This document shows positions 1 through 64,000 of a DNA stretch of 64,000 bases, in pieces (positions within the stretch are counted from its first letter, which is position 1; each line of letters opens with the position of its first letter). The translations under genes were made by a program, and so were the position numbers. The stretch comes from a virus. Under the pieces are notes generated by a model. That model had not been told where the DNA came from. It did no database searches and saw only the letters and a list, made by a program, of their open reading frames with translations. The stretch spans positions 1-64,000 of IMG/VR virus record IMGVR_UViG_3300022746_000019. The stretch is one strand, 5' to 3'.

Positions 1-167
1 TTTCCACCAAGCTGCGAGTAGCGGGCGTGAACCCAGTGAGCGGCAGCGGGGGATGGGTACTTCGCAAATTTTGTTTTTGCCTGAGTGGTAATCATGTTCC
101 ACAGGCGGGGATTTGCAGGAAGAAGTTTAGGGCCTTCTTGGACTTCCTTGTGGGAAATAAGGGCCAT
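1..167 (-). CDS. Hypothetical protein, 5' part (runs off window)
   Basis: An open frame starts at ATG 167 (MALISHKEVQEGPKLL...) and is still open at base 1, giving 55 codons. An AAGGATA Shine-Dalgarno lies about 6 nt upstream. It is the next gene after the 132-residue protein in the terminase transcription unit. No family recognised. It was chosen over the overlapping + strand frame at 27-314 because of its SD, its strand and its place in the gene string. Confidence 0.65.
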   Translation of the reverse strand, partial: MALISHKEVQEGPKLLPANPRLWNMITTQAKTKFAKYPSPAAAHWVHARYSQLGG

Positions 168-196
168 CAAATATCCTTAACGAAAGCGGTATCCCG

Positions 197-223
197 CCCC
201 TCGCGGAAAGGGGACACGAGGGG
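197..223 (-). terminator. Hairpin between two minus genes
   Basis: CCCCTCG (197-203) and CGAGGGG (217-223) form a 7-bp stem just after the stop of the 244-642 gene on the minus strand. There is no T-run, so termination is uncertain; it may be an attenuator or an mRNA 3'-end structure. Confidence 0.35.
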
Positions 224-243
224 CTGGGACCCGCAGATTTTAG

Positions 244-642
244 TTAGTCCTGAACGACAGCAGGGTTGGTGCGCTGCTGATGAGCACCGTTGCGGAACAC
301 CTCTTCGAAGGTGACCACGCCGTGATCGGAGAAGGCGCCGCGTGCGAACTCGTTGAGAGTGTCGGGAGCCTCCACCCAAGCAGCGGAACCGACGTGTGCG
401 CGCTCGCGCATGGTCTCTTCAGCGGTCTTGGTGTGAACAGGGGCGTTACGGTTTGGACGACCCGGTGCCGGCACGTAGCCCTGACGAGCGCCAATGGCAA
501 TCTCATTCGGGATGTCGGTGTCGGTAGCAAGACCTTCTTCGAAACGCAACGGACCGCGCTGACCCGGGAGGGCCGGCGAAATCTTGCGTGCAAAGGTGTT
601 GCCCGGACGCTCAGGGAACTTGGGCGCAGGTGCGATAGACAT
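244..642 (-). CDS. Hypothetical protein downstream of terminase
   Basis: 132 residues starting at ATG 642, with AGGAG 5 nt upstream. The protein is rich in Pro, Arg and Ala at its N-terminus and has no recognised domain, signal peptide or membrane segment. It lies directly downstream of the terminase on the same strand. Its composition resembles other small proteins of this phage at 31-33 kb. It could be a virion-associated or packaging accessory protein; that rests on position only. Confidence 0.7.
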   Translation of the reverse strand: MSIAPAPKFPERPGNTFARKISPALPGQRGPLRFEEGLATDTDIPNEIAIGARQGYVPAPGRPNRNAPVHTKTAEETMRERAHVGSAAWVEAPDTLNEFARGAFSDHGVVTFEEVFRNGAHQQRTNPAVVQD

Positions 643-713
643 TTTTCTCCTAAAGGTTGAGGTACCTCGTGTAAAAGTTTCCCATTTTATTTGGTAGTTT
701 GGTTGCTAAACCG

Positions 714-2294
714 TTAGTTTCTGAAGAAGGGGCTACTGCTCATTTCCACCTGTGGCATGGTGGTTTCTAGGGTCAAAGCGCAGGCAATGGCTAGGGAGTC
801 AGCAAAGTCGTCGTGGGCGTGGGCTTCATCAGGCGCCTTGGCGCTGTAGTTGGGGCCAGAGAACTTGACCTCAAGGTCTGACATCTGCTGGTAGAACCGT
901 TTCCACGTACGCAGGCGGCGGGTCTTGGCGTGGGCCGGCCATGAAATCATCCGGCGGTCAATAAGTGCCTTGAGGTGCTTCCAGCGCTTGGACTGCTCCT
1001 GCAGGCTACTACCTACCGCGTAGACCTCGGCACGGGGCAGCAACAACTTTAGGCGCTGGGCAACCGCGTCACCCACGCCGTTGGCATCGACTGCCACAGA
1101 CAGCACGTTGTAGTTGCTGAGGAAGTTGACAATCTGGAAGTACTGATCCTCCCAGTCATCTCCCTGAATCTCCAGCCAGTTAAGAATTCGGTGGTCGTAG
1201 TAACCAAACTCGTCTGGGTTAGACCAGTCAACAAACACCACAGTCACGACGGTGGAGTCCTGTTTACGAGCCGGATCGATTCCCACTACGACAGGGGTGC
1301 TGTGCCATGCTCGGAACACTTCGACCTTGAGGTCGCCAAGTTCATCCAGCACATTTGATGTGACAAACATACCGCGGTCAAGAAGCCACTTGCAGCAGTA
1401 CGACATCTGGAACTCGTCAGAGTCCTCACCAATACGGAGCATTTCCTTCTTGATGAACTTGCCGTAATTGGAGTTCACTTTGGCGACATCGCGCCAGTCC
1501 CACTCAAAGTGGTTTCGACGCTTACTGCGTTCGGTTTGGCGGCGCTTGTTCAACTGAATAGAGCGGTAGAAGTTGTTCTTGTGTGTGGTCGGGGTTCCCG
1601 TCTTAACCATGGTTCCCGAGTAGTACGCAAGCATTGGGGAGATTGATTTGGAAACCACAAAGTCGTCGGCTTCCTGACACTCGTCGATAACGATGAGATG
1701 GAAGGACTTGGATTCAATCTTGGCTCGCGGGTTAGCCGTCATCATCATGAGGCTGGAGCCAGACTTCTTCAAACGGATTTGGCGCACAACGCCGGGCACT
1801 TTGCCTAGGGAGTCGTCAATCTCAGGGTCACCGAGAATGCTCGCTGCAGTCTCCGATGTAAGGCGGCTAACAGTTCTACCGAACAGGGTTTCTACCTGGC
1901 CCTCAACAGGAGCGAACATACCAATCCAGATGCCATCCTTGAAACGGCCAAGGAGATCCGGATACATACGCGCCAAACGCGGCAGCAGCACCATAAGGCC
2001 AGCCACAGTATTGGCGATGGTTTCAGACTTGCCCGACTGACGCGCTGCAAGCGCAGTAATCTCTTCGCCGTCGTTAATAATCACAGACTCAATAAGCCTG
2101 CGGGCAAGGGGGAGCTGATAAGGGTGGTACTGGTTACCTGACAAGGCTTCGCAGAATACAACGCACTTGTCAATTAACTTGGAGAGAAACGCCTTAGATA
2201 ACTCGTCGAGTTCTTCTTCAGGCTCTTCCAGAAACTCGTCTGGAAGTTCTTCCTCCAAAAGGTTCTCTTCATCGAAAAATTGAACATCACTCAT
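714..2294 (-). CDS. terL: Terminase large subunit
   Basis: ATP-driven DNA-packaging motor and nuclease that docks on the portal. The 526-residue form starting at ATG 2294 (MSDVQFFDEEN) is preferred because AGGAT lies just upstream; a frame extending to 2348 is less likely. The ATPase half has a Walker A-like ARQSGKS (about residues 84-90) and Walker B IVIDEC (about 201-206). The RNase H-like nuclease half has acidic residues in VGIDPARK (about D340), AVDANGVGD (about D403) and DDFADSLA near the C-terminus. Residues 1-35 are strongly acidic. Length fits the family (450-600). No small terminase was recognised next to it. Confidence 0.95.
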   Translation of the reverse strand: MSDVQFFDEENLLEEELPDEFLEEPEEELDELSKAFLSKLIDKCVVFCEALSGNQYHPYQLPLARRLIESVIINDGEEITALAARQSGKSETIANTVAGLMVLLPRLARMYPDLLGRFKDGIWIGMFAPVEGQVETLFGRTVSRLTSETAASILGDPEIDDSLGKVPGVVRQIRLKKSGSSLMMMTANPRAKIESKSFHLIVIDECQEADDFVVSKSISPMLAYYSGTMVKTGTPTTHKNNFYRSIQLNKRRQTERSKRRNHFEWDWRDVAKVNSNYGKFIKKEMLRIGEDSDEFQMSYCCKWLLDRGMFVTSNVLDELGDLKVEVFRAWHSTPVVVGIDPARKQDSTVVTVVFVDWSNPDEFGYYDHRILNWLEIQGDDWEDQYFQIVNFLSNYNVLSVAVDANGVGDAVAQRLKLLLPRAEVYAVGSSLQEQSKRWKHLKALIDRRMISWPAHAKTRRLRTWKRFYQQMSDLEVKFSGPNYSAKAPDEAHAHDDFADSLAIACALTLETTMPQVEMSSSPFFRN

Positions 2295-2313
2295 AGTTAT
2301 CCTAAATTGGAAT

Positions 2314-2335
2314 GGGGGCTCCAGGCGGAGCCCCC
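2314..2335 (-). terminator. Hairpin before terminase gene
   Basis: GGGGGCTCC (2314-2322) and GGAGCCCCC (2327-2335) form a perfect 9-bp stem with a 4-nt loop. On the minus strand it sits just before the terminase SD and is followed by ATTCCAATTT. It could be a weak terminator or a translational control hairpin. Confidence 0.45.
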
Positions 2336-2412
2336 ACCCATGCCACACTAGGGAGAAGGAAGCGAAGGCGGTATAACTATAGCACTTTATCGACTTTTGT
2401 GCTTACAATGAA

Positions 2413-2646
2413 CTATTTGATGTTGCGCTTATACATTTCATTTACCACTGCGTGCATAGCCTCAGCCCCGTTGAGTGCTTCTTCCATGTAAACAGGGTTT
2501 CGGGTCTTTTCCCATTCGCTAATACAGCGGCCCAACTCACTGATTGATTGATCCGCCCACGACGCCAGTTCCGAGGTGGGGATGCGCGATACTCGATTTG
2601 CAAGTTTCTCGGGGAAAGGCTTTTCCCAACGAGGTTTCTTGAACAT
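2413..2646 (-). CDS. Hypothetical protein (77 aa)
   Basis: Begins at ATG 2646 (MFKKPRWEKPFPEK), sharing one base with the stop of the upstream gene (TGATG), with AGGGGAG 5 nt upstream. A GTG start at 2652 is possible but has no SD spacing. Lys-rich N-terminus, then a helical segment. No domain recognised. Confidence 0.7.
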   Translation of the reverse strand: MFKKPRWEKPFPEKLANRVSRIPTSELASWADQSISELGRCISEWEKTRNPVYMEEALNGAEAMHAVVNEMYKRNIK

Positions 2647-2924
2647 CACCACTCCCCTACCTCCTCAGCACTAAATGTCTGGGATAGTTTGAGGGCGTCT
2701 GCCATGAGGGCGTCAACCGCATCGTCATCGTCGATGTTCTCTGGCTGGTACACCCAGATACCTACAGCTAACCCTAAATATGTCTTTGGGAGTCTAAATA
2801 CTAGGCATACGCCTTTTCGGTAGGGTCGGGTGGTCTCTTGAGTCGTACCCTTTTCAACCACAGGCAGTAAATTCCGGTGGTAGTACTTAAGTGTGTGTGC
2901 GTATAGTGGCCCGAATGTTTTCAC
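2646..2924 (-). CDS. Hypothetical protein (92 aa)
   Basis: MKTFGPLYAHTLKYYHRN... has no recognised domain. The C-terminal third is acidic (NIDDDDAVDALMADALK). It lies 2 bp from the upstream gene and is translationally coupled to the downstream one, so it belongs to the pre-terminase small-gene string. Confidence 0.7.
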   Translation of the reverse strand: MKTFGPLYAHTLKYYHRNLLPVVEKGTTQETTRPYRKGVCLVFRLPKTYLGLAVGIWVYQPENIDDDDAVDALMADALKLSQTFSAEEVGEW

Positions 2925-2926
2925 TG

Positions 2927-3412
2927 TTACTGTTGGCTTCCTAATCCTCTGATGTGACGTTGCAATGCTGCCTGCACCCTAGGTCCCCCAAGCCTGGAGC
3001 TTTGCTTTCCATGCATGGCAATTTGTGCTTCTTTTGAGGCCCCCAAAGAACGAATCATATTGGTGCTTAGGTCGTGGATGTTTGCTTTACCCATCATACC
3101 TTCACCAATTCCATGGGGCTTATTGTTGAACCCGTTGACATGAAGCCACTCACCTTTAGAAGGAGCCGACTTAAACGAGTTCCACTCAATCTCTGTAATT
3201 CGGTAGTAATTCCAAAATGTTCCGTCAGGAAAGACGACGGTCATGGTTCCGGTCTTATAGTCGTATCCCGCTCGGAGTGTCCGTGGTTTGCTAGGGTTTT
3301 TTGTAGAGGTTACATAAATTCGAATTCTAGCCGGAGAGTCGTCTAGTTCACTTTCCTCGGGGTCTAGGTCGGTTACGTCGTACCGACCCTGCTCTTCATC
3401 ATTTGTTGGCAT
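2927..3412 (-). CDS. KTSC-domain-like protein
   Basis: 161 residues. Residues about 45-95 (LRAGYDYKTGTMTVVFPDG followed by FWNYYRITEIEW and FKSAPSKGEWL) follow the KTSC pattern, a small beta domain in which a strand with an aromatic-rich Y-x-Y segment is followed by a short 'S.G' helix start. KTSC domains occur in phage and bacterial proteins, sometimes fused to lysyl-tRNA synthetase; their biochemical role is poorly known. The N-terminus is acidic and the C-terminus basic (RVQAALQRHIRGLGSQQ). Domain assignment is by motif reading. Confidence 0.6.
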   Translation of the reverse strand: MPTNDEEQGRYDVTDLDPEESELDDSPARIRIYVTSTKNPSKPRTLRAGYDYKTGTMTVVFPDGTFWNYYRITEIEWNSFKSAPSKGEWLHVNGFNNKPHGIGEGMMGKANIHDLSTNMIRSLGASKEAQIAMHGKQSSRLGGPRVQAALQRHIRGLGSQQ

Positions 3413-3688
3413 TTATTCCTCGCAGACGTGGTCTTCTGTTTGATCTGAGCGGACGCGTTCGTAGCATTCCCCGCAAGTAAGCCATTTGACCGAGTAACGC
3501 TCGTCCACTACCTCTTCCTCAAACACATCGAAGGTGTTAGTAACCAACTTTGGCTGGATGGCGTAGGGCTCTAGGAATTCCTCGGGGGAGCGTGCGTAAG
3601 TAACCGACCGTGGGAGGTAGTGCGCTTGCCTGGCGCGGGACCGGTTAGAGTTAAGAGTTACCGGAAACTCGCTGCTGAACTCACTCAC
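3413..3688 (-). CDS. Small Cys/His protein
   Basis: 91 residues from GTG 3688, overlapping the upstream gene's end by 8 bp. The C-terminus contains CGEC...HVC, consistent with a small zinc-binding knuckle. The N-terminal half is basic. No family recognised. Confidence 0.65.
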   Translation of the reverse strand: MSEFSSEFPVTLNSNRSRARQAHYLPRSVTYARSPEEFLEPYAIQPKLVTNTFDVFEEEVVDERYSVKWLTCGECYERVRSDQTEDHVCEE

Positions 3689-3851
3689 TGTCGGCGGCCT
3701 TGCGGCGGCGCTTCACCGGGGAAGGCTTGCTAAGGACGCGTGCACCCTCCCGCACATGGGCTGGTACGCACTTTTCGCAGTAGTTGACGCTAGGGGCAGT
3801 TCGGTAATTAACTTCGTACACGGCGTCGTTAGAGCAATTAGCACAGGTCAT
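3681..3851 (-). CDS. Four-cysteine zinc-ribbon microprotein
   Basis: 56 residues from ATG 3851, with a strong GGAGG upstream. CANC near the N-terminus and YCEKC 18 residues later form a CxxC/CxxC zinc ribbon; the C-terminus is basic (SPVKRRRKAAD). It is first in the transcript leading to the terminase on this side of the 3882-3913 terminator. Function unknown. Confidence 0.7.
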   Translation of the reverse strand: MTCANCSNDAVYEVNYRTAPSVNYCEKCVPAHVREGARVLSKPSPVKRRRKAADSE

Positions 3852-3881
3852 GTCTGTACCTCCTAGGGCTTACATTGTAAC

Positions 3882-3913
3882 AAAAAAGAGGGGCGGAGAT
3901 GACTCCGCCCCTC
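3882..3913 (-). terminator. Rho-independent terminator
   Basis: On the minus strand GAGGGGCGGAG, a 4-nt loop and CTCCGCCCCTC (11-bp perfect stem, 3888-3913) are followed by TTTTTTG. It ends transcription after the holin-like gene at 3924-4112. Confidence 0.9.
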
Positions 3914-3923
3914 AATTGGATGC

Positions 3924-4112
3924 TTAGCTTCCGATGCCGAAAACCGGATCCTTGGGGTTGAGCCAGCGAAGGATGACCGGAAGGACGGCGGCTGCGGCTG
4001 ACTTAGCGATTGCTGACGGGTCGGTCACGCCAGTGAGGTAAACCGCAATAGCGGCGGCCAAGAACGAACGTGCCCAAGAGGCAAGAAGCGCCTGTGCTTT
4101 CTTAGTATTCAT
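3924..4112 (-). CDS. Putative holin
   Basis: 62 residues: a short basic N-terminus (MNTKKAQ), a hydrophobic segment at about 12-30 (SFLAAAIAVYLTGV), a second Ala-rich segment at about 34-50 and a tail ending in RWLNPKDPVFGIGS. Size and layout fit a small phage membrane protein that permeabilises the host membrane for lysis. It sits beside a coiled-coil membrane protein (4148-4513) and opposite the lysozyme (4661-5110), and is followed by a strong terminator. Holin is a positional and compositional call. Confidence 0.65.
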   Translation of the reverse strand: MNTKKAQALLASWARSFLAAAIAVYLTGVTDPSAIAKSAAAAVLPVILRWLNPKDPVFGIGS

Positions 4113-4147
4113 GTGTCTCCATATCTAGTAGGGAGACCAGTATACAT

Positions 4148-4513
4148 TTAAGCTTTGATGAGCGCAATTATGATATTTACGACAATTGCGGAAAATGCCG
4201 CGACGACGCCCGCAACTGCTACCGGGCTAATCTTGGAGGCCTTTTGGCCAGCCATAACGCCTTCAATGCCGCCTACGCGCTCATTAATCTTGCTGAACGC
4301 GGCATCATGCTGGGTTACTCGATCCGAGAGGTCGTCAATGCGCTTCTCAGCGCCTGCGCTGGCCTCAACGACTCGTAGACGGTCTTCGTGGTCTTCAGCA
4401 ATCTCTTTGAGATTACCAAGGCCGTCGACCAGTTTATTGGTCACCGCTTCCATCCTAGTTAGCATCTCAAACATCTGTTGTGCTGTGATGGTTACAATCG
4501 GTTGGTCGCCCAC
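4148..4513 (-). CDS. Coiled-coil membrane protein, possible second holin
   Basis: 121 residues from GTG 4513 with AAGGAT 4 nt upstream. The first 80 residues form a predicted coiled coil (KEIAEDHEDRLRVVEAS, RIDDLSDRVTQHDAAF); the last 26 form one membrane helix (VAVAGVVAAFSAIVVNIIIALI). The layout resembles XhlA-type haemolysis-associated proteins that work with holins. It sits in the lysis cluster. It could instead act as an anti-holin or spanin-like anchor. Confidence 0.6.
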   Translation of the reverse strand: MGDQPIVTITAQQMFEMLTRMEAVTNKLVDGLGNLKEIAEDHEDRLRVVEASAGAEKRIDDLSDRVTQHDAAFSKINERVGGIEGVMAGQKASKISPVAVAGVVAAFSAIVVNIIIALIKA

Positions 4514-4593
4514 GTCAATCCTTAGTCAAACGGACAAGTGGCATAATTAAATCACAATTTGTCCAACTTTTTAACTCAAACATATTAAACACA

Positions 4594-4632
4594 TTGAGGG
4601 GTTACAAAGTTCTGTATCTCATGGGGTATGCT
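4594..4632 (+). promoter_or_regulatory. Possible promoter for the lysozyme gene
   Basis: Two weak candidates: TTACAA (4602-4607) with TATGCT (4627-4632), spacer 19; or TTGAGG (4594-4599) with TATCTC (4615-4620), spacer 15. Some promoter is expected because the lysozyme is the only + strand gene in this region. Confidence 0.3.
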
Positions 4633-4660
4633 TATAGACCCTGACTGAGAGGAGCTACAC

Positions 4661-5110
4661 ATGCTTATTATCAGGACTGCGGTGTTGGTAGGAATTTTGG
4701 GGCTTGGTATCCAAGCCTCACATACCCTAACTCCACCTTCCGAGGCAGCAGGAGAAGCCTCGGTAGTAGCAGCGGCACCCGTCGCTGTTGCGCACAAAGT
4801 AGTTAGAAAAGTAAAACCGACTCCTTCCCGAAGCCGGGCATACGCCAGAAGTCTGGTGTCTGCGAAACAGTTCCAATGCCTAGACAAGCTTTGGACACGG
4901 GAGTCAAACTGGCGTCACACGGCCGATAACCCGAACTCCAGCGCTTACGGTATCCCGCAGGCGCTGCCGGGTAAGAAGATGGCTTCGGCTGGAAAAGACT
5001 GGCGCACCAACCCCGAAACCCAGATTAACTGGGGCCTGAAGTACATAAACTCCGTTTACGGATCACCGTGCAATGCATGGGCGTTTTGGAAAAAGCATCA
5101 TTGGTACTAA
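4661..5110 (+). CDS. Secreted lysozyme-like endolysin
   Basis: 149 residues. Residues 1-30 resemble a signal peptide or membrane anchor (MLIIRTAVLVGILGLGIQ), followed by an Ala/Val-rich linker. Residues about 72-149 match the transglycosylase-like fold seen in actinobacterial resuscitation/aggregation factors: CLDKLWTRESNW with a candidate catalytic Glu, then NSSAYGIPQAL and INWGLKYINSVYGSPC, ending AWAFWKKHHWY. It probably cleaves the glycan strand of peptidoglycan, exported by the host Sec system. It lies opposite both holin candidates but is transcribed alone on the + strand and ends at its own terminator. Confidence 0.8.
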   Translation: MLIIRTAVLVGILGLGIQASHTLTPPSEAAGEASVVAAAPVAVAHKVVRKVKPTPSRSRAYARSLVSAKQFQCLDKLWTRESNWRHTADNPNSSAYGIPQALPGKKMASAGKDWRTNPETQINWGLKYINSVYGSPCNAWAFWKKHHWY

Positions 5111-5111
5111 C

Positions 5112-5143
5112 AAAAAGGCCCCCGCTCACGCGGGGGCCTTTTT
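5112..5143. terminator. Bidirectional terminator between convergent genes
   Basis: AAAAA, GGCCCCCGC (5117-5125), TCAC, GCGGGGGCC (5130-5138), TTTTT. The T-run on each strand lets it serve both the + lysozyme gene and the minus PASTA protein. Confidence 0.95.
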
Positions 5144-5150
5144 ACTTTTG

Positions 5151-5993
5151 TTAGTCGACGTACAGAACTGTCAGAGTAACAGTGGCACCTTCATCGATGA
5201 TATCGCCGGCGGCTGGATCCTGTGAGATAACGCGGCGTGTAGTGGTGTTCGAACCCCATACTGCGCCTGAGCAAACAGCGTCGAATGAGAGATCAGTATT
5301 AGCGAACGAAATGGTGTTTGCTACCTTATCCACTGCGGTCAACTGCTGGTAACCAAGTGCAATTGGAGTTTCGCCTGGGCCGGGAGCCACAATGAACTGG
5401 TCAATGTAAACAGTGTCGCCAGCTCGCAAGTTAAGCACGTCGTCAACAGTCAAAGTTACAGTAGAAGTAGTGGTCTTTCCGTGAGTTACGCCAGGATTAA
5501 CCGTGTAGGTATTCCAGGAAAGATTTGCTGCGGTAAGCGCTGGTGCGTATTCAGGAACTGCCATACCAACAACGTTTGGAACAACGGTCTCAAATCCTGG
5601 GTCGCCATCGCCTGCGTAGTTAGGGATGTAACCAGGGAAGTTTGAGTAACCAGTGGTTGCAATGATGTGGTTGTCAGCCGGAACTTTAACTTCAAATCCA
5701 CCAAAGGTGTTACCGATGGTTACTGAGTAATCTTCGGTCTGGAGCGTTCCGCTCTTGAAGTATGTAGTAGGAGCCCAGTAAGCGTCACCGCTACCGCCAC
5801 CAAAATTGGTCTCGGCGTAGCCGCGGTCATCGTTTGGCTGAAGCGGGAGGTTGCCCCAGACATAATCAACCTGGACTTCGCCCGTAACAATGACTGGGTC
5901 GCCAGTAATTGGATCGAGCACCGGGAACCAGCCTGAAGCGCCAGTCTCGGGGTTGTACTGCCAGGCCTTCTTTACATAAGACTCTCTAGCCAT
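5151..5993 (-). CDS. Virion protein with split PASTA-like domain
   Basis: 280 residues. The N-terminal part contains VDYVWGNLPLQPNDDRG, shared almost exactly with the gene at 6147-6764. Residues about 139-165 read as the first half of a PASTA domain (VPNVVGMAVPEYAPALTAANLSW) and residues 256-280 as its end (ISQDPAAGDIIDEGATVTL), separated by about 90 residues of predicted beta structure. PASTA domains bind muropeptides in serine kinases and PBPs; in a tail or fibre protein this could contact host peptidoglycan. Ends at the shared terminator. Confidence 0.6.
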   Translation of the reverse strand: MARESYVKKAWQYNPETGASGWFPVLDPITGDPVIVTGEVQVDYVWGNLPLQPNDDRGYAETNFGGGSGDAYWAPTTYFKSGTLQTEDYSVTIGNTFGGFEVKVPADNHIIATTGYSNFPGYIPNYAGDGDPGFETVVPNVVGMAVPEYAPALTAANLSWNTYTVNPGVTHGKTTTSTVTLTVDDVLNLRAGDTVYIDQFIVAPGPGETPIALGYQQLTAVDKVANTISFANTDLSFDAVCSGAVWGSNTTTRRVISQDPAAGDIIDEGATVTLTVLYVD

Positions 5994-6002
5994 GTCTTTT
6001 CC

Positions 6003-6143
6003 TTACTTCTTGTTATCTCGGAGGACAGTGAAGGTCGGCTTGTCACCACAGGTGGGGCAGCCGCCAAGGACAATCTTTACGCCAGCAACGGCGTCGGTGT
6101 ACGTTTCAGTACCGCAATCGCAAGTTTTTTCAAGCTTAGCCAT
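6003..6143 (-). CDS. Zinc-ribbon microprotein
   Basis: 46 residues from ATG 6143, 3 bp after the stop of the upstream gene. CDCG and CPTCG, 24 residues apart, form a likely zinc ribbon. It sits between two structural proteins that share a WGNLPLQPND segment. No family recognised. Confidence 0.65.
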   Translation of the reverse strand: MAKLEKTCDCGTETYTDAVAGVKIVLGGCPTCGDKPTFTVLRDNKK

Positions 6144-6146
6144 GGT

Positions 6147-6764
6147 TTACCACCAGTTTCCTGTGTTCTTTGTCGGGTCCTGACATTGGTACACAACCAT
6201 CGAGTAAGTGGTGGGGTCGCCACTATCAGCCGCGACAACGGTATTGGGGCTGAAGTTGCTATACAAAACAACGTGGTCTACATCTTTACCGAACACCTTG
6301 TAACCAGTGTTAGTGTCTTCCCACAGGAGTTCCTTGGGGTCGATGTAGTACCAGAACAGAGCACCATCATTATTGGGGGTGCCACCCGTGTCGTACGGTC
6401 CAGAACCGCCGCTAAATGTGAAGTCAACAAAGTACTCACGCGGAACGCCACAAGCCACAAGCGTGTTAATCACGTTGTAAAGTTTCAGTTCTTCAAAGTT
6501 GAACCCGTCCGTGTAGCACAGGTACAAAGCTGGCCAACGGAACGCAGGCCCTTCGATGTTAAGAGTATTACCCACATTAGGGGTAAACGACGGGTACCCA
6601 GAGTATTCTGCTAGGGCGCGGCTGGAGTCGTCCATAGTGCCCAGCAAGGGATTTTCGGCTGCCCAGCGAGCATCGTTTGGCTGCAACGGCAGGTTGCCCC
6701 AAACAAAGTCTACGCATGGGTTACCGTTGTCATCAAGGAGATGACCAAATTCGTTAACCGCCAC
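6147..6764 (-). CDS. Putative virion protein (WGNLPLQPND family)
   Basis: 205 residues from GTG 6764, with AGGA about 10 nt upstream. Residues 19-31 (VDFVWGNLPLQPND) match the N-terminal part of the 5151-5993 protein, so the two are paralogous at least there. The remainder is rich in aromatic residues and Gly (FTFSGGSGPYDTGG) and looks like a beta-rich structural protein. Two Cys residues are dispersed. Probably a minor virion or fibre component. Confidence 0.6.
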   Translation of the reverse strand: MAVNEFGHLLDDNGNPCVDFVWGNLPLQPNDARWAAENPLLGTMDDSSRALAEYSGYPSFTPNVGNTLNIEGPAFRWPALYLCYTDGFNFEELKLYNVINTLVACGVPREYFVDFTFSGGSGPYDTGGTPNNDGALFWYYIDPKELLWEDTNTGYKVFGKDVDHVVLYSNFSPNTVVAADSGDPTTYSMVVYQCQDPTKNTGNWW

Positions 6765-6829
6765 AGTTACCGATCCTATCTGTCAGGTAGTAGGTAGTAT
6801 GGCAGTTATTTGATAGTTTTTAGGGCTAA

Positions 6830-7009
6830 TCAAGAAAGATGTTCGCCGTTAGGGCCTCGACCCGGGTCGGCATAAGAAAGCACGCTTGGCTTTTCAATTG
6901 AGTGCGGAAGGCTACGAAGCCCGAACCGCGTGTCGCGGACTTCCTGCGTGGGAACCTCCACGGACGCCTCGAATTCTTTGGCGCGGCTCACCGGTCCCAG
7001 CGATTCCAT
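6830..7009 (-). CDS. Hypothetical protein (59 aa)
   Basis: MESLGPVSRAKEFEASVEV... ends in ADPGRGPNGEHLS. It overlaps the upstream small gene by 22 bp, with only a weak GAAG as SD. The frame remains open further upstream, so the start is uncertain. No domain recognised. Confidence 0.5.
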   Translation of the reverse strand: MESLGPVSRAKEFEASVEVPTQEVRDTRFGLRSLPHSIEKPSVLSYADPGRGPNGEHLS

Positions 7010-7161
7010 TGCTTCACATTCGTTTGTATGCCATAGGTAGCTCCTGATGCCCGAGTCAGAGCATCGCGGAATTCTCGGGAGTCTGCGCCCCGGTACTGAG
7101 CCTGAAGGACCTTACGAGCTGCGTCGTTCCGTGGGTCAGACGGCTGCGGAATCTTTGCCAT
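6988..7161 (-). CDS. Hypothetical protein (57 aa)
   Basis: MAKIPQPSDPRNDAARKVLQ... starts at ATG 7161, two bases after the stop of the upstream Lys/Ala-rich gene. Basic and helical, ending KQWNRWDR. No family recognised. Confidence 0.6.
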   Translation of the reverse strand: MAKIPQPSDPRNDAARKVLQAQYRGADSREFRDALTRASGATYGIQTNVKQWNRWDR

Positions 7162-7163
7162 GG

Positions 7164-7823
7164 CTACTTCTTTTTAGCTGGTGCCTTCTTGGCAGCGGGG
7201 GCTTTCTTTGCTGCGGGTGCTTTTTTAGCAGCAGGAGCCGCAGGTGCGGGCGTAGTATCGCGGAATACGGATTCACCGGGGACCGCGCCGCGAAGGGCAT
7301 GACCCTTGTCGTAACCAAGCTGGGAAAGAGCGGCCGAACGAAGACCCTTGTTCTTTGCTACCTTATGCACCCGGAGGTTGGGGCCATCAAGCGGGTGCCA
7401 GTTGGCTTCGCGCTTATTGCTCTGCTCGACGTCAGCCTTCTCTGAGGATTCTCCGCTGATACGGTTCTTAGCCAAGTATGATCCAATTGATGCTCCGGTT
7501 ACTGGGCTTGACTTAGGGGTAGGGCGATCCTGTGGTGCGCGGGTAACAAATGTGTTGTTGCCGAAAGTGGCGCGCTCAATAGCACCAGCGTGGCTTGCAA
7601 TGTGGGTGACCATTTCCATTTGCTGAGCGTGTGCCACATGGGCTTCGTTAATACGAGTGTTGGAGACATGGGTGACCATTTCCTTCTCGCGCTCATGGTG
7701 TTCTGCAGCGCCGCGGCGGGTCATTCCGCCAAGCATTGCGCCAGTAACAAGGCCACCAACCGCAGCGCCAATGCCACCGCTAGTGCGGCTGCTGCCGCCG
7801 TCCCACGAGTTTGCCTTTACCAT
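7164..7823 (-). CDS. Gly-rich protein with histone-H1-like Lys/Ala tail
   Basis: 219 residues from ATG 7823 (MVKANSWDGG) with AAGGAGA 6 nt upstream; a longer frame to 7847 is less likely. Residues 10-40 are Gly/Ala-rich with glycine-zipper spacing (GGIGAAVGGLVTGAMLGG). The last 25 residues repeat the unit KKAPAA about three times and end KKAPAKKK, like bacterial HU/H1-type tails that bind DNA. It leads a run of Gly/Ala-rich small proteins. It may condense or accompany DNA in the capsid; that is inference from composition. Confidence 0.6.
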   Translation of the reverse strand: MVKANSWDGGSSRTSGGIGAAVGGLVTGAMLGGMTRRGAAEHHEREKEMVTHVSNTRINEAHVAHAQQMEMVTHIASHAGAIERATFGNNTFVTRAPQDRPTPKSSPVTGASIGSYLAKNRISGESSEKADVEQSNKREANWHPLDGPNLRVHKVAKNKGLRSAALSQLGYDKGHALRGAVPGESVFRDTTPAPAAPAAKKAPAAKKAPAAKKAPAKKK

Positions 7824-7886
7824 GATTAGTCTCCTTTGTTGGGACAAGTTTACCGAGTGAGCCGCGTTATTTATGCGGCAACGCGA

Positions 7887-8180
7887 TTACTTTTCGTTTT
7901 CCTTCTTGCCTGCGCGACGCTTGTTTTCCTTGGCGGTGTTCTTGCCATGCTTCAATGGGCGGAGGTTCGACTTCCGGTCGTCGGAGTGGTTGTTGTTCTT
8001 GTGGTCCACATCTGTGTTGCGGGAAAGTTTCGTCCCCGTCTTTTCTTCATAATCAGCGCGGGCCTTATTCTTCGAAGTGGTGACCCACTTCCCGCCGACC
8101 TTTTTCTTATAGACGTAAATCGGCCTGCCGCCGTTAGCGTCAGACCCCTTGTACGGGCCAAACTTCTTAGTCTCTGCCAC
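7887..8180 (-). CDS. HNH-like endonuclease domain protein
   Basis: 97 residues, very basic. Residues about 52-85 read DVDHKNNNHSDDRKSNLRP, followed by Leu-Lys-His-Gly-Lys-Asn, matching the HNH_3-type pattern (DH...N..N...NL). The first catalytic His and the two Asn of the beta-beta-alpha metal finger are visible. The N-terminal part carries RPIYVYKKKVGGKW. It overlaps the next gene's start at 8180. It may be a free-standing homing or packaging-associated nicking enzyme; activity is not proven. Confidence 0.65.
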   Translation of the reverse strand: MAETKKFGPYKGSDANGGRPIYVYKKKVGGKWVTTSKNKARADYEEKTGTKLSRNTDVDHKNNNHSDDRKSNLRPLKHGKNTAKENKRRAGKKENEK

Positions 8181-8419
8181 TAGTACATCTCACCGAAGCC
8201 TGTGGCTTCATTTTTACCCATTGCAAAGTCGGTTGCTCGGTCTACTACGCTTTTAGCGGCGTTCTCAGCGGAGTTACCAATTGAACCGCCAATAGTGCTA
8301 CCGATGGTGCGACCAAGCATGGCGCCAGCCGCGGTGCCGCCGCCGGGCTCGAGAAAGGTACCAATCGCTCCACCGATAACGGTTCCTGCGATAGACCCAA
8401 TAGTTCCGCCAATGCTCAT
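8180..8419 (-). CDS. Glycine-zipper protein
   Basis: 79 residues dominated by GxxxG repeats (MSIGGTIGSIAGTVIGGAIG), a pattern of membrane-inserting or helix-packing proteins. The C-terminal part VVDRATDFAMGK...GEMY matches the ends of the two genes upstream (8435-8677 and 8686-9105). Possibly a small internal virion or ejection protein; function unknown. Confidence 0.6.
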   Translation of the reverse strand: MSIGGTIGSIAGTVIGGAIGTFLEPGGGTAAGAMLGRTIGSTIGGSIGNSAENAAKSVVDRATDFAMGKNEATGFGEMY

Positions 8420-8434
8420 AAGTTATGCCCTAAT

Positions 8435-8677
8435 CTAGTAGATTTTACCAAGGTTGAGGTCTGACTTGCCTTCTGCGCTACCGGTAACAAAGTGAGAAGC
8501 CCGGTCAACAACATTTTGAATTCCGCTTACGGGATTCACGAACTTACCGACTTTGCCAATAATGTTTCCTAGACCACTGGATGCCGCGGCTTCTCCGCCA
8601 GCCACTGCTTCAGCGCCAGCGGCGGTTTCCGCCCCAAGTCCAAGTGCCCCAATAATTTCAGGGATTAACATCGCCAT
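8435..8677 (-). CDS. Ala/Gly-rich small hydrophobic protein
   Basis: 80 residues. The N-terminal 40 are Ala/Gly-rich and hydrophobic (IPEIIGALGLGAETAAG). The C-terminus VVDRASHFVTGSAEG...GKIY is clearly related to the C-terminus of the 8180-8419 gene, so the two arose by duplication of a tail module. Confidence 0.6.
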   Translation of the reverse strand: MAMLIPEIIGALGLGAETAAGAEAVAGGEAAASSGLGNIIGKVGKFVNPVSGIQNVVDRASHFVTGSAEGKSDLNLGKIY

Positions 8678-8685
8678 AATCAGGC

Positions 8686-9105
8686 CTAGTACATTCCGTA
8701 GGGATTGGTTGTAACCTGCTGGTTGGCGTCAGCCTGACCTGCGACAAAGTGCCCAACGCGGCTTGCGGCGCGACCAGTTCCAGTTGCAACGCGGTTTGCA
8801 AGGTGTGCACCAACAATTGCCCCAATTTGAGGAGCGTAGGTAGTTCCGAGGTTTTCGGCCGCAGCCACATAGCGACCCTTGTTAGCGGCAAGGTGCGAGC
8901 CTACTTCACCAGCCATTCGACTCGTGGCGCTCTGCTGATGCGGAACACCCCTATCGGTGAGATCACGGACAGTGTTGGCGGCGTGTTCACCAATGTCAAC
9001 GAAGGACGCGGCGTTCTTGCCAGCAGTCTTGCCAATCTGGGATGCGTACTTAGCGCCTAACCGGCTGCCAATAGCAGCGCCTGCCGCCGATGCAAGGTAT
9101 CCCAT
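8686..9105 (-). CDS. Ala/Gly-rich protein with shared C-terminal module
   Basis: 139 residues from ATG 9105, overlapping the upstream stop (TAATG). It begins MGYLASAAGAAIGSRLGAKY and is Ala/Gly-rich throughout, with three amphipathic stretches. The C-terminus AASRVGHFVAGQADAN...YGMY resembles the ends of the next two genes. Composition is similar to ejection or pilot proteins of other phages; not proven. Confidence 0.6.
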   Translation of the reverse strand: MGYLASAAGAAIGSRLGAKYASQIGKTAGKNAASFVDIGEHAANTVRDLTDRGVPHQQSATSRMAGEVGSHLAANKGRYVAAAENLGTTYAPQIGAIVGAHLANRVATGTGRAASRVGHFVAGQADANQQVTTNPYGMY

Positions 9106-9236
9106 TAAGCACTCCTACCCAGATTGAATTCCTCAAGTCTGGTGCTAAGTTTAGTGCCTAAAGCAGTGCCTACGGGCACTGAAGGCCCGGCGGATGACTG
9201 TAAATCTACTCCGCCCATTGCGCGAATGGTGGACAT
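9105..9236 (-). CDS. Hypothetical microprotein (43 aa)
   Basis: MSTIRAMGGVDLQSSAGPSV... starts immediately after the stop of the ADP-ribosyltransferase-like gene and overlaps the next start (TAATG). The tight coupling on both sides supports it. No motif recognised. Confidence 0.6.
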   Translation of the reverse strand: MSTIRAMGGVDLQSSAGPSVPVGTALGTKLSTRLEEFNLGRSA

Positions 9237-9725
9237 TTACGCGGTCTTTTCAATGGGGGCGGCAAACTTATGGGAGACTTCGTCAGCCGTCGGGAATCGA
9301 GACTCTCCGTCCCAATGGTAATCAGTAGCGCCTATGAGATGCACGGGAGAACCCGGTCTAATGGAGACTTCGCTCTCTCCCGACTCCTTAGTGTGGATTC
9401 CCTTTTGCGGTCGCTCCAGATTCCACTTGTTAACCTCTTCCCGGCTCATAACATGGTCGGGGTGCACAAATCCGTGAAGAACGGTGGACTTAATGTTGGA
9501 TCCGTTGTCTGGGTCAATAGTGCGATGCCTGCTGTCAAAGCTTCCCATATTTGCGAAGGTTTCAGCCACATCGCGAGAAGAACTCCAATGTGAACCGACA
9601 CGTCTTGCGGAATTAACCACATCTTCGTGAGAAACATCCCTGACGCCACGATAGACAGGCACATATCCATCGAATCGCGACCTACGCGGCATCGGTAGGT
9701 TTTGCCACTGTTTACCTTGTTCCAT
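9237..9725 (-). CDS. ADP-ribosyltransferase-like protein
   Basis: 162 residues. After residues 6-17 (QWQNLPMPRRSR, also in the 10885-11784 protein) come VPVYRGVRDV (candidate catalytic Arg), GSHWSSSRDVAETFA (the S-x-S strand and following helix) and GESEVSIRPGSPVHLIGA (candidate E-x-E strand). Their order and spacing follow the R-S-E pattern of arginine-type mono-ADP-ribosyltransferases such as VIP2 and T4 Alt-like enzymes, which modify host proteins from NAD+. It lies among late, probably virion-associated genes, so delivery with the DNA is possible. Fold call is by motif only. Confidence 0.55.
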   Translation of the reverse strand: MEQGKQWQNLPMPRRSRFDGYVPVYRGVRDVSHEDVVNSARRVGSHWSSSRDVAETFANMGSFDSRHRTIDPDNGSNIKSTVLHGFVHPDHVMSREEVNKWNLERPQKGIHTKESGESEVSIRPGSPVHLIGATDYHWDGESRFPTADEVSHKFAAPIEKTA

Positions 9726-9736
9726 AAAACAAACCT

Positions 9737-10636
9737 TTAATCAAAGAGTGTAGGTTGATGCTGCAAGGCTTCCGTGTGGTCCTCGCCAACGCGGACCCGT
9801 CCAGTACGGGCAGCGTCGTAACCTTCGAGCCATTGACGACCCATGGTTCCGGTAAACCCGCGCCCATCTGACGCAAATTTGCCGGCCTCAAATTCGGCCT
9901 CGTTTTTGTCACCCTCAAGATTTTTACGCCAAATCTCGTGGTAAGCGGACGGTGTAACACTGGCTGGAACTCGCGGGTCCTGACCAAACCTAGTTGCTGC
10001 AACATGATCTGCTAAGCCCTCGGCTACACCTTTTCCGAGCGGGCTTCTATCAATCGTTCCCCCTCTGTTTAAGATTTCGCCTCGGTCGATAGCGTGCCCA
10101 GTTTCATGAGTAAACATGCGACCCAAGAAGTTGGTCGGGTGAGTGTGCGACAACCCTCTATCCATGTAATCACCTACATGGATACCTCTGTAGGGTCCAA
10201 TAGTTCTATAGAACGCTGAATTACCCTGAATTCCAGGCTCGTTAGTCCGGATGTCAGTAAGCCTTGCGTTAGCAAGTCTATCCGCTGGAATAGAGGATCT
10301 AGCGAGCGTCTGGATGATGGTGGCACGCTCCCTGCCAAGTTTGTTCTTTTGCTCTCCAGTTAGATTGGCATCGCCGGGACTAATGCCGTCGGTATGAACG
10401 CGAGTATCCTTCAGTGCTTCGGAGACTATCCGCTGTCGCCGGGGGGTAAAACCCTTGGGATAGCGCTGCTTGTCCGTCAAGAACTGCCGCGGCTTGATGT
10501 TCAGTTCTTGGGGGGTAAACAACCAGCCCTGGTCCATGTCCTCACCAGCAGCTTCCATGGCCTTACGAAGACCAGAGCCTTTTCCAGAGGTAGGCAGATT
10601 CCGCGGTACGAAGGTTTCTCGTTCTTTACCAGCCAC
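9737..10636 (-). CDS. Zincin-like metallopeptidase (HETGH)
   Basis: 299 residues from GTG 10636, AGGAG 7 nt upstream. FLGRMFTHETGHAIDRG at about residues 171-187 contains HExxH, with a likely third ligand in GVAEGLADHVAATRF about 30 residues later, giving the gluzincin arrangement. The region before it (GIQGNSAFYRTIGPYRGI) resembles the substrate strand found ahead of the helix in such enzymes. The C-terminus ends QHQPTLFD, a QxxLF motif. Possibly an effector or a virion maturation/processing peptidase. The neighbouring genes look like effectors. Confidence 0.6.
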   Translation of the reverse strand: MAGKERETFVPRNLPTSGKGSGLRKAMEAAGEDMDQGWLFTPQELNIKPRQFLTDKQRYPKGFTPRRQRIVSEALKDTRVHTDGISPGDANLTGEQKNKLGRERATIIQTLARSSIPADRLANARLTDIRTNEPGIQGNSAFYRTIGPYRGIHVGDYMDRGLSHTHPTNFLGRMFTHETGHAIDRGEILNRGGTIDRSPLGKGVAEGLADHVAATRFGQDPRVPASVTPSAYHEIWRKNLEGDKNEAEFEAGKFASDGRGFTGTMGRQWLEGYDAARTGRVRVGEDHTEALQHQPTLFD

Positions 10637-10648
10637 GCAATGCTCCTA

Positions 10649-10819
10649 TTAGAACGGGGTTTCGGTTGAAGTTGTTGGAACAGCACTCCATGTGCTTCCC
10701 ACAGTCTTTTGGGTGTTCTTCGGCTTTACCAATTTGGTAGCCCAGTCCATCGCACGAATCCTCAACGGAACTTGGCGGGGTTGTTCAATTAGCCACATAT
10801 GTAATCCATAGCCTTTCAT
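10649..10819 (-). CDS. Hypothetical protein (56 aa)
   Basis: MKGYGLHMWLIEQPRQVPLR... starts at ATG 10819 and ends 12 bp before the metallopeptidase GTG start. It is basic, with a Thr-rich C-terminus. A TATAGT -10-like sequence lies about 20 nt upstream of the start. No family recognised. Confidence 0.6.
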   Translation of the reverse strand: MKGYGLHMWLIEQPRQVPLRIRAMDWATKLVKPKNTQKTVGSTWSAVPTTSTETPF

Positions 10820-10884
10820 TTTGTATTAGTGACACTATAGTACCCCTGCTTTTCACACGGACACATCAGTACTGATGGTGGATG
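10820..10884 (-). promoter_or_regulatory. Possible minus-strand promoter
   Basis: On the minus strand, TGTCCG is followed after 18 nt by TATAGT, then TGTCACTAATACAAA and ATG 10819. The -10 is good and the -35 poor. This is one of the few gaps in an otherwise overlapping gene string. Confidence 0.35.
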
Positions 10885-11784
10885 TTATGAGAGCGTGTCC
10901 ATATTTGGCATATTAGTGGTTTCACCATGTTTACTAACATACCTTTGTTGCGCGTCGTTCATCTTCCTAAGGTCCTCTTCCTCACTAGCGGAGGTCGGGG
11001 TCAATCCAGAAGAAAGTACCTCTCCATCAAGCCACTGACCTTTGTGCGATAGGTAGGGGGAGCTTTCAAACAAAGACGGCTGGTACATTCTAGTGGAGTG
11101 AGTTGTGGGTATGCCTTGCCTCCTTAGTTGGTTGGCACGTAGCTCTCGCTGGGCGTACATAACGGCTTTGTACTCCGGGTCATCATGTCCAACATGGGAT
11201 ACAACATCCGCGCTCTCTATGTTGTGAGGTTTAAGAGTGCCACCAGGTATTTGAACTTCCCTGTACCTAACTACCGTATCTGGTGAACTGTCGTCGCCAA
11301 GACTTTCTGTTCTCGGTACATAGTGACCAGTAGAAGTGTGCTGCGGACCAAGAGGCTCTGGTACAGGGTTCGGGCTGTGGGCGTCTCTAAGCATAAAGAC
11401 GCTATCTGCTGGTGTGGTGGTTGCCCCTCGCAATGCCGACGGTCGGACATTTAGGTTGACATTTCCATACTGACCTATCGGACTAGGAACATTATTGGGC
11501 CTCAAGTAACCGTACACATGCCGGTTATTCGTACCTTCATAGGTAGGAGTACCAAACATGAAATGCTCAGTCTCTCTTCTAGCGTCGCCTTTATCATTAT
11601 GTTCTAACTCTGGAGTATAGCCATGCCGAAGAATACCTGGGACATGCCTAGAGTCAGTGCTAATTGATACGGTGTGGCCAGCCGGTAGTTCCCTTGACCT
11701 GCGCGGCATTGGCAAATTTTGCCATTGTCTGCCGTGCATGGCAGTAGGCGTGTACCCTGGAAATAGTGTCGGTTCCTCAGACAT
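10885..11784 (-). CDS. Effector-like protein, possible toxin domain
   Basis: 299 residues from ATG 11784 (TAATG overlap). QWQNLPMPRRSR occurs at about residues 20-31. The central part (VYGYLRPNNV, then QYGNVNLNVRPSALRGATT and PADSVFML) together with RYREVQIPGGTLKPHNIESA resembles polymorphic-toxin domains of the DUF3626/ADP-ribosyltransferase type, in which a YG..N..L..S..R.A...DS segment precedes a conserved E. Two QxxLF-like segments occur (EEPTLFPG near the N-terminus, MYQPSLFESS near residue 235). The domain call is tentative; the shared segment with 9237-9725 is certain. Confidence 0.5.
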   Translation of the reverse strand: MSEEPTLFPGYTPTAMHGRQWQNLPMPRRSRELPAGHTVSISTDSRHVPGILRHGYTPELEHNDKGDARRETEHFMFGTPTYEGTNNRHVYGYLRPNNVPSPIGQYGNVNLNVRPSALRGATTTPADSVFMLRDAHSPNPVPEPLGPQHTSTGHYVPRTESLGDDSSPDTVVRYREVQIPGGTLKPHNIESADVVSHVGHDDPEYKAVMYAQRELRANQLRRQGIPTTHSTRMYQPSLFESSPYLSHKGQWLDGEVLSSGLTPTSASEEEDLRKMNDAQQRYVSKHGETTNMPNMDTLS

Positions 11785-12002
11785 TACTGATTCACTCTCT
11801 TTCCGCGCACAGCAGCATCAGTGGCGTTGGGGGACATTCCATACCTACCGTACGATGGGCGTGGTCCAGAGAACATGCCGTTGTTCTGATTACGGGTGTC
11901 TGGATTGACAAGATTAGGGAATTGCTTCGACCGACCGAATACAGTAGGTACACCTAATTCGCCGAAGGCTCGATCTACCTTGTTGTTGGGAACTTTTGCC
12001 AT
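11784..12002 (-). CDS. Hypothetical protein (72 aa)
   Basis: Starts at ATG 12002 (MAKVPNNKVDRAF), overlapping the upstream stop by one base (TGATG), and ends in TAATG with the next gene. Basic, rich in Asn, Gly and Arg in the second half. No domain recognised. Confidence 0.65.
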   Translation of the reverse strand: MAKVPNNKVDRAFGELGVPTVFGRSKQFPNLVNPDTRNQNNGMFSGPRPSYGRYGMSPNATDAAVRGKRVNQ

Positions 12003-12601
12003 CAGCGGGCTCCTTGGGGTGGGAAGTAGCCCCATTCTCGGATGGAGTCACCGGGGGTGCGGATATGACTTGCGGGGACAGTCTTTGACAGGATGCGGTG
12101 GCCTCCATTGATTCCCTGTCCGTGACCCTCTGCGTAGGCTCTGTCAATGGCAACCCAGTCACCTAGATTGATTGTATTAATCTTATGAGGCGGGTTGGCC
12201 GCAATGTGCTGTTGCAGTTCGGGAATCAAGTTAGACGCGTGCTTGTGGAAGTGTGCTTCCTCGCCCCGCCAGTGGTCGTAATCAGGGTGGGCGGGCAACT
12301 TACCTTTGGTGTTGAGGCTGTTCAAGCCCTTTTGAAGGTAGTCCACGTCCCTCTGCATATGGGCAGTCTCACCGGCTACTTTGGGCACCGCACGGTAAAT
12401 CGTAATCGGGCGATCTGGTTGTCCGCGGTAGGAAATTGCCAGACGGTGGGTCGGCATATCCTGAGCTTGGGAGTAGTAATGGGGGTGGGTGTAGACGTCG
12501 GCTGGGTACACCTGAGTCAGATCATGCAGAGGTGCACCGTCGGCTCCTGGACGATGACTCATCCTGTAGCCACTGAACTGGGCACCTTGATCAATAGGCA
12601 T
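12002..12601 (-). CDS. Effector-like protein (YRAVP...GDWV...EWGY)
   Basis: 199 residues from ATG 12601; a TTG start at 12610 is possible. The order is GYRMSHRPGADGAPLHDL, YPADVYTHPHYY, ITIYRAVPKVA (candidate Arg), INLGDWVAIDRAYAEGHG and HIRTPGDSIREWGYFP (candidate Glu). I recall this pattern from C-terminal domains of phage MuF-type and actinobacterial proteins, and it is compatible with an ADP-ribosyltransferase-like fold, though the S strand is not clear. It is one of four effector-like genes between 9.2 and 12.6 kb. Confidence 0.5.
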   Translation of the reverse strand: MPIDQGAQFSGYRMSHRPGADGAPLHDLTQVYPADVYTHPHYYSQAQDMPTHRLAISYRGQPDRPITIYRAVPKVAGETAHMQRDVDYLQKGLNSLNTKGKLPAHPDYDHWRGEEAHFHKHASNLIPELQQHIAANPPHKINTINLGDWVAIDRAYAEGHGQGINGGHRILSKTVPASHIRTPGDSIREWGYFPPQGAR

Positions 12602-12637
12602 CTTTACCAACCAACCGCGCTGAACACACCAGAGGTG

Positions 12638-12904
12638 TTACTTGTTACGCGAATCCATTGATTTGCCGATGGCCTTACCAACGCTGGAGCCAAGATTGCG
12701 GTTGTTGCCTTTTATCTTGGCAAAGGGAGAGGGGTCGCCCGGGCCGAAAGCCCTTGCACTCATCTTTCCGTTTTTATCGAACGACGCCCAGGCATCAACA
12801 TTGCCGCTGGTCTGTCGTTGAAGGTTTCCGCCAATCTTGTTAATCTTGGCTGCAGCCTTCTTTGCGCCTGCAGTGGGCTTACCGCCAACATTCTTCTTGG
12901 TCAT
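12638..12904 (-). CDS. Basic hypothetical protein (88 aa)
   Basis: Starts at ATG 12904 (MTKKNVGGKPTAGAKKAAAK), TAATG with the upstream gene. Lys/Ala/Gly-rich N-terminus and Ser/Lys-rich C-terminus, probably DNA- or RNA-binding by charge alone. No domain recognised. Confidence 0.65.
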   Translation of the reverse strand: MTKKNVGGKPTAGAKKAAAKINKIGGNLQRQTSGNVDAWASFDKNGKMSARAFGPGDPSPFAKIKGNNRNLGSSVGKAIGKSMDSRNK

Positions 12905-13134
12905 TACTCGTATACCTTTCCTGATCCGCCGCAGTTCTTGCAAGCGGGTCCGTAATAGCCTGATCCCATAATTGTTTTGGAATCCATGGCAGCTTTAGCG
13001 AAATGCTTTTCCGACTTCTTGTCGCCGGCAATAAATTCTTTGGGCTTGGTGGTTCCGGCACCTGAGCAGGTGGGGCAAGGTGCGTGAGTGCCGTCAGCAC
13101 TCCACAGGCCGTCAGCAAATTCTTTTGAACTCAT
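12904..13134 (-). CDS. DnaJ-type CxxCxGxG zinc-finger protein
   Basis: 76 residues with CPTCSGAG at about 20-27 and CKNCGGSG near the C-terminus, both matching the CxxCxGxG repeats of the DnaJ central zinc domain. No J-domain is present. Such stand-alone modules bind unfolded polypeptides or act as small adaptors. Overlaps its upstream neighbour by 4 bp (ATGA). Confidence 0.75.
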   Translation of the reverse strand: MSSKEFADGLWSADGTHAPCPTCSGAGTTKPKEFIAGDKKSEKHFAKAAMDSKTIMGSGYYGPACKNCGGSGKVYE

Positions 13135-13523
13135 TTGTTGAACTGCCTTGCCTGTCCAAGGGCACGAGAAGCGTTCGAAGCAAGGTTAGGGTTGGACTTA
13201 CCCCACGACACCCACTGCTGGTGGGTAGCCCCAGAAGGGCTTCCACCGCCGGGACGCTGTTTCTGCCATTCGCGAACCGCGGCAGCTCGTTCTGGGCTGT
13301 TCCAAGCGGTCTGTTCCTTGGCGATCTCACCCGACCGCACAGCGTTCATAGTCGCACTAGCGCGAGTAGCTCGTCCGGGTGCAGCCTTGCCGTGTTCGCG
13401 AAACGACGGAGTACGTTCGCCAGCCCAGTGGTTTGAGTGCTGGGTCTCTACCCAACCTTCGACTTCCTCGCGTGACGGACGCTGCAGGGGTGGGTTCTTG
13501 GCTTTAGCCGACTTTTTTGCCAT
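13131..13523 (-). CDS. Basic hypothetical protein (130 aa)
   Basis: MAKKSAKAKNPPLQRPSREE... is basic, Trp-containing and Ala/Arg/Ser-rich, with EWQKQRPGGGSPSGATHQQW near residue 85. No domain recognised. Located at the head of the minus-strand late-like cluster. Confidence 0.65.
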   Translation of the reverse strand: MAKKSAKAKNPPLQRPSREEVEGWVETQHSNHWAGERTPSFREHGKAAPGRATRASATMNAVRSGEIAKEQTAWNSPERAAAVREWQKQRPGGGSPSGATHQQWVSWGKSNPNLASNASRALGQARQFNK

Positions 13524-13561
13524 GAGTCAATTATTCACGCAGCAGAGGAAATTGTCTGCGC

Positions 13562-13705
13562 TTACTTGGCTTTTGGCTTTGGCGAAGTCTTTTTAGCCGA
13601 GTTACTTTTCGCAACCGGAGGCTTGATCACAGGGCCGATGGACTTGTAGGTGAAAGACTGCTTACCGGGCTTGTAGGCACCGACGATGTCTTTATCATTT
13701 TTCAT
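13562..13705 (-). CDS. Basic hypothetical microprotein (47 aa)
   Basis: MKNDKDIVGAYKPGKQSFTY... starts at ATG 13705 with AGGAGACAG upstream, overlapping the stop of the upstream gene by 4 bp. Lys-rich C-terminus (SAKKTSPKPKAK). Function unknown. Confidence 0.65.
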   Translation of the reverse strand: MKNDKDIVGAYKPGKQSFTYKSIGPVIKPPVAKSNSAKKTSPKPKAK

Positions 13706-13923
13706 GCTGTCTCCTCAAGGTCTGGCAGGGTATTCATTTTGAAACGATCTTTTGATGCTAGAACCGGAATTCCGCAGTAGAAGCATGCCCGGTGTTCCAT
13801 GCTGGGGTAGCCGCACCACCCACACTTCACAAGACCGCTAGTCTTCGTGTCCATCTCCTCAGTAACAGGGAGCTCAATCAGCGATGTCGCAGTAGCGTCG
13901 TATTTTTTCTTAAACGGCCACAT
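13702..13923 (-). CDS. Zinc-ribbon protein (73 aa)
   Basis: Preferred start ATG 13923 (MWPFKKKYDAT), about 10 nt from AGGAGG; a longer frame to 13959 exists. CGWC and CFYC, 13 residues apart, form a zinc ribbon. It is the first gene of the minus-strand cluster, directly after the divergent control region. Confidence 0.65.
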   Translation of the reverse strand: MWPFKKKYDATATSLIELPVTEEMDTKTSGLVKCGWCGYPSMEHRACFYCGIPVLASKDRFKMNTLPDLEETA

Positions 13924-14211
13924 GGGCTGTGGTCCTCCTAGTGATTCGCGAATACCCAATTATAGCCTCGTTAGGCTACTGCCTGCACCTATTAACTAAC
14001 ACTGGCGCCTGTGCCCTGGACCCCATCTATTCGAACAAACGTTCTAAGGGTGGGGGGGTGTAGCCGTAACCGAATCGTTACCATGTCCGTTACCGAACCG
14101 TTACAAATCCAGGTGGCAGAGTGACAGCCCCGCATGGCATGGTTCTCCATGTGAAGGCAACCACGCCGACACCCCGCCCAATGGGGCGGTGACCTATCAA
14201 GGGGAGTAGCA
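13924..14211. promoter_or_regulatory. Divergent control region, first cassette element (0)
   Basis: Minus side: TATAAT at 13964-13959, about 36 nt upstream of ATG 13923, is a good -10 for the minus cluster. Plus side: two boxes, 14075-14091 (GTAAC...GTTAC, an inverted pair) and 14098-14117 (CGTTACCGAACCGTTACAAA), then CCAGGTGGC, a -10-like CATGGT (14138-14143), CTCCATGTG and 5'-UTR hairpins, including CCGCCC-AATG-GGGCGG (14175-14190), before the SD and ATG 14212. No coding sequence is seen here. Confidence 0.6.
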
Positions 14212-14496
14212 ATGGCTACACGCACTATCAAGCGCGGCGATGTCCGCGCATTCGTCGAGGCGACCCGCGGTCGTTTCGTTGGAGTGACATTCCGCAAGCG
14301 CACCACGGGAGAAGTCGTCTCCATGGGATTCACGACTAATCGTCAGTCCTACCTAGTCGGCGGCGACCCCGCCTACAACGCCGCCGAACGCGGCTTGGTC
14401 GTGGTCGTCAAGCCCCGCAAGGGATTCCGCTCATTCGGTATCGAGAATGTCATCGAATTCCGTTTCGGTGGCGACACTATCGTGGTGGAGGACTAG
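14212..14496 (+). CDS. Hypothetical protein, SH3-like beta-barrel candidate
   Basis: 94 residues, basic, mostly predicted beta strands: RGRFVGVTFRKRTTGEVVSM, GLVVVVKPRKGFRSFGI and NVIEFRFGGDTIVVED. The pattern resembles small phage proteins described as having an SH3-like barrel. First + strand gene of the cassette array, with GGGGAG upstream of ATG. Likely early and host-directed; that is inference from the array. Confidence 0.6.
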   Translation: MATRTIKRGDVRAFVEATRGRFVGVTFRKRTTGEVVSMGFTTNRQSYLVGGDPAYNAAERGLVVVVKPRKGFRSFGIENVIEFRFGGDTIVVED

Positions 14497-14498
14497 TC

Positions 14499-14705
14499 AT
14501 GTCACACGCGACCACGAACCCCGCTAACTACAATTGCTCAACCGACTTTGAGGCGTTCGACCATAGCGACGAGTGCGACTTCGAAGGTCCGGTGGACGGA
14601 GTCGAGGTGGGCAACCTCACTCCCGACGGATACCGTTCCGCAGGCTACACGCAACACTTTGTCTGCCCAAAGTGCAACGCTGAAGTTGAGCGCGAGCGCT
14701 ACTAA
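14499..14705 (+). CDS. Small zinc-binding protein
   Basis: 68 residues starting 2 nt after the previous stop. An acidic N-terminal half is followed by HFVCPKCNAEVERERY; ECDFEG upstream could supply a further Cys. Function unknown. Confidence 0.65.
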   Translation: MSHATTNPANYNCSTDFEAFDHSDECDFEGPVDGVEVGNLTPDGYRSAGYTQHFVCPKCNAEVERERY

Positions 14706-14712
14706 CAACCAC

Positions 14713-14736
14713 GGAGGGGGGCGCAAGCCCCCCTCC
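14713..14736 (+). terminator. GNRA-capped hairpin
   Basis: GGAGGGGGGC, GCAA, GCCCCCCTCC: a perfect 10-bp stem with a GNRA tetraloop and no T-run. It sits between two genes that probably share a transcript, so it may be an mRNA-stabilising or processing element more than a terminator. Confidence 0.6.
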
Positions 14737-14754
14737 CCTACCGAAGGGGCAAGC

Positions 14755-14970
14755 ATGATTCCCAAGACTGAACAAGCGGTCTATGTAGTACTCCGACTCT
14801 CAAGCCTGTTCTTTGGCGGTTGGTGTTTCTACTTTGTAGTCCAGAGCCTGAACACCACCGGACCTACGCATGAGCGGGCGGTGGCATGGGCGGTCGCGAT
14901 GCTGTTCATCACGACAACCTACGAACTAATCCGGTTTGTCGCCCTGGTTCTGAACGGCAGACTCCGATAG
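14755..14970 (+). CDS. Small membrane protein, two TM helices
   Basis: 71 residues from ATG 14755 with GAAGGGG upstream. Hydrophobic segments at about 9-29 (YVVLRLSSLFFGGWCFYFVV) and 43-66 (AWAVAMLFITTTYELIRFVAL), joined by a short polar loop. It probably sits in the host inner membrane. Third gene of cassette 0. Confidence 0.65.
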   Translation: MIPKTEQAVYVVLRLSSLFFGGWCFYFVVQSLNTTGPTHERAVAWAVAMLFITTTYELIRFVALVLNGRLR

Positions 14971-14971
14971 C

Positions 14972-15193
14972 GAGGGGGCGGGGCGCGAGCCCCGCCTCAC
15001 CGCGGGATTGTTTGTGTTGGCTCCCACCCTCCCAGAGCCTAACCTTAAAAGGGATAGTAGTAGAGAGAGTCGTTACCAAATCGTTACAGATCACCCGTTA
15101 TCGAATCGTTACAAAACCAGGTGGCGCGGCGGCACGGAGTACGGCATAGTACTCCATGTGAACGGGAAATACCCGACACGGAAGGGGAACATC
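14972..15193 (+). promoter_or_regulatory. Cassette control region A
   Basis: GC hairpin with GCGA loop (14977-14996), TTTGTGTTGG (15011-15020), hairpin GGCTC/GAGCC (15019-15023, 15035-15039) with 11-nt loop CCACCCTCCCA, GAGAGAG, two boxes (15071-15087 and 15096-15115), CCAGGTGGC, -10-like CATAGT (15145-15150), CTCCATGTG, a CGGG/CCCG hairpin and GAAGGGGA before ATG 15194. Confidence 0.6.
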
Positions 15194-15424
15194 ATGTCTC
15201 GACCATTGAGTGCAATCGCTCAAGAAATTGAATCGGTATGGGCTAAGCCGTATTTCGGCGCGGTACCGTATCTGCGCGCTATGCGTTCACTGTCGTCAAT
15301 CACCGATAGTTTCTTCGATGACACCGCCGAAGGCGTCGTTATCTACTTTCTCGCTAACGCCGCCACATGGCGCGGCGAGGACGCCCGCCGCATCAAGGCA
15401 GAATTGCGGGGGATGTTGAAGTGA
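15194..15424 (+). CDS. Hypothetical protein (76 aa)
   Basis: MSRPLSAIAQEIESVWAKPY... starts at ATG 15194 after the SD GAAGGGGA; longer in-frame extensions run through the control region and are rejected. Helical, with DDTAEGVVIYFLANAATW centrally and a basic end. I do not recognise it. Confidence 0.65.
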   Translation: MSRPLSAIAQEIESVWAKPYFGAVPYLRAMRSLSSITDSFFDDTAEGVVIYFLANAATWRGEDARRIKAELRGMLK

Positions 15425-15531
15425 CCGTTATCTTCTCCGCCCCCACATGCGCAGAGTGCAAGCGCGTGTTTGATCTGACCGATGAGACCGATTCGCACGA
15501 GTGGTATTTCGGACACGACTGCGAAGTGTGA
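15421..15531 (+). CDS. Zinc-finger microprotein (36 aa)
   Basis: GTG 15421 overlaps the previous stop (GTGA). The protein reads VTVIFSAPTCAECKRVFDL, then ends HEWYFGHDCEV. CAEC plus the C-terminal HDC suggests a zinc site. Translational coupling supports it. Confidence 0.6.
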   Translation: MTVIFSAPTCAECKRVFDLTDETDSHEWYFGHDCEV

Positions 15532-15536
15532 GACCC

Positions 15537-15569
15537 CCGGCGGCCTGAGACCCCCGCTCAGGCCGCCGG
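15537..15569 (+). terminator. 12-bp GC-rich hairpin
   Basis: CCGGCGGCCTGA (15537-15548) and TCAGGCCGCCGG (15558-15569) form a perfect stem just after the stop at 15531. No T-run follows directly, but GTTGTTTGTGTTG follows about 25 nt later. Confidence 0.7.
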
Positions 15570-15759
15570 CCCTGCGCCTGGCGGGATCCGGCGTTGTTTG
15601 TGTTGGACAGCCCTCCCACCCTGTCTCAACCCTAAAGGGATTAGGGAGGGAGAGAGCTGCCGTTATCAAATCGTTATAAATCCAGGTGGCTGCTAGCCGT
15701 GGACTATGGCAGGGTTCTCCATGTGAGCGAGAAACTCTCGCCACGGAAGGGGAACTATC
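15570..15759 (+). promoter_or_regulatory. Cassette control region B
   Basis: TTGTTTGTGTTGG, hairpin GACA/TGTC (15606-15609, 15622-15625) with a CCCTCCCACCC loop, AGGGATTAGGGAGGGAGAGAG (able to pair with the loop), box 15661-15680, CCAGGTGGC, -10-like CAGGGT (15710-15715), CTCCATGTGA and the 5'-UTR hairpin GCGAGA/TCTCGC, then GGAAGGGGA before ATG 15760. Confidence 0.6.
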
Positions 15760-16176
15760 ATGGCCGCTGTGAAACTCAACGTTTCGTCAGCCATTGCGCT
15801 AATTGAAGCGCGCTTGTTGGAGGCAGACTTGCATGAGTCTGAAGAAGCCCGAATTAACGCGGAATACGAGAACGCTATCCGCGAATGGGACTTGCGTTGC
15901 GCCAGTCTGATTCGGAATGGCATCTCTGCCGAACTCGTCTCTGCCAAGACAACTATGTCTGGAACAGTTGTTGTCACGTTTGAGCTGGACGGGTACGCTG
16001 TCCCGCCCATGCCAATCAAGGCGGGGAACCCATACCGAAGCCTTGGCAAGGAGTACCGTCGCGGGCAGTACGTGGACGGGCGTGAAGAACTTCAGTTCGC
16101 TCTCAAACTGCTCCGCGCATCAGTTGGGGATACGGTAACCCTCTCCGCCCTCAACGGAGTCAAGAACTATCTCTGA
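15760..16176 (+). CDS. Hypothetical protein (138 aa)
   Basis: An N-terminal helical region (residues 8-50, with IEARLLEADLHESEEARINA) is followed by a beta-rich C-terminal half containing GTVVVTFELDGYAVPPMP. No domain recognised. Single gene of its cassette, closed by a GAAA-loop hairpin. Confidence 0.65.
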   Translation: MAAVKLNVSSAIALIEARLLEADLHESEEARINAEYENAIREWDLRCASLIRNGISAELVSAKTTMSGTVVVTFELDGYAVPPMPIKAGNPYRSLGKEYRRGQYVDGREELQFALKLLRASVGDTVTLSALNGVKNYL

Positions 16177-16187
16177 GTAACTCCCTG

Positions 16188-16462
16188 GGGAGGCGCGAAA
16201 GCGCCTCCCTTCGGGGCGGACCGGCCGGCCGAAATGTTTGTGTTGAGTCCCGCCCTCCCAGACTCTAACCCTAAAGGGATAGGAGGAGAGAGATCCGTTA
16301 CCAACTTGTTATAAATACCCGTTGCGCCTGGCCAGGGCGATCTGGTATGCCGCCTGCCTGAGCTGTCGTTATCAAACTGTAATAAATACTAGGTGCGGAT
16401 GTCATCCCTATGCCCTAAGTTTCTCCATGTGAGCAACTCCGCTCACCAAGAAAGGGGACGCC
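16188..16462 (+). promoter_or_regulatory. Cassette control region C (two promoters)
   Basis: Hairpin GGGAGGCGC-GAAA-GCGCCTCCC (16188-16209); TTTGTGTTG; hairpin GAGTC/GACTC (16245-16249, 16261-16265) with loop CCGCCCTCCCA; GGAGGAGAGAG. First box 16296-16315, then 6 nt, then TTGCGC (16322-16327), 18 nt, TATGCC (16346-16351). Second box 16367-16386, -10-like TAAGTT (16416-16421), CTCCAT and hairpin GTGAGC/GCTCAC (16429-16446), SD and ATG 16463. Confidence 0.65.
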
Positions 16463-16789
16463 ATGAGCGTTTATGTGACAGGACCGCAGATGCTGGTTCA
16501 GTCCGAATTGGTCGCTTCGGGAGAAGCCGCCGTGGTATGCATGGAGGAACAGGCTCTTCGCGAGGTGGTTGACCTTCGCGATGAGTCCACATGGAGCCAA
16601 TACCGCGAGATTGTGTTTGTAATCCGCGATTCTGGCACCATTGAGGAATCGAAGGAAACGCTGCAAGAAGTCTTTGCGCGTTACCCTTACGCGCTGGACG
16701 CAATCGTCGTTCAGGGCAATTCGTGGCTCTCGGCAATTTGCGAGGACACCGATTGCTGCCCGCCCGAGGGTAAGCCCGTCCACAACTAA
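16463..16789 (+). CDS. DUF4192-like C-terminal fragment protein
   Basis: 108 residues. Residues about 83-104 read VVQGNSWLSAICEDTDCCPP followed by EGKPV, the hallmark ending of actinobacterial DUF4192 proteins (W..L C.D..CCPPEG.P). The N-terminal part (SELVASGEAAVVCMEEQ) is much shorter than in full DUF4192 proteins (about 300 residues). Either a reduced phage version or a domain captured from a host gene. The role of DUF4192 is unknown. Confidence 0.65.
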   Translation: MSVYVTGPQMLVQSELVASGEAAVVCMEEQALREVVDLRDESTWSQYREIVFVIRDSGTIEESKETLQEVFARYPYALDAIVVQGNSWLSAICEDTDCCPPEGKPVHN

Positions 16790-16798
16790 ACAGAGAAG

Positions 16799-16832
16799 CC
16801 GCCCGTCCCGCGAGGGGCGGGCGGTCTTTTTT
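16799..16832 (+). terminator. Rho-independent terminator
   Basis: CCGCCCGTCCC (16799-16809), GCGA loop and GGGGCGGGCGG (16814-16824, one G-T pair) are followed by TCTTTTTTA. The strongest terminator in the array. Confidence 0.85.
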
Positions 16833-17151
16833 ATGCGCCCAAGCCCCCGGTGGCCTAGGGATCCGGATCTGCCCAGCTGCCTGGGCGGGCCGGCCAGCCA
16901 GCAGAATTGTTTGTGTTGAGCACCCACCCTCCCAGTGCTCTTATATAGGGGTTGGGGGGAGAGAGATCGATCATCGTTATCGAATTGTTATAAAAGAGAC
17001 TTGAACCGGCCAGGGCCGTGTGGTATGTCGCGTGCCTGAGCTTTCGTTACCAAACCGTTATAAAAACCCCATGCAAAGTGGCGGGTGAGTGTGGAATAGT
17101 TCACCTCGTGAGCAACACCGCTCACCTCAAACTCCGAAGGGGAGTGACGCC
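16833..17151 (+). promoter_or_regulatory. Cassette control region D (two promoters)
   Basis: TTGTTTGTGTTG; hairpin GAGCAC/GTGCTC (16918-16923, 16935-16940) with loop CCACCCTCCCA; GGGGGGAGAGAGA. Box 16975-16994, 6 nt, TTGAAC (17001-17006), 17 nt, TATGTC (17024-17029): a good sigma-70-type promoter. Second box 17045-17064, -10-like AATAGT (17095-17100), hairpin GTGAGC/GCTCAC (17108-17125), SD GAAGGGGAG, ATG 17152. The stretch 16833-16907 holds only GC-rich repeats such as GCCCAG/CTGGGC; no gene is seen in the whole span. Confidence 0.7.
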
Positions 17152-17550
17152 ATGAGTATGTATGGCGACCCGAATCAGGCGGGTACACCTGACAACACCG
17201 AGTGCTATCGGTGCGGCTTGCTCGATAAAGAGGTCGCGTACCTCAAGGGCACGATTCAGAATCTGCGTGCCACGCTCGCAGAGATTGGCGAAGCCCTTTG
17301 GGACCAAGCCAAAGAAGACATTGACAACGGCGAACCCGTTGCCACCTTCTCATTCGACGACATCCGCGAATTGGCGCAGCAGTGCGGCGTTTCGACTAAT
17401 GTCTCGTTCGTACTCACTGCCTCATTCGAAGCCCGCCTCACGGCTCCGTATGGCACCACGGCAGAAGAGGTCCTCAACGGTCTGAGCATCGACTCTGACT
17501 TTGACCTCGACGACTACGGCTTCGAGAGCGAAGAACTCGAGCCTCGCTAG
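17152..17550 (+). CDS. Hypothetical protein, paralogue of 18562-18960
   Basis: 132 residues from ATG 17152 (MSMYGDPNQAGTPDN). Layout: CxxC-type ECYRCG, a coiled-coil segment (KEVAYLKGTIQNLRATLAEI), DIRELAQQCGVSTNVSF, beta region FEARLTAPYGTT and an acidic C-terminus. The 18562 protein has the same length and matches at each point (EVTFTVEDMRALVDLLGIST, ATFEAILDVPYGT), so they are duplicates. Function unknown. Confidence 0.7.
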   Translation: MSMYGDPNQAGTPDNTECYRCGLLDKEVAYLKGTIQNLRATLAEIGEALWDQAKEDIDNGEPVATFSFDDIRELAQQCGVSTNVSFVLTASFEARLTAPYGTTAEEVLNGLSIDSDFDLDDYGFESEELEPR

Positions 17551-17556
17551 CCGACC

Positions 17557-17704
17557 GGAGGGGGGCGAAAGCCCCCCTCCCCCACACTTCCCGCCCCGCC
17601 CTCTCTCCCCCGTAGGGCGGGGCGGGAAACACTCCAAGGGGATGCCGGAGTGACCTGGCCCACATAAGCCGCTTGGCGGGGTACTTCCCCTTCCCCCGCC
17701 AAGC
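17557..17704 (+). repeat. Stack of four perfect GC-rich hairpins
   Basis: GGAGGGGGGC-GAAA-GCCCCCCTCC (17557-17580); a 14-bp stem TTCCCGCCCCGCCC/GGGCGGGGCGGGAA (17588-17601, 17615-17628); CACTCC/GGAGTG (17630-17635, 17647-17652); GCTTGGCGGG/CCCGCCAAGC (17671-17680, 17695-17704). No gene is seen here. The first probably marks the end of the 17152 gene's message. Confidence 0.7.
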
Positions 17705-17892
17705 CCGCCTGGAGCTCCGGATCCGGCGGCCGGGAATGTTTGTGTTGACCCACCCTCCTCATTGGGAATGTGTGTGGGAGAGAGATCGTCGATCACCGTT
17801 ACGCAACTGTAATAAATCCAGGTGGCGTGGGGCGGAGAGATAGGGCAGGATTCATCCCGTGAGCAACCGCTCACACTTAGAAGGGAAGCACC
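17705..17892 (+). promoter_or_regulatory. Cassette control region E
   Basis: ATGTTTGTGTTGACCCACCCTCC begins near 17737, but the first hairpin stem is not conserved in this copy. GGGAGAGAGA is followed by box 17797-17816, CCAGGTGGC, -10-like CAGGAT (17846-17851), hairpin GTGAGC/GCTCAC with a 4-nt loop (17859-17874), SD AAGGGA and ATG 17893. Confidence 0.55.
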
Positions 17893-18099
17893 ATGAAAAT
17901 TTGGATTAACGTCCACAACGGGCAGACTACCTGCCCGGAACACGCAGGCAATGAGTTGTCATTCTCAATTGAGAGTGCGCCCACGGCACTGCAGCACGAG
18001 ACTTCGTTCGGTACATGGGTAGCAGCCACGCCCGAAGAGGTCCAAGACTTGGTACTCATCGCGGGCGACGCCTGCGAGACTTGCGCGTTCGGATTTTAG
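17893..18099 (+). CDS. Small Cys protein (68 aa)
   Basis: MKIWINVHNGQTTCPEHAGN... carries TCPEH near residue 14 and GDACETCAFGF at the end, so a CxxH/CxxC zinc site is likely. Second-half pattern TPEEVQDLVLIAGDACETC resembles small actinophage proteins. Function unknown. Confidence 0.65.
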   Translation: MKIWINVHNGQTTCPEHAGNELSFSIESAPTALQHETSFGTWVAATPEEVQDLVLIAGDACETCAFGF

Positions 18100-18101
18100 C
18101 C

Positions 18102-18341
18102 ATGAAGTTTGTAGTCCGCGCCGACCAGAAGATTGAGTACAAAGAATTCGTCGTGGAGGCCGAAATCCTCTCTGCCGCCCAAGAGATTGTGTCAAATTTA
18201 ATTGACATGGACTTTGAGGTCCAGTTCTCCACCTGGACAGTGGGCATCGACGAAGCGCCGGAAACTAAGCCGTGTGATCGGTGCGGAGAGCCGGTCGATC
18301 TGACCGAGACTTACTGCGACGCGCAATGCGCTGAGGGGTAG
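18102..18341 (+). CDS. Small zinc-ribbon protein (79 aa)
   Basis: Starts at ATG 18102, 2 nt after the previous stop. The beta-alpha-beta N-terminal part (MKFVVRADQKIEYKEFVVEA) is followed by PCDRCGEPVDLTETYCDAQC, a CxxC/CxxxC zinc ribbon. A start inside the upstream gene is possible but less likely. Function unknown. Confidence 0.65.
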   Translation: MKFVVRADQKIEYKEFVVEAEILSAAQEIVSNLIDMDFEVQFSTWTVGIDEAPETKPCDRCGEPVDLTETYCDAQCAEG

Positions 18342-18561
18342 TGATACAGCCAGCCTGGTCCCCGAGAGGGGGCCGGGCCGGTTTGTGTTGGAGTCCCACC
18401 CACCCTGACTCTTACCTTTCAGGGATTGGTGGGAGAGAGATACGGCAGATCGCCCGTTATCGAACTGTAATAAATCCAGGTCGCAATTGTCGGTGGCATG
18501 CGGCATAGTTCACCTTGTGAGCAACAAGGCTCACACAAGACTCCGAAGGGGAGTGGTCGCC
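18342..18561 (+). promoter_or_regulatory. Cassette control region F
   Basis: TTTGTGTTGG; hairpin GAGTC/GACTC (18391-18395, 18407-18411) with loop CCACCCACCCT; AGGGATTGGTGGGAGAGAGA, whose GGTGGG matches the altered loop; box 18455-18474; CCAGGTCGC; -10-like CATAGT (18504-18509). In the 5'-UTR, CCTTGT/ACAAGG (18513-18518, 18524-18529) and GTGAGC/GCTCAC (18517-18522, 18529-18534) overlap and exclude one another. SD GAAGGGGAG, ATG 18562. Confidence 0.65.
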
Positions 18562-18960
18562 ATGATTTATGGCGAGAACCCGATTCAGGCGGGGAATCCT
18601 GAAGCCGCAGTATGCGCGGACTGCATGCAGAAAGACAGGCGGATTGCCTCGCTGGAGTCAACCGTCCAGCGCAAGGTAAACGACATGACTGCTGTCGGGA
18701 AGCGACTCTGGGCTGACACCCAGTCTTGCATCGACGAGGGTTACACCGAAGTGACCTTCACTGTCGAAGACATGCGGGCACTAGTGGATCTGCTGGGTAT
18801 CAGCACGGACATCCGCGTGCGCGTCACTGCCACCTTTGAGGCTATCCTAGATGTGCCCTACGGCACTGACCCGGACTACCTGATCGAGTCGTTCAGTGTC
18901 GACTGTGAGCATGACATGCTCCATTTCGGGTTCTCCGACGAAACTGTCGAACCCGAATAA
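18562..18960 (+). CDS. Hypothetical protein, paralogue of 17152-17550
   Basis: 132 residues, the same length as its paralogue. VCADCMQKDRRIASLESTVQ provides CxxC and the coiled coil, then EVTFTVEDMRALVDLLGIST, a beta region and an acidic C-terminus. Both copies keep the CxxC pair and the segment before PYGT, which suggests retained function. Confidence 0.7.
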   Translation: MIYGENPIQAGNPEAAVCADCMQKDRRIASLESTVQRKVNDMTAVGKRLWADTQSCIDEGYTEVTFTVEDMRALVDLLGISTDIRVRVTATFEAILDVPYGTDPDYLIESFSVDCEHDMLHFGFSDETVEPE

Positions 18961-19029
18961 CTTCCCCCGGAAGTTCCGCACCTGGGCATGTGTTTAAACT
19001 GCCCACCACTACTAAGAAGGGATAAGACA

Positions 19030-19089
19030 ATGATTACTGATCTATACAACAGCTGGACTAACCGCGAGACATGGGCGGTTAATCTCTAG
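19030..19089 (+). pseudogene. Remnant of NGWTNxETW-type small phage protein
   Basis: ATG 19030 after AAGGGATAAGACA reads MITDLYNSWTNRETWAVNL and stops at TAG 19089. Phages commonly encode a small protein with N-G-W-T-N-x-E-T-W-x-V-x-L followed by 50 or more further residues (DUF7249-like, from memory). Only the start survives here; the SD is intact. A functional 19-residue peptide cannot be excluded. Confidence 0.5.
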
Positions 19090-19449
19090 AACCTCCCGCC
19101 CAGTCTCTTCCCCTTCAGGCTGGGCGGGATCGGCCCGCCGACCTCAGCCACACTCCCCCGGTGGCTGGGGGACGGCACCCGGCTGGGCTGCTGTGGCAGC
19201 TCGGCCGGGCGGCCGCTTTGTTTGTGTCGGACGCCCACCCTCCCTCCGTCCTCTTATTAGGAATTATGGGAGAGAGAGCCGTTACCTAATTGTTATGAAA
19301 GATCCTTGACCTTCCAGGCAGATCATGCTAGGGCCGGGGATTCTGACGCCGTTACCAAACTGTAATAAAAGTAGGTGGAGAGTGTCAGTGCCATGCCGTA
19401 AGTTTCTCCATGTACCGAAGCCCAGTAGGTACAAAGAAGGGAGTTCGCC
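19090..19449 (+). promoter_or_regulatory. Cassette control region G (two promoters)
   Basis: GC hairpins CCCGGC/GCCGGG with GCTGC/GCAGC, then TTTGTTTGTGTCG; hairpin GGACG/CGTCC with loop containing CCACCCTCCC; GGGAGAGAGAG. Box 19280-19299, 6 nt, TTGACC (19306-19311), 17 nt, TAGGGC. Second box 19350-19369, -10-like TAAGTT (19399-19404), hairpin GTACC/GGTAC (19412-19416, 19428-19432), SD GAAGGGAG, ATG 19450. No gene is seen in 19090-19449. Confidence 0.65.
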
Positions 19450-19680
19450 ATGAGCGAGCAAGACTTTCTCGAATTCAGGTTCGAGGATAGCGAGTATGTA
19501 CGAACCGCTCGAGTTAGCCGCGATGTAATCCAAGGCCTGCTTATCAGCCGAATGAGCATGGACAGAATCATCAAGGCTACTGAATTGGTAGCCCGCACGG
19601 TTACCCCTGAGAATCAAGAAGAAGCGAACGCTGGCGGCTCGTGGGCGTTCATCACTGCGACACGGAAGGTGAGTGCCTGA
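19450..19680 (+). CDS. Hypothetical protein (76 aa)
   Basis: MSEQDFLEFRFEDSEYVRTA... has an acidic N-terminus and a helical middle (VIQGLLISRMSMDRIIKATE). First gene of its cassette, 1 nt before the next start. No domain recognised. Confidence 0.65.
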   Translation: MSEQDFLEFRFEDSEYVRTARVSRDVIQGLLISRMSMDRIIKATELVARTVTPENQEEANAGGSWAFITATRKVSA

Positions 19681-19681
19681 C

Positions 19682-20041
19682 ATGGGTAACCGTTCTGAGA
19701 TTATTGTCCAGAGCGATTCATTCGCTAGCAACCTCGTGTTCTACGGTCACTGGTCCGGGACGGACAACCTGCTCGCAGTAGCGAGAGTCCTCCAGCGTAC
19801 CGACCGCGTGGGCGACCCCTCGTACCTCGCGGCTCAGGTTTACTTCGAGTTCGCTGTGAACCTCGGACAGACTGACGGCAACCTGTCGTTCGGTATCCGC
19901 GCCTCCGATGGCACTGAGTGGGTGATGTGCGATGAACCGCCGGTCTACCTCAACGCCGACACGGGAGAGGTGGTCTACCAAGACATGACTCTGTCGAAGG
20001 ACACTCTCAAGGGTCTATTGTTAGACTCGCTCACCAAGTAA
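19682..20041 (+). CDS. Hypothetical protein (119 aa)
   Basis: Preferred start ATG 19682; GTG 19673 is an alternative. Beta-rich: SNLVFYGHWSGTDNLLAVAR, AAQVYFEFAVNLGQTDG, LNADTGEVVYQDMTLSK. I recall similar small proteins in actinophages but no function. Ends just before a 12-bp hairpin. Confidence 0.65.
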   Translation: MGNRSEIIVQSDSFASNLVFYGHWSGTDNLLAVARVLQRTDRVGDPSYLAAQVYFEFAVNLGQTDGNLSFGIRASDGTEWVMCDEPPVYLNADTGEVVYQDMTLSKDTLKGLLLDSLTK

Positions 20042-20048
20042 TCAACAC

Positions 20049-20075
20049 GGGGAGGCTGGAAAGTCCAGCCTCCCC
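20049..20075 (+). terminator. 12-bp hairpin between cassette genes
   Basis: GGGGAGGCTGGA (20049-20060), loop AAG, TCCAGCCTCCCC (20064-20075). No T-run. Like 14713-14736 it separates two genes without a new promoter, so an mRNA-stabilising or processing role is as likely as termination. Confidence 0.6.
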
Positions 20076-20095
20076 TACCTAAGAAGGGAAACGCA

Positions 20096-20575
20096 ATGCA
20101 TACTGCACACTTAATGCTAGTCCGAGCTGAGTCCCCAGAGGGAGCTCAGAACTATGTCGAATCGCGGCTCACTCACGACACCACTGTCGAACAGTGGTGG
20201 GACTGGTTCGCCATAGGCTCCGACGGTCGGTATTCACTCTCAAGCGCCATTGAGGGCTGGACCGGGGACGACTATGTCGTAGGGCTTGAAGCTACCCCTG
20301 GGCTGTTCCACCTAGCTGTGGACACTTTCTACGAATACCGCCGGCAAGCATTCGACCGGCACTCAGCTGAGCTGGAGAACAATGGCTGGATGTTCAGGCT
20401 CGACCAGGATGACATGATTACCTGGCGGCTCCGCCGGTTTGCCGACCTCTCCGCGTCTTACTATTGCGCGGAGAGCCATGTCTATGACCTGCATAATTTC
20501 TCAGCTAACTTGGATCTGTTCATTAAGGACACGGGTACTGACTGGTTCGCTGTCCTGGTGGATTTCCACTACTGA
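20096..20575 (+). CDS. Hypothetical protein (159 aa)
   Basis: MHTAHLMLVRAESPEGAQNY... is acidic and aromatic-rich, with VEQWWDWFAIGSDGRYS and NNGWMFRLDQDDMITWRL. It reads as a full soluble globular protein of a family seen in large actinophages; no function known to me. SD AAGAAGGGA. Confidence 0.65.
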   Translation: MHTAHLMLVRAESPEGAQNYVESRLTHDTTVEQWWDWFAIGSDGRYSLSSAIEGWTGDDYVVGLEATPGLFHLAVDTFYEYRRQAFDRHSAELENNGWMFRLDQDDMITWRLRRFADLSASYYCAESHVYDLHNFSANLDLFIKDTGTDWFAVLVDFHY

Positions 20576-20580
20576 CCAAC

Positions 20581-20654
20581 CGGCAGGCGGGAGTTGCGCC
20601 CCGCCTGCCGCCTCCCCGCCCGCGATCGTGCCCGCCAGCGCGATCGCGGGCACT
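20581..20654 (+). terminator. Tandem terminators
   Basis: CGGCAGGCGGG/CCCGCCTGCCG (20581-20591, 20600-20610) and GCCCGCGATCG/CGATCGCGGGC (20618-20628, 20641-20651), both perfect 11-bp stems. The second is followed by ACTTTGTTTGTGTT, so the conserved T-rich element acts here as a terminator tail. Confidence 0.8.
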
Positions 20655-20840
20655 TTGTTTGTGTTGGCCCTCCCACCCCGCTTAGGGAGTTGTTGTGAGA
20701 GAGATTTGATCTGTCCAGGGGTATTTGTTACATTTGGGTAACGGAATGATCGTTATCGAATCGTTATGGTTAATTCGTTGACACTGTCAGTGCGTGCTGT
20801 AATGTCTGCCATGCATTCAGTACCTAGAGAGAGAGATACC
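20655..20840 (+). promoter_or_regulatory. Cassette control region H
   Basis: TTTGTTTGTGTTGG, CCCTCCCACCCC, AGGGAG, GAGAGAGAT, box 20751-20770, 7 nt, TTGACA (20778-20783), 16 nt, TAATGT (20800-20805): the best consensus promoter in the array. It drives the Gp88-family gene. GAGAGAGAGA is the SD region before ATG 20841. Confidence 0.7.
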
Positions 20841-21533
20841 ATGAAGGCACTCAAGCGATCGACTGATTCTAAAGTGGCTAATAGCCTTACCCCCGGAGGG
20901 AAGGGCAGAATCGCCAATTCATTCGGGCTACCCTCGGGCAGGGCGTACTCATGCCCTGCAGCTACTAGTGTCTGCGAGTCAGTGTGCTACGCGGGCAAGC
21001 TGGAGAAAATTCGCCCGACCGTCCGTAATCTACTCATGCACAATTGGGATCTCCTCCGGGAGGCGGATCGACATACTATGTATGACCTACTAGTGAGCAT
21101 GCTTACGGAATTCGACGCCGAATGCGACAAATGGGACGCAGAGAAGCTGTTCCGCATTCATTGGGACGGAGACTTCTTCTCCCCGGAATATGTAGCCGCC
21201 TGGGCAGCTGCGATGGCGGAATTCCCGCAGATTCGATTCTGGGTATATACACGGGTAGACTACGCTGCTAGGATCCTCCGCCATACCCCTAATCTCTCCC
21301 TGTACTTCAGTGGAGATTCAGAGAATGCCGAAACGGCAGAGAGAATGTCCGCCTTGGGCGTCAATATCGCCATGCTAGGGAAGACTTTCGATCTGGCACG
21401 CGAGGCACTGTCTGTACGGGCGGCAAAGTGCCCCGAACAGCGCGGGCAGATTGCCCTTGCCGGTGCCTGCGTCGCATGCAAAATCTGCATCAAGGGAAAC
21501 ACAAGCATTACATTCTCGATTAGTAAGAAGTAG
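20841..21533 (+). CDS. Gp88-family protein
   Basis: 230 residues from ATG 20841 (MKALKRSTDSK). Key features: NSFGLPSGRAYSCPAATSVC followed by ESVCYAGK at about residues 26-55, WDGDFFSPEYVAAWA, FWVYTRVDYAA, LYFSGD and a C-terminal CVACKICIKG. This is the actinophage gene product 88 family, whose Cys spacing suggests metal or Fe-S binding; its reaction is unknown. An upstream extension to 20766 covers the promoter and is rejected. Confidence 0.75.
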   Translation: MKALKRSTDSKVANSLTPGGKGRIANSFGLPSGRAYSCPAATSVCESVCYAGKLEKIRPTVRNLLMHNWDLLREADRHTMYDLLVSMLTEFDAECDKWDAEKLFRIHWDGDFFSPEYVAAWAAAMAEFPQIRFWVYTRVDYAARILRHTPNLSLYFSGDSENAETAERMSALGVNIAMLGKTFDLAREALSVRAAKCPEQRGQIALAGACVACKICIKGNTSITFSISKK

Positions 21534-21541
21534 GAGTAACC

Positions 21542-21757
21542 ATGAGAAGGCCCAAAGTCGCCGAAGTCAACAATTGGACTATCGTAGAGGATATGTCTAA
21601 TGAGATCGCCACTGTCTGGGAGGCGGACAATATCCCAGACTTCTTCAAACTCACCTCACCGGCTCATGCCACCAAGCTCTTCTACGGAGAAACAGCGTGG
21701 CAGGACGCCCAAAGGCTTTCCAGTGATCTATTCTTCAAGGTCAGGGTAGCCTCATGA
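21542..21757 (+). CDS. Hypothetical protein (71 aa)
   Basis: MRRPKVAEVNNWTIVEDMSN... starts 8 nt after the Gp88-family stop, with AGGAG upstream, so it is cotranscribed with it. Mixed alpha/beta; no domain recognised. Confidence 0.65.
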   Translation: MRRPKVAEVNNWTIVEDMSNEIATVWEADNIPDFFKLTSPAHATKLFYGETAWQDAQRLSSDLFFKVRVAS

Positions 21758-21760
21758 TCT

Positions 21761-21792
21761 GAGCTCGGGGCTTTCCCCTTCTCCCCGAGCTC
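21761..21792 (+). terminator. 10-bp hairpin
   Basis: GAGCTCGGGG (21761-21770) and CCCCGAGCTC (21783-21792) form a perfect stem just after the stop at 21757; pyrimidine-rich loop, no T-run. Confidence 0.65.
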
Positions 21793-22033
21793 CGCTAGGC
21801 GGTTCAGCAGTACCTCTCTCACTGCTGGACCGCTTTGGCGTGTCTGCGCCCGGGCAGCCTCGCATGTTTGTGTTGGCCCACCCTCCCCGAATAGGGAGTA
21901 TGTATGTAGAGAGAGAGCAATCGTTACCAAACTGTGACCGGCCGGGGCTTGACACAGCTCCCCGGCCTGTGCTAGGCGGCAAAATGATCTAATTTGTCGA
22001 CAAAGCGCTTTGTGCATACAGCTATTTGTGCAT
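21793..22033 (+). promoter_or_regulatory. Cassette control region I
   Basis: ATGTTTGTGTTGG near 21865, CCCACCCTCCCC and AGGGAG, GAGAGAGAG, box 21922-21941 (second half degenerate), 7 nt, TTGACA (21949-21954), 18 nt, TAGGCG (21973-21978). Downstream, TTTGTCGACAAA (palindrome near 21993-22004) could be an operator. No open frame of note follows until 22332, so a long leader or small RNA may be made. Confidence 0.55.
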
Positions 22034-22193
22034 AAAGAGAGAGAGAAGAGAAGAGAAGAGAGAGCCGGCTCGGCTACTGCCCCAGCAGATCGAGGCTTAA
22101 ACGCGGGCAACACCAGGCCATACGCCTATCCTCCCCGTTCCTATCAACTAGCCCCCTATGTCCTCTATCCCTATCTCTCTCTATCTATCTCTT
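22034..22193 (+). repeat. Purine tract and facing pyrimidine tract
   Basis: 31 consecutive purines (22034-22064, AAAGAGAGAGAGAAGAG...) and a CT-rich stretch (22161-22193, interrupted by A) flank about 95 nt. They could form an imperfect long hairpin in RNA or unusual DNA structure. No gene is seen in 22034-22257. Confidence 0.5.
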
Positions 22194-22257
22194 AGGTACT
22201 AAGAAGGGAAATTCATAAAGGCGCCGATTTTTACGCGGGGGCGACCCTGTATGTATT

Positions 22258-22331
22258 CGTTATCAAACTGTTACCGAATAGGCGGGAGAATAATTTGCAT
22301 AATGTCAGTACGGGCGATAATAATTTGCCCC
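22258..22331 (+). promoter_or_regulatory. Box J and possible promoter
   Basis: Box CGTTATCAAACTGTTACCGA (22258-22277), then GGCGGGAG and TAATGT (22300-22305), the same -10 hexamer as in region H but without a clear -35. AATAATTTGC occurs twice (near 22289 and 22318) before ATG 22332. Confidence 0.45.
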
Positions 22332-22970
22332 ATGAACATCACACCCATTCGAAATGCCATGATCACTTGCTCATGCTGCGGCGTCCGTCTTGAAACACTG
22401 GTCTGCCCAGACATCACCCTTTGCCACGAATGCATCATGGAGTGCATCGGTGACAACCTTACCCCTGCCGATGACCATAATCGTCAAGCGGCGGCTGAAC
22501 TCACCAAGGGACTAGTCCGGGTCGCTGAATGCGACTCCTTTGCCTGCGGTGGTATGGAGCAGCCTTTCTACTTCGATAATGTCGGCAGTGCTGTCTGTGC
22601 AGTCTGTGATGAATATGTGCGGATTAACACCTGCGACTGGGAAGAATGCTTCTCCAAGTGGGGTCAGGACGACGGCGACGGCAATATCTACACATGGGAA
22701 CTCATGGACTACTTCGCGTCTCAGGGCTGGCAGGCGTTTGATGGACAATGGGGTCTCCATAATACTGTCATTACATCACTGATTAACGCAGGCGACGAGA
22801 CTGTCTACTTAATCTGGTCAGGCGACGATTCTGTAAACGCCGAAGAATCGCCGCGGGACTTCCTGCCCGCCAGCATGGTCCGGGAGCTTGACAGCAAGTT
22901 CAAGCCCGACACCTATGTACCATTCCCCGTTTCATTCATGCCCACAATTCTGTTCACAGAAACCAACTAG
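22332..22970 (+). CDS. Hypothetical Cys-rich protein (212 aa)
   Basis: Start uncertain: ATG 22332 (MNITPIRNAMITCSCCGV) is preferred; the frame is open to 22251. Cys-rich N-terminus CSCCGV...CPDITLCHECIMEC suggests two zinc sites; a further CDSFACGG and CAVCDEY lie near 80-105. The C-terminal half is acidic and aromatic (WGQDDGDGNIYTWELMDYFA). No family recognised. Confidence 0.6.
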   Translation: MNITPIRNAMITCSCCGVRLETLVCPDITLCHECIMECIGDNLTPADDHNRQAAAELTKGLVRVAECDSFACGGMEQPFYFDNVGSAVCAVCDEYVRINTCDWEECFSKWGQDDGDGNIYTWELMDYFASQGWQAFDGQWGLHNTVITSLINAGDETVYLIWSGDDSVNAEESPRDFLPASMVRELDSKFKPDTYVPFPVSFMPTILFTETN

Positions 22971-22978
22971 AAGGAATC

Positions 22979-23260
22979 ATGAGTAAATCAATAGAACTCA
23001 CAGTAAACGCAATTTGCACCTACGAGGTCACCTACAGCGTCGTGCTTAACGAGGATGACGCGTTTCTCCAAGACTATTTGGAGAAGAACAACTTGGCATT
23101 CGACGAACTCGTGGACACCATGGGACTTGCCGAAGCCCAAGAACTCTGGGGAGAAGCGCGGCTTCACCCTGAAACCGGAGCCGATGTCTACGGCGATCTC
23201 GTCCCCGTGGGCGAAGAGGAAATCACGAGTTTCGAGACCGTTGTCACAGAGGAGGGGTAA
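22979..23260 (+). CDS. Acidic hypothetical protein (93 aa)
   Basis: MSKSIELTVNAICTYEVTYS... begins with two beta strands and continues as an acidic helical region. Ends in TAATG with the next microgene. No domain recognised. Confidence 0.65.
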   Translation: MSKSIELTVNAICTYEVTYSVVLNEDDAFLQDYLEKNNLAFDELVDTMGLAEAQELWGEARLHPETGADVYGDLVPVGEEEITSFETVVTEEG

Positions 23261-23340
23261 TGTCACTTGGAATGTTCATTGCCATAGTGCTTATCACTAA
23301 GTTTCTCTGGCTCGTATTCGACGAATATTGGAGGAAGTAA
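23260..23340 (+). CDS. Single-TM membrane microprotein (26 aa)
   Basis: MSLGMFIAIVLITKFLWLVF followed by DEYWRK. Coupled at both ends by TAATG (stop and start share a base). A GAGGGG SD lies upstream. Size and single helix resemble phage membrane peptides that modulate host enzymes; function unknown. Confidence 0.65.
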   Translation: MSLGMFIAIVLITKFLWLVFDEYWRK

Positions 23341-23522
23341 TGACTAACAAAGAACTGGCTGATCAAATCCGGGAGCGTTTCATGCCCGCGGCGTTTCGCT
23401 GCGGGTGTGGCGGAATGGACGCAAGTTGCAAGATGATTCTAGAAGAGAACATCGGCGGTGCGTGGCAGGTAAAAGATGTCGTTGATCGAGTTGCCGCATT
23501 TATCGAGCGGGAGGGTAAATGA
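23340..23522 (+). CDS. Small Cys protein (60 aa)
   Basis: MTNKELADQIRERFMPAAFR... from ATG 23340 with GGAGG upstream. FRCGCGGMDASC and a C-terminal helix. Overlaps its neighbours at both ends. Function unknown. Confidence 0.65.
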   Translation: MTNKELADQIRERFMPAAFRCGCGGMDASCKMILEENIGGAWQVKDVVDRVAAFIEREGK

Positions 23523-23647
23523 CCAAGACCTCCCGATTCGGCTGGTGCGGAGCCGGTCAGCACGATCTGTGTAAGCAGAGCTTCACAGACTGGAACAATT
23601 CCCCTAACCAATGCGATTGCCCGTGCCACACGGGTAAGGAGAAATAA
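23519..23647 (+). CDS. Zinc-finger microprotein (42 aa)
   Basis: MTKTSRFGWCGAGQHDLCKQ, then CDCPCHTG. Cys and His positions allow one zinc site. ATGA overlap with the upstream gene supports it. Confidence 0.65.
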   Translation: MTKTSRFGWCGAGQHDLCKQSFTDWNNSPNQCDCPCHTGKEK

Positions 23648-23648
23648 T

Positions 23649-23852
23649 ATGGCTAACAAGCACGTGACTAACCCATGCGGAAACAGCGGTATGGCGGTAC
23701 GAGAGGAAGATCTGGAAAAAGCAGCTCTCAACCATAAGGGAATCCTTAAGGGACATTGCTGGCTGTGCAACCAGAGCAAAGTAACTATTAACAAAAAAAC
23801 CGGTCTGTACCGCAAGCACCCAACCCCCAGCACAAACAACGAGCGGTCATGA
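23649..23852 (+). CDS. Small Cys protein (67 aa)
   Basis: MANKHVTNPCGNSGMAVREE... with GHCWLCNQSK centrally and a basic C-terminus. ATGA overlap with the next gene. Possible zinc knuckle; function unknown. Confidence 0.65.
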   Translation: MANKHVTNPCGNSGMAVREEDLEKAALNHKGILKGHCWLCNQSKVTINKKTGLYRKHPTPSTNNERS

Positions 23853-24040
23853 ACCGAGCAAGCCGATATTGGTACAGGCTTAAAGATGCAGAATCTGCCA
23901 TCCAGCGGGTGCGTGACCTGCATAAGGAAGTTAATGGCCCGTTTGATGATTTCATGTGTGACCATTGCTATGTAGACGAGAATCGTTACTATGGCTGGCC
24001 ATGCCCGACTCTCCTCGCATTGGACGGTGAGCGGGGATGA
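23849..24040 (+). CDS. QRVRDLH/ALDGE-family protein
   Basis: 63 residues: a helix (KDAESAIQRVRDLHKE), a Cys pair (MCDHCYVDE) and the ending GWPCPTLLALDGERG. It belongs to a paralogous set with members at 33887, 34104, 34497 and 34868 on the other strand. Such small proteins are common in actinophages; function unknown. The HxxC, CxxC and PC residues may bind zinc. Confidence 0.7.
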   Translation: MNRASRYWYRLKDAESAIQRVRDLHKEVNGPFDDFMCDHCYVDENRYYGWPCPTLLALDGERG

Positions 24041-24252
24041 ACGGCAGTTTTATGGAATGGCTATGCAAACATGATGTAGTAATTATGAAAGATAATTACG
24101 ATAGAACTAGGACATATCATGTTTGTCCAAAGTGTTTGGATTGTGGTAGCGCTTTTGCTGAAAGAATTAGCAAAGCATTAAACGGGGAAAACGTACCAAT
24201 GAACGACGACAGTGTGACAGTTTCCCAAGTTATGGACGGTGAGCAGGGATGA
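24037..24252 (+). CDS. Small Cys protein ending MDGEQG
   Basis: 71 residues. YHVCPKCLDCGSAFAERISK supplies CxxCxxC. The ending VSQVMDGEQG is close to the DGE-type ending of the neighbouring family (MDGEQA, MDGEQV), so it may be a diverged member. AT-richer than its neighbours. Confidence 0.6.
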   Translation: MNGSFMEWLCKHDVVIMKDNYDRTRTYHVCPKCLDCGSAFAERISKALNGENVPMNDDSVTVSQVMDGEQG

Positions 24253-24479
24253 AAATTCCAACCAACATCAAAATTGAAGACATGACCCAAAAGGATCTTG
24301 ACGCAGTGGTTGCCGCCTACAACCGGCTAGACGCTAGTTTTACATTTGGACATAAATTTTGCTTTAGCATAATTCAGAAAGGGCTGGGAGTGGATAGCAC
24401 CGACATCCGCTTCCACGACAGAATGTTGGCGCATGAAATCATGCGGGCGTTTGACCCTATCATTGAGGATGAACAATAG
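24249..24479 (+). CDS. Hypothetical protein (76 aa)
   Basis: MKIPTNIKIEDMTQKDLDAV... is acidic and mixed alpha/beta. ATGA overlap upstream and one-base overlap downstream (TAGTG). No motif recognised. Confidence 0.65.
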   Translation: MKIPTNIKIEDMTQKDLDAVVAAYNRLDASFTFGHKFCFSIIQKGLGVDSTDIRFHDRMLAHEIMRAFDPIIEDEQ

Positions 24480-24820
24480 TGAAAATTGAAGAAAATGTAG
24501 TCTTTGACAAAGACGGTAACTCAATCACGCTTGAGGAATGGGTGACGCTCTTCCGGTATGAGAACTACTTTAAGCTCGTTAATTATGGCGAGGACGGCTA
24601 CAAGGTTGTCACCAAGTGGACCGGCGTAGATACCGCTCCCCTTGAAAAGTCTGGCAGCAACTCATTCGCCTACAGTCGCTGGACACCCAACGAAACCCCG
24701 CTGATCAACATCTCATTCGTGTTCAACCAAGACGATGTGCTGCTGGAGTACGACAAGTACCCGGACTCAGCATCGGCTCGTGCGGGTCACGAACGACTCT
24801 GCAATATCTATTGCAAATGA
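24479..24820 (+). CDS. Hypothetical protein (113 aa)
   Basis: GTG 24479 start overlapping the previous stop. Predicted beta-rich, aromatic (YENYFKLVNYGEDGYKVVTK), ending RLCNIYCK. Last gene of the + strand run; it ends at the convergent terminator. Confidence 0.65.
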   Translation: MKIEENVVFDKDGNSITLEEWVTLFRYENYFKLVNYGEDGYKVVTKWTGVDTAPLEKSGSNSFAYSRWTPNETPLINISFVFNQDDVLLEYDKYPDSASARAGHERLCNIYCK

Positions 24821-24821
24821 A

Positions 24822-24850
24822 AAACGCCCCCCGTATTTGGGGGGCGTTTC
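24822..24850. terminator. Bidirectional terminator between convergent units
   Basis: ACGCCCCCC (24824-24832), 6-nt loop, GGGGGGCGT (24839-24847), with T-runs on both strands. Separates the + array from the minus ribonucleotide reductase gene. Confidence 0.9.
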
Positions 24851-24852
24851 TT

Positions 24853-26886
24853 TCATCCTGTTATCAGTTTCACTTCGCAGGCATCCGTGGTGCAATATGC
24901 CTCTCCGATAGCATCCGCTGCCATTCCGGCGTAAACCCCAGACAGATCGATTGGGAAGAGCTTCATCTCCCCCTCGTCTACATATTCTTGTTCAGTAATA
25001 CGCGTGTAAGGCATTTGAGGATAGACATGATTACCAGACGGCAAGAAACTCACAGTCTTGAGCTGCCCGTCGTACATATGGAGCACAGTTCCAATGTGAT
25101 CCTTCTCTGTCTCTGGGTCAAAGGTGATAGTCACAGAGACGGAGTTGTCCGACCAGTACCGCTGTGCGGTGGACGCGAGAGCCATCTTCTCAAAGACAGT
25201 TACATCGCGCTCAGCTCGCTTGGCTTCGGACTTAATTGGGAAGAACACGACACTAGTTCCCTTTGGGTCTTCGCTGGCCGGCTCCACGCGATACTGAGCC
25301 ATCTTGAACAATGGCAGCATCGGGTCATTGTTGGAGAATCGAATAGCACGCAGGAAGTACTTTCCGCCCGGAGTCCAGTGGACGCCCGGACTCTCACCAG
25401 CGAGGATCGAGACAGTTCCCGACGGCTTGATAGTGGTGGTCTTAATAGACTCGCGCACACCCAGCCATTCGGAATACTTCTTGTCGTAGTGCTGAACAGT
25501 CGCGTAACCCTCGTCCATCCAAAGGCGGAGTTCGGGCATACCACGGTTGTCAGCGAAGTTAGCGACGCCAGACATCGAGGTTCCGATGCGGCGGTTGCGC
25601 TGCATGATGGCATTGGTCTCTTCCCAGTGGGTCGGGAGAAGCGTCACAGTCTTGGCGTAGAGGTAGGCGAACTTCAATGTGCGGTTGTAATCCTCAAGGG
25701 AGTCATGGCGGTTGAGGTAAGTCTCAACCAAGGTGCACATCTCGTACGACTCAAGGCTCTGCTCAGCGCATGGGTTGTAGCCAGCTGCTCGCCAGTCCTT
25801 GTTGTTAGGCTGATCGATAAGGCGTCCGTACTTGCGAGTGACATCCATCCAGATAACGCCCGGTTCTCCGTTGAGTGCGATGCCATCCACAATTCCCGAG
25901 AGGTCGTCACCTACAGAGACGGACACAGAGTTGTTGGACATCCAGCCCCAGCCTGGAGCGGCGGGGTCGTAGGAGTTGCGTTCTGGGTAAACCTCTGGGT
26001 TCTTGAGGTTCAGGAAGTCTGGATCATCGATGGAGCCAATGAGAAGTTCTGCGGAGCGGCGGACATTGCCCGATACGACGCAGACGCCAATGAGGTTGCC
26101 AATGTCAGCAATGTCCTTGCGGGTGACCTGCTCACCGGCGCGTCCCTTGAACAAGTTAGCAATGTGATTGTGCAAACGCATAAGTGGCTCGGGGCCAGCT
26201 GCGGTGCCGCCGAAAGTGCGGATGGGTTCTCCCGCCAAACGAATCTGGGAGTAGTCAAACTCCACGCATGGCTGATCCGACTTCAAGTAGGAGTTGATTA
26301 CCTCAACCACGGACTCTACCCAGCCTTCGCGAGTGTCCGGAATGACCGCGGTCTTGCACTCGTCCTTGGGCTGGTAGATGGTGAATCCCTTGTCCGCACC
26401 CTTCTGGTCGAACCCGACACCGACGCCCAGCATGGACGCTTCCATGAGGAACGCGAACGGAGCGGCGGGGTTGTTCTTCGTCATGCTCTCGGTGCTGACG
26501 AACGCACAGTTCTGCAGGGCGGCACTGTTCTTCTGCTCATTGACGAGCGGGGTACCCATGACCCACAGCCCACGACCGGGCGGAGTCCACTTGAGGTTGA
26601 ACAGTCGATCGAAGGCTTCTTTGGCCGACGCAGCGGCGCGGCTGTCATTCCAGGGAAGTCGGTTGGACTTGCAGTGATCCTTCTGCAGGCTGTACATACC
26701 GTTGATGACGCGCTCGCAAACATCTACCCAAGTCTCCTTGGTGCCGTCCTCTTTCAAACGACTGTAGGTGCGGAGAAATGTAATCTCACCAACGGAATTA
26801 CCGGCGGCATCTCGATACCCCCAAGGAACGGGTTTGCCTCTGTAACCAGCGACAAAGTCTTCAGCAAGACGGAACGAAAGTGCCAT
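24853..26886 (-). CDS. Class II ribonucleotide reductase (B12-dependent, monomeric type)
   Basis: 677 residues. Reduces ribonucleotides to deoxyribonucleotides for phage DNA synthesis, using adenosylcobalamin. Visible: PPGRGLWVMGTPLV, AALQNCAFVSTE (redox Cys), CVVSGNVRRSAELLIGS, YNPCAEQSLESYEMCTLVE (the N-x-C-x-E catalytic triad), IKPSGTVSILAGESPGVHW (substrate loop) and the C-terminal redox pair CTTDAC. Length and arrangement fit the Lactobacillus leichmannii-type monomeric enzyme. No separate small subunit is expected or present. The long + strand frame across it is a shadow. Confidence 0.95.
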   Translation of the reverse strand: MALSFRLAEDFVAGYRGKPVPWGYRDAAGNSVGEITFLRTYSRLKEDGTKETWVDVCERVINGMYSLQKDHCKSNRLPWNDSRAAASAKEAFDRLFNLKWTPPGRGLWVMGTPLVNEQKNSAALQNCAFVSTESMTKNNPAAPFAFLMEASMLGVGVGFDQKGADKGFTIYQPKDECKTAVIPDTREGWVESVVEVINSYLKSDQPCVEFDYSQIRLAGEPIRTFGGTAAGPEPLMRLHNHIANLFKGRAGEQVTRKDIADIGNLIGVCVVSGNVRRSAELLIGSIDDPDFLNLKNPEVYPERNSYDPAAPGWGWMSNNSVSVSVGDDLSGIVDGIALNGEPGVIWMDVTRKYGRLIDQPNNKDWRAAGYNPCAEQSLESYEMCTLVETYLNRHDSLEDYNRTLKFAYLYAKTVTLLPTHWEETNAIMQRNRRIGTSMSGVANFADNRGMPELRLWMDEGYATVQHYDKKYSEWLGVRESIKTTTIKPSGTVSILAGESPGVHWTPGGKYFLRAIRFSNNDPMLPLFKMAQYRVEPASEDPKGTSVVFFPIKSEAKRAERDVTVFEKMALASTAQRYWSDNSVSVTITFDPETEKDHIGTVLHMYDGQLKTVSFLPSGNHVYPQMPYTRITEQEYVDEGEMKLFPIDLSGVYAGMAADAIGEAYCTTDACEVKLITG

Positions 26887-27107
26887 TAATTTACTCCTCT
26901 AAGGTTGCGTACTTTATTTTCACATTTTTGACACTCAACCCATTGGGACGGGAAAGTGTAAGAATCATTGTCTATGCGGGCGGTGGGGCGGTCAGCATCA
27001 TGCTCTACGCGAACCCCGCAAAATGACTTTAAGCCTGGGGCTTCCTCAATCTGATCGGTGGCATGCCAAACACCCGTACCACTGCGGACTGCGTAGTGCC
27101 TATTCAT
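26886..27107 (-). CDS. Hypothetical zinc-site protein (73 aa)
   Basis: MNRHYAVRSGTGVWHATDQI... contains FCGVRVEH and VECQKCENK, giving H/C and CxxC ligands. TAATG overlap with the reductase start. Similar small proteins appear near reductases of other actinophages; no role known. Confidence 0.6.
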   Translation of the reverse strand: MNRHYAVRSGTGVWHATDQIEEAPGLKSFCGVRVEHDADRPTARIDNDSYTFPSQWVECQKCENKVRNLRGVN

Positions 27108-27162
27108 TATTCTCCTAGAGTGTGCAGTTTCATGCAGTTGTGGTAGGACATATCAACTATGT

Positions 27163-28563
27163 CTAACCTTCAATTTGACCTTGGATAACCTTAGTCGTTT
27201 GGTCTTCGGTGAGGCCTTCGTTGGGCAGATTCTGCAATACAGCAGCCCTGTCGCCAAACAGATTGGAAAGAACTCCGCTGGATGCCCGGCCTTCAACAGT
27301 CATCCTAATGAAGGATTGCGAATCATCCAAATCTTTGGTGGTCTTCAGCATTCGGAACAGCCGGTCGACCTCTTGGGAAACATTCGGATCTGGGTATCCG
27401 CCGTTCATTTCCTCACTAAAACGCGCAAAAGCAATGCGTTGTCCCTGCATTTCAATCATGGTATTAATCAAGGCTTTGAGTTGCTCTTTGGTCTTTACCT
27501 CGACAGGGAGTTTGAAAGCGCACTGGGTGTTGGGCTTGAAAGCGGGGCAGTTGTCGGCTACGAAGCAGGTATTGCACATACGCAGCGAGGCGGACTGGGA
27601 GGTGAGCAGCGGGACATCCTTGACCACATCGCGGCCATCTTCGTCCTTCTCAATAACGCTGGAAACCTCGACTCCGAATACCGGAAGCTGCATCATTTCG
27701 GTCTCGGAACGGGCAGAAAACTTCCGTGCCACTACCCCCGACTTATCAACATCCCCGGAGTCAAGTTCCGTGCGAGTTTCTTCATCCATTCCATCGTACC
27801 TATCAACTATGTTCCCTGTATTAACGCGTGCCTCGTATTGGGCGTACGACCACAGGGCGAGTTTGCTTACTTCTTTGGAATCATCCTCAAGAATTTTGTT
27901 GAAGTCGAGCCCAGCCTTATCGTACATATGCGTGTACCGGGGACGCGCCTGCTCTCGCATTCGCTTCGGGTACCGGACAAGTCTAGTGCCGTCCCAGACA
28001 ATAGTCTCCCCTCGCATCATGGGGGACAACCACGACATAGTGCTGGCGGTCTCTACTCGGACTTGTCGCAGGGAGTCGGGCTTGGCGCAGGCTACGGCGT
28101 GGAAGCGGGCACCTTCGCCGTGGAGGCTTTGGGTGGCTGCGGCGAGGAAGTAATTGGTCTCAATATCCTCACCCTTGATACCGATGTTCTTAACGCCTCG
28201 GTCCACCAGCTTCTCCAAGCCGGGTCGGCCGGTCTCGGCGTCCCACATATGAATGACTCGATCTCCCCAGTGCGGCAGGGGCGGGACATCGGCGTAGATG
28301 TATTCGATACGGCTCAGGTTGAGGTCTACGAAGTCCAGATACTTGCTCTCGTAGTCATCTGGGATGTCCTCGTCCTTGGGGTGACCAGAGTAGACATGGA
28401 TGCGCATGTTGTCGGGGAAATAATCTTCCAGACGGTACTCTTTGGTCTTCGGCAGCCCGCGCTTGTAGGCTCGCCAGAATGAAAACCCGACATTCGAAAT
28501 GCCGGATTCTTCGAGTATTACGCGGTTCGACGGTACATCGGAACCTAGGTAGACAATTTTCAT
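27163..28563 (-). CDS. Large unknown protein with Cys cluster
   Basis: 466 residues. N-terminus MKIVYLGSDVPSNRVILEES looks like an alpha/beta (Rossmann-like) start. Near residue 330 MCNTCFVADNCPAFKPNTQC gives four Cys (CxxCx6Cx7C), fit for an Fe-S cluster or zinc. No polymerase, nuclease or known radical-SAM motif is visible. It lies directly downstream of the 28560-29012 gene with a 4-bp overlap and of a nucleotidyltransferase, so the three may act together. Unrecognised. Confidence 0.65.
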   Translation of the reverse strand: MKIVYLGSDVPSNRVILEESGISNVGFSFWRAYKRGLPKTKEYRLEDYFPDNMRIHVYSGHPKDEDIPDDYESKYLDFVDLNLSRIEYIYADVPPLPHWGDRVIHMWDAETGRPGLEKLVDRGVKNIGIKGEDIETNYFLAAATQSLHGEGARFHAVACAKPDSLRQVRVETASTMSWLSPMMRGETIVWDGTRLVRYPKRMREQARPRYTHMYDKAGLDFNKILEDDSKEVSKLALWSYAQYEARVNTGNIVDRYDGMDEETRTELDSGDVDKSGVVARKFSARSETEMMQLPVFGVEVSSVIEKDEDGRDVVKDVPLLTSQSASLRMCNTCFVADNCPAFKPNTQCAFKLPVEVKTKEQLKALINTMIEMQGQRIAFARFSEEMNGGYPDPNVSQEVDRLFRMLKTTKDLDDSQSFIRMTVEGRASSGVLSNLFGDRAAVLQNLPNEGLTEDQTTKVIQGQIEG

Positions 28564-29012
28564 TTAACGCGGTCGTCCTCCGCGTACAGTCCTTGCTGCC
28601 GTCCAAGTTCGGCAATGATGTCATCCCACGAGGCTCGGTTCCTGCCGTCAGGTCGGAACTCTGGGCGGATGTACATTGGGTGCAAGAACAGGAATGTGTT
28701 AAGCCCAGCCTCAAGCAGTCGGGTTGCCAGTTCAACATCGGCGGTAATAACCAAATCTACTCGGCCTCTGGCACGGCAATATTCAACAAGCTTGAAGTCT
28801 TGATCTTCTTTGCCCGGAAGCACGGAGTAATCCACCATGTCGTCCACAGTGCCAATGTTCACAGACTTAAGCCAGCGGTCGGTGTCGCGGTTGTCCTTGG
28901 ACAGGACGGTGACTTTCTTAGAGTCTTTGACCGCGTTAAGGATGGCGGTAACTTCGTAGATGGGCGAACCCTTGGGGTTACGCAATACATCGTCCAAAAA
29001 AATCAAAAGCAT
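28560..29012 (-). CDS. Small alpha/beta protein, HAD- or PIN-like
   Basis: 150 residues from ATG 29012; a TTG start at 29024 is possible. MLLIFLDDVLRNPKGSPIYE begins with a strand ending in DD, as in HAD phosphatases. Later AILNAVKDSKKVTVLSKDNR and RVDLVITADVELATRLLEAG resemble Rossmann strands with a Ser/Lys and an Asp. HAD-type nucleotidase is a tentative call. Confidence 0.5.
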   Translation of the reverse strand: MLLIFLDDVLRNPKGSPIYEVTAILNAVKDSKKVTVLSKDNRDTDRWLKSVNIGTVDDMVDYSVLPGKEDQDFKLVEYCRARGRVDLVITADVELATRLLEAGLNTFLFLHPMYIRPEFRPDGRNRASWDDIIAELGRQQGLYAEDDRVK

Positions 29013-29042
29013 ATGTTTGTCCAACCGTCGTATAGACGTAGT

Positions 29043-29981
29043 TTAGTGGGTTCGGTACTGGGATGCAGCGCGGCGAATCAGCGTGGCTGCGTCGGGGAGT
29101 TCCACCCCGTACAAGGAAACATCAGACTCTTTCTGAGCCTTCTTTACCAAGTCTTTAAGGGACTTCATAGCCTGGACAGTTCCAGACGCCTTACCACTCT
29201 GCCACCTGAAATTGGCAAAGTCGGAGTAACCGGCACCTTTAGGGCTGAATGCTTGGGTCCGACCTCCGTGAATTTCCTCAAACAATGCCGCGCCCTGTTT
29301 GGCGGCCAGCAACAGGGCTGTCTGGGCGTTACTGGTAGTGATTGCATCACGCGCCATGGTCAAATCATTAAGGGCTTGCTGGTAACGGGAAACGATGTCC
29401 TGCGCCATTCTGGCGTCACGGTTTGCCTCAGAAAACCAATGCTCAGGGAATTTGGTCTCGTCTGCCGTTGGCTCTACGGTCCAATCGTCACGCGTCAGGG
29501 AGTACGCGGCGTAGGGCTTGATAGTTACAATATCGCTGGCGGTATTGACAAAAAATGTCAACTCAAACGCGCCCATGAACTCTTCGGTGGTGGGGTGAAC
29601 ATCCTCGCGAAACGCTTCGTTCATCATGTCGGCAATCTCTTTGTCAGACATACCAAAGTAACGGGTGTTTGCTTCGCGAAACGCTACGAAATTAACCCCT
29701 ACCAGACAATCCAAGTCTCCGGGCGAACGATGAGCAGTCCACTGGTACGAAACGCCCGATCCAGCCAACCATACGGTAGTCCAAGACTCTGGGCTGGAGT
29801 AATACTGGTTTAGGTGGCCGTACAAAACGCCTAGGACAGCGTTGCGAACAGACGGAATAAGTTTGGAGCCCCGGAACAGACGCGGGTCCAACATCAACGC
29901 TGGCGCTGAAAAGTAGGATGTCTGCGACTCTACAATCTGTACCGGGGAAGCCTGCGACCTCAGGGCTTCATAAAGGTCCAC
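29043..29981 (-). CDS. Nucleotidyltransferase-fold protein
   Basis: 312 residues. WLAGSGVSYQWTAHRSPGDL, then DCLVGV at about residues 71-95, carries the GS...DxD signature of polymerase-beta-type nucleotidyltransferases. The C-terminal half is helical (DARMAQDIVSRYQQALNDL). The substrate may be a tRNA, protein or small molecule; the sequence does not say. Stand-alone members are frequent in Streptomyces and related phages. Overlaps the small upstream gene by a single base. Confidence 0.75.
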   Translation of the reverse strand: MDLYEALRSQASPVQIVESQTSYFSAPALMLDPRLFRGSKLIPSVRNAVLGVLYGHLNQYYSSPESWTTVWLAGSGVSYQWTAHRSPGDLDCLVGVNFVAFREANTRYFGMSDKEIADMMNEAFREDVHPTTEEFMGAFELTFFVNTASDIVTIKPYAAYSLTRDDWTVEPTADETKFPEHWFSEANRDARMAQDIVSRYQQALNDLTMARDAITTSNAQTALLLAAKQGAALFEEIHGGRTQAFSPKGAGYSDFANFRWQSGKASGTVQAMKSLKDLVKKAQKESDVSLYGVELPDAATLIRRAASQYRTH

Positions 29982-30178
29982 TAGTTATCTCCGTCTTTGA
30001 GCGGCATTTTTACAGTCTTCGTGCTTCGCCGTTCTTCAGTGACTAACGGGGCCATGAAGCCGTGTTGGGCGTGCGCGTCGGCAAACCGTTGCGCCCACAG
30101 CAACAGCAAATTATCTGAGGCATCTGGGAGGTCAAGTTGCAAATCTGCGCCGCAGGTGCAAGTCATCGTGATAAGCAT
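29981..30178 (-). CDS. Hypothetical protein (65 aa)
   Basis: MLITMTCTCGADLQLDLPDA... has TCTCG at the N-terminus, a Leu-rich helix and a basic end. Overlaps the nucleotidyltransferase start. No family recognised. Confidence 0.65.
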   Translation of the reverse strand: MLITMTCTCGADLQLDLPDASDNLLLLWAQRFADAHAQHGFMAPLVTEERRSTKTVKMPLKDGDN

Positions 30179-30203
30179 TGGTCCTCCTATACCCTAGTTT
30201 ACT

Positions 30204-30737
30204 CTAGTTATACAGGCCTTTTGCTTTGAAGGCCAGCTTCTGCTTTGCGCTCTTAACTGGGCAAAAATCGCACAGGTAGACTTGCGGGGAACGGGAGCTT
30301 CCGAGACCGGCATCTCTGCGTTCCTTGTCGGTTCCGGGCTTCAACAACTTTCGATCATGCTTGTAATCGCCACAATCTAACGTTCGATTGTGCAATTTCC
30401 AACAAGTCATGGCGTCTTCGCCAAATTGGGATTTGGTGTTGTAGTAATTGGTTCCGAATACGTCAAGACCAGCGGATCCGCCCTCGCGAATCTGCGCCAT
30501 GATGGACTCTTTGACATCGGGACGCGCCCAGTACTTGACGGGAAACTTGTACAACTGTCCGAGGTGGGGCTCAGGGTTTTGATGACGCTCTACGGTAAGC
30601 TGTAGCAAGACATCGTCAGCTGGGCTGCCGTCCCAATCGGGAAGTTCTTCTGCCGATTTGCATGTACGGCAAACAAGGAGCCGAATCTGCGGCTCCGTGC
30701 GTTCCTGTACGGCGAGGTCTTTCGGGTCTACTGCCAT
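30204..30737 (-). CDS. Cys-rich hypothetical protein (177 aa)
   Basis: LLVCRTCKSAEELPDW near the N-terminus and VYLCDFCPVKSAKQKL near the C-terminus each provide CxxC; CW and DCGDY lie between. AGGAG SD. The architecture looks like a split zinc-ribbon protein common in actinophages. Function unknown. Confidence 0.65.
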   Translation of the reverse strand: MAVDPKDLAVQERTEPQIRLLVCRTCKSAEELPDWDGSPADDVLLQLTVERHQNPEPHLGQLYKFPVKYWARPDVKESIMAQIREGGSAGLDVFGTNYYNTKSQFGEDAMTCWKLHNRTLDCGDYKHDRKLLKPGTDKERRDAGLGSSRSPQVYLCDFCPVKSAKQKLAFKAKGLYN

Positions 30738-30773
30738 GTTGTGCTCCTAATAAATGACGAGTAAGTGTATCGA

Positions 30774-31274
30774 CTAACCTCGCGGTCGTCTAAAGTCTTC
30801 TGCCTTTGGGGCGTTGGTGCAAGTTTCGCCAGCTTGTGCGCAGTTAGTGATAACGTTTGCTCCGCCACCGTGCTCGTGGGTTCGACCGCATCCTGGGGTT
30901 GAACAAGGAATTTCCATACCAGCAGTTGCTTTTACGCCTCTTTTTAGCGCGTCGTGGACTAGATTTCGCGATGCTTCGGCAGCTCCGCGGTTTTTGCGGG
31001 CTGAGTGACTGATGAAATTTGCCGAATCTTGCGCAAGTGCAGCCTGGTCTGAGGTGGCGGCGGTGCGCCCCTTAAAACCAGCCTCACCGCTCCAGCCTGC
31101 GAGGAGTCGGTCCTCACTAGGGCTAAGCTGGCTCTGTACTGAACCGTACTCTTTTTCTTGCGCAGCTGAACTTGCGGAAAGTTCACGCTCTACAGCGCTA
31201 TTTTTAGCCTTACGCTGGGCGTTGCGTTTTTCAATTTCGGCTGAAAGGTCTTCGTGTTCGGGTAGGCCTGCCAT
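30774..31274 (-). CDS. Hypothetical protein (166 aa)
   Basis: The first 60 residues form a charged coiled coil (EIEKRNAQRKAKNSAVEREL). The C-terminus contains IPCSTPGCGRTHEHGGG and NCAQAGETCTN, with possible metal ligands. Located in a string of six small genes that could be structural. Unrecognised. Confidence 0.6.
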   Translation of the reverse strand: MAGLPEHEDLSAEIEKRNAQRKAKNSAVERELSASSAAQEKEYGSVQSQLSPSEDRLLAGWSGEAGFKGRTAATSDQAALAQDSANFISHSARKNRGAAEASRNLVHDALKRGVKATAGMEIPCSTPGCGRTHEHGGGANVITNCAQAGETCTNAPKAEDFRRPRG

Positions 31275-31351
31275 TTCAATTACCCGCGAATTCCGCCGGA
31301 GGCTTGTCCTGGGGTATGAAGAATAGATTGAACTGACAATTGTGACATTTA

Positions 31352-31558
31352 TTACGCTCCTGGGTTTACTTTGACTGGCTCTTCGGAATTAATAAACCCA
31401 TAGTTCATGTATGGGTGCAGACCGGCGCGGTTCTGCACGACTGCCTGATCGCCCATGCCGGGGGCAACGGTGGTGTTGGGGCGGCGCTTACGGTACTTAC
31501 CGTCGGTTGCGCCTTCCAGCAATTCGGCGTTCTCGGAGCGCGCTTTACGAACTGTCAT
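31352..31558 (-). CDS. Basic hypothetical protein (68 aa)
   Basis: MTVRKARSENAELLEGATDG... with a KYRKRRPNTTVAPG centre. Compositionally resembles the 244-642 protein. No domain. Confidence 0.6.
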   Translation of the reverse strand: MTVRKARSENAELLEGATDGKYRKRRPNTTVAPGMGDQAVVQNRAGLHPYMNYGFINSEEPVKVNPGA

Positions 31559-31566
31559 GGCTGTCC

Positions 31567-31821
31567 TTAAATCTCTCCGTTAAAACGGTCGGGGTCAATC
31601 CGTTTTGCTTTTTCTCGGGCTTCGGCCGCCTTAGGAGTTGGCGAAACATACGGATCAGTGGGGGTAACGGCCGGTCGCGGTGCGCGAATTACGCCTTCAC
31701 CTCGTGGTGATACTTTAGGTTCGGTAGACCTGTAACCGCTTGCGTAACCGCGGACGTGCTTGTCTGCGGCCTTCCAAATTTGACGGGCGGGGTCTTTTCC
31801 GCGGTCTTTAGGTGCGCTCAT
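31567..31821 (-). CDS. Pro/Arg-rich hypothetical protein (84 aa)
   Basis: MSAPKDRGKDPARQIWKAAD... is Pro/Arg/Lys-rich, likely unstructured in the middle (APRPAVTPTDPYVSPTPK). Starts directly after the upstream stop. Function unknown. Confidence 0.6.
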   Translation of the reverse strand: MSAPKDRGKDPARQIWKAADKHVRGYASGYRSTEPKVSPRGEGVIRAPRPAVTPTDPYVSPTPKAAEAREKAKRIDPDRFNGEI

Positions 31822-32040
31822 TTATACCATTCCGTTCTTGAAGCGAGTGCTGTGGGCTTTACGCCTACAGGTAGGGCAAAGGCTGTCAAGGAGCGCTTCG
31901 TACGGGTCCATGTTGTACCCGCAGTTCTTGCATCCCTTGGTACCATTATAAAGGGTTTTCTGGGTAGAAAACTTGACATCCGTGGCACCGGCCATGCCTT
32001 CGCCCGTAGAATCTGTAAAAAGGCCCGGATCGTTAATCAT
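31822..32040 (-). CDS. Zinc-ribbon protein (72 aa)
   Basis: CKNCGYNMD and LCPTCRRK, 14 residues apart, form a treble-clef or ribbon zinc site. ATGA-type overlap with its upstream neighbour. Function unknown. Confidence 0.65.
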   Translation of the reverse strand: MINDPGLFTDSTGEGMAGATDVKFSTQKTLYNGTKGCKNCGYNMDPYEALLDSLCPTCRRKAHSTRFKNGMV

Positions 32041-32402
32041 ACTGACTCTCCTAGGGTATTTCGGCTGGTGGACTGGGTGGTATTGGGTGTCTGACTATGG
32101 TCAGACTCTACACGCTGTTCCTGCACACGACCACGAAGCTGGACAATGTCCTCAATCCCCACCTGGTCGGTCCAATAACCGTACTTTTGGGGGAAAAGGC
32201 GCACCTGCGGGAGCGGCGGACGGACATACTCATGAATTTCTTCAGAGGTCATGGTAGAAACGGCCATAGCCTGGTTCAGCATCCGCTCCATATTGCTGGA
32301 GAATGGACCAATGTAAGCCTGTGGTGGGTAAGCAATTCTCGTGTCTGCGACCCACGGCTTGGTGCGGTCGTACTGTGCGTCAAACTCCGACACTACTGCC
32401 AC
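32037..32402 (-). CDS. Hypothetical protein (121 aa)
   Basis: GTG 32402 start. MAVVSEFDAQYDRTKPWVAD..., with PPLPQVRLFPQKYGYWTDQV in the middle and a Ser/Thr/Gln-rich end. No domain recognised; possible structural protein. Confidence 0.6.
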   Translation of the reverse strand: MAVVSEFDAQYDRTKPWVADTRIAYPPQAYIGPFSSNMERMLNQAMAVSTMTSEEIHEYVRPPLPQVRLFPQKYGYWTDQVGIEDIVQLRGRVQEQRVESDHSQTPNTTQSTSRNTLGESV

Positions 32403-32929
32403 CGGGGTTTCAGGCGGGACAACTGATTCACGCGGCGCTGGTCGATTTCGCCCGGCGAGGTGCTGACCGTGTTGGCCTTACCGTCGTTAGGCAAGTGAGG
32501 GGCTGGTACCAGTTCGACTTCTGGGGCATTTCTCAGGCTGGTAATGGTGTTTCCTTGGCGCATGGCGGTCTGCATCTGGCGCAGAATACCACGGTCATTT
32601 CGCAAGGACTCTGGGTAGTAGTAATCAGACGGGTCGATGCGCTCGCCACGATGGACGCCGCGCTGGTATGAACGCTGGGTTACTCGAATCTTGACGGCGT
32701 CTAGGGCGCGCTCTGAGCCGCCGTTTGCCTTGCCTCGATCATCGCGGCGGGTGCGGATTGTTCCAAGGTAGCCGTCTGGGTATTCTGCGGACGGCTCTCG
32801 GCCTACGCCCATACGCAGGAAGTCGAGCTCAGAACGGGCTACGGGTACGCCACCGCCGCCATAGGCGGTGTTGGTACCGTACATTCCGCCGGCACCTAGG
32901 TATTGGATGTTTTGGTGAAGCCCTGCCAT
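32393..32929 (-). CDS. Hypothetical protein (178 aa), first of operon
   Basis: MAGLHQNIQYLGAGGMYGTN... has a Gly-rich start followed by an Arg-rich central region (TIRTRRDDRGKANGG). It is the first gene after the TTGACG/TAGGGC promoter at 33026-32997, heading the 32.9-30.2 kb string. No family recognised. Confidence 0.6.
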   Translation of the reverse strand: MAGLHQNIQYLGAGGMYGTNTAYGGGGVPVARSELDFLRMGVGREPSAEYPDGYLGTIRTRRDDRGKANGGSERALDAVKIRVTQRSYQRGVHRGERIDPSDYYYPESLRNDRGILRQMQTAMRQGNTITSLRNAPEVELVPAPHLPNDGKANTVSTSPGEIDQRRVNQLSRLKPRWQ

Positions 32930-32996
32930 CAGTCCCCACCTACCTTTTCTAACATACGGCGACTAGTTGTCGAGACACTGCGGGTGTAAGACATCT

Positions 32997-33026
32997 GCCC
33001 TATTGTAAACTTTTTATCGTCGTCAA
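32997..33026 (-). promoter_or_regulatory. Minus-strand promoter
   Basis: Minus strand TTGACG (33026-33021), 18 nt, TAGGGC (33002-32997). The same TAGGGC -10 is used in cassette region G. It reads into the 32929 start with a leader of about 60 nt. Confidence 0.55.
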
Positions 33027-33036
33027 TATGGTCAAA

Positions 33037-33603
33037 CTATGCGAGGCGTTTTTGGTAAAAAACCGTGGCTTCTTGGCCTGTCCCGATATCCCAATCGCCG
33101 GCTACTTCAATCGCCCGCTCTAGGCTCGCTTGGGTGAACTTCTTGACGCTTGACAGGAACCCCAACGCGTAGGCGGATCCGGATCCTTGGGCATAAATAC
33201 CGCGCTGGTCCTGCGTGATGCCCCACTCGGCATCCACGGAAAACACGACACCGTTCACGCAAACAATCATGTCAATGCCGTATTCGTCTGGCTTTTCCTG
33301 GATTAACTCAACGGGGTACTTATGCTCCAGATACAAGTTTTGCAGGTACGGAACAAAAGTGCGTGCCATAAAACGCGTCAAATGTTCAATATCTGATGTC
33401 TCAGGCGGTTCTGGTGGGGTAGCGAGCCATTTAATGATGTTAAGGGCTCGTATGTCGCCGGCTCCAGCAATTAGGTAATGCTGATCATTGTAGATTTTGT
33501 AATCGTCTGGGGATAGGCGCCATCTACGCGATACCTCAGTAGCTTGTGTATCTGCGGCCATATATGCGCCGGTGCTTGTCTGCACCGCAATAATCGTAGT
33601 CAT
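33037..33603 (-). CDS. HslV/proteasome-beta-like Ntn hydrolase
   Basis: 188 residues. Starts MTTIIAVQTSTGAYMAADTQ, giving an N-terminal Thr after Met removal, the nucleophile position in proteasome beta and HslV subunits. The Lys33 counterpart is probable in SPDDYKIYN, followed by AGAGDIRALNIIKWL. The later GSGSAYALGFLSS is the G-S-G-x-x-Y-A loop near the oxyanion/helix region. No propeptide. Probably forms a self-compartmentalised peptidase; an ATPase partner is not seen in this window. Alternative: an Anbu-like Ntn hydrolase. Confidence 0.75.
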   Translation of the reverse strand: MTTIIAVQTSTGAYMAADTQATEVSRRWRLSPDDYKIYNDQHYLIAGAGDIRALNIIKWLATPPEPPETSDIEHLTRFMARTFVPYLQNLYLEHKYPVELIQEKPDEYGIDMIVCVNGVVFSVDAEWGITQDQRGIYAQGSGSAYALGFLSSVKKFTQASLERAIEVAGDWDIGTGQEATVFYQKRLA

Positions 33604-33626
33604 GCTCTACCCAACATTATTTAACG

Positions 33627-33776
33627 CTATTTACGCGTCTTCTCAATCTTAAGCTCAAGTAGCGCGTCCAAGATATGTTCAGCCAACCATCGGAGTTCTA
33701 CATCCGTAAGGGGCAGGCCAAACATATTAATCTTCAACGCTTCGGCAATTTTATCAATTTTTTTCTTGCGCTTCAC
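33627..33776 (-). CDS. Basic/helical microprotein (49 aa)
   Basis: MKRKKKIDKIAEALKINMFG... from GTG 33776, overlapping the upstream gene's end by 23 bp. Basic start, then an amphipathic helix (LRWLAEHILDALLELKIEK). Function unknown. Confidence 0.55.
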   Translation of the reverse strand: MKRKKKIDKIAEALKINMFGLPLTDVELRWLAEHILDALLELKIEKTRK

Positions 33777-33894
33777 GGATCACCTCTGTAAGTTCTCGTA
33801 TGGTTTCGGCTATTGCAAGCATGGCGTAAACTAAACCAACATTAGACGCCAATGCGGATTTTGCTGACAATGAATAGTCGTCATATTTACTCAT
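33754..33894 (-). CDS. Helical microprotein (46 aa)
   Basis: MSKYDDYSLSAKSALASNVG... with a hydrophobic helix VYAMLAIAETIRELTEVIRE. GGAGGGG SD 6 nt upstream. Possibly membrane-associated. Overlaps the stop of the upstream family gene. Confidence 0.6.
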   Translation of the reverse strand: MSKYDDYSLSAKSALASNVGLVYAMLAIAETIRELTEVIREAQEKN

Positions 33895-34102
33895 TCAACC
33901 CCTCCAAAGGGTCTTCTCCGTCTAAGGCTTTGATTGTTGGGCAGGGCCAATTGCCTGAGTCCGGATTGTCAAACTGGCAAAAACTGCAGAAATTATCTTT
34001 ACCGTCAAAGTCTTTGATATGCAAGTCACGCACCCGCTGGATGGCTTCTTCAGCCTTTTCCAGCGAGTCATAATACTTCATGCGGTCACATTCATCACAC
34101 AT
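33887..34102 (-). CDS. QRVRDLH/ALDGE-family protein
   Basis: 71 residues from ATG 34102. Begins MCDECDRMKYYD, then AEEAIQRVRDLHIKD, FCSFCQFDN and WPCPTIKALDGEDPLEGLNE. The family ending and helix match the other copies. Longer frames reach back into the upstream family gene and are rejected. Confidence 0.7.
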   Translation of the reverse strand: MCDECDRMKYYDSLEKAEEAIQRVRDLHIKDFDGKDNFCSFCQFDNPDSGNWPCPTIKALDGEDPLEGLNE

Positions 34103-34103
34103 T

Positions 34104-34301
34104 TTACTCACCGTCCAATGCTTCAAGGGTTTCGCACGGGTATGGCCCGCCGCATGTGCAATGCGGTTCATCTGGCTTTGGTTGATGCAGGTCACGCACT
34201 CGCTGAACCTTTGCTGCCTCCATTTCCAGCCAGTAGGCAAGGTTGTCTACTTCGTTCGTAACCCTGTCAATCTGACGCTGGATTCGTTCGTCTCTGCTCA
34301 T
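34104..34301 (-). CDS. QRVRDLH/ALDGE-family protein
   Basis: 65 residues: MSRDERIQRQIDRVTNEVDN, AAKVQRVRDLHQPKPD, CTCGGPYPCETLEALDGE. The Cys-pair loop is shorter than in its paralogues. Overlaps 34267-34500 by 35 bp, an unusually long overlap. Confidence 0.7.
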   Translation of the reverse strand: MSRDERIQRQIDRVTNEVDNLAYWLEMEAAKVQRVRDLHQPKPDEPHCTCGGPYPCETLEALDGE

Positions 34302-34500
34302 ACTTTCCTCCTACTGAGTTGCACAGACATGTTTCTGAGCAATAAGTTTTTGGTGGTTCAGCTGCGCGTCCCCACTCAGATTTCCATACCATGAACCATC
34401 CTTCAGGAAGTTCTTTATCACGGTAGGACATTTCGCTAACGTTTTTGCTAACCTCAAATATGTTGCAATGGTCGCACACGGCTCCATATCCTACGCTCAT
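34267..34500 (-). CDS. Cys-rich protein (77 aa)
   Basis: VCDHCNIFEVSKN and TYCSETCLCN provide five Cys; between them GWFMVWKSEWGRAAEPP. Zinc-binding likely. ATGA overlap with 34497-34871. Confidence 0.6.
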   Translation of the reverse strand: MSVGYGAVCDHCNIFEVSKNVSEMSYRDKELPEGWFMVWKSEWGRAAEPPKTYCSETCLCNSVGGKYEQRRTNPASD

Positions 34501-34871
34501 ACCTGCTCACCGTCCATGTCGTCAGGGTGCGGGACAGGCTTAGGGTATTCCGAGTCCTCACCGTCCAATGCGCGGATAGTGGCGCACGGCCAATCTTCAG
34601 CACAGCCTAGACATTCGATGCCTTCATGGCCTTCGCCGCAGCACCCGTCAGTGCAACCGGGGATTTCCCATTCCTGTCCAACGTGCAGGTCGCGGACGCG
34701 TTGGATGGCTTCCTCAGCCTTCAATGCCCGCTTCAAGAAAGTTTCCATGCCAAGGACGGCATCGCCAATAAGGTCATATGGCACAGAAACAAACGGGGGT
34801 TCGCTTGGTTGCTGATAATGAATCATGTTCTGAATTGCCTGACGCATGGCAGTTGCCAGAGTGTCACTCAT
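34497..34871 (-). CDS. QRVRDLH/ALDGE-family protein, long form
   Basis: 124 residues. An N-terminal helical extension (TLATAMRQAIQNMIHYQQPS) precedes KAEEAIQRVRDLHVGQEWEI, a Cys-rich loop (CTDGCCGEGHEGIECLGCA) and DWPCATIRALDGEDSEY, ending MDGEQV. The longest family member here, with six Cys in the loop. Confidence 0.7.
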   Translation of the reverse strand: MSDTLATAMRQAIQNMIHYQQPSEPPFVSVPYDLIGDAVLGMETFLKRALKAEEAIQRVRDLHVGQEWEIPGCTDGCCGEGHEGIECLGCAEDWPCATIRALDGEDSEYPKPVPHPDDMDGEQV

Positions 34872-35101
34872 GCCTGCTCACCATCCATAATTCTAATAGT
34901 GGCGCACGGGTACGGCGTATCGCACACAATGCAATTTTTAATCCAAACCGGCCCAATTTGGTGAATCTTTCTAATACGCTCAAGTTTGTTAACTTGCTCG
35001 TGGAAATGATCCAACGCCTCTAACCTCAAATCCTGCTCTTCTTCTGGCAACCACCTGCGGACGCCAGAGACGACTAAACTCCACGCTCTCCTAGTATCCA
35101 T
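34868..35101 (-). CDS. Diverged QRVRDLH/ALDGE-family protein
   Basis: 77 residues. VNKLERIRKIHQIGPVWIKN, CIVCDTPYPCATIRIMDGEQA. Same layout as the others but with IRKIH for VRDLH and IMDGE for ALDGE. First of the tandem set on this strand. Confidence 0.65.
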   Translation of the reverse strand: MDTRRAWSLVVSGVRRWLPEEEQDLRLEALDHFHEQVNKLERIRKIHQIGPVWIKNCIVCDTPYPCATIRIMDGEQA

Positions 35102-35109
35102 ACCTTCTC

Positions 35110-35283
35110 CTAGTCTAGGTCTGTGCCAAAATCAATGGGTGGCTTGATGGGCTCCCACAGTTTGAATACATCGTAATCAAGTATCGACCTTTTCAGCATA
35201 TACCGAGTGTCGCACTCAGAGCAAACCCAGGTGTCACCCAACTTGCGCAGGAATACTCTGGGTACATCGCATACGTGTGTCAT
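35110..35283 (-). CDS. Small zinc-site protein (57 aa)
   Basis: MTHVCDVPRVFLRKLGDTWV, then CSECDTRYMLKRS. HxC and CxxC are likely ligands. ATGA overlap with the phosphoesterase stop. Confidence 0.65.
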   Translation of the reverse strand: MTHVCDVPRVFLRKLGDTWVCSECDTRYMLKRSILDYDVFKLWEPIKPPIDFGTDLD

Positions 35284-36290
35284 TTGGCCCTAAATTCCTG
35301 ACCGCCGTAGACAGCTGCTCCATCCATGATGTGAATCAACTCCACTCGGAATGAACCAGATGGCTTGTACCAGACGACGCCAATCCCCTGCTGCCAGTTT
35401 TCAAACTGAGTAATTGGCTTCTCATCTAGATTGATTCCGCCCTTGTAAGAGGGCACGGTGCCATCTACGCGGCACAGACATCCCGGGCTAATTGCACCAT
35501 TCATGACAGGGCCGTCAATGGTGGAGTGGGTCTTGTACGCCTGCTCAAGCCGGTGGCTGTGCCCAAACAGGGTCGTCTGCATTGGGTTCTGGTTAATGTA
35601 TTGGTAGGCAGTCGATCCGTTGGACCGGGCATTGGTGCCGTGGACGGCAATCAGCCGATTGTTCAAGTAATAACGGCTTGCTGGGTATCCTGAGGCGTAG
35701 GTAATGTTCAAATCATCGAACCGCATAAGGTGGGGGAGGCTGGTTACCGGGAACGCGTCTTCTCCAACGCGTCGCATATTGGATGCCGCGGGTGCGCGGT
35801 TCTTAAGGTACTTCTCAATCCGGCAGTCGTGGTTTCCTTCAAGGAACACGATGTCAGCGTTTGGGGCAATTGCTCGCTGAGCTGCAAAGAAATCGTGACC
35901 GGCCTTCAGGGTCTCGTTAACCGTGTTGAAAAACGAGTTCTCTTGTTCGTACTTTCCAAACATCGGCAAATCCATAGAATCTCCGAGGTTGATTACGGCA
36001 TCCACCGTGAATTCATCTTGAAGGGCGGCAGTAATCTGCAAAGCTACGGAAATGGCATCCGCATCCGAGAATGGATCGAGGGTGCCATCCTCAAACTTCC
36101 TAAACCCAATCTGGGCATCGGGAAGCAGGACGGCGCAGTTCCACTCCGAGTCTTTTTTAACCCGTGACTTTGGCTTCTTCTTAGGCATGTCTGCCTTGGT
36201 CACTTGCGCTAAGGGGAGTGGGGCCGCGATGTTGGGGCTAGTCATCGCGGAACGAAGAATTTCAAGGAATTCTAAACTTACTTCTTGCAC
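35280..36290 (-). CDS. Calcineurin-like metallophosphoesterase
   Basis: 336 residues. Motifs in order: LLPDAQIGFRKF (DxQ where DxH is usual), INLGDSMDLPMFGKY (GDxxD), VFLEGNHDCRIEKYL (GNHD), LIAVHGTNARSNG (H) and TTLFGHSHRLEQAY (GHSH): the binuclear-metal phosphoesterase set. The Gln for the first His occurs in some phage members. Possible substrates are DNA ends, nucleotides or ADP-ribose-type compounds. About 35 residues of the N-terminus before LLPDAQ are Lys-rich and probably flexible. Confidence 0.85.
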   Translation of the reverse strand: MQEVSLEFLEILRSAMTSPNIAAPLPLAQVTKADMPKKKPKSRVKKDSEWNCAVLLPDAQIGFRKFEDGTLDPFSDADAISVALQITAALQDEFTVDAVINLGDSMDLPMFGKYEQENSFFNTVNETLKAGHDFFAAQRAIAPNADIVFLEGNHDCRIEKYLKNRAPAASNMRRVGEDAFPVTSLPHLMRFDDLNITYASGYPASRYYLNNRLIAVHGTNARSNGSTAYQYINQNPMQTTLFGHSHRLEQAYKTHSTIDGPVMNGAISPGCLCRVDGTVPSYKGGINLDEKPITQFENWQQGIGVVWYKPSGSFRVELIHIMDGAAVYGGQEFRAK

Positions 36291-36511
36291 GAGCAGTACC
36301 CTCTCATGTGCATACGGAACAATGTAATCTTGAATGGAAGCGGTGAATGTTGGTTAAGGTCAGAAAACAAGGACGACAAGTTGATTGACTTATTCTCTTG
36401 CAATTTCTCAAACATGCTTTGCACCTCTTTGGGCTGGGATGACAGCCAAATATTCATGGCGCATCCTTCTCCCGAAGGTTGAGCAATGTACTGCTCTAGT
36501 ATATCAATCAT
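36278..36511 (-). CDS. Hypothetical protein (77 aa)
   Basis: From ATG 36511 with GAAGGAG 5 nt upstream: MIDILEQYIAQPSGEGCAMN, WLSSQPKEVQSMFEKLQENK, then LPFKITLFRMHMRGYCSCKK. I recall this as a conserved small actinophage protein with a helix-turn-helix-like middle; DNA binding is possible, not shown. Confidence 0.6.
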   Translation of the reverse strand: MIDILEQYIAQPSGEGCAMNIWLSSQPKEVQSMFEKLQENKSINLSSLFSDLNQHSPLPFKITLFRMHMRGYCSCKK

Positions 36512-36577
36512 GGGCACTCCTTCATGGCGCATCACGGTGTGACACACAGTACCATGACATATTCACCCTAGCAAACA

Positions 36578-36606
36578 AAAACCCCCGCCGAAGCGGGGGT
36601 TTTTTG
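36578..36606 (-). terminator. Rho-independent terminator
   Basis: AACCCCCGC (36580-36588), CGAA loop, GCGGGGGTT (36593-36601), T-runs on both sides. On the minus strand it closes the 36620-36952 gene. Confidence 0.9.
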
Positions 36607-36619
36607 TCGCTAACTTAGG

Positions 36620-36952
36620 TCAGTCGAGATCCGTGTAACCAGCCTGGAAGTTCGGGGCGCTACGGTTGATTGCCGAGGTGAACAGGCGACCATTTGCGAG
36701 GGTCTGGCCTGCTGCCGGGTCAACGCCGCCGCCAACCTTCACACGGATGCCGTAACTAGCTCCTGCGCGGGTTGCGGAGCGGTTAGCCACTGGCTGGGTG
36801 GCAGGGTCGCCGCTCTGGGCGCCCTTCTTACCAACGGGCTTGGTGTTTGCGGAAGGGGCGCTGGATGCGTCTCGGACGGGAACGCCAGACTTAAGTGCTG
36901 CAGAATCCGTAGGCGCAATAGGCGACGGATTGTTGAAAGAATCATTCTTCAT
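36620..36952 (-). CDS. Low-complexity Ser/Ala/Pro-rich protein (110 aa)
   Basis: From ATG 36952 with AAAGGA upstream: MKNDSFNNPSPIAPTDSAAL..., rich in Ala, Ser, Pro and Gly, with a more ordered end (AGASYGIRVKVGGGVDPAAG). It ends at its own strong terminator, as abundant phage proteins often do. It could be a decoration or internal virion protein. Unrecognised. Confidence 0.6.
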   Translation of the reverse strand: MKNDSFNNPSPIAPTDSAALKSGVPVRDASSAPSANTKPVGKKGAQSGDPATQPVANRSATRAGASYGIRVKVGGGVDPAAGQTLANGRLFTSAINRSAPNFQAGYTDLD

Positions 36953-37015
36953 GGTTTTCCTTTGGCCAAAGGGGTGGTAATACAAAAATACCACCTAATG
37001 AACAAAATATCTGGC

Positions 37016-37297
37016 TTAATTGGACTTGGCTTGAACCGTAAGCACAATTGCTGAAATTTGACCTTCTCGGCTGTCAATCGAGGCAAATCCTGGGATGCAA
37101 ACAAGATCGATTCCGCGAGGGGCGGTGTATCCGCGGGCAATTGCCACTGCCTTTACCGCCTGATTTACGGCTCCAGCGCCTACCGCCCGGAGTTTGCACG
37201 CACGGCTTTCGTAGATAGCATGGGCAATAGCCGAGGCTACGGCCTGCGGGTTGGAGCCAGCGCCTACGCGCAGGACTTGTTCTTCTGTTTCTGACAT
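37016..37297 (-). CDS. SpoVS-family (Alba-like) protein
   Basis: 93 residues. LRVGAGSNPQAVASAIAHAI, VGAGAVNQAVKAVAIARGYT and LVCIPGFASIDSREGQISAI line up with bacterial stage V sporulation protein S (the V-x-A-x-S-N-P-x-x-V-A-x-A-I, A-I-G-A-G-A-x-N-Q-A-V-K-A-V-A-I-A-R-G and D-L-x-x-I-P-x-F blocks). SpoVS has an Alba-like nucleic-acid-binding fold and affects sporulation in Bacillus. In a phage it may bind nucleic acid or bias host development. It has its own promoter. Confidence 0.9.
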   Translation of the reverse strand: MSETEEQVLRVGAGSNPQAVASAIAHAIYESRACKLRAVGAGAVNQAVKAVAIARGYTAPRGIDLVCIPGFASIDSREGQISAIVLTVQAKSN

Positions 37298-37329
37298 TGT
37301 GACCTCTTATTGGGACGAATGGTGTTCGG

Positions 37330-37357
37330 ACCCTACAAGTTTGACACAATTTGTCGA
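37330..37357 (-). promoter_or_regulatory. Promoter of the SpoVS-like gene
   Basis: Minus strand TCGACA (37357-37352), 16 nt, TAGGGT (37335-37330), about 35 nt before ATG 37297. The surrounding TTTATCGACAAATTG resembles TTTGTCGACAAA near 21993. Confidence 0.5.
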
Positions 37358-37367
37358 TAAATCGTCC

Positions 37368-37628
37368 TTAAATAGACTGCTTTTTGCCATTTTTGTACAC
37401 ATACCCCATGTCGTAACCTTCAATAATTCTGGGGGTGAGGTACGCCAAAACTTCGCGCCAATAACAGGTGTCGCAACCACAGTACAACGCGCTGGTTACT
37501 GTCTCAATTGTCTCGCCTGATTCCTGAACCCCGAGGACAAGCATGTCCATGTAGTCCGCGACACTTGCCTGAAGCTCTTGCGCCCACGCCCGGTTAGATA
37601 CTTCGGTGAAGGGAGTATCAAATGACAT
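37368..37628 (-). CDS. Hypothetical protein (86 aa)
   Basis: MSFDTPFTEVSNRAWAQELQ..., with YCGCDTCYWREVLAYL centrally (three Cys) and a basic end. Overlaps the resolvase end by 11 bp. Unrecognised. Confidence 0.65.
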   Translation of the reverse strand: MSFDTPFTEVSNRAWAQELQASVADYMDMLVLGVQESGETIETVTSALYCGCDTCYWREVLAYLTPRIIEGYDMGYVYKNGKKQSI

Positions 37629-38196
37629 GGTCGGTCCTTTCGCGGTACTTGGGATCTGACATCAGTAGGTCCACGACTTCTTTCTCGTAAGAAGTAGCGG
37701 CGTGCTTAGACGCTAATTTAGCCAATGAGTAGGCGTCAGCGGCGTTGTCGTCAAGCAGCTCAATACCCCACTTTTTATAAACATGGAGCATGACTTGGCT
37801 CTTTTTGCTGGCGTTGCCCTTACCTGTCACATACTTTTTAAGTGATGTAGGCGGGACAATGAGTGGGTATACGCCGTAGGTATTCTTTAGGTTCATCTTT
37901 ACCACCGCGCCTAATTCCCCGGCCTTGTGCGCAACTTGGGAGCCATAGGAATAACCTTCCATGGCAATGTCCAACACTTTATTACCGGCGGCCGTAATTT
38001 GCACGTGTTTCGTGGTGAGGTACTCGTAAATATCTACCAAACGGTCTACGCCTTGACCTCCAAACTGAACTACCTCTACGAAGTATGAATTATCTGAGCC
38101 GACGACGGCAAAACCAAAACCGCTGTACGACTGATCGATTCCAATTGTTACGGTTTCTCCGAGGGTTACACCTGGACCAAAGTGCTTGTATTTCAC
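37618..38196 (-). CDS. RuvC-like Holliday junction resolvase
   Basis: 192 residues from GTG 38196 (GTGA overlap). RNase H-fold acidic residues: TIGIDQSYSGFGFAV (first Asp), LDIAMEGYSYGSQ (Glu), DDNAADAYSLAKLA (C-terminal Asp pair). VPPTSLKKYVTGKGNASKKS is the RuvC lysine-rich substrate loop. It resolves branched DNA from replication and recombination before packaging. Part of a recombination set with Cas4-like, PD-(D/E)XK and RecA genes. Confidence 0.9.
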   Translation of the reverse strand: MKYKHFGPGVTLGETVTIGIDQSYSGFGFAVVGSDNSYFVEVVQFGGQGVDRLVDIYEYLTTKHVQITAAGNKVLDIAMEGYSYGSQVAHKAGELGAVVKMNLKNTYGVYPLIVPPTSLKKYVTGKGNASKKSQVMLHVYKKWGIELLDDNAADAYSLAKLASKHAATSYEKEVVDLLMSDPKYRERTDHVI

Positions 38197-38693
38197 GGGG
38201 TTGCCCAGTTTCCGCGTGAGCGTGCTGCTCCGCCCGAAGTTCGTCGGGTAAGTTCGCGGCTAATAAGGTTGGTATCACGCTCCGCGTTATTAGCCATGAC
38301 CTCAACAAGTTTCCTGTACGCGTACTTGCCTTCATGTGCATGGGTTTGGCGCATGACTTCGGGTTCCATGGCAACCTGCACTTTCAGCAAGGTAACTGTG
38401 TCTTTGCTCCCCTTAGCTCCGTTGGCCTTAAGCAGGGCCACATTCTCTTCCCAGTTCAATTCGCGCTCAGCGGCGCGCTCGTCAATGATTGCCACAGCGA
38501 GCTGCGCGGAAAGAAAGTTCCAGTACGAGGTAAAGTGAACAAAAAGTTCCATAAGCTGTTCGTCAGAAAGATCGCTCAAGTCTGACGGAAGCGCCGGTGT
38601 GTCGATATCAGATGATGTGGGAAAATGAAGCCCCTGTGCTTCTAGGGATTTAATCGTGTCCCAGTTATCTGAGTTAATCTTCAAGCTTGGCAT
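38193..38693 (-). CDS. Hypothetical protein between resolvase and exonuclease
   Basis: 166 residues from ATG 38693. Acidic linker (PALPSDLSDLSDEQLMELFV), then a helical region (WNFLSAQLAVAIIDERAAER) and a basic end. Overlaps both neighbours, so it is expressed with the recombination enzymes. A recombination accessory role is inference. Confidence 0.65.
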   Translation of the reverse strand: MPSLKINSDNWDTIKSLEAQGLHFPTSSDIDTPALPSDLSDLSDEQLMELFVHFTSYWNFLSAQLAVAIIDERAAERELNWEENVALLKANGAKGSKDTVTLLKVQVAMEPEVMRQTHAHEGKYAYRKLVEVMANNAERDTNLISRELTRRTSGGAARSRGNWATP

Positions 38694-39567
38694 TTTCAAC
38701 CTCCAGATAGTGGTTGCATTTAGCGCAACCAGCAACGGGGTCGATATTACACGCAGGTGGGGTGCTGTTGTCAACTGCGGCGTTAATCATCTCTACGGAC
38801 TTGAACAGCTCCACAATACCGAAATCACTCTTCGGAATTACGAATTCTTTTACCTCTTGGGTAGCCTTGTTTTCGTAGATAAAAACTACTTCTTCTGGGG
38901 GATTGCTAAACCCGATAAGTTCAATCAGCTTCATGTAAATCTGCGTTTGCATAATGTGGCTATAGAAGGGGGAGTCAAACTCCGACCACATCTTCTTGAT
39001 GTCACCGTTGTGCTTGTAGAACAGGTCTGGGTTTTCCCACCGGAATGACCCTTCTCCAACAGATTTAATCTCCAGAAGCAGGTCATCACCAAGTCCCTTG
39101 ACCCAACCATCAGCATGACCGCTGATACGGAGCGGCTCATATTTTAGGGGAACCTCTTTATAAGAAGCATGAGTCCCCTCGCCGCAGGCTGTGCAGGTGT
39201 CCCCGCCCATGCCCCAGGAAATGGCGTAGCAGATGTCGCACTCCCAGAGGCCGTAGAGGTTGCCCATCTGGCCAATCCAGTCCTGCCAGCGGCCATGAAT
39301 GCGGTGACCCTCCGAGAAAACCAACAACTGCTTGAGGCTAACCTTGAACTTGGACGGCGGGGGCGGGGCGCCCTGCAGCATGTAGTACTGCGCTCGGTGG
39401 CACCAATCAGGCTTGGCCATGTCGGACGGGTGGATTACTGTATAAACTCGATCACCCGAGGCGGGTCGGGAAAGCAAGAAACGCTCCACAGAGCCGACGA
39501 CCCTAGAGTTCTTATCTCTAACATCTAGGAACTTTTTAAGCGTTCCTGTCGGCTTTTGCTTCTTCAT
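38674..39567 (-). CDS. Cas4-like PD-(D/E)XK exonuclease
   Basis: 297 residues. SGHADGWVKG, then LLLEIKSVG at about residues 149-170 form the PD-(D/E)XK core (D...ExK). HIMQTQIYMKLIELIGF is the conserved Q-x-x-x-Y helix. A zinc ribbon WECDICYAI...DTCTACG is inserted ahead of it, and a Cys set (CNIDPVAGCAKCNHY) at the C-terminus could hold an Fe-S cluster as in Cas4/AddB. Likely processes DNA ends for RecA-type recombination. No CRISPR genes nearby. Confidence 0.85.
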   Translation of the reverse strand: MKKQKPTGTLKKFLDVRDKNSRVVGSVERFLLSRPASGDRVYTVIHPSDMAKPDWCHRAQYYMLQGAPPPPSKFKVSLKQLLVFSEGHRIHGRWQDWIGQMGNLYGLWECDICYAISWGMGGDTCTACGEGTHASYKEVPLKYEPLRISGHADGWVKGLGDDLLLEIKSVGEGSFRWENPDLFYKHNGDIKKMWSEFDSPFYSHIMQTQIYMKLIELIGFSNPPEEVVFIYENKATQEVKEFVIPKSDFGIVELFKSVEMINAAVDNSTPPACNIDPVAGCAKCNHYLEVENAKLED

Positions 39568-39881
39568 CTCTTACCTGCCCTAACCCATTCCTCTAATGTC
39601 GAACCGCTCTTTTCGGCTTTACGCCGCAGAGCGTTGCGCTCCCGGTGGCTCATGCCACCCCAGATACCGTGCTGCTCGTCGTTCTTTTCGGCGTACAGTA
39701 GGCAATCAACTAGCGCTTGGCATTTGGGATGCCCGTCCCTGCCGAGGCAAATGTTCTTTGCTTGATCGGCAATTTTTTTGTACAAATCTTTATCCCGCGG
39801 TGGGTACCAAAGCTCTGGGTTGTAGTTGCGGCAATTTGCCTCACCACGCCAGGCCTCAGGGCCCTCGTCGTCGTAGTACAA
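39564..39881 (-). CDS. whiB: WhiB-family transcription regulator
   Basis: 105 residues. Four Cys in the Wbl order: ANCRNY, NICLGR, PKCQAL, VDCLLYA, then HGIWGGMSHRERNAL, the G-[I/V]-W-G-G turn that contacts the sigma factor. The basic end (RNALRRKAEK) binds DNA. TTG start at 39881 with AGGAG 7 nt upstream. Wbl proteins hold a [4Fe-4S] cluster and bind region 4 of the primary sigma factor, so this protein could redirect host RNA polymerase, possibly at the cassette promoters. Confidence 0.95.
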   Translation of the reverse strand: MYYDDEGPEAWRGEANCRNYNPELWYPPRDKDLYKKIADQAKNICLGRDGHPKCQALVDCLLYAEKNDEQHGIWGGMSHRERNALRRKAEKSGSTLEEWVRAGKR

Positions 39882-39945
39882 AAGGTGCTCCTAGATGGTC
39901 GGTTGTTAACCTTCCTTCTCCCTAGGAGGCAGTAGTTTAGCAGCC

Positions 39946-40206
39946 TTAGTACTTATTGCGATTAGCGCTGCACCATTCGCAGGTGCACCGGCCAACCCAT
40001 ACATGGCCGTACCGTTTCCACAGCTGGCGGTCTTCTTCTGTAGCCTGCTTTTGCGGTTTACCTCGACGAACCCAGGTTTCTTCTGAGTAATCAGGTTCCA
40101 GCGGAATCTTCTTCTTTTCAACAGGCTTTTCGCATTTATGCGTCAAACCACGCCACCAAACTTTGCAGTCTGGGCACTTAACGGGGGTGTTTTCGTTTAC
40201 TGTCAC
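39946..40206 (-). CDS. Two-zinc-ribbon protein (86 aa)
   Basis: N-terminal VKCPDCKVWWRGLTHKC (CxxC...HxxC) and C-terminal GRCTCEWCSANRNKY (CxCxxC) with a Trp-rich middle (RQLWKRYGHVWV). Function unknown. Confidence 0.65.
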   Translation of the reverse strand: MTVNENTPVKCPDCKVWWRGLTHKCEKPVEKKKIPLEPDYSEETWVRRGKPQKQATEEDRQLWKRYGHVWVGRCTCEWCSANRNKY

Positions 40207-40208
40207 AA

Positions 40209-40523
40209 TTACTCCTCAAGGTTGTGCAGCAGTTCAAGGAAGTCGTTTTCTTCCAGAACCACATAGTTTTCATTGTTTAAGTGGAAACCAAATACCGGCA
40301 CTCTGCCGTCAAGAATGGCTTCCTTGACTATCTTTTCCAGCTCTACGGCCTTTAGCGTGAACTGCGACTTTCCGGTCCACTTATGCTCAATAAGGAAGTC
40401 TTTAGACCGTACATCGCCTTTGCGGCTCCAAAACGCGCCGCTGGCGGCGGTGCGCTGCCCTCCAAACGCCTTCTCAAGTCGTTTCTCGTGCTTTTGGGAC
40501 TGCTTCTGGCCTTCAGACTTCAT
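40209..40523 (-). CDS. PD-(D/E)XK nuclease-like protein (104 aa)
   Basis: KAFGGQRTAASGAFWSRKGD, then VRSKDFLIEHKWTGKSQFTL: D...E-x-K on consecutive strands with a preceding Arg/Ser segment, typical of small PD-(D/E)XK endonucleases and archaeal-type Holliday junction resolvases. The last third (VPVFGFHLNNENYVVLEEND) completes the sheet. A second candidate resolvase beside RuvC. Coupled to recA by a one-base overlap. Confidence 0.75.
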   Translation of the reverse strand: MKSEGQKQSQKHEKRLEKAFGGQRTAASGAFWSRKGDVRSKDFLIEHKWTGKSQFTLKAVELEKIVKEAILDGRVPVFGFHLNNENYVVLEENDFLELLHNLEE

Positions 40524-41575
40524 CAGTCTTCCTCAACGACATATTTAGAACCGGCCCGGACCGTCTCCAAAACTTCCTTCTCCAAAGCCTCGCGGAGATC
40601 GAGTTCTTCGCGGATAGACGCTACAAGGGCGTCTGCGCCCTGCCATTGGCGCTCTGCGTACCGGTAGTACGCTCCAGCCCTGACAATGACCTTGTTCAAA
40701 ATGCCCAACGCGACAATCTCTTTAGCGAAGTCAAAACTTCCGGGGGCTACATGGCCACCGTCAGAAAAATAGAAATCCACATAAGCAGTCTGGGACGGCG
40801 GGGCAATCTTGTTCTTAATAGTCCGGATCTTCATGGTCTGGCCGACGCGGCGCTTTTCCTGACCGCTACCTGCCTCAATCCAATCATCGCGCTTAATCTC
40901 TACGCGGGTAAAGGCCGCGTAGTCCTTGCCCTTACCACCCGGAGTAGTACGAGGGTCGCCGTACATGACGCCAACCTTATCGCGCCACTGGTTAATCATG
41001 ATTCCGATGAACGGGCGTTCATACTCTGTCAAACTGCGCTTTGAAGCGAGGCCTACCTTGCGAAAAAACTTGTTGGTGAGCATTGCGCCGCGACCAACCG
41101 TGAACTCGCCCATGTCCTTGTCGTCCTCGGCTCCTGGAACAAGCGCGGGCAGTGAGTCAATAACGACGCAGTCGACAGCCTTTGACTCAACAAAGTCAAC
41201 TACGGCGTCGTAGGCCTCTTCCATAAGGTTGGTGGACACTACGAACACGCGGTTGGTATCAACCCCGCACAATTCAGCGTAGGACGGAACCCATTGTTCT
41301 GCGGCTACCCATACGGTGGTAAATTCGGGATCGAGCGCCTGGTTAGCGGCAATAGTCTTCAATGCAAGGGCGGTCTTTCCGTTGCTGGCTTCGCCAATCA
41401 GTTCAACCCATTGGTTGGTGGGCCAGCCGCCGCCAAGAATCACATCTACAGCCAATGATCCGCTGGTGATTCGACCAATCAAATCGTCCCGGATTTCAGA
41501 CCCATTGACAACTGTGTCTGGGCCAAACTTCTTGTTGATTTTGGCAATGACTTTTGCAAGGTCAGGATTTGTCAT
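40523..41575 (-). CDS. recA: RecA-like recombinase
   Basis: 350 residues. Walker A GEASNGKTALAL at about 63-74, a Walker B-like strand VDCVVIDSLPALVPGAE, L1-type region AMLTNKFFRKVG, MINQWRDKVGVMYGDPRTTP, L2-type GGKGKDYAAFTRVEI. It shares the RecA layout but is somewhat diverged (ASNGKT instead of PESSGKT). Catalyses strand exchange for phage recombination and replication restart. Precedes the PD-(D/E)XK gene and follows the polymerase operon. Confidence 0.9.
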   Translation of the reverse strand: MTNPDLAKVIAKINKKFGPDTVVNGSEIRDDLIGRITSGSLAVDVILGGGWPTNQWVELIGEASNGKTALALKTIAANQALDPEFTTVWVAAEQWVPSYAELCGVDTNRVFVVSTNLMEEAYDAVVDFVESKAVDCVVIDSLPALVPGAEDDKDMGEFTVGRGAMLTNKFFRKVGLASKRSLTEYERPFIGIMINQWRDKVGVMYGDPRTTPGGKGKDYAAFTRVEIKRDDWIEAGSGQEKRRVGQTMKIRTIKNKIAPPSQTAYVDFYFSDGGHVAPGSFDFAKEIVALGILNKVIVRAGAYYRYAERQWQGADALVASIREELDLREALEKEVLETVRAGSKYVVEED

Positions 41576-41586
41576 GTTTACTCCGA

Positions 41587-41955
41587 TTAATCAATTCTAC
41601 CGATGATGGCGGTTGGGTTCCAACCACCAGTAGGGACCTGCTTTGCTGGCGCTGAGGCTCCACCGCCACTCCCAGTAATACCTACGGTTCCGGTGCCTGT
41701 CTGGGAAATTGGGTACCCACAGTCATAGCAACGCGGGCGGGCTTCGGGAGAAGCGCTGCCGTAATTTCCACTGCCACATCCTGGGCAACGCGATGTATTA
41801 GTAGCGCTTGCTGGAAGACGCGGCGGGGCTGCCTGCTGCTCAACAGGTGCATACTGCTGCGCTGGCTGCTGGACTGGAGGAAGGTAAGGGGCTTGTGGCG
41901 CCTGAGTGGCTGGAGGGTTAGTAAGCCTCCGTGACCACCAATCTGAGTTAGTCAT
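41587..41955 (-). CDS. Pro/Gln-rich protein with zinc ribbon
   Basis: 122 residues. Starts MTNSDWWSRRLTNPPATQAP, with a long Pro/Gln/Ala-rich linker, then SRCPGCGSG and PRCYDCGYP (zinc ribbon), then a Gly-rich end with GGWNPTAIIGRID. The same layout occurs in other actinophages near replication genes. Role unknown. Confidence 0.65.
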   Translation of the reverse strand: MTNSDWWSRRLTNPPATQAPQAPYLPPVQQPAQQYAPVEQQAAPPRLPASATNTSRCPGCGSGNYGSASPEARPRCYDCGYPISQTGTGTVGITGSGGGASAPAKQVPTGGWNPTAIIGRID

Positions 41956-42412
41956 CGAATGAATCCTTCATAGTACTTCCTACAAGACCGGGGTTCTTAA
42001 TAATCCCAATCTCCAAGGCGGCTGAAAACGCGGCGTACAAGGCTGCGTAGGACAACGAGCTGTAGACATCGCTCAACATATCAACAATCTCTTCCTTCTC
42101 AGCATCCTGCATATCAGATTCGGAAAGAAAAATGTTCTTGCTGACCTCCATCGTGGCTTTGGCATTGATTTCTGACATCAAGGTGATGAAGTCAAGGTAA
42201 GGATCGACGCGTTCGCGGCGAATCTCGCTAGCCATGAGCTCGGTAGTTTCTCCCTCAGAACTTGCCGGAAGGAGCCCGAAAGCTTTTGCAACAGTCTCTG
42301 GTGATGAAACCTCGGTATCATAAAGGTACCAACGGGCAATAGTTGCAACAGAAACTGCCGTGTAATCAACTTTCTTAGCCGGCTCGGTCTTGCCCCAAAA
42401 CTTCCACTTCAC
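41948..42412 (-). CDS. Hypothetical protein (154 aa)
   Basis: GTG 42412 is chosen (MKWKFWGKTEPAKK) because it overlaps the polymerase stop (GTGA) and has GGGGAG 7 nt upstream; an ATG at 42427 is possible. Helical, with EVVSPETVAKAFGLLPAS-type region and a C-terminal Ala-rich helix (YAALYAAFSAALEIGII). No domain recognised. Confidence 0.65.
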   Translation of the reverse strand: MKWKFWGKTEPAKKVDYTAVSVATIARWYLYDTEVSSPETVAKAFGLLPASSEGETTELMASEIRRERVDPYLDFITLMSEINAKATMEVSKNIFLSESDMQDAEKEEIVDMLSDVYSSLSYAALYAAFSAALEIGIIKNPGLVGSTMKDSFDD

Positions 42413-44388
42413 TTTGCTTCTCCCCATCGCTGAACAATCTTTACATCTGCCACAAGCGGAACGCTGAGCACATCAATTCCTTCCATAGCGGTTCTAATGG
42501 CTTCAGCGGTTTCCTCAGCCACATGGTCTGGTGCAAGGGTGACAATTTCGTCATGCACAGTGAGAATCATCCTAGCATCTTCTGGAATCATCTTATGCGC
42601 CCGCACCATGGCAATCTTAATAATGTCGGCTGCCGTACCCTGGATGCGGGTGTTGAACGCCTGCCGTTCTGCGGATGCCTTTAGTTGGGTATCCGACGAA
42701 GTGATGTCTGGGAGATACCGGCGCCTGCCGGTGATTGTGTTAACAAACGCGGGCTTTCGGTTGCGGGTAACAGTGAGCACCTTGCTGCGGTACTTATTTA
42801 CCGCCTGAAACTCTCGGCTGAACTTGGTCAGGAGCTCCTTGGCTTCGGTTGTGGAGCAACCAATCTGACGGGCAATCTTGTCTGGTCCCACGCCGTAGGC
42901 CATGGACAGAACTAGGACTTTGCCGGCTTTTCGGTCAACTCCCACGGTGTCGCCCACGGTGGTGTAAATGTCTCGACCTTCAAGGTAGTTAGCCACCATG
43001 ATAGGGTCTTGGGAGAGCGACGCAATAACTCTAGGTTCAATCTGTGAGTAGTCCGCGACAATAAGTTTGTAGCCTTCAGGCGCGTAGAACAGGTTACGGA
43101 TAGCCTTCCCGTGAGCCGTGCTAGGAGATGGTACATTCTGAAGATTAGGGTTGCGGCTGCTGAAGCGGCCCGTTTCCGCACCATGCTGAACAAAGTCACA
43201 GTGAATCCTTCCGTTAATAAGCAGGCTGTCCTTGTGCTCAATCTTCGACTTACCGCTGCTAGTCCGGACAACATCGCCTCCCAGATAGGGGACGACATAG
43301 GTTCCGTGCAACTTGTTCAAGTCTGCGTACTTGAGAAGGGCGTCTACTAGAGGGTCTTGGTTCTTGTAGGCCTCTAGGGCTTCTGCGGACACCGAATAAT
43401 CAGACAGGCTCAATGCTTGGCCGGCCTTGTCCTTCTCGTAGCCCTTATTAGTGAGCAGTTTTGGCTTAAGGCCTCTACCGCCCGCATCCTTTGAGGAGTA
43501 AAGCAAATCCTGCTTCTCGGCGTTGGAATTGATGTTGAACACGCGACCAGCAATGCGGTAAATATCCGCCCTAGCCTGCTCAATCTCCTTCTCCAAGTTC
43601 TCGCTGAGCAACCCGAGAGACTCGGTGTCTATGGGAGCTCCTGTGAGTTTCATATCGCACAGAACCTCAAGCACATCCATCTCTAGGTTGAATACTCGAT
43701 CCAGCTCGTACTGCTCAATCTTGGGGGCGAGGACCTTCCACAGAAGGAAGGTGTACTTGGAGTCAAGGTAGGCGTACTTGGCGACTTCGTTGAACGAATA
43801 GACCTCGACCTCTTTGCCGACTCCCTTCGCCATTTCGTAGCCAAACTCGCGCTTCAAACAATCGGCAAGGCCGCACTTGTTCTTGTTGCGGTTGTCCGTA
43901 ATGAACGACGCAATCATGGTGTCAAAGTAAGGACCGACCGGAACACGGCCTCCGTAGTACTTTGCCACGGAGGTGAGATCAAACAACAAGTTGTGACCAA
44001 TGGTCAGAATCTCGCTGTTGAACATCAGGGGCTCAAGTACGGCAAATACTTCCCCTGGGAACAATTGGGCGGGCGGATCAGAAAAGACCTTGGTGGCCTT
44101 CTTGATGTCCCTAGAGTAATCGAACTCACGGGCCTTCAAACCTTTGTCAACGCGAGCCTGACCTTGGCCAGTAAGAGGGTAAACGACATCAAGGAGTTCG
44201 CCGTTTGGGTGTCCCATAGGAATTACATCACAGCGGCCATGAGTAGCTAGGGTAATCCACAAGACCTCATTCACCGGGGTATCGCCGCGCCGGTCTCCTA
44301 CGGTTTCAACATCGTAGGCAAATGCGTCTTGAGTAAGATAAAACGCAACCATGTCTTCAAGTTGCTGCTTAGTAGTAATTATGTTCAT
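42409..44388 (-). CDS. polA: Family A DNA polymerase with 3'-5' exonuclease
   Basis: 659 residues. Exonuclease: FAYDVETVGDR (motif I, DxE), IGHNLLFDLTSVAKYYGG (motif II), YAYLDSKYTFLLW (motif III). Polymerase: KLIVADYSQIEPRVIASLSQ (motif A), DRKAGKVLVLSMAYGVGPDK (motif B/O-helix), RMILTVHDEIVTLAP (motif C). Motif B lacks an extra Tyr/Phe change, so no marked ddNTP prediction is made. No 5'-3' nuclease domain. The replicative polymerase of the phage; works with the DnaB helicase, primase and RecA genes here. Confidence 0.95.
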   Translation of the reverse strand: MNIITTKQQLEDMVAFYLTQDAFAYDVETVGDRRGDTPVNEVLWITLATHGRCDVIPMGHPNGELLDVVYPLTGQGQARVDKGLKAREFDYSRDIKKATKVFSDPPAQLFPGEVFAVLEPLMFNSEILTIGHNLLFDLTSVAKYYGGRVPVGPYFDTMIASFITDNRNKNKCGLADCLKREFGYEMAKGVGKEVEVYSFNEVAKYAYLDSKYTFLLWKVLAPKIEQYELDRVFNLEMDVLEVLCDMKLTGAPIDTESLGLLSENLEKEIEQARADIYRIAGRVFNINSNAEKQDLLYSSKDAGGRGLKPKLLTNKGYEKDKAGQALSLSDYSVSAEALEAYKNQDPLVDALLKYADLNKLHGTYVVPYLGGDVVRTSSGKSKIEHKDSLLINGRIHCDFVQHGAETGRFSSRNPNLQNVPSPSTAHGKAIRNLFYAPEGYKLIVADYSQIEPRVIASLSQDPIMVANYLEGRDIYTTVGDTVGVDRKAGKVLVLSMAYGVGPDKIARQIGCSTTEAKELLTKFSREFQAVNKYRSKVLTVTRNRKPAFVNTITGRRRYLPDITSSDTQLKASAERQAFNTRIQGTAADIIKIAMVRAHKMIPEDARMILTVHDEIVTLAPDHVAEETAEAIRTAMEGIDVLSVPLVADVKIVQRWGEAK

Positions 44389-44403
44389 ACCGTCTCCAAA
44401 GAT

Positions 44404-44434
44404 GCCTAGAGGCCGCTTATCACGGCCTCTAGGC
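44404..44434 (-). terminator. Hairpin terminator
   Basis: GCCTAGAGGCCG (44404-44415) and CGGCCTCTAGGC (44423-44434) form a perfect 12-bp stem between the 44443 gene and polA; ATCTTT follows on the minus strand. Partial termination is likely, leaving some read-through into polA. Confidence 0.6.
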
Positions 44435-44442
44435 TAGTTCTT

Positions 44443-45108
44443 TTAGGAAAGGGCTTCCGCCACATCCAACAATTCCGCAACAGTGTGGGTCTTGATGGAG
44501 TCAGAGGTGAAGGGCTCAAACTCAGCGAGCTGGGCTTCAACTTCTTCGGGATTGAGTCCCCAATCTTCGCCAAGATCACGAGACTTGACAGAAAGGAGAG
44601 TGTACTGAGTCGACTGCATCTTTCCGGTGCGATTAATCGACCAGAAGTTCTTGTTGAGCGGTCCCTGGGGGGAGAACTCGGCGGCATGCAGGGTCTTGTA
44701 CAAGCGAGGGCTTGCAATGAGCATCTGGCGCTGCGGGGTTCCGTCGACAAACACAACAACGCTGAATGCGGTCTTGCGTTCGGGGCGATCCTGCAACTTG
44801 ACGCAGAGAGGGCAGTTTGGACCAGTGCAGACGTATGAACGACGGCCTTCGGTCTTCTGCTTCAGGAAGTGCTGCGAGTAAGTGGCAAACGGTCCACTCT
44901 TATCAATGAACTTGAGCAGCTGGTACTGCTCGCTGTGCTTGAACTCGATAGGGAAATCGCCACCCGTAGGGGCGTTCTGTGCATCTGCATCGGCCCAGCC
45001 GGAGCCGACGCCAGTGCTTGCTGATGGTGCCGAGGCAGCGGCGGGCCGCTCGTCGACATTAAATGCGTCCTCTTCAGTGAGGTACTTTTCAGTTCGGGCT
45101 ACGCCCAT
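44443..45108 (-). CDS. Probable ssDNA-binding protein (gp32/gp2.5-type layout)
   Basis: 221 residues from ATG 45108, AAGGA 9 nt upstream. An N-terminal flexible Ala/Gly/Asp linker, then FPIEFKHSEQYQLLKFIDKS, a zinc pair in CTGPNCPLC, and FSVVVFVDGTPQRQMLIASP and YTLLSVKSRDLGEDWGLNPE, alternating strands as in an OB fold. The acidic C-terminus is short. It lies between the HTH protein and polA. Fits phage SSB; not certain. Confidence 0.6.
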   Translation of the reverse strand: MGVARTEKYLTEEDAFNVDERPAAASAPSASTGVGSGWADADAQNAPTGGDFPIEFKHSEQYQLLKFIDKSGPFATYSQHFLKQKTEGRRSYVCTGPNCPLCVKLQDRPERKTAFSVVVFVDGTPQRQMLIASPRLYKTLHAAEFSPQGPLNKNFWSINRTGKMQSTQYTLLSVKSRDLGEDWGLNPEEVEAQLAEFEPFTSDSIKTHTVAELLDVAEALS

Positions 45109-45113
45109 TGTTA

Positions 45114-45590
45114 TCATTCCTTAGTTGCATTGTTTGCAGTTTCATTTGCGAGGATTTTGGTCCACGCCTCGCCAATGTCAGTGGTGACTTGGCGGTTCGA
45201 TACCCAGTCTACACGAGACACTGACAGAATGCCAGCGCGGTCAAAGATGTCCACGACAGCGTCAATCATTGGCTTGGTGTAGAGCCGCCTTCCGGCGACC
45301 TCCTTGCCGTGCGAGCCTACCACAGAGGGCATTCGGTACGGGGAATTCGGAAGGCGACCTTCCTTCATCCAGAGCCGGACTGTTGGAAGAGGTCTACCGA
45401 TGGCAGCGGCTAGCGTGCCTAAGGTATACATTTCAACATCTTTGCCATTAGGCAAAGTCTTTTTGTATGAGCGGGCTTCCCACTTGGGTTCAACCTTTTG
45501 CTTAGCCAAGTATTCTTGACGAGCCTTAGGGCGAACTCCGGGGTAGATGTCATCCAACCCCGAAAAAGTCTGCTCAATGAAATCGGACAT
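45114..45590 (-). CDS. MerR/excisionase-like DNA-binding protein
   Basis: 158 residues. At about residues 54-95, MYTLGTLAAAIGRPLPTVRL, WMKEGRLPNSPYRMP and GRRLYTKPMIDAVVDIF follow the winged-helix arrangement of MerR/Xis proteins (helix-turn-helix, then wing, then Y/T helix). No effector domain. Could regulate transcription or bind origin sequences. TAATG overlap with the lipoprotein gene. Confidence 0.7.
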   Translation of the reverse strand: MSDFIEQTFSGLDDIYPGVRPKARQEYLAKQKVEPKWEARSYKKTLPNGKDVEMYTLGTLAAAIGRPLPTVRLWMKEGRLPNSPYRMPSVVGSHGKEVAGRRLYTKPMIDAVVDIFDRAGILSVSRVDWVSNRQVTTDIGEAWTKILANETANNATKE

Positions 45591-45991
45591 TAAAGTGACT
45601 GCACCTGTGAGGTGTACTGGGGGCAGTAGGCCGCCACAGAAACGCCGATGATGTACCCGACTGCTTCCTGCGAAGCAGAAGTTGTGAAGTTGCCGCTGTT
45701 TGCAAGTGCAGCAATGAGATCATAGACGGTGACGCCCTGATCGAGTGCATCGCAAACCTGATGACCAATCTGAATCAAAAGGGTGTCGCTGCTTGAGTCA
45801 ATGTACTGGTTGCCAAGATCATGAAGAGTGGCAAGGTACACGCCGTCAATTCCGGTGTCGGTGTTGGACGAACCGGATGTATCAGACTGAGTTTCAGTTA
45901 CGGTGACTGTCGGCTGTGCGGTGTTTGAGCTTCCGCAGGCCGTCAGGGCAAACGCTGCTACGAGCGCGAGTGCTAGTGCTTTGAGTTTCAT
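45590..45991 (-). CDS. DUF732-like lipoprotein
   Basis: 133 residues. Signal peptide MKLKALALALVAAFALTACG with lipobox LTAC, so the mature protein would be lipidated at Cys19 and anchored outside the membrane. A Thr/Ser linker follows. Residues about 50-125 (YLATLHDLGNQYIDSS, IGHQVCDALDQGVTVYDLI, SVAAYCPQY) carry two Cys in the DUF732 arrangement. Placed among replication genes. Phage lipoproteins often block superinfecting DNA entry; that role is inferred. Confidence 0.7.
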   Translation of the reverse strand: MKLKALALALVAAFALTACGSSNTAQPTVTVTETQSDTSGSSNTDTGIDGVYLATLHDLGNQYIDSSSDTLLIQIGHQVCDALDQGVTVYDLIAALANSGNFTTSASQEAVGYIIGVSVAAYCPQYTSQVQSL

Positions 45992-46002
45992 ATCTTCTCC
46001 CG

Positions 46003-46410
46003 TTAAATAATGAAGGCGTAGGAAACCTTCGACGGAAACATAGCATCGATGTCATCTTCCGTCAATTCGCCCTTATAGAACGCCGCCATAATGGCTTCTT
46101 CGTTGAGTGTGGGGATGAATTCGAGGCAGTCCTCGATGATGTCCTTGTCAGTAAGGATTTTTTCGGCAGTCTCCATATCCAGAGACTTCGATACGCGGCG
46201 CTGATTAGTCAGGGCCTTGACGCCGCTTACCGGATCGTCAATTTCAAGGACTTGATGGCCGCGGCCGTCAACTTCGCCGAGTTCTGTAACGGCCTTCTGA
46301 AGTGCTTTCTTCAGCTCATTCTGCCTAGCAGTTAGCAAAGTCATCTGTTCTTTGATTGCAACATACTGGCGAATGTCATCGACCAGTGCGTCGGAATTTG
46401 CCTTTTCCAT
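46003..46410 (-). CDS. Coiled-coil protein (135 aa)
   Basis: Residues 8-45 form a coiled coil (REQMTLLTARQNELKKALQK-type region); the rest is acidic (TEDDIDAMFPSKVSYAFII). It may be a replication accessory or structural chaperone. No family recognised. Confidence 0.65.
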   Translation of the reverse strand: MEKANSDALVDDIRQYVAIKEQMTLLTARQNELKKALQKAVTELGEVDGRGHQVLEIDDPVSGVKALTNQRRVSKSLDMETAEKILTDKDIIEDCLEFIPTLNEEAIMAAFYKGELTEDDIDAMFPSKVSYAFII

Positions 46411-46448
46411 GGCACCCCTTTCCTTGGGTGCCCAAAGGCTATAGCCGA

Positions 46449-46607
46449 CTATTCGGCTTTGTCAACCTGGCTGATGTAGTCTTCCAACGCCTTGATAATT
46501 ACGCTGGTAACGGTGACGCCTTCAATGGCCGCCTTGTTCTGTACGGCAAGCCACAAATCGTCAGAAACGCGCAGCGTGCGCGTGGGCGTTTTGGGTGCAT
46601 TAGGCAT
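46449..46607 (-). CDS. Ribbon-helix-helix protein (52 aa)
   Basis: MPNAPKTPTRTLRVSDDLWL..., with RTLRVSDDLW (ribbon) and AVQNKAAIEGVTVTSVIIKA (two helices) matching the Arc/CopG fold. Likely dimeric DNA-binding regulator. Start at ATG 46607: TATAAT lies at 46620-46615, so transcription would begin at or next to the ATG. That predicts leaderless expression; no SD is visible. Confidence 0.7.
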   Translation of the reverse strand: MPNAPKTPTRTLRVSDDLWLAVQNKAAIEGVTVTSVIIKALEDYISQVDKAE

Positions 46608-46614
46608 AGGTGTA

Positions 46615-46620
46615 ATTATA
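46615..46620 (-). promoter_or_regulatory. -10 element for leaderless RHH gene
   Basis: TATAAT on the minus strand ends 7 nt before ATG 46607. No good -35 (TTTACT at a spacing of 19). Leaderless mRNAs are common in Actinobacteria. Confidence 0.45.
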
Positions 46621-46626
46621 CTTACT

Positions 46627-46803
46627 TTAGCGGGAGTCTGTGGAGTAAAACCCGCCACCCTTAAATGCCACAGGCGTGGGCTCCCAGAGCCTTTGCGTCA
46701 GGAGCCCACACGCAGGGCAGATTGGGACCTCCTCGTTGTCATGGATAGACCGGGTAACCTCTAACACCTCGGAACAACCGAGGCACTTGTACACGTATCT
46801 CAT
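46627..46803 (-). CDS. FmdB-type zinc-ribbon protein
   Basis: 58 residues: MRYVYKCLGCSEVLEVTRSI, ICPACGLL, then TPVAFKGGGFYSTDSR. The CxxC/CxxC ribbon and the G-G-G-F-Y-x-T-D end match FmdB-family putative regulators. ATGA overlap with the SNF2 helicase stop. Confidence 0.75.
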   Translation of the reverse strand: MRYVYKCLGCSEVLEVTRSIHDNEEVPICPACGLLTQRLWEPTPVAFKGGGFYSTDSR

Positions 46804-48386
46804 ACAGACGATCCTAAGAGAAATTTCCTGAGGCTACCAATTGTCATATCCAGACCGCCCTTGTCGTCAATGCCTTCGCCGTCAAGGACTGCGTCTGCTA
46901 CGGCAGTCTTATGCTGGAGGGATTCCCACTGCCTTTCTTCAATGGAGCCTCGGATTAGGATGTCCTGAACAACGATTGTCTCCCAGGTGGAAGACGCCCG
47001 TTTAATGCGTCCATTTCGTTGAGTGGCTTGCCCAGCCGACCATGGCAAATCATAATTGATTAGTAGGTTGGCTGCTGGGAGATCGACGCCGTAACCACCG
47101 GCATCCGAAGATATGAGAACTCGGATATCGGGAGTCTCGTTAAACGCAATTTTGTTTTCTTCTTTTGTCTTTGCGTCTAGTTTTCCTGAATATACGCGAC
47201 AGCGTTCTTCACCCAAAAGGCTGGCAATCTTTGTTCCCATGTCAACATAGGAAGCAAAGATCACAACCTTGTTTCTTTCGTCTTCATCCAAAAAGTCTTT
47301 GACGTACTGAACAAGCACATCTAATTTGGGAGTCGCCTTGATGTCGTCAAGTAGACCTTCTGTCTGAAGGTCATAAGCATACGACGAACCCTCGCCATTC
47401 ATCTCGGTATACTTCTTAGCAGATGTCCTAAGAAGTTGTGGATCTGAGCAAAGCATGCGAAGGCAACTGATTTTTGCCATGATTTTTCCGCGAGCTTCTG
47501 CTTCAGGGCCGCTGTTGGCACTATCAATGCCATAATGCGCAAAAATATTGAAGTTACCGCCAAACAACGCCTGAGCCTCTTCAAGTTCAAAAATCAAGTC
47601 GGAAATGATGCGTTTGTACAGACCGGCGGTTTTTCTATCAAGAGGCACTAGCATCGGGTCATTGTGAATCGCGTCAGGCAAATACGGAGCTACATCTGGG
47701 TCTTTCTGAGCCTTTCTTACACAGGCTTCTTTTAGCTTCTCGTGCAAAACGGGAAGATTGCAGTAACGCTCAACCCCGCCAAATCCGTTTCTTACAATGA
47801 ATGCCTTGTCAAAGATGTCAAACCGGCCCAATACGCCGTTGTCTACGAACTGCATAATTGAAAAGAGTTCTTCGGGCTTGCCGTTCTCAATGGGTGTGCC
47901 AGTAAGCGCAAACTTAAAGGGCGCGTTTGCCAACTTTTTCACAGCGCGTGAACGCTTGGCTCTAAAACTCTTAATGGCGGTGGCTTCGTCAATAACCACA
48001 AAACCTCGGGGAAGCTTCTTTACTTGATCCCAGTCGTTGACCACTTGCTCGTAGTTCATGATGATGTAGTCAACCCCAGAAGATTCCCAATCCATGGCGG
48101 TCTCGTATTGAGAGGCTCGTTGCTTAGGGGTGCCGTCAATGACTAGTGGAGTGGATGTGCCGTTAGTGAATTTTGTAATCTGGTTTGCCCATTGGTACTT
48201 CAAAGACGAAAGGCAAATCACAAGACCGGGTTCTTGAATCTTGTTTGAATCCATCAACCGCTCAACTGCGGCAATGGTTAGGACAGTCTTTCCAAGACCC
48301 ATATCGTAGGCAACCAGCATCTTTTGCCGGTTACACATTTTGTCTACAGCCTCAGGCTGGTAGGGGAGAAGGGTTCCCGTAAACAT
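46800..48386 (-). CDS. SNF2-family DNA helicase/translocase
   Basis: 528 residues. SF2 motifs: LVAYDMGLGKTVLTIAAVER (I), GFVVIDEATAIKSF (II, DEAT), KFALTGTPIENGKPEELF (III), then NKVVIFASYVDMG (IV), VLISSDAGGYGVDLPAANLL (V) and QATQRNGRIKRAS (VI). Translocates on double-stranded DNA using ATP; in phages, proposed for replication-fork or recombination remodelling. DMGLGKT and TGTPIEN are diagnostic of the Swi2/Snf2 group. Confidence 0.9.
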   Translation of the reverse strand: MFTGTLLPYQPEAVDKMCNRQKMLVAYDMGLGKTVLTIAAVERLMDSNKIQEPGLVICLSSLKYQWANQITKFTNGTSTPLVIDGTPKQRASQYETAMDWESSGVDYIIMNYEQVVNDWDQVKKLPRGFVVIDEATAIKSFRAKRSRAVKKLANAPFKFALTGTPIENGKPEELFSIMQFVDNGVLGRFDIFDKAFIVRNGFGGVERYCNLPVLHEKLKEACVRKAQKDPDVAPYLPDAIHNDPMLVPLDRKTAGLYKRIISDLIFELEEAQALFGGNFNIFAHYGIDSANSGPEAEARGKIMAKISCLRMLCSDPQLLRTSAKKYTEMNGEGSSYAYDLQTEGLLDDIKATPKLDVLVQYVKDFLDEDERNKVVIFASYVDMGTKIASLLGEERCRVYSGKLDAKTKEENKIAFNETPDIRVLISSDAGGYGVDLPAANLLINYDLPWSAGQATQRNGRIKRASSTWETIVVQDILIRGSIEERQWESLQHKTAVADAVLDGEGIDDKGGLDMTIGSLRKFLLGSSV

Positions 48387-48912
48387 CGTACCAATCCATC
48401 GTAGAAACTACCATTGCTTCAAGTTCGTCTTTGCCAAAGTTATTTCGAAGAATATTGTCAAACTTCCAACCGGTCATATTTGATTCTGAAATGTGTTCAT
48501 TGACTGGGCCAACGCCTTTTCGATCAATGCGCCAGACAGTGCCGCCCAATCTTATGATTGCGGCGGCCTCTTCTCGAAACCGCACATCGGAAAAAACCAC
48601 TCGTTCTTCTGGGTTGAGCGACTCTGTGGCTAACTTTACCCATACATCTTTACCGAACTGCTCCTTGGCAAACTCTGTGCCAAACACCTGCAACAAACGG
48701 CGTACTTCTGGATTTCCTTTTGCAACTTGCCAGCCGTACTCGTCAACAACATCCTGTAGCCGAACCGCTGTGTCAATCATTGGGTTGATAGCGTACAAGC
48801 CTTTACGAATGGGATCAGCAAACGCCCTTTTGTCGTACCCGTATCTGGCCACCAAAATGTCAGCAACGGTGTCTTTTCCGGCTCCCGCGTAACCTGATAA
48901 TCCGATAATCAA
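48352..48912 (-). CDS. Deoxynucleoside monophosphate kinase
   Basis: 186 residues from TTG 48912 (overlapping the primase stop, TTGA). MIIGLSGYAGAGKDTVADIL is a P-loop; RAFADPIRKGLYAINP follows; later VFSDVRFREEAAAIIRLGGT and WRIDRKG resemble the lid and adenine-binding parts of T4 gp1-like dNMP kinases. It phosphorylates dNMPs for DNA synthesis. Dephospho-CoA kinase-like alternatives are less likely. Confidence 0.8.
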   Translation of the reverse strand: MIIGLSGYAGAGKDTVADILVARYGYDKRAFADPIRKGLYAINPMIDTAVRLQDVVDEYGWQVAKGNPEVRRLLQVFGTEFAKEQFGKDVWVKLATESLNPEERVVFSDVRFREEAAAIIRLGGTVWRIDRKGVGPVNEHISESNMTGWKFDNILRNNFGKDELEAMVVSTMDWYDVYGNPSPLPA

Positions 48913-49835
48913 GTTAGGGCCCTTTCTCCTCTTAGTGAATGCCGTGCGTTATCAATGCCAAAAACTATCTCATTTTTGCTCATACCGCCAACATCCTTGC
49001 AGTCAATCCCAGAATAATTGAAAAACACGCACTCAAACCCGTACTTAATGGAAAAATTAAGCAGAGCCTTGGACGACTCAACCCCGGCCTCATCGTGGTC
49101 CATAGCGACAACCAGACGGTCAGCTCCCCGCAGTAGGTTTACCTGCGCCTTGGAAACCAGTGCCCCATAGGTGGCTACCCCTCCGCTAATGCCCACGGAG
49201 GCAAGCCGTACGGCGTCTAGGGGGGATTCAACAACAATCATGTCTCCGCCAGAGTACAGGTCATACCCAAACAGGGTGTTGCTCTTCTGTACGCCCTTTG
49301 GGTAGTTCTTAAAGTACCGGCCGCTTACTCCCTTTTCTTGCCACCCGAGCAGTGTGGAGGTGAGTGGGTCGCGAATGGGCAAAATCCAAGCGTCTTTGCG
49401 GGAGTCGTACTTAACGCCGTAGTCCTCCGCCGCGTCCATGGTCAAGCCTCTTCCACGCAACATATCCTGCGTGGGGGTAGTGAACGCTGCCAACATTGAC
49501 TCTGTGATAGTGGTGACTTCTTCATAGGTGGGCTTATGCGCTACGGCGCGTTCCAACCGGCGGCTAAGGCCGTCAGCAGAAGTGAGCCACTCAGCTGCAT
49601 CCTCATACGTAACACCCTGGGTGTAAGAAATAAGGGTTTGCAAACCGCCCTTAAACTGGCAGGAGAAACAGATGAAGGCGCCTGTGTCGGAATTAACCCA
49701 CATAGACGGATTGTGATCGATATGGCCTGTCCGCTCTAAGTGAGCGGGGCAGGATGTCTGCACCTCATACCCCCTAGTTGACACGACGTCTAAGCCGAGC
49801 CGAACAAGGAGGTCCTCCATCTGGTCTACTGTCAT
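48909..49835 (-). CDS. DNA primase (zinc finger + Toprim)
   Basis: 308 residues. The N-terminal zinc finger is TSCPAHLERTGHIDHNPSMW with GAFICFSCQFKGG (C, H, C, C). DAWILPIRDPLTSTLLGWQE links to Toprim: MIVVESPLDAVRLASVG (Glu) and LVVAMDHDEAGVES (D-x-D). Synthesises RNA primers on the lagging strand. Fits single-subunit phage primases without a helicase domain; the DnaB-type helicase is separate at 51565. Confidence 0.9.
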   Translation of the reverse strand: MTVDQMEDLLVRLGLDVVSTRGYEVQTSCPAHLERTGHIDHNPSMWVNSDTGAFICFSCQFKGGLQTLISYTQGVTYEDAAEWLTSADGLSRRLERAVAHKPTYEEVTTITESMLAAFTTPTQDMLRGRGLTMDAAEDYGVKYDSRKDAWILPIRDPLTSTLLGWQEKGVSGRYFKNYPKGVQKSNTLFGYDLYSGGDMIVVESPLDAVRLASVGISGGVATYGALVSKAQVNLLRGADRLVVAMDHDEAGVESSKALLNFSIKYGFECVFFNYSGIDCKDVGGMSKNEIVFGIDNARHSLRGERALT

Positions 49836-50011
49836 TGGTAGGTATCTTTGAGAATTTGAAGTTCGTATTCAAGCGATCTGATAGGCGCCAAATGAAGACC
49901 AACCAATGTGTAGTTATCCACCATTTTTACAACCGCGTTGAGACACTCATTGAACCCAGCCTTGAAAACCTCTTTGTCCTCCGGGCTAAGGGCGTCGTAT
50001 TTTTCAGACAT
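49832..50011 (-). CDS. Hypothetical protein (59 aa)
   Basis: MSEKYDALSPEDKEVFKAGF..., helical, ending LEYELQILKDTYQ. ATGA overlap with the primase, TG overlap with the methyltransferase end. No domain recognised. Confidence 0.65.
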   Translation of the reverse strand: MSEKYDALSPEDKEVFKAGFNECLNAVVKMVDNYTLVGLHLAPIRSLEYELQILKDTYQ

Positions 50012-51368
50012 TGCTATCCACTGCTACCAATCTAGAGATAATCCACGATACTACTGGAACTGCGACTGCATTGCCCATTTGCTTGTACCGGGCGCTGTCT
50101 GGCTGTCCTTTGACCTCTTGCTTCTTGTAGTCGAAGCGCTCGGCCGTCCATCCGTCAGGGAAACCCTGAAGCCGTTCGCATTCGGTCGGTGTTAAGCGTC
50201 GAACAACCGAAGTCAAAGCGCCAGTAGATTGTCGAGTTCCAGCCCTGAGCGTGTGGTGCAGCTCTTCGTTAAGTTGGTCGTTGAACTCGTCGTACCCATA
50301 AGCAAGAACCGTGGCGCGGGTGTCTCCGCCGTTGTCAAACACATTCAATGTGGGGCTGACATCGTCTTCGCGCCATGTTTCGGCGTCTTCAGACGAGCGA
50401 GCGCGACCAGCCTTGACAAAGGTGGCTGGTGGAAACAAGACCTGGTCATTGCCAGTGGAAATGGTCAAAGACTTTTCCACGCTCAGCAGCGGACCTTTAC
50501 CGCCTCCGGCTTTGCCTTCTCGCTGACGCATAAGAACTGCGTCTGAGTCGTTAACAACGAGGTCTGTTGCATCCTTATGATCGCGAGCTTTGAGAGCGCT
50601 GGCGGTACTGTCCTCTTCATAGTCACCAAACCCACGCATACGGTAAGTGAGGGTGTCTCTGGCGCGAGCAGCGCTGAGAGTGGGTGCTACTTCTGAATCT
50701 GGGAAGTCGTATAGTTCGAAGTTTCCCGCTCTACTACCGCCTCCAGCGCCTGCTGAAGTCGCGGTGGAAGTGTTTTGCCGCGACGGTTGGCCCGCAAAAG
50801 GATTCCCGCCGCTGCCTTCGGCGATAGCCAGTACTTGCGCAGGTAATCTTCCGTCGTCTCCAAGACATCCGACAATGAAGACACGACGGCGTCGCTGGGG
50901 GACTCCGAAATGTTGAGCGTCCAGCACCCTCCAGGAGATGCCGTACCCGCGCTCAACCAGCGCCCCGATGACGACTCCCATGTCCCGTCCTGATTTAGAT
51001 GACAAGAGACCAGGGACGTTTTCGAGTACGACCCACTTCGGCTTTGTTTCGTCGAGGAGACGGCAGATTTCCCAAAAGAGACCGCTGCGTCCGCCATCCA
51101 ATCCGGCACGTTTTCCTGCAACAGAGAGGTCTTGGCAAGGGAAACCCCCGACGATGACTCCTCTGTCTGGAACAAATCCGGCTCCGATAAGTTGTTCACC
51201 TGTTACATCCTTTACATCTTCAAACAAAGTGGTTTCTGGGAAGCGGTGCTTGAGTACTCCTCGTGCCGCTGGGTCAATCTCTACCGCCGCTGCAACCTTT
51301 GCACCGTTGGCAGTTAACGCAATGTCAAATCCGCCAACTCCGGCGAACAGTGAAACTGCTGTAAGCAT
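50004..51368 (-). CDS. dcm: C5-cytosine DNA methyltransferase
   Basis: 454 residues. SLFAGVGGFDIALTANG (motif I), GGFPCQDLSVAGKRAGLDGG (motif IV, catalytic Cys in PCQ), VVLENVPGLLSS (motif VI, ENV), QRRRRVFIVG (motif VIII), and YKQMGNAVAVPVVSWI (motif X) near the C-terminus. The region between VIII and IX (about 200 residues, Gly/Ala/Ser-rich) is the target-recognition domain. Modifies phage DNA, probably to evade host restriction. No cognate restriction gene is in view. Confidence 0.95.
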   Translation of the reverse strand: MLTAVSLFAGVGGFDIALTANGAKVAAAVEIDPAARGVLKHRFPETTLFEDVKDVTGEQLIGAGFVPDRGVIVGGFPCQDLSVAGKRAGLDGGRSGLFWEICRLLDETKPKWVVLENVPGLLSSKSGRDMGVVIGALVERGYGISWRVLDAQHFGVPQRRRRVFIVGCLGDDGRLPAQVLAIAEGSGGNPFAGQPSRQNTSTATSAGAGGGSRAGNFELYDFPDSEVAPTLSAARARDTLTYRMRGFGDYEEDSTASALKARDHKDATDLVVNDSDAVLMRQREGKAGGGKGPLLSVEKSLTISTGNDQVLFPPATFVKAGRARSSEDAETWREDDVSPTLNVFDNGGDTRATVLAYGYDEFNDQLNEELHHTLRAGTRQSTGALTSVVRRLTPTECERLQGFPDGWTAERFDYKKQEVKGQPDSARYKQMGNAVAVPVVSWIISRLVAVDSNV

Positions 51369-51380
51369 GTGTAACCTTTT

Positions 51381-51563
51381 CTACTTAGCGCAGTGAATGC
51401 AGTGGGGTGGGCAGGAACCTGTCTCGATTCCATCCCGCTTGTTTATTAAAATTTCAAGAAGTGTGTCAAACAGATACAGCTCCCTAAAAGTCAGTTTATT
51501 GAAATCATTGGAATTAACCAAATTGACCATCTTCTTGAACTTCCTAATCCAGCGAGGGGACAT
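51381..51563 (-). CDS. Hypothetical protein (60 aa)
   Basis: From ATG 51563, overlapping nothing but 1 nt after the DnaB stop: MSPRWIRKFKKMVNLVNSND, LTFRELYLFDTLLEILINK, then CPPHCIHCAK. Cys/His end. Function unknown. Confidence 0.6.
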   Translation of the reverse strand: MSPRWIRKFKKMVNLVNSNDFNKLTFRELYLFDTLLEILINKRDGIETGSCPPHCIHCAK

Positions 51564-51564
51564 A

Positions 51565-52797
51565 CTACAAGTCCGTCCCATCAATCTCGCGGAACCGGCC
51601 TTCGGCCCACTGCCAATCCAGAGTCGCCTCGGCTGGCCCTGAGTTACGGCTGGCGACAACTCTCAACAGTCGGGTATCGTCAATTTCCTCGTCTTCACGC
51701 TGAAGCCCGAGAATAACGTCTGCGTCCTGGAAGAACGAGGACGAGTAGCCAATGGCATCCGCGGTTACTTTTCCGCCCTTCATCTTCCATGTCAAGACCT
51801 GGGTGGAAATAACTATGGGGAGTTGGTACTTCTGGGCAAGACGCTTGAGTGATCGAGTGATGTTGGTAAGAGCCTGAGGGGTGTTGGCCTCGCCGCTCTG
51901 TTCGTCAATCATCAGGTAGACGCCGTCAATGAACACAATGTCTGGTTGGAGCGTCTGAATCTTGCTGGCAATACCAGATACTGTCTGGCCAGCGGCGGAG
52001 TCCACCAGCCAAAACTTGTGCTCCACATTGTCAAGGTTCTTGAGAATCCTCTGGTAACGGGCCTCTTCTTCTTGAGTCAGAGTTCCGGTTAAGAGCCTGT
52101 GGTGAGAGATTAGGGAGCGCATGGCGTCATATCGGTTGAGCTGCTCATGGTTGCTCATTTCAAAAGACTGAAACATAGGAACCTTTGACTGCTCTCGGTG
52201 AATGTTCAGCGCAACCTGCAACGCCAAGGTTGACTTACCTGTCTTGGGCGGGGCAATGATGACAACAAGCTGTCCGTCCTGCAGTCCGCTGGTCGCAGCG
52301 TCAATTGTCGGAAAACCTGTGGGAAGCCCCCTAAGACCGTTAGGAAGGTTCTTTCGCTCAACATACTCTTCCCAGCGCTTGAGGGGTTCATCCGTAAGAT
52401 CGACGTCATTGGTCTGGGTTAATCCGCCCTCTTCAAGGGATACAAGCCCGCGCTGAAGTACCAGCAGCGCCTTCTCGTGGTCCTTCTGCTTCTCCATGCT
52501 GTCGATTGCGTCGGACAACATCTTGGTTGTAGCAAACCGGCGCTGTGCGTCAAGAACAGAATCAATCAGGTACTCAAGAGAATCTTCGGAAGCTGCAAAC
52601 TCATAAGTCGGATAGTTGGATTTGACCACATCCATGCTTGGGGATTCGCCGTACTTGACAAAATGTTCCCTGACGAATGTCCACATCCGCTGGTCTTCAT
52701 CGTCAGCAAACCAACTGGTGTTTACGCCTCGGCTAAGCAGCGCTGAAACATCTCGATCGTTAATGGCTCTACTTAGGAGCCGGCGCTCATTGTTCAT
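51565..52797 (-). CDS. dnaB: DnaB-like replicative helicase
   Basis: 410 residues from ATG 52797 (TAATG with the upstream gene). A helical N-terminal domain (residues 1-130), then the RecA fold: LVVIIAPPKTGKSTLALQVA (Walker A), PDIVFIDGVYLMIDEQSG (Walker B, with D), ISTQVLTW (H3) and SSFFQDADVILGLQREDEE (motif 4 region). Arg in RLLRVVASRNSGP may be a finger. Unwinds DNA ahead of the family A polymerase; loaded by the 53491 ATPase. Confidence 0.9.
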   Translation of the reverse strand: MNNERRLLSRAINDRDVSALLSRGVNTSWFADDEDQRMWTFVREHFVKYGESPSMDVVKSNYPTYEFAASEDSLEYLIDSVLDAQRRFATTKMLSDAIDSMEKQKDHEKALLVLQRGLVSLEEGGLTQTNDVDLTDEPLKRWEEYVERKNLPNGLRGLPTGFPTIDAATSGLQDGQLVVIIAPPKTGKSTLALQVALNIHREQSKVPMFQSFEMSNHEQLNRYDAMRSLISHHRLLTGTLTQEEEARYQRILKNLDNVEHKFWLVDSAAGQTVSGIASKIQTLQPDIVFIDGVYLMIDEQSGEANTPQALTNITRSLKRLAQKYQLPIVISTQVLTWKMKGGKVTADAIGYSSSFFQDADVILGLQREDEEIDDTRLLRVVASRNSGPAEATLDWQWAEGRFREIDGTDL

Positions 52798-53195
52798 TAA
52801 AAATCCAATCCCCAATGACCGTAGCGAAGAAATCTAGTGGGAATGTCTATCACACCGGCCACCTCTGGGCGAAACGGAAGTTCCGCCACCAAATGCTCGG
52901 AGGACTGGTACACCGAAAAATACCTAAATGGGTTAGTACCCATTTCGTCCATAGCCTCAACTAATTCTTTGAGCGCTTCTTCGTCTAAATCAAAGGATAC
53001 TAATTCAAGACTGACGGAGTTACGATCCGCGTAAAGGTACAGGCGGCTCAAAACTTGTCGGTTGTATACATAAGACTTTTCTGGAACCTTAATGAATTTA
53101 AGAACCTTTTTCACAGTAACCTGCTCGTCTCGGATTACATCAAGAGACACGAGAACGCGTTTGGTCAAACTATTGCTCAAATCATTGTTCTGCAT
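52797..53195 (-). CDS. Hypothetical protein in helicase operon (132 aa)
   Basis: MQNNDLSNSLTKRVLVSLDV... has an alpha/beta layout with an acidic patch (FDLDEEALKELVEAMDEMGT). Ends in TAATG with dnaB. Possibly a helicase modulator; no domain recognised. Confidence 0.65.
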   Translation of the reverse strand: MQNNDLSNSLTKRVLVSLDVIRDEQVTVKKVLKFIKVPEKSYVYNRQVLSRLYLYADRNSVSLELVSFDLDEEALKELVEAMDEMGTNPFRYFSVYQSSEHLVAELPFRPEVAGVIDIPTRFLRYGHWGLDF

Positions 53196-53494
53196 TAGTA
53201 AACCTCAATACTTCCGTATTTTCGAATAAATTTGTTCATTTCAGGAACCGAAGAAAGTGCTCGCTCAAGCTCTAAGTCTGTGTAATCGCCGACTAGTTCT
53301 AGTGGGTACGCCCCACCAGAAGTTTCTTTAATCTTCTTCTCTACATAGTCAATGTGTTTGCACATCTTTTTAGCCCAATACCCAGGGCAACTGCACACAA
53401 AATCGTCATCATCATCTACGCATACCTCTGCGTATGATGGAACGGGTGAGCTCTTCCCAGATAGGAAAATCTGAAGCAATTTAAGGTTGCTCAC
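53195..53494 (-). CDS. SWIM-type zinc-finger protein
   Basis: 99 residues. VCSCPGYWAKKMCKHIDYVE gives CxCx(8)CxH, the SWIM zinc motif, preceded by a strand SYAEVCVDDDDDF. SWIM fingers bind DNA or proteins and occur in transposases and recombination-related proteins. 4-bp overlap with the helicase loader. Confidence 0.75.
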   Translation of the reverse strand: MSNLKLLQIFLSGKSSPVPSYAEVCVDDDDDFVCSCPGYWAKKMCKHIDYVEKKIKETSGGAYPLELVGDYTDLELERALSSVPEMNKFIRKYGSIEVY

Positions 53495-54174
53495 TTACGC
53501 AGGTCTCCGCTCGGTGACTGCAGTTCCACAATAACGAACGCTTCGTGCATGAACGAGTCAGTAGCTTCTCCGTAAGTGGTGTTCCACTTTTTAAGGTTAG
53601 TTGTGACAATGGTCGGAAGGCCATTATTGAACCTTGTGCGAAGAATGTGGTGAAGCAGGGAAGACTGCCAGCCAGACCCGGACTGGTGCTCCTTACCGAT
53701 GTCGTCAATAACCAACACTCGGATGTTGTATGTGTCCTCCTTGGACTCCCCCAAAACACCTTCCCAAAGGCGAAGTTTATCTGGGGTGGCGTCGTTCATG
53801 ATTTCCCCGCGAAGTTCGACAAGGCTGGAGTATTGGATGAAATAGCACGGTCGCGCCATGGTGGTCCCGTCGTTGACCGCAAAGTTCTCCATGCTGAAAT
53901 CTCGGATGATGTCCTGCAAAAGTGCGAGGGCCAAAGTAGTCTTGCCGTGACCGGGTGATCCGTACAACATCAAGCCTAGACCGCACGAATTCTTACCTAC
54001 GGCACGGATGATGTTGTTTGACTTTGCTCGGGACAGCCACTTCTTGATAACTTCCATGTCATCCTTAGCAACATCCACGCAGTCTTCCAATTCCCAGCCC
54101 AATCGGCTCTTTGGAATGGCGGCTAATTTCAGCCATGTACGGCGGCGAAGTGGCAGGTCGTCTGCTACAAACAT
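53491..54174 (-). CDS. DnaC/IstB-like helicase loader ATPase
   Basis: 227 residues. LGLMLYGSPGHGKTTLALAL (Walker A), IRVLVIDDIGKEHQ (Walker B), LHHILRTRFNNGLPTIVTTN (sensor I and Arg region). N-terminal helix-rich part (DCVDVAKDDMEVIKKWLSRA). Probably loads the DnaB helicase onto the phage origin; adjacent to dnaB and the initiator-like gene. Confidence 0.85.
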   Translation of the reverse strand: MFVADDLPLRRRTWLKLAAIPKSRLGWELEDCVDVAKDDMEVIKKWLSRAKSNNIIRAVGKNSCGLGLMLYGSPGHGKTTLALALLQDIIRDFSMENFAVNDGTTMARPCYFIQYSSLVELRGEIMNDATPDKLRLWEGVLGESKEDTYNIRVLVIDDIGKEHQSGSGWQSSLLHHILRTRFNNGLPTIVTTNLKKWNTTYGEATDSFMHEAFVIVELQSPSGDLRK

Positions 54175-55016
54175 CAGTCCTCCAATCGTGACGCGCCCTT
54201 GGCGGTCCTGACTTTGGCTTCCTCGGTTACCTCTTCGTTAGCAAGAGCCATGTTGCGCACCTGCGACAGGAAACTGGGAAAGCGCTTGATAAACATCTTC
54301 CACAAAAGTTCTGGGTCATCGTAGGTCTCAAGGCTAATCGAGTCAAAGAACCGGCGCATAACCTCAACCTCTACGTCGCCTGTGGTGGCGTGCTGGCGGC
54401 GAACTGTAGCCAACGCCGGAACAAAACGACTTTGGACAACGGAAAACGGGCGGATGTTCCAATGCTCGGCCAATTTGGCGGAAAATTCGTTGGCAACATC
54501 AGAGACTGTCCAACTCTGGAGCGGAATAGACGCTCGGGACTGGTACTTAGCTGCAGATGTGGCTGCCCGCTTCTCGTCGTAGTCCTTCTGCTTCGCAGTT
54601 TCCCACTTAGCCTTTTCGGCTGCCCGCTCGTCTCGATCTAGTGACGAGGTTTTATCAAAAAAATCGTATCCCATTTCAGGTTCTTTTTCTTCCCCCACCG
54701 GCTCCGCCGGTGGATTTATAATAGTCTTATATGAGTAAGGAATAACTTTGTTATTGCTACTCTGCACATTCCGCTGTATCAGAAGACGGGTTTCCAGCCG
54801 CTGGAAACCCGCGCTGGTAATCCCCGATGCCGTCACCCACTTGCCATCAATTTTCTGGCGAGTTCGGTAGATGTAGCCCGCGTTCTGGAGCTCCTTAAGG
54901 CAGGTCCGAATGGCATCCCGGCCCTCTGAAAAATGGGTCGCAAGAGCCTCAGCAGATACCGCCACATCGGTAGTGGCGATCTCAAATAATACCCCGATGG
55001 ACCTAGCGGAAATCAC
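54174..55016 (-). CDS. Winged-helix replication initiator-like protein
   Basis: 280 residues from GTG 55016. Residues 1-75 form a helix-turn-helix/winged unit (ALATHFSEGRDAIRTCLKEL, then YIYRTRQKIDGKWVTASGIT) as in DnaD-type or replication initiator proteins. A charged linker (DERAAEKAKWETAKQKDYDE) and a helical C-terminal domain follow. Next to the helicase loader, so an origin-binding role is likely; inferred. Confidence 0.65.
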   Translation of the reverse strand: MISARSIGVLFEIATTDVAVSAEALATHFSEGRDAIRTCLKELQNAGYIYRTRQKIDGKWVTASGITSAGFQRLETRLLIQRNVQSSNNKVIPYSYKTIINPPAEPVGEEKEPEMGYDFFDKTSSLDRDERAAEKAKWETAKQKDYDEKRAATSAAKYQSRASIPLQSWTVSDVANEFSAKLAEHWNIRPFSVVQSRFVPALATVRRQHATTGDVEVEVMRRFFDSISLETYDDPELLWKMFIKRFPSFLSQVRNMALANEEVTEEAKVRTAKGASRLED

Positions 55017-55666
55017 TTCTTCAGACGCTCCACGACAATATCCGCAATCATCTCGGCAAATGCGTACATTCCGCTATAAATAGCTTCCGATATGTCCACC
55101 CCAGGGGTGTCCTCGTCATCGATGTAGTCCTCGTCATCTGAGGAGTCGTCCAAAACCTCGTCAGAAGGGGTCTCAGGGGCTATTTCAGGGACGGTCTCCT
55201 CTTCCGGTATAGCAGGCCGCTCCTGGGGCTCCAGAGACGGCGCAGGCTCAATATCTGCCAATCCGTTTCTTAGGTCCATAGCCCGAACACCGTACTTTTT
55301 GCAGTAGGAGAGGCACTCCGCCGATTCTGGGTCATCGTCAGACCAGAGGATAAATGCCCAGCCGTTATCACCGAAGGACTCTGCCATCTGGCAGGCCTCG
55401 TCAAACGGATTATTCGTGGTTACTCGGGTGCCCTGTGGGAGGCCATCGAAAGCCCCATGTTCAGGGCTCATAATCACGATATCAAGGCCTTTTGAGGCGG
55501 CAAGTTGGGCGGCCCAAATCTGACCGGCCGAGGGCCGCATTACAAACGCGATGACCAAAACGCCATCTTTTCCGTTTGCGTAGTACTGGTCTTCAATCAG
55601 GGCGTCAACATTTGCCCTGCTCGTCTCACCACTACCCGCAACCAGCATTACATACTGATATTTCAT
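55013..55666 (-). CDS. Rossmann-like (SLOG-type?) protein with acidic tail
   Basis: 217 residues. VMLVAGSGETSRANVDALIE and VLVIAFVMRPSAGQIWAAQL, DIVIMSPEHGAFDGLPQGTR resemble SLOG/DprA-type nucleotide-binding folds, which sense or process nucleotide derivatives. Residues about 135-190 are very acidic (DSSDDEDYIDDEDT). C-terminal helix FAEMIADIVVERLKK. First of the replication operon. Fold call uncertain. Confidence 0.55.
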   Translation of the reverse strand: MKYQYVMLVAGSGETSRANVDALIEDQYYANGKDGVLVIAFVMRPSAGQIWAAQLAASKGLDIVIMSPEHGAFDGLPQGTRVTTNNPFDEACQMAESFGDNGWAFILWSDDDPESAECLSYCKKYGVRAMDLRNGLADIEPAPSLEPQERPAIPEEETVPEIAPETPSDEVLDDSSDDEDYIDDEDTPGVDISEAIYSGMYAFAEMIADIVVERLKK

Positions 55667-55696
55667 AGTTCTCCTTATGGACGGAGAACCAACCTA

Positions 55697-55963
55697 TCAC
55701 AGGTTCGGACGTTGTCCAACCGGACGCGAAATGGCGAGGGGGATTGCCGTCACTCGAGTGGCTACCGCCACTAGGAGCGGACCCATGAACGCGGATGCAA
55801 CTGCCGTCACCACAGCCGTGTGTGGTTCGGAAATAATTGCTGAAGCGCCGGTAGCGGAAGCAAGCAATGAGATTAAGGCTTTGAACTTTCCGAGGGGCGC
55901 AATTTGTTCCAAAACAGCCAGCAAAAACGCGACAGCACAACTAATTAGAACAAGGTTTTCCAT
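55697..55963 (-). CDS. Membrane protein, two TM helices
   Basis: 88 residues: ENLVLISCAVAFLLAVLEQI and a second hydrophobic segment (VVTAVASAFMGPLLVAVATR), with a basic end. It lies between the tail fibre gene and the replication operon. Could be a holin-like or immunity protein; the main lysis cluster is elsewhere. Confidence 0.6.
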   Translation of the reverse strand: MENLVLISCAVAFLLAVLEQIAPLGKFKALISLLASATGASAIISEPHTAVVTAVASAFMGPLLVAVATRVTAIPLAISRPVGQRPNL

Positions 55964-55972
55964 GCACGAATC

Positions 55973-58225
55973 CTACGGCTGGGCGTAGTAAAGAGCAAAC
56001 GACGATCCAACTGGGACATAGTCAACTATTGTCTTTTGCAAGCGATTGTTCACAGATGTGAAGTTTCGGTAGAAATGGCTTCTGGACGCGTTAGCCGTTC
56101 CTTCCCACATGAGCCAGGACGCGTCTTCCACGCCAGTGCTTCCATCAAAGAACGCCGTGAGACCGGCTACCTTTTCAAACAAAGCCTCGTCCACCAGCAG
56201 GGCGGCACCAGTCGAACTTGGTGTCCAAGTCAAAGTCACTTTTGCTGATGCAGCGTTTTCAGGAGCAACCGCAATAACAAACGGCCGGACCCACACAGGA
56301 AGGCTAGTAGTGTAGGAGAGCGACGACCACGCGGTAGACCCGTTACCAATCTTGAACAAACCGGTATCGGTTTCAAGACCAATCTCACCAAGGGCAAGGA
56401 CAGTGGCACCAGACCAGTCGGCGGCTAGTTTTCGAGTGATTATTACATCTTCACTCGCGTACGGAAGACTGTTCCAGTAAGTTACGCCGTCACCAATTTT
56501 CCACTGTAGTGTGTCGGATTCCACTCCAACGCATCCGTTGTTAAGGAGCGTGTTTTCCTCAGCAAACACCGATGCAGTGTCCCTGCGGTAATTAAGCGCA
56601 GAACTAGTATTGTTTGAAATTAGAGACGCAGAACCGTCGTACCAGTCAATAGTTACAGACACATCATCAGAGGTGCTTGGGTCTACCGCGTACTCCGCAA
56701 CACTTGCGTTAATGCTGAACGTGTAATACTCACTTGGAGTAACGGAAGCTACAGACGCTTTAGCAGTTACATTGGATGCAGATGCTGGGTAAAGCTCCAG
56801 CGCACTTCCAATCATGCCTGCGTGGGCGTTAGTTCCAGAACTGCTTGTGATACCCGTGCTACCGCCGGTATTCGTAAGAGTCCAGCCCGCGTAATCAGTG
56901 GTGAAGTTTGGGTTAGTTAGTTCGTTAATGCGGGTTGCAGTCAACACCACATTAATTCGTCGAGCTTCTTCAAACGCCGTTACAGAAGACGATTCTTCAA
57001 ACTGAGCGGCGTCAAAGTATTGGTCTCCCGTGTACGAGGTTATTACTACTTTAGGCCTTGCAAAAGCCGCGTTAGACGGAGCAGTTCCCGTCACATGAAC
57101 CCGCGTAAACCCAGATGCACCGTAAGTCACTGACGCGGTAGATGTAGAAATTGATACACCAGCACGAGTAAACCATTCAATACCGATAGTAGCGTTCGAT
57201 GTGCCAGAGGAACTTCTTGCGTAAATGCTGAAAGAATAATCAACAGACGCGGTAGGAAGCGGAATCATGTCCTTGATTGATGAGCTTCCGCAAACCATAG
57301 TTATCGAACCAGCACCCGCCGGAGTTACTGTAAGAACTCCGTTCTGGCGGTTAGGGTACCCAGAAGGAGATTCTGGGGAAACCGCAAACGGGGTGACATG
57401 AGTATTTGACTCCCCAGCTGCATTTGTGAAAGCCCAAAGACCGGGGTGACCTGTTACGGGAGTTTTTTCAAAAGATGATGCGTTGTAGTCAAGGAAAAGA
57501 TTTTTTCCAATAGACACCGATGCGTCGTACCCACTGAATGCTTTGAGAAAAAGCAACAAACCTTCAAGTGATCCGCGACTCTGATTTAGCCGAACAGCAT
57601 TTGCAGCCATCACTCGCATACGCTGGTAGCCAAGCGCCGGCTCGTAGGTAAGACCCATCTGGTTAACCAAAGGCTTCAATAGTGCTGCAGGGGCGGTGCT
57701 TGGGTGGATAGCGCCTCTAATGAGGTATGCCTGAGTCTTAATTCGGTCGTACTCAAATGCCACGAGCCGCATAAACGTGTTCAAGTCTTCGTTGCTTCGA
57801 CCAGTGTCTACAACCGTTCGGTTGACCGTCTTAACTGCGGCAGGCAAGTGGTCCATCATGATGTCGTAAGAACCGAAGTCTTTAACAGACAGTCCAATTG
57901 CGCTTGCCAGCTTTACCCAAGTGCCGAGGGATCGAGCAAAGATTGTGTAGTAGACTTCCGAGCCCTGTGCCAAATTGGAATCGGGGCGAGGCATTGGTTC
58001 GGCCAAGGGGCTTTCGTGGATAACTTCACCGTCGTCAGGGTCAACCGGGTATCCGTAAGTATTCCGTACGACAATGAACCTATCAAACGACAGGTTTGGG
58101 TATGACCACGACAGCGTGATTTCTCCGTACCCCGTTGAAGTAGCAGAAAGATAGGTCGCACCACCCGCGGCAGAAGTGTCGCCATAAGTGATTGACCCGT
58201 ATTTTCCTAGACCGTAATAAGTCAT
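55973..58225 (-). CDS. Tail protein: P2-I-like N-terminus with fibre repeats
   Basis: 750 residues. After a beta-sandwich start (residues 1-110, FnIII-like: ATSTGYGEITLSWSYPNLSF), residues about 120-240 match the gpI/baseplate-wedge pattern (LNTFMRLVAFEYDRIKTQAY, NQMGLTYEPALGYQRMRVMA). Then jelly-roll/CBM-like domains (FSIYARSSSGTSNATIGIEW; TNPNFTTDYAGWTLTNTGG), and two repeats VGVESDTLQWKIGDGVTYWN and IGLETDTGLFKIGNGSTAWS, typical of receptor-binding phage fibres. It probably anchors and forms the tail fibre. One large protein fuses baseplate and adhesin parts. Confidence 0.75.
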   Translation of the reverse strand: MTYYGLGKYGSITYGDTSAAGGATYLSATSTGYGEITLSWSYPNLSFDRFIVVRNTYGYPVDPDDGEVIHESPLAEPMPRPDSNLAQGSEVYYTIFARSLGTWVKLASAIGLSVKDFGSYDIMMDHLPAAVKTVNRTVVDTGRSNEDLNTFMRLVAFEYDRIKTQAYLIRGAIHPSTAPAALLKPLVNQMGLTYEPALGYQRMRVMAANAVRLNQSRGSLEGLLLFLKAFSGYDASVSIGKNLFLDYNASSFEKTPVTGHPGLWAFTNAAGESNTHVTPFAVSPESPSGYPNRQNGVLTVTPAGAGSITMVCGSSSIKDMIPLPTASVDYSFSIYARSSSGTSNATIGIEWFTRAGVSISTSTASVTYGASGFTRVHVTGTAPSNAAFARPKVVITSYTGDQYFDAAQFEESSSVTAFEEARRINVVLTATRINELTNPNFTTDYAGWTLTNTGGSTGITSSSGTNAHAGMIGSALELYPASASNVTAKASVASVTPSEYYTFSINASVAEYAVDPSTSDDVSVTIDWYDGSASLISNNTSSALNYRRDTASVFAEENTLLNNGCVGVESDTLQWKIGDGVTYWNSLPYASEDVIITRKLAADWSGATVLALGEIGLETDTGLFKIGNGSTAWSSLSYTTSLPVWVRPFVIAVAPENAASAKVTLTWTPSSTGAALLVDEALFEKVAGLTAFFDGSTGVEDASWLMWEGTANASRSHFYRNFTSVNNRLQKTIVDYVPVGSSFALYYAQP

Positions 58226-58231
58226 TTCAGG

Positions 58232-58615
58232 TTACAGCCCCGCGAACAACATCGCAGTAACTAGAGAAGCCGTAGTTGCCCCAGCAGCGACCGCTGCCGA
58301 AGAATCCACATACGACTTAGTGGCTGCGTCAGAGGAATCAGTTGGAGTTCCTAATCCAGTAACTTTATTACCAGACATAGCGAGATTACCGGTTACGGTT
58401 CCGCCCGCGGCAGGTAGTGCAGCATTAGCAGTTGTTTCAACGGCTTCAATTCGGGATTTAACGGTAGCAGACGCTCCGGCAGGCAATACGCCAAGCACGG
58501 TTTCAATAGCCACAACTTCATTCTGAATGTCGTTTGGGTGCGCCGCTACGACGCTTTCGGTGTAGTCAACGTGGGTAACGAAAGACTTAATACTTCCTGG
58601 GTATGACGCGGCCAT
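58232..58615 (-). CDS. Small tail-fibre-like protein
   Basis: 127 residues: AAHPNDIQNEVVAIETVLGV, then a collagen-like/fibre middle with GGTVTGNLAMSGNKVTGLGT and a helical, Ala-rich end. The segment GGTVTGNLxMxGNKVTGL is widespread in tail fibres. It probably attaches to the baseplate or forms part of the fibre trimer. Confidence 0.8.
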   Translation of the reverse strand: MAASYPGSIKSFVTHVDYTESVVAAHPNDIQNEVVAIETVLGVLPAGASATVKSRIEAVETTANAALPAAGGTVTGNLAMSGNKVTGLGTPTDSSDAATKSYVDSSAAVAAGATTASLVTAMLFAGL

Positions 58616-58624
58616 TTGGACTCC

Positions 58625-60103
58625 TTAGACGATTCCGCCGTTAGCGTGGACAGTAATGGTGTTGAGGTAAGGAATTTCTCCAATAGCGCATTGGATGTCC
58701 CCAATTCCAGCGGGGCTACCGTGAACATATAAATTTTGGATTGACGAGTACAAGACGCCATTGGTCAAACCAATTGCAAGCGCCAAGTCCTGCTGGCTTA
58801 CCATTTGCCCAAAACTAACATTGTCGTAAGCCAACAAATCCTTAATGGAGTTTTCCGTGGCGGTCTTCACAGTAGATTGTGAATAAGTTCCATTTACTTG
58901 GATAGTTACTTCAATGTCGACTGGGACCATCGTTGGAGGAAGCACGGTGACGCTTGCTCCCGGAGCAACCTTGTTAGCCAAGTAATTTTCTACATCAGTC
59001 TGGTAGGTGTCCCAAATGGAAAGCGGAGAACCTGCGCCGTCTAGGCCAGAACTTCCGGCAAGGCTCATGTACAAAATAATGTTTGAGTAGACCGACGCGT
59101 CCGCGCTGGTCTTGCCCACGCCGACCACCTGCGAGGCGAGGCCTGCGTAATCTTCCGCCGTAACGGCGCGATTGATGGCTCGCATACTGCGGGGAGTGTT
59201 GATACGCACAGAGGTAGTCGACTCAGGGTCAGTTCCGCCAGCGGCTGCCGATGCGTTCGTGACAGTAAGACCCGAAGCGTCAGATCCATCAGGCTTGGTG
59301 TAAGTGGAAGTGATGTAGTTAATCGAGTTAGCGGCCACATTTCCAGCTGCGCCGTTGACTACTCGGTAAGTGGTAGAAACAATTGAGCCCTTGGGAGGGA
59401 TACGACCGCCGATGTTGTCGCCAAACGCCACATAGGTGTTTCCGTCGGAGTCAACAAAACTTGTGTAAACAGCGGCGGAGCCGTCTGAGTCAATAAGGTT
59501 TTCTACACGCAGGTACGGCACATCATCGACATACACTCCCATCGTGTACAACTCGATTTTCTTTTCGGCAAGTTTGAACACCTGGTTTGGGAGTCCATTG
59601 AACGAGTAACTCAGTTCCTCATACGAAACCGTACGTCCCTCACGGGCAGAGATAACGGCCGTGCCGCCGGCTGCCACATCTACATATGAGGTGTTCATGG
59701 TTTCAAACTCAAGCTGGGTGGCTGCCGAGTCCGATGCGGTCGAGGTGGACACCGTCAAACCGGGCATAATTCGGATGGTATCCGTGGCGTGGTTATTCTT
59801 AAAGGTCAAGTCAGCGGATGCCGAGATGCCCATGTTCGGCGTGTAGCCAAACATATTTGCCAGTGAAATAATGGAGGAACGCTGGGTAGCGGTGCTCAAG
59901 AAAGATTCGTTAGCAGCACGATCGATGTAGAACGACATGATGTCGCCCATGTAAGCAAACAGCTCCAGCAATACAATGCCAAGGTCGTTGGGGTCCCGGC
60001 TGGTCCACTGCGGGGCAAACCGCTGGATGTTGCTGAGTAGGTCGGCGCGGATAGCGTAATAATCCCTAGATGTGTAGTCAATCTGGGGGGCGTATTCAGC
60101 CAT
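58625..60103 (-). CDS. Baseplate wedge protein J-like
   Basis: 492 residues. IDYTSRDYYAIRADLLSNIQ, DLGIVLLELFAYMGDIMSFY and IDRAANESFLSTATQRSSII are the gpJ/gp6-type start; the middle has RINTPRSMRAINRAVTAEDY, then GKTSADASVYSNIILYMS. Length fits baseplate J. It forms the wedge that links hub and fibres. Contractile-tail phage marker. Confidence 0.9.
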   Translation of the reverse strand: MAEYAPQIDYTSRDYYAIRADLLSNIQRFAPQWTSRDPNDLGIVLLELFAYMGDIMSFYIDRAANESFLSTATQRSSIISLANMFGYTPNMGISASADLTFKNNHATDTIRIMPGLTVSTSTASDSAATQLEFETMNTSYVDVAAGGTAVISAREGRTVSYEELSYSFNGLPNQVFKLAEKKIELYTMGVYVDDVPYLRVENLIDSDGSAAVYTSFVDSDGNTYVAFGDNIGGRIPPKGSIVSTTYRVVNGAAGNVAANSINYITSTYTKPDGSDASGLTVTNASAAAGGTDPESTTSVRINTPRSMRAINRAVTAEDYAGLASQVVGVGKTSADASVYSNIILYMSLAGSSGLDGAGSPLSIWDTYQTDVENYLANKVAPGASVTVLPPTMVPVDIEVTIQVNGTYSQSTVKTATENSIKDLLAYDNVSFGQMVSQQDLALAIGLTNGVLYSSIQNLYVHGSPAGIGDIQCAIGEIPYLNTITVHANGGIV

Positions 60104-60516
60104 TACCTAATCACCTCGATTTTTTCCCCGTAACGGTCAAAGGCAGCGGTCTTGAACGAAAACTCGTCTGGGGTGCCGTCCGGAAGGATATAGTTTATCG
60201 TAATATTGAGAATACCTTCGGTTGTATCGAAGTCTGTATCTACGCTTGACAAAGAGAGTTTCGGAAGCCACCGGTAAAACGCACCAGCAATGGTTTCTCG
60301 GGCCACTTGTGCAGCCGAGTCCCCTGAGTCCAGTACTGACCGTGCCAGAAGCGTTCCGTATTCAGGACGCATAAGCCGTTCGTTTACTCCCGTGAGAACG
60401 GCGATGTATACCCGATCCCTCCAGATGTATCGCGGGTCTGAGGTTGAGTTAAGGCCACCTGGGACACCTGATTCAACGCCAAACCTAAAGGGAAGCGAGA
60501 TGGCTATTTCGCTCAT
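60103..60516 (-). CDS. Baseplate wedge protein gp25-like
   Basis: 137 residues: LTGVNERLMRPEYGTLLARS, ARETIAGAFYRWLPKLSL, INYILPDGTPDEFSFKTA match the gp25/GpW fold. The E-P-R-like Arg-Pro-Glu segment (MRPEYG) is the family's usual core. Sits between gpJ and gpV genes as in P2 and T4-like clusters. Confidence 0.85.
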   Translation of the reverse strand: MSEIAISLPFRFGVESGVPGGLNSTSDPRYIWRDRVYIAVLTGVNERLMRPEYGTLLARSVLDSGDSAAQVARETIAGAFYRWLPKLSLSSVDTDFDTTEGILNITINYILPDGTPDEFSFKTAAFDRYGEKIEVIR

Positions 60517-60854
60517 AGACTAACTCCTATCCATACAGGAAAATTCGGGTCCCCACCAATGAACATAACCCAGACCTGCTGGTTAATGTCGGGGGTCTTT
60601 TTGTGGTCGGTGTGGGAGAAGTCAACCCCCACCGTGTGAGTGTGGCTGGGAGCCCCATTAGCGGAGCTGGTGATTGTTGCGCTGTGGTGAGAGTGCTGAC
60701 CCGTAGCGGTCACAGGCAGGCAAGCATCCGCCCAGTTAGTCATAGCCGCGCCCAGAACTTGCGGGACTCGCAGACGGATGCGGGACCGGCCGTGGGGGTC
60801 AGCGTTATCAACACAAACACCGGCGTAAAGCCCGTAAAACTTATTGTCTGTCAT
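60513..60854 (-). CDS. Baseplate spike protein V-like, OB fold with His-rich loop
   Basis: 113 residues: YAGVCVDNADPHGRSRIRLR, VPQVLGAAMTNWADACLPV form the gp5/gpV OB domain; a His-rich segment follows (HSHHSATI; PSHTHTVGVDFSHTDHKK), then QQVWVMFIGGDPNFPVWIG. The HxH/HTH residues may bind iron as at the tip of P2 gpV. The protein ends early with no long beta-helix, so the spike tip could be formed by this small protein or another one. Confidence 0.75.
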   Translation of the reverse strand: MTDNKFYGLYAGVCVDNADPHGRSRIRLRVPQVLGAAMTNWADACLPVTATGQHSHHSATITSSANGAPSHTHTVGVDFSHTDHKKTPDINQQVWVMFIGGDPNFPVWIGVSL

Positions 60855-62101
60855 CTGCTAATAACCTGACTTGCCTTTGCAGTTGCGAGGTAATCGTTTC
60901 TCAAATCCGCAGCGGAACCCTGCCACATTGCGCTAACAGAAGATGCGGCAGCGTCGGACAGACGGTTCGCAACTTTGGAAAACTTAAGCGTCTTTGCTGG
61001 CAGAACCGGGGCGTGGGAAACTTTCAATGTCGGCGGCGGAACCACAACCTTAGACGCGGGACCGGGCGGGGTCTTCTTCAAGGTTGATCCCAAGGAATCT
61101 AGGCCAATCACAACTTCAGTTGTGTACATCCCGTCTTCCACGATGTGATTCGCCTCAAGGACAATCCAGTACCCGTCCAAATCCGAATTAACCCCAGAAA
61201 TGATGATTGGCATATCAGGCCGCAAAGTCGGGGTGCCAACAAGGACAGCAAACGCTCGGTAGGGGAACCTGTTAAGTTCCTGAGCCGCCTGCACTTCGTA
61301 TTTGGCGGCGGTTACGGTAGTTGCAGAGGTGGTGACATCAAATCTATCGAACAAATCTGGGTTTACGCGAGCTCGGAGGCTATCGGCCTGTGAGTCGTTG
61401 ATAACCGAAAATCGGGTGTTAGATTTAGGGTCGTAGCCCGTAACCGCCACAGCGCCTTTCATGGCGTCGCCGTAATCGACTGACTCACCAACAATTGGCT
61501 TAATAGAGTACAGCGACGGTGGGATGGGGTTACCGGGCTTAACTGCGATGAACGATGGAGCCTCATCAAGCATCTTCAAGTAGTCCTCGGTAAGGGGCTT
61601 GAAGAACAGAGAAGTGCCTTCGGAACGTAGCGTATAGCCGACCTTCTTTGCGAGGTCAGCCATAAGTTGCCACTGCGTGTAGCCAGGGCTAGCAATTTGG
61701 GGGAACATACGGTCGTGTGGAGCGACATCGTATGAGAACCGATTATTGACAGCAATCTGGGACACGACATTGGATGCCGTGGTGTTGGAGTAGACCTTTT
61801 GCACCGGCTGCTTCATTACATACGAAGCGCCAATTACATACACATCAACATAACTCGAGTCTGATGTTCGGGTGTGCACCACATGGTGGATATATCCGTA
61901 GTGGGTCTTAGACACATCACCATATTTTACGATGATGCGAACAGGCGACCCAGACGACAGCACTACAGGGTCTGGGTTCCAGTCAGCAAATCTAATCTTT
62001 CCCATGTCATGCTCATAGCGTCGCTGATCCCAATTAAACTGACTGATCTTGTACGGAGAGTCAGCGGTAAGTGGGAAGTAGACTTCTACAAACTTAAGCA
62101 C
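60851..62101 (-). CDS. Baseplate hub protein D-like
   Basis: 416 residues. VEVYFPLTADSPYKISQFNW, VVLSSGSPVRIIVKYGDVSK and YGYIHHVVHTRTSDSSYVDV match the gpD/gp27 hub: LysM-like start, then QKVYSNTTASNVVSQIAVNN and GYTQWQLMADLAKKVGYTLR (central wedge), later EVVIGLDSLGSTLK. It is the trimeric hub on which the spike sits. The C-terminal extension (VVVPPPTLKVSHAPVL) is Pro-rich. Confidence 0.85.
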   Translation of the reverse strand: MLKFVEVYFPLTADSPYKISQFNWDQRRYEHDMGKIRFADWNPDPVVLSSGSPVRIIVKYGDVSKTHYGYIHHVVHTRTSDSSYVDVYVIGASYVMKQPVQKVYSNTTASNVVSQIAVNNRFSYDVAPHDRMFPQIASPGYTQWQLMADLAKKVGYTLRSEGTSLFFKPLTEDYLKMLDEAPSFIAVKPGNPIPPSLYSIKPIVGESVDYGDAMKGAVAVTGYDPKSNTRFSVINDSQADSLRARVNPDLFDRFDVTTSATTVTAAKYEVQAAQELNRFPYRAFAVLVGTPTLRPDMPIIISGVNSDLDGYWIVLEANHIVEDGMYTTEVVIGLDSLGSTLKKTPPGPASKVVVPPPTLKVSHAPVLPAKTLKFSKVANRLSDAAASSVSAMWQGSAADLRNDYLATAKASQVISR

Positions 62102-62375
62102 GAGGAATCCTCAGCACCTTCCCGTTTGGGATGTTCTGGAAGTCATCAATTTCGGGGTTATGCTCGGCGATAACCCACCACAAGTCTGGTGTGCCGTAGG
62201 TATCCGTAGACAGAAGGTCAAGCCGGTCACCAGTTTTCCATGTGTATTCTGTGTAAGTAACCGTACCCAAGGAGTCCATGTAATAGAACAGGACCGGGTG
62301 CTTGTCGCCTACATAGCCAAGCGGTAGATAATCTACTACCGCGTACTCGTAACGAGAACCTCTTTGAACGCTCAT
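62094..62375 (-). CDS. LysM-like tail protein (gp53/gpX-type)
   Basis: 93 residues: YTEYTWKTGDRLDLLSTDTY, GTPDLWWVIAEHNPEIDDFQ, then IPNGKVLRIPRA, the LysM pattern (W..GD.L..I....Y......W..I...N) used by baseplate gp53 and P2 gpX. Hub-adjacent. Overlaps both neighbours. Confidence 0.85.
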   Translation of the reverse strand: MSVQRGSRYEYAVVDYLPLGYVGDKHPVLFYYMDSLGTVTYTEYTWKTGDRLDLLSTDTYGTPDLWWVIAEHNPEIDDFQNIPNGKVLRIPRA

Positions 62376-63766
62376 CCTCGTGGATCAACTCCGCCCCAAC
62401 TCGGGTTTTCAGGCAAAGGCTTGTACTTAGGAACCATCGTGGGATGGCGGGAGTCGGCGTTACCAGTGATAGTAAATTGCGTCGGGCTGGACCTAGCAAC
62501 GACTCCATTGCTTGGGTCACTGGTCCTAGCGCTTGCAGTAGCGTTGCCAGAAATACCCAACATATCGCTACCATTCGCCATGATGTTTGCCGTGATTGTT
62601 ACATCGGTACGAATTGGGATGTAATCTTCAGTAAACGCAGTGTGGTTGACATTAACACCAGTCACGTAGCCCAAGTAGTACACAGGGCCCACTTCAATGC
62701 AGACAATAAAGAAGCCGATAAATCCGACATCAGCCGTGACGAATCCGTCGCCAAGTGACTTGTTAACAATGTGAATGTCAGTGAACACGCGGTACAAGTA
62801 TTCCAAGTCCGCCAAGGTTCCAAACTTCATAAGCCAGTCAAGCTTAGAGATTGCACGGTTGTTAATGCGGTCGTACGCACGGTCATACTCGCCGTAAATA
62901 ATCTCTGGGTAATACTCAGAAATCAAAGCTTCTTTGGCCGCGTCCGTAAGGTCGCTTGTTCCATTTTTGTAGTACCTACGGAAGCAGGCAAAGTCATTAG
63001 TCCTATCGAGCCGCACGGTGAAACTAACAGTCTCAACGCCAGGGAACATACCGGCACCGCTAACCCAAATGTCGTCCTTGCTGGGCGTTACATCTGGCTG
63101 CAGCGTGGTGTTGGTCGAGTACCCTTCTGGATTCCACATGAACTGGAATCCATACTTTCGGGCGTCACCTGTCGTGTATGAGCCAGTCTGGGGCTTGGCT
63201 GCTCCGGGATTCTCAGGGTCCTCAGCAATTGTGACAGGGGCCTGGTCCTGCGGGTTAAACGTGTAGTAAAAAATCTTTCCGCGCCGTTCGGCGCTGATTT
63301 TTTTACCACCGTAAACTTCTTGATTTACAAAAGGCATGCTCCACTTATGCGGAGGCAAATTCCACTTGCAGTTTTGCTTCATCACATACCGGCTTACACC
63401 AGCTGAAGCGGCTGTAGCCGCAGCCTTCTTGTTCTTCTTGCTCTTACGGATTGAATCTTCCGTATTACTGAACTTAGGGTCTAACTGTTGGAAACTTTGC
63501 CCAGAATATTGAGTACTATCGAGCGAAGAAACGGTCGCTTGTTCAACAGATCCCGCAGGCATTCCAGCAGGGTTTACTGTTTTCAGTCCGTTATGGCGTG
63601 CGTACCAAAGCAATACATCGTAAAAAGTTAGAAGGCTTCCCTTTTTTCGGTTTTGGTTGTAAATCTGCTTTGCCTCAGACCACTGCCACTCTTGGTAGGT
63701 ATAGGTAACCGAGTTTCCAAGATACGTTCCAGAACCGGGGGTGGAGAAGGTTACGGTATGGCTCAC
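62372..63766 (-). CDS. Tail/baseplate protein next to tape measure
   Basis: 464 residues from GTG 63766. Start: TYLGNSVTYTYQEWQWSEAK, KGSLLTFYDVLLWYARHNGL. Middle: FYYTFNPQDQAPVTIAEDPE, WNPEGYSTNTTLQ, later a hydrophobic FVTADVGFIGFFIVCIEVGP and VNVNHTAFTEDYIPIRTDVT. The gpU-like position between TMP and LysM genes suggests a tail-baseplate junction protein. No precise family recognised. Confidence 0.6.
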   Translation of the reverse strand: MSHTVTFSTPGSGTYLGNSVTYTYQEWQWSEAKQIYNQNRKKGSLLTFYDVLLWYARHNGLKTVNPAGMPAGSVEQATVSSLDSTQYSGQSFQQLDPKFSNTEDSIRKSKKNKKAAATAASAGVSRYVMKQNCKWNLPPHKWSMPFVNQEVYGGKKISAERRGKIFYYTFNPQDQAPVTIAEDPENPGAAKPQTGSYTTGDARKYGFQFMWNPEGYSTNTTLQPDVTPSKDDIWVSGAGMFPGVETVSFTVRLDRTNDFACFRRYYKNGTSDLTDAAKEALISEYYPEIIYGEYDRAYDRINNRAISKLDWLMKFGTLADLEYLYRVFTDIHIVNKSLGDGFVTADVGFIGFFIVCIEVGPVYYLGYVTGVNVNHTAFTEDYIPIRTDVTITANIMANGSDMLGISGNATASARTSDPSNGVVARSSPTQFTITGNADSRHPTMVPKYKPLPENPSWGGVDPRG

Positions 63767-64000
63767 TTGGTCTTAGCCTTTCGCTCAATCGTGGCCGCAT
63801 CCAGCATCCGCTTCAACTCACGAACCATCTTTTCTTCAGAGAATGTTGCAGGCACATTGATTTCAATCTTCACGCCACCGTAATTCACATTTTGGCTTGT
63901 CACAGGTGAATGTCCACTGGGTAGTTTACCCGAACCGTCTGCAGCGTACTTTGCTGGCATTGGCATACGCATAGATTCTGGAAGCTTGTGGTTAGGTACC
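63763..64000 (-). CDS. Tape measure protein, C-terminal end (partial)
   Basis: Open through base 64000 and ends KMVRELKRMLDAATIERKAK with TK. 79 codons are visible: VPNHKLPESMRMPMPAKYAA, then a Gly/Ser linker and a C-terminal helix. Its place just before the tail-junction and hub genes and its composition fit the end of a tape measure protein, but no start is in the window, so the identity is inferred. Confidence 0.55.
   Translation of the reverse strand, partial: VPNHKLPESMRMPMPAKYAADGSGKLPSGHSPVTSQNVNYGGVKIEINVPATFSEEKMVRELKRMLDAATIERKAKTK

Follow-up and report, generated by a model that had tools for sequence, protein, structure and literature searches.

A repeated, strictly paired element at gene borders in a group of uncultured actinophage-like viruses

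In a 64,000-nucleotide stretch of an uncultured virus (IMG/VR record IMGVR_UViG_3300022746_000019, positions 1 to 64,000; hereafter the window), nine + strand copies of an element lie between 15010 and 21917. Across its family, the two arms of the hairpin are an exact match for each other although their sequence changes in almost every copy. Its open and closed forms are both located between the terminator of the upstream gene and the operator/promoter of the next. Our tentative explanation, with a probability of about 0.45, is that the element is a DNA border module between tandem, independently promoted accessory genes, the arms of which are rewritten together.

Results

Architecture and copies in the window

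The near-fixed sequence of the element is (A/T)(A/T)(A/T)TGTTTGTGTTG(A/G). The open form with a stem has 5-6 bp paired around a CCCNCCCNCCC loop, and all that open forms have in common is the fixed 5´ motif, a C-rich tract, GGGA and GAGAGAG. The closed form ends in CAACACAAAC and has an 18-26 bp stem or a cloverleaf; both forms coexist within one array (L067). In the window, TTTGTGTTG is found at eight + strand sites (15011-21875), compared with 0.77 expected by chance over the whole window, and the variant TTTGTGTCG is at 19221. Six copies have the hairpin, with stems at 15019, 15605, 16245, 16918, 18390 and 19229 as given in a preliminary description of this DNA, and the first stem is absent from three (17739, 20658 and 21867). 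The near-constant 11-nt loop of that description was borne out in part: a C-rich loop recurs, but it fits CCCNCCCNCCC better, with the exact 11-mer CCACCCTCCCA present only twice. Similarly, GGGAGAGAGA, proposed as the conserved sequence 3´ of the hairpin, is exact in only four of the nine copies. The features are as follows.

14089..14104, + strand: operator-like site of the first + strand gene (14212)
15010..15069, + strand: copy 1, open with stem; GTTTGTGTTG at 15010-15019, GAGAGAG at 15063-15069
15019-15023 and 15035-15039, + strand: hairpin of copy 1, arms GGCTC and GAGCC; loop CCACCCTCCCA at 15024-15034
15072..15112, + strand: two operator-like sites GTTAYNNAANYGTNAY directly 3´ of copy 1
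15596..15656, + strand: copy 2, open with stem; GGACAG 15605-15610 and CTGTC(T) 15621-15626, C-rich loop, GAGAGAG 15650-15656
16236..16292, + strand: copy 3, open with stem; GAGTC 16245-16249 and GACTC 16261-16265, loop 16250-16260
16909..16966, + strand: copy 4, open with stem; GAGCAC 16918-16923 and GTGCTC 16935-16940, loop 16924-16934, GGGAGAGAGA 16957-16966
17738..17785, + strand: copy 5, open without stem 1; C-rich tract, then GGGAAT; X=X´=A
18381..18440, + strand: copy 6, open with stem; GGAGTC 18390-18395 and GACTC(T) 18407-18412, loop 18396-18406
19220..19277, + strand: copy 7, variant GTTTGTGTCG, with stem; GGACG 19229-19233 and CGTCC 19247-19251
20657..20704, + strand: copy 8, open without stem 1; CCCTCCCACCCC..GGGAGT; X=X´=G
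21866..21917, + strand: copy 9, open without stem 1; CCCACCCTCCCC..GGGAGT; X=X´=G
15662, 16368, 16976, 17046, 17798, 18456, 19281, 19351, 20752 and 21923: operator-like sites 3´ of most other copies

The operator-like sites number 15 in total, versus 0.05 expected. The first + strand gene (14212) has neither a co-directional upstream gene nor an element.

Among open elements that lack stem 1, bases X and X´ are identical to each other in 49 of 49 cases. Hitch-hiking of identity was rejected as the cause, given a mutual information of 1.2 bits for X/X´ and at most 0.31 for every other column, as was a mediator base, which is present in some loops (for example L097) and missing from the shortest. 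A leader peptide read from (A/T)TG TTT GTG TTG was also rejected, because AAG often precedes TTTGTG as a triplet in the sequences themselves and the frame is lost across the C-rich tract.

Occurrence in one virus group

Pattern scans recovered about 135 unique relatives in IMG/VR contigs, and the family has more than 200 unique copies in one virus group. It is wider than first described, as it includes the closed form ending in CAACACAAAC. The carriers are uncultured viruses, mostly from lakes, related to Streptomyces phages, and the terminase-bearing carrier contigs all belong to one group with TerL 78-83% identical. The closest cultured relative by TerL is Streptomyces phage BRock (~53%), in line with the actinophage-like setting suggested earlier. 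No element matches above the control level were detected in BRock, and the element was not found in cultured phages, where one query gave weak partial matches to Prevotella phages and the other none. Among 85,000 bacterial genomes there were 39 pattern matches, none convincing; none of those inspected had the downstream GGG...GAGAG part. Rfam covariance models gave no match over 13500-22500 (best E = 0.036, far below the gathering score and off the elements) and we found no described family that corresponds, as the preliminary description had anticipated.

Covariation of the stem and of a proposed second helix

The central earlier claim, a repeated element conserved in structure through compensating stem changes, was upheld by covariation among relatives far above that of shuffles. 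The paired fraction of the 5´ arm was 0.874, compared with 0.603 ± 0.021 for swapped arms (0 of 2000 shuffles reached 0.874), and stem covariation scores were 0.608 versus 0.249 and 0.516 versus 0.240 (0 of 500 shuffles each). Among 27 closed stems, 83 cells showed changes on both sides and no cell a one-side (wobble) change. The arms pair in each of the subtypes that have a stem.

The first reading had also included a second covarying helix, in which the C-rich loop pairs with the purine block 3´ of it and which, together with stem 1, would form a pseudoknot RNA. Perfect matches of 6-7 bp do occur in two window copies (15597 and 18382), but the longest helix measured 4.19 versus 4.14 with swapped blocks (p = 0.27), and covariation was not above swapped pairs in any subset (p = 0.27-0.5; 0.50 within loci, 0.42 for window copies only). 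C-runs and G-runs alone suffice to produce the 7-bp match at 15611/15644, and closed type VI copies have no C-rich loop. Since the second helix does not covary, there is no evidence for a pseudoknot, a structure we now find hardly credible. The other half of the original proposal, structured DNA, agrees with the near absence of wobble pairs.

Pairing chemistry

The closed stems contain 564 Watson-Crick pairs, one G.T and one A.C in 566 pairs. As a control, we scored intrinsic terminators adjoining the same elements, which have 578 Watson-Crick, 67 G.U and 2 A.C pairs (10.4% G.U). The G.U tolerance of RNA hairpins, seen in these terminators at 10%, is therefore not seen in the closed stems, at ~0.2%. 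Because the closed stems are nearly without wobble while neighboring terminators are not, the evidence favors DNA symmetry over RNA, though some other structure that we have not conceived, if under strong selection, could also account for the strict pairing.

We weighed these data against an RNA element acting in read-through transcripts, as a back-up terminator, an RNase III-type processing site or a stabilizing hairpin. Such an element would cut polycistronic RNA into single-gene messages, and its orientation always matches both flanking genes. The long-stem closed type folds strongly as RNA (-35 to -59 kcal/mol), and the position behind terminators is where read-through would matter. Against this stand the wobble frequencies above, and the 5-6 bp stems of the window copies are too short for RNase III. 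The element also lacks the build of an intrinsic terminator, a GC-rich hairpin directly followed by a T-run: no T-run lies 3´ of it. Many copies are 3´ of a terminator, where normal transcripts end; as the terminators precede the element, most transcripts should not contain it. On balance, we regard an RNA function as unlikely, if worth keeping in mind.

Position between tandem genes

Among the 135 C-rich elements, 112 lie between two genes of their own direction, none between convergent genes and one, a doubtful call, between divergent genes. Closed type VI copies were tandem in 64 of 64 cases with both neighbors known and no overlapping gene call. The motif is found in 146 of 384 tandem gaps of 100-450 nt, 1 of 20 convergent and 2 of 29 divergent gaps, and is thus absent from 62% of tandem gaps. 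Of 42 closed copies with a detected terminator, 22 follow its T-run directly and start 4-5 nt from its hairpin. Hairpins are also enriched 5´ of open elements; their spacing varies, and a canonical terminator abutting open elements was rejected for that reason.

Being long, fixed, always followed by a purine and always 5´ of a co-directional gene, GTTTGTGTTG might instead serve as the promoter or start signal of an RNA polymerase or sigma factor specific to the phage, with the hairpin as the RNA 5´ end. However, neither reader was found in the window's phage. Single-subunit RNA polymerase was detected in 0 of 11 records, in a search for which control genomes gave no match either, and sigma-70 region 4 in only 1 of 11. 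Operator and promoter-like sequences lie further downstream, and transcription from the inverted copy that closed forms contain would run backwards. We judge a promoter motif very improbable.

Natural variation, and possible mobility and cassette exchange

Two contigs, L151 and L146, are 99.9% identical over 9.75 kb, and L151 lacks exactly one 114-bp cloverleaf element. The CRP-like site beside the empty site is intact and, in this one case, there is no target-site duplication. In four other pairs (L048/L049, L060/L081, L065/L067 and L036/L043), the element interior is rewritten and the flanks are kept.

The precise empty site, the apparent preference for terminator T-runs and the fixed inverted ends (GTTTGTGTTG/CAACACAAAC) of many 60-120 bp copies could indicate a miniature mobile element, bounded by 10-bp terminal inverted repeats and inserting 3´ of terminator T-runs. 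Of the two marks of miniature inverted-repeat transposable elements, terminal inverted repeats are present in closed forms, and a target-site duplication is absent from the one empty site. The right-hand repeat is missing from open forms and, unlike in recently transposed families, interiors are not shared among copies of one genome. In 18 records, no Y1 HUH transposase (IS200/IS605- or REP-type) scored over the family cut-off, and phage integrase (PF00589), the tyrosine recombinase family, was detected in none, compared with 14 of 14 control genomes. We therefore consider mobility quite improbable.

The same integrase result bears on an integron-like recombination site folded as single-stranded DNA. 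The element and attC (PMC2727003) share short conserved ends, a variable palindromic interior in which structure is kept without sequence, a length of 60-120 bp and single-gene cassettes in one direction. They differ in that no integrase was found in the 18 records, open forms lack the right end, and the core boxes are reversed: GTTGGGC ... GCCCAAC in part of the copies, as opposed to RYYYAAC ... GTTRRRY in attC. An attC-like site is thus very unlikely indeed.

In about a dozen pairs, similarity restricted to the downstream gene begins between -11 and -39. Where it is restricted to the upstream gene, similarity stops within the element or at its end in 8 of 21 pairs. Most cassette breakpoints fall in genes or further upstream, outside the element.

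Discussion

We infer insulator and recombination-border roles for the element. In the proposed DNA border module, the preceding terminator is succeeded by the near-fixed sequence, the self-complementary segment and finally the operator and promoter of the next gene. Its symmetric unit may be the DNA itself, recognized or tolerated as a single-strand hairpin or extruded cruciform; because type I/II stems are short or absent, not all copies could plausibly form a cruciform. Since wobble or mismatch intermediates are not seen, both arms may be rewritten at the same time, with fold-back or template-switch copying as candidate mechanisms. The module may separate transcription units as an extra barrier that follows a leaky terminator and precedes the promoter of the next unit. 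It may also offer a short shared segment for cassette exchange, with varied stems limiting deletion between copies. No enzyme or binding protein for the element was identified. Insulation is not essential everywhere, as most tandem gaps lack the motif and L151 dispenses with the element at one junction.

Small stem-loop and promoter modules at gene borders are shared with the promoter-early stem-loops of T4-type phages, mobile regulatory cassettes that Arbiol and colleagues, as cited in PMC4177764, reportedly proposed in 2010 to mediate cassette shuffling. Module position and some breakpoints agree, but the T4 stem-loop is the terminator whereas the hairpin here is an extra unit after it; its arms are rewritten individually and pair strictly as Watson-Crick, and its terminal repeats are fixed. 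Small stems with C-rich loops are also characteristic of 6C RNA and other small RNAs of Actinobacteria; unlike these, the element lacks a dedicated promoter or terminator, has no wobble pairs to speak of in closed stems and gave no Rfam match (13500-22500).

The extended start-associated sequences (ESAS) of Cluster K mycobacteriophages are 17-bp repeats by the ribosome site of the downstream gene, with a 13-bp GGGATAGGAGCCC at the translation start, and comprise inverted repeats with a variable spacer and unknown function (PMC3203893). Both families consist of repeats that keep one orientation, occupy large intergenic gaps in the non-structural half of the actinophage genome and combine inverted repeats with a variable spacer. 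ESAS are conserved in sequence, whereas the stems here differ in almost every copy with only the ends fixed, and the element lies behind a terminator, far from the start codon.

It is possible, if doubtful, that the family represents a class of DNA-structural gene border not described before, in which a fixed 10-nt end is joined to a palindrome that is repeatedly rewritten whole by templated copying. If so, one virus genome would hold many functionally equal, non-homologous borders, by which tandem promoters would be insulated and cassettes exchanged without deletion between copies. Phage accessory genes turn over fast, and little is known of the way in which single-gene cassettes are delimited and exchanged in the absence of a recombinase. 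The family offers a large natural series in which structure is kept while sequence changes copy by copy, with an internal RNA control in the adjoining terminators and a natural empty site. Should the DNA reading hold, the family would be a case in which to test how genomes write and maintain palindromes, and how terminator-promoter insulation works within dense phage arrays.

A repeated element borders the small genes of one array

The IMG/VR record, 90,007 bases long with 64 kb covered by the window, codes for a terminase, a DNA polymerase, a helicase and baseplate proteins; the nearest cultured relatives of the terminase are those of Streptomyces phage BRock and its kin (about 51-53% identity). 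Small + strand genes follow one another from 14.2 to 23 kb of the window, and nine of ten cassette and flanking proteins scanned gave no Pfam match. The repeated element of the preliminary description was confirmed, with a copy in nine gaps between or before these genes. A stem with a CCCNCCCNCCC loop is present in six of the nine copies.

Element copies (start position) and Pfam-assigned gene in the window
15010, +, element with stem
15596, +, element with stem
16236, +, element with stem
16909, +, element with stem
17738, +, element, stem absent
18381, +, element with stem
19220, +, element with stem
20657, +, element, stem absent
21866, +, element, stem absent
20841-21530, GP88 family protein, PF17338 (Pfam scan)

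An operator-like site also precedes the first + strand gene (14212), where there is neither an element nor an upstream co-directional gene. We also noted GA-rich and CT-rich simple repeats 3´ of the last element (22020-22075 and 22150-22200) and, on the minus strand at 24853-26886, a class II (B12-dependent) ribonucleotide reductase about 81% identical to those of relatives.

Open and closed forms share a fixed start

Pattern scans of viral contigs matched 58, 68, 20 and 51 stretches, from which we assembled 135 unique open-pattern copies, about a dozen of them actually ending in the closed form. The 92 unique candidates for closed elements include a few that look like chance matches (such as L141, L144, L154, L173 and L179; L- and G-numbers denote IMG/VR sequences examined here). 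The fixed part extends past the search pattern, with WWWTG 5´ of TTTGTGTTG (G at position -1 in 132/132, T at -2 in 86%) and invariably a purine 3´ of it. In open type I, CCCNCCCNCCC is enclosed by a stem of 4-7 bp; type II, which lacks this stem (window examples at 17739, 20658 and 21867), has a C-rich tract, then GGGA, then a tail devoid of C and made up of 3-4 nt microrepeats; type III has the fixed hairpin TATCCCTTCGGGATA. Nearly all open forms terminate in GAGAGAG. Closed forms end in CAACACAAAC, complementary to the fixed start, and are either cloverleafs that retain the C-rich tract (type V) or long stems of 18-26 bp (type VI). Since types II, VI and V occur within a single array in L067, the forms can substitute for one another in place.

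In type II, the base 3´ of CCCC is the same as the base 3´ of GGGA in 49/49 copies (25 A, 22 G, 2 T), with mutual information of 1.2 bits compared to at most 0.31 for every other column. Such identity follows a direct-repeat rule instead of base pairing; we have no good explanation for it. Many copies (L006, L022, L031, L045, L048) also have a second conserved stretch, T-run-AGGG..GCC..CCC..GCC, between terminator and element.

The stems covary, possibly as structured DNA

The preliminary description proposed a pseudoknot RNA or structured DNA in which the stem and a second helix, between the C-rich loop and a downstream purine block, both covary. Stem covariation is real: in open forms picked without regard to pairing, 5´ arms were paired over a fraction of 0.874, compared to 0.603 ± 0.021 when 3´ arms were swapped between copies. 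Alignment scores for open forms were 0.608 versus 0.249 and 0.516 versus 0.240, with 0/500 shuffles as high, and the signal was lost when the partner was slid along the alignment, except for a +3 slide in the 0.516 alignment, which still gave 0.398 on two pairs. For 27 closed stems, selected on pairing at the first four inner positions, which leaves columns 15-18 free of this bias, the score was 0.464 versus 0.086, with both-side changes in 83 cells. The second helix showed no covariation.

Closed stems outside the fixed ten bases contain 564 Watson-Crick pairs, 1 G.T and 1 A.C, whereas 71 intrinsic terminators adjoining the same elements, measured with a somewhat different stem finder, contain 578 Watson-Crick, 67 G.U and 2 A.C pairs. 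In type I stems, G.U is confined to the outermost pair, the one with the invariant G. About half of the closed copies with a detected terminator begin directly 3´ of its T-run, so ordinary transcripts should stop before the element. As RNA hairpins should show wobble pairs like the terminators do, these observations lead us to read the symmetric unit as DNA; a role in RNA processing or back-up termination, the main rival, seems less likely. The absence of intermediates suggests that both arms may be rewritten in a single step.

Elements lie in tandem gaps beside putative control sites

By a codon-model gene caller, co-directional genes flank 112/135 open-pattern copies on both sides, and no copy falls in a convergent gap. 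Closed type VI was tandem in 64/64 copies for which each neighbour was known and no gene call overlapped the element, and across gaps of 100-450 nt the motif occurred in 146/384 tandem, 1/20 convergent and 2/29 divergent gaps. The element thus marks a junction at which two units of the same orientation meet, one ending and the other starting. Seven copies of a small open subtype are antisense to both neighbours.

Operator-like sites GTTAYNNAANYGTNAY are found 3´ of element copies, 15 in the window versus 0.05 expected, all within 14089-22274. At the equivalent position upstream of promoters, further members of the group carry CRP-like TGTGA..TCACA sites or DnaA boxes TTATCCACA. A DnaA box (CCTGTGGATAAC) often lies within about 20 nt 3´ of closed elements (L059, L067, L038, L146 and others), suggesting that host DnaA may regulate promoters in these phages. 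In one relative, sigma-70 region 4 genes neighbour elements (G005:C1:35950-36099 and 38357-38455); ten further records gave no such gene. A search for a phage RNA polymerase, run without a positive control, had no match. In L013 (6570-7949), L068 (1111-1995) and L070 (472-1908), cloverleafs lie 300-650 nt 5´ of a conserved gene whose product, judged by its sequence, is a putative MoxR-type AAA ATPase; the next gene in L068 has an apparent HEVAH motif.

Gain, loss and possible exchange at the element

Over 9.75 kb, L151 matches L146 at 99.9% identity except for a missing 114 bp, corresponding to a cloverleaf element plus eight bases; the CRP-like operator is intact and nothing is duplicated. 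L151 keeps stronger hairpins at other sites, an argument against an assembly artefact. Integron- and transposon-type readings of the element have lost ground, given that, in 18 records searched, no recombinase was found and no Y1 transposase scored over the cut-off. Four orthologous pairs have similar flanks but a rewritten element interior. Where the downstream gene alone is shared, about a dozen of 116 pairs show similarity from just 5´ of the motif onward; where the upstream gene alone is shared, it stops within the element or at its end in 8/21. With most other breakpoints located elsewhere, these pairs suggest, rather than establish, cassette exchange at the element.

A proposed border module, so far seen in one virus group

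T4 phages reportedly have regulatory stem-loop cassettes, which are among the closest described elements but lack the fixed-end, individually rewritten, wobble-free stem seen here. The same holds for the extended start-associated sequences (ESAS) of Cluster K mycobacteriophages (PMC3203893). Elements were not found in the cultured phages searched, and the open pattern gave 39 matches in bacterial and archaeal genomes totalling 257 billion bases, none convincing among those inspected. Every record with a detected terminase belongs to one group (78-83% identical to that of the window). Eight otherwise intact TerL genes of the relatives carry in-frame TAG, TAA or TGA codons (G004, G007, G014, G025, G029, G053, G068, G071), which may reflect sequencing error or recoding. 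Given the single terminase group and the searches of cultured phages and cellular genomes, the family is, to the extent covered here, restricted to one virus group known from metagenomes alone. Our tentative reading, at a probability of roughly 45%, is that the element is a DNA border module that would insulate tandem transcription units and whose short shared ends may be used for cassette exchange, with stems diversified such that copies within one genome would avoid recombining with each other.
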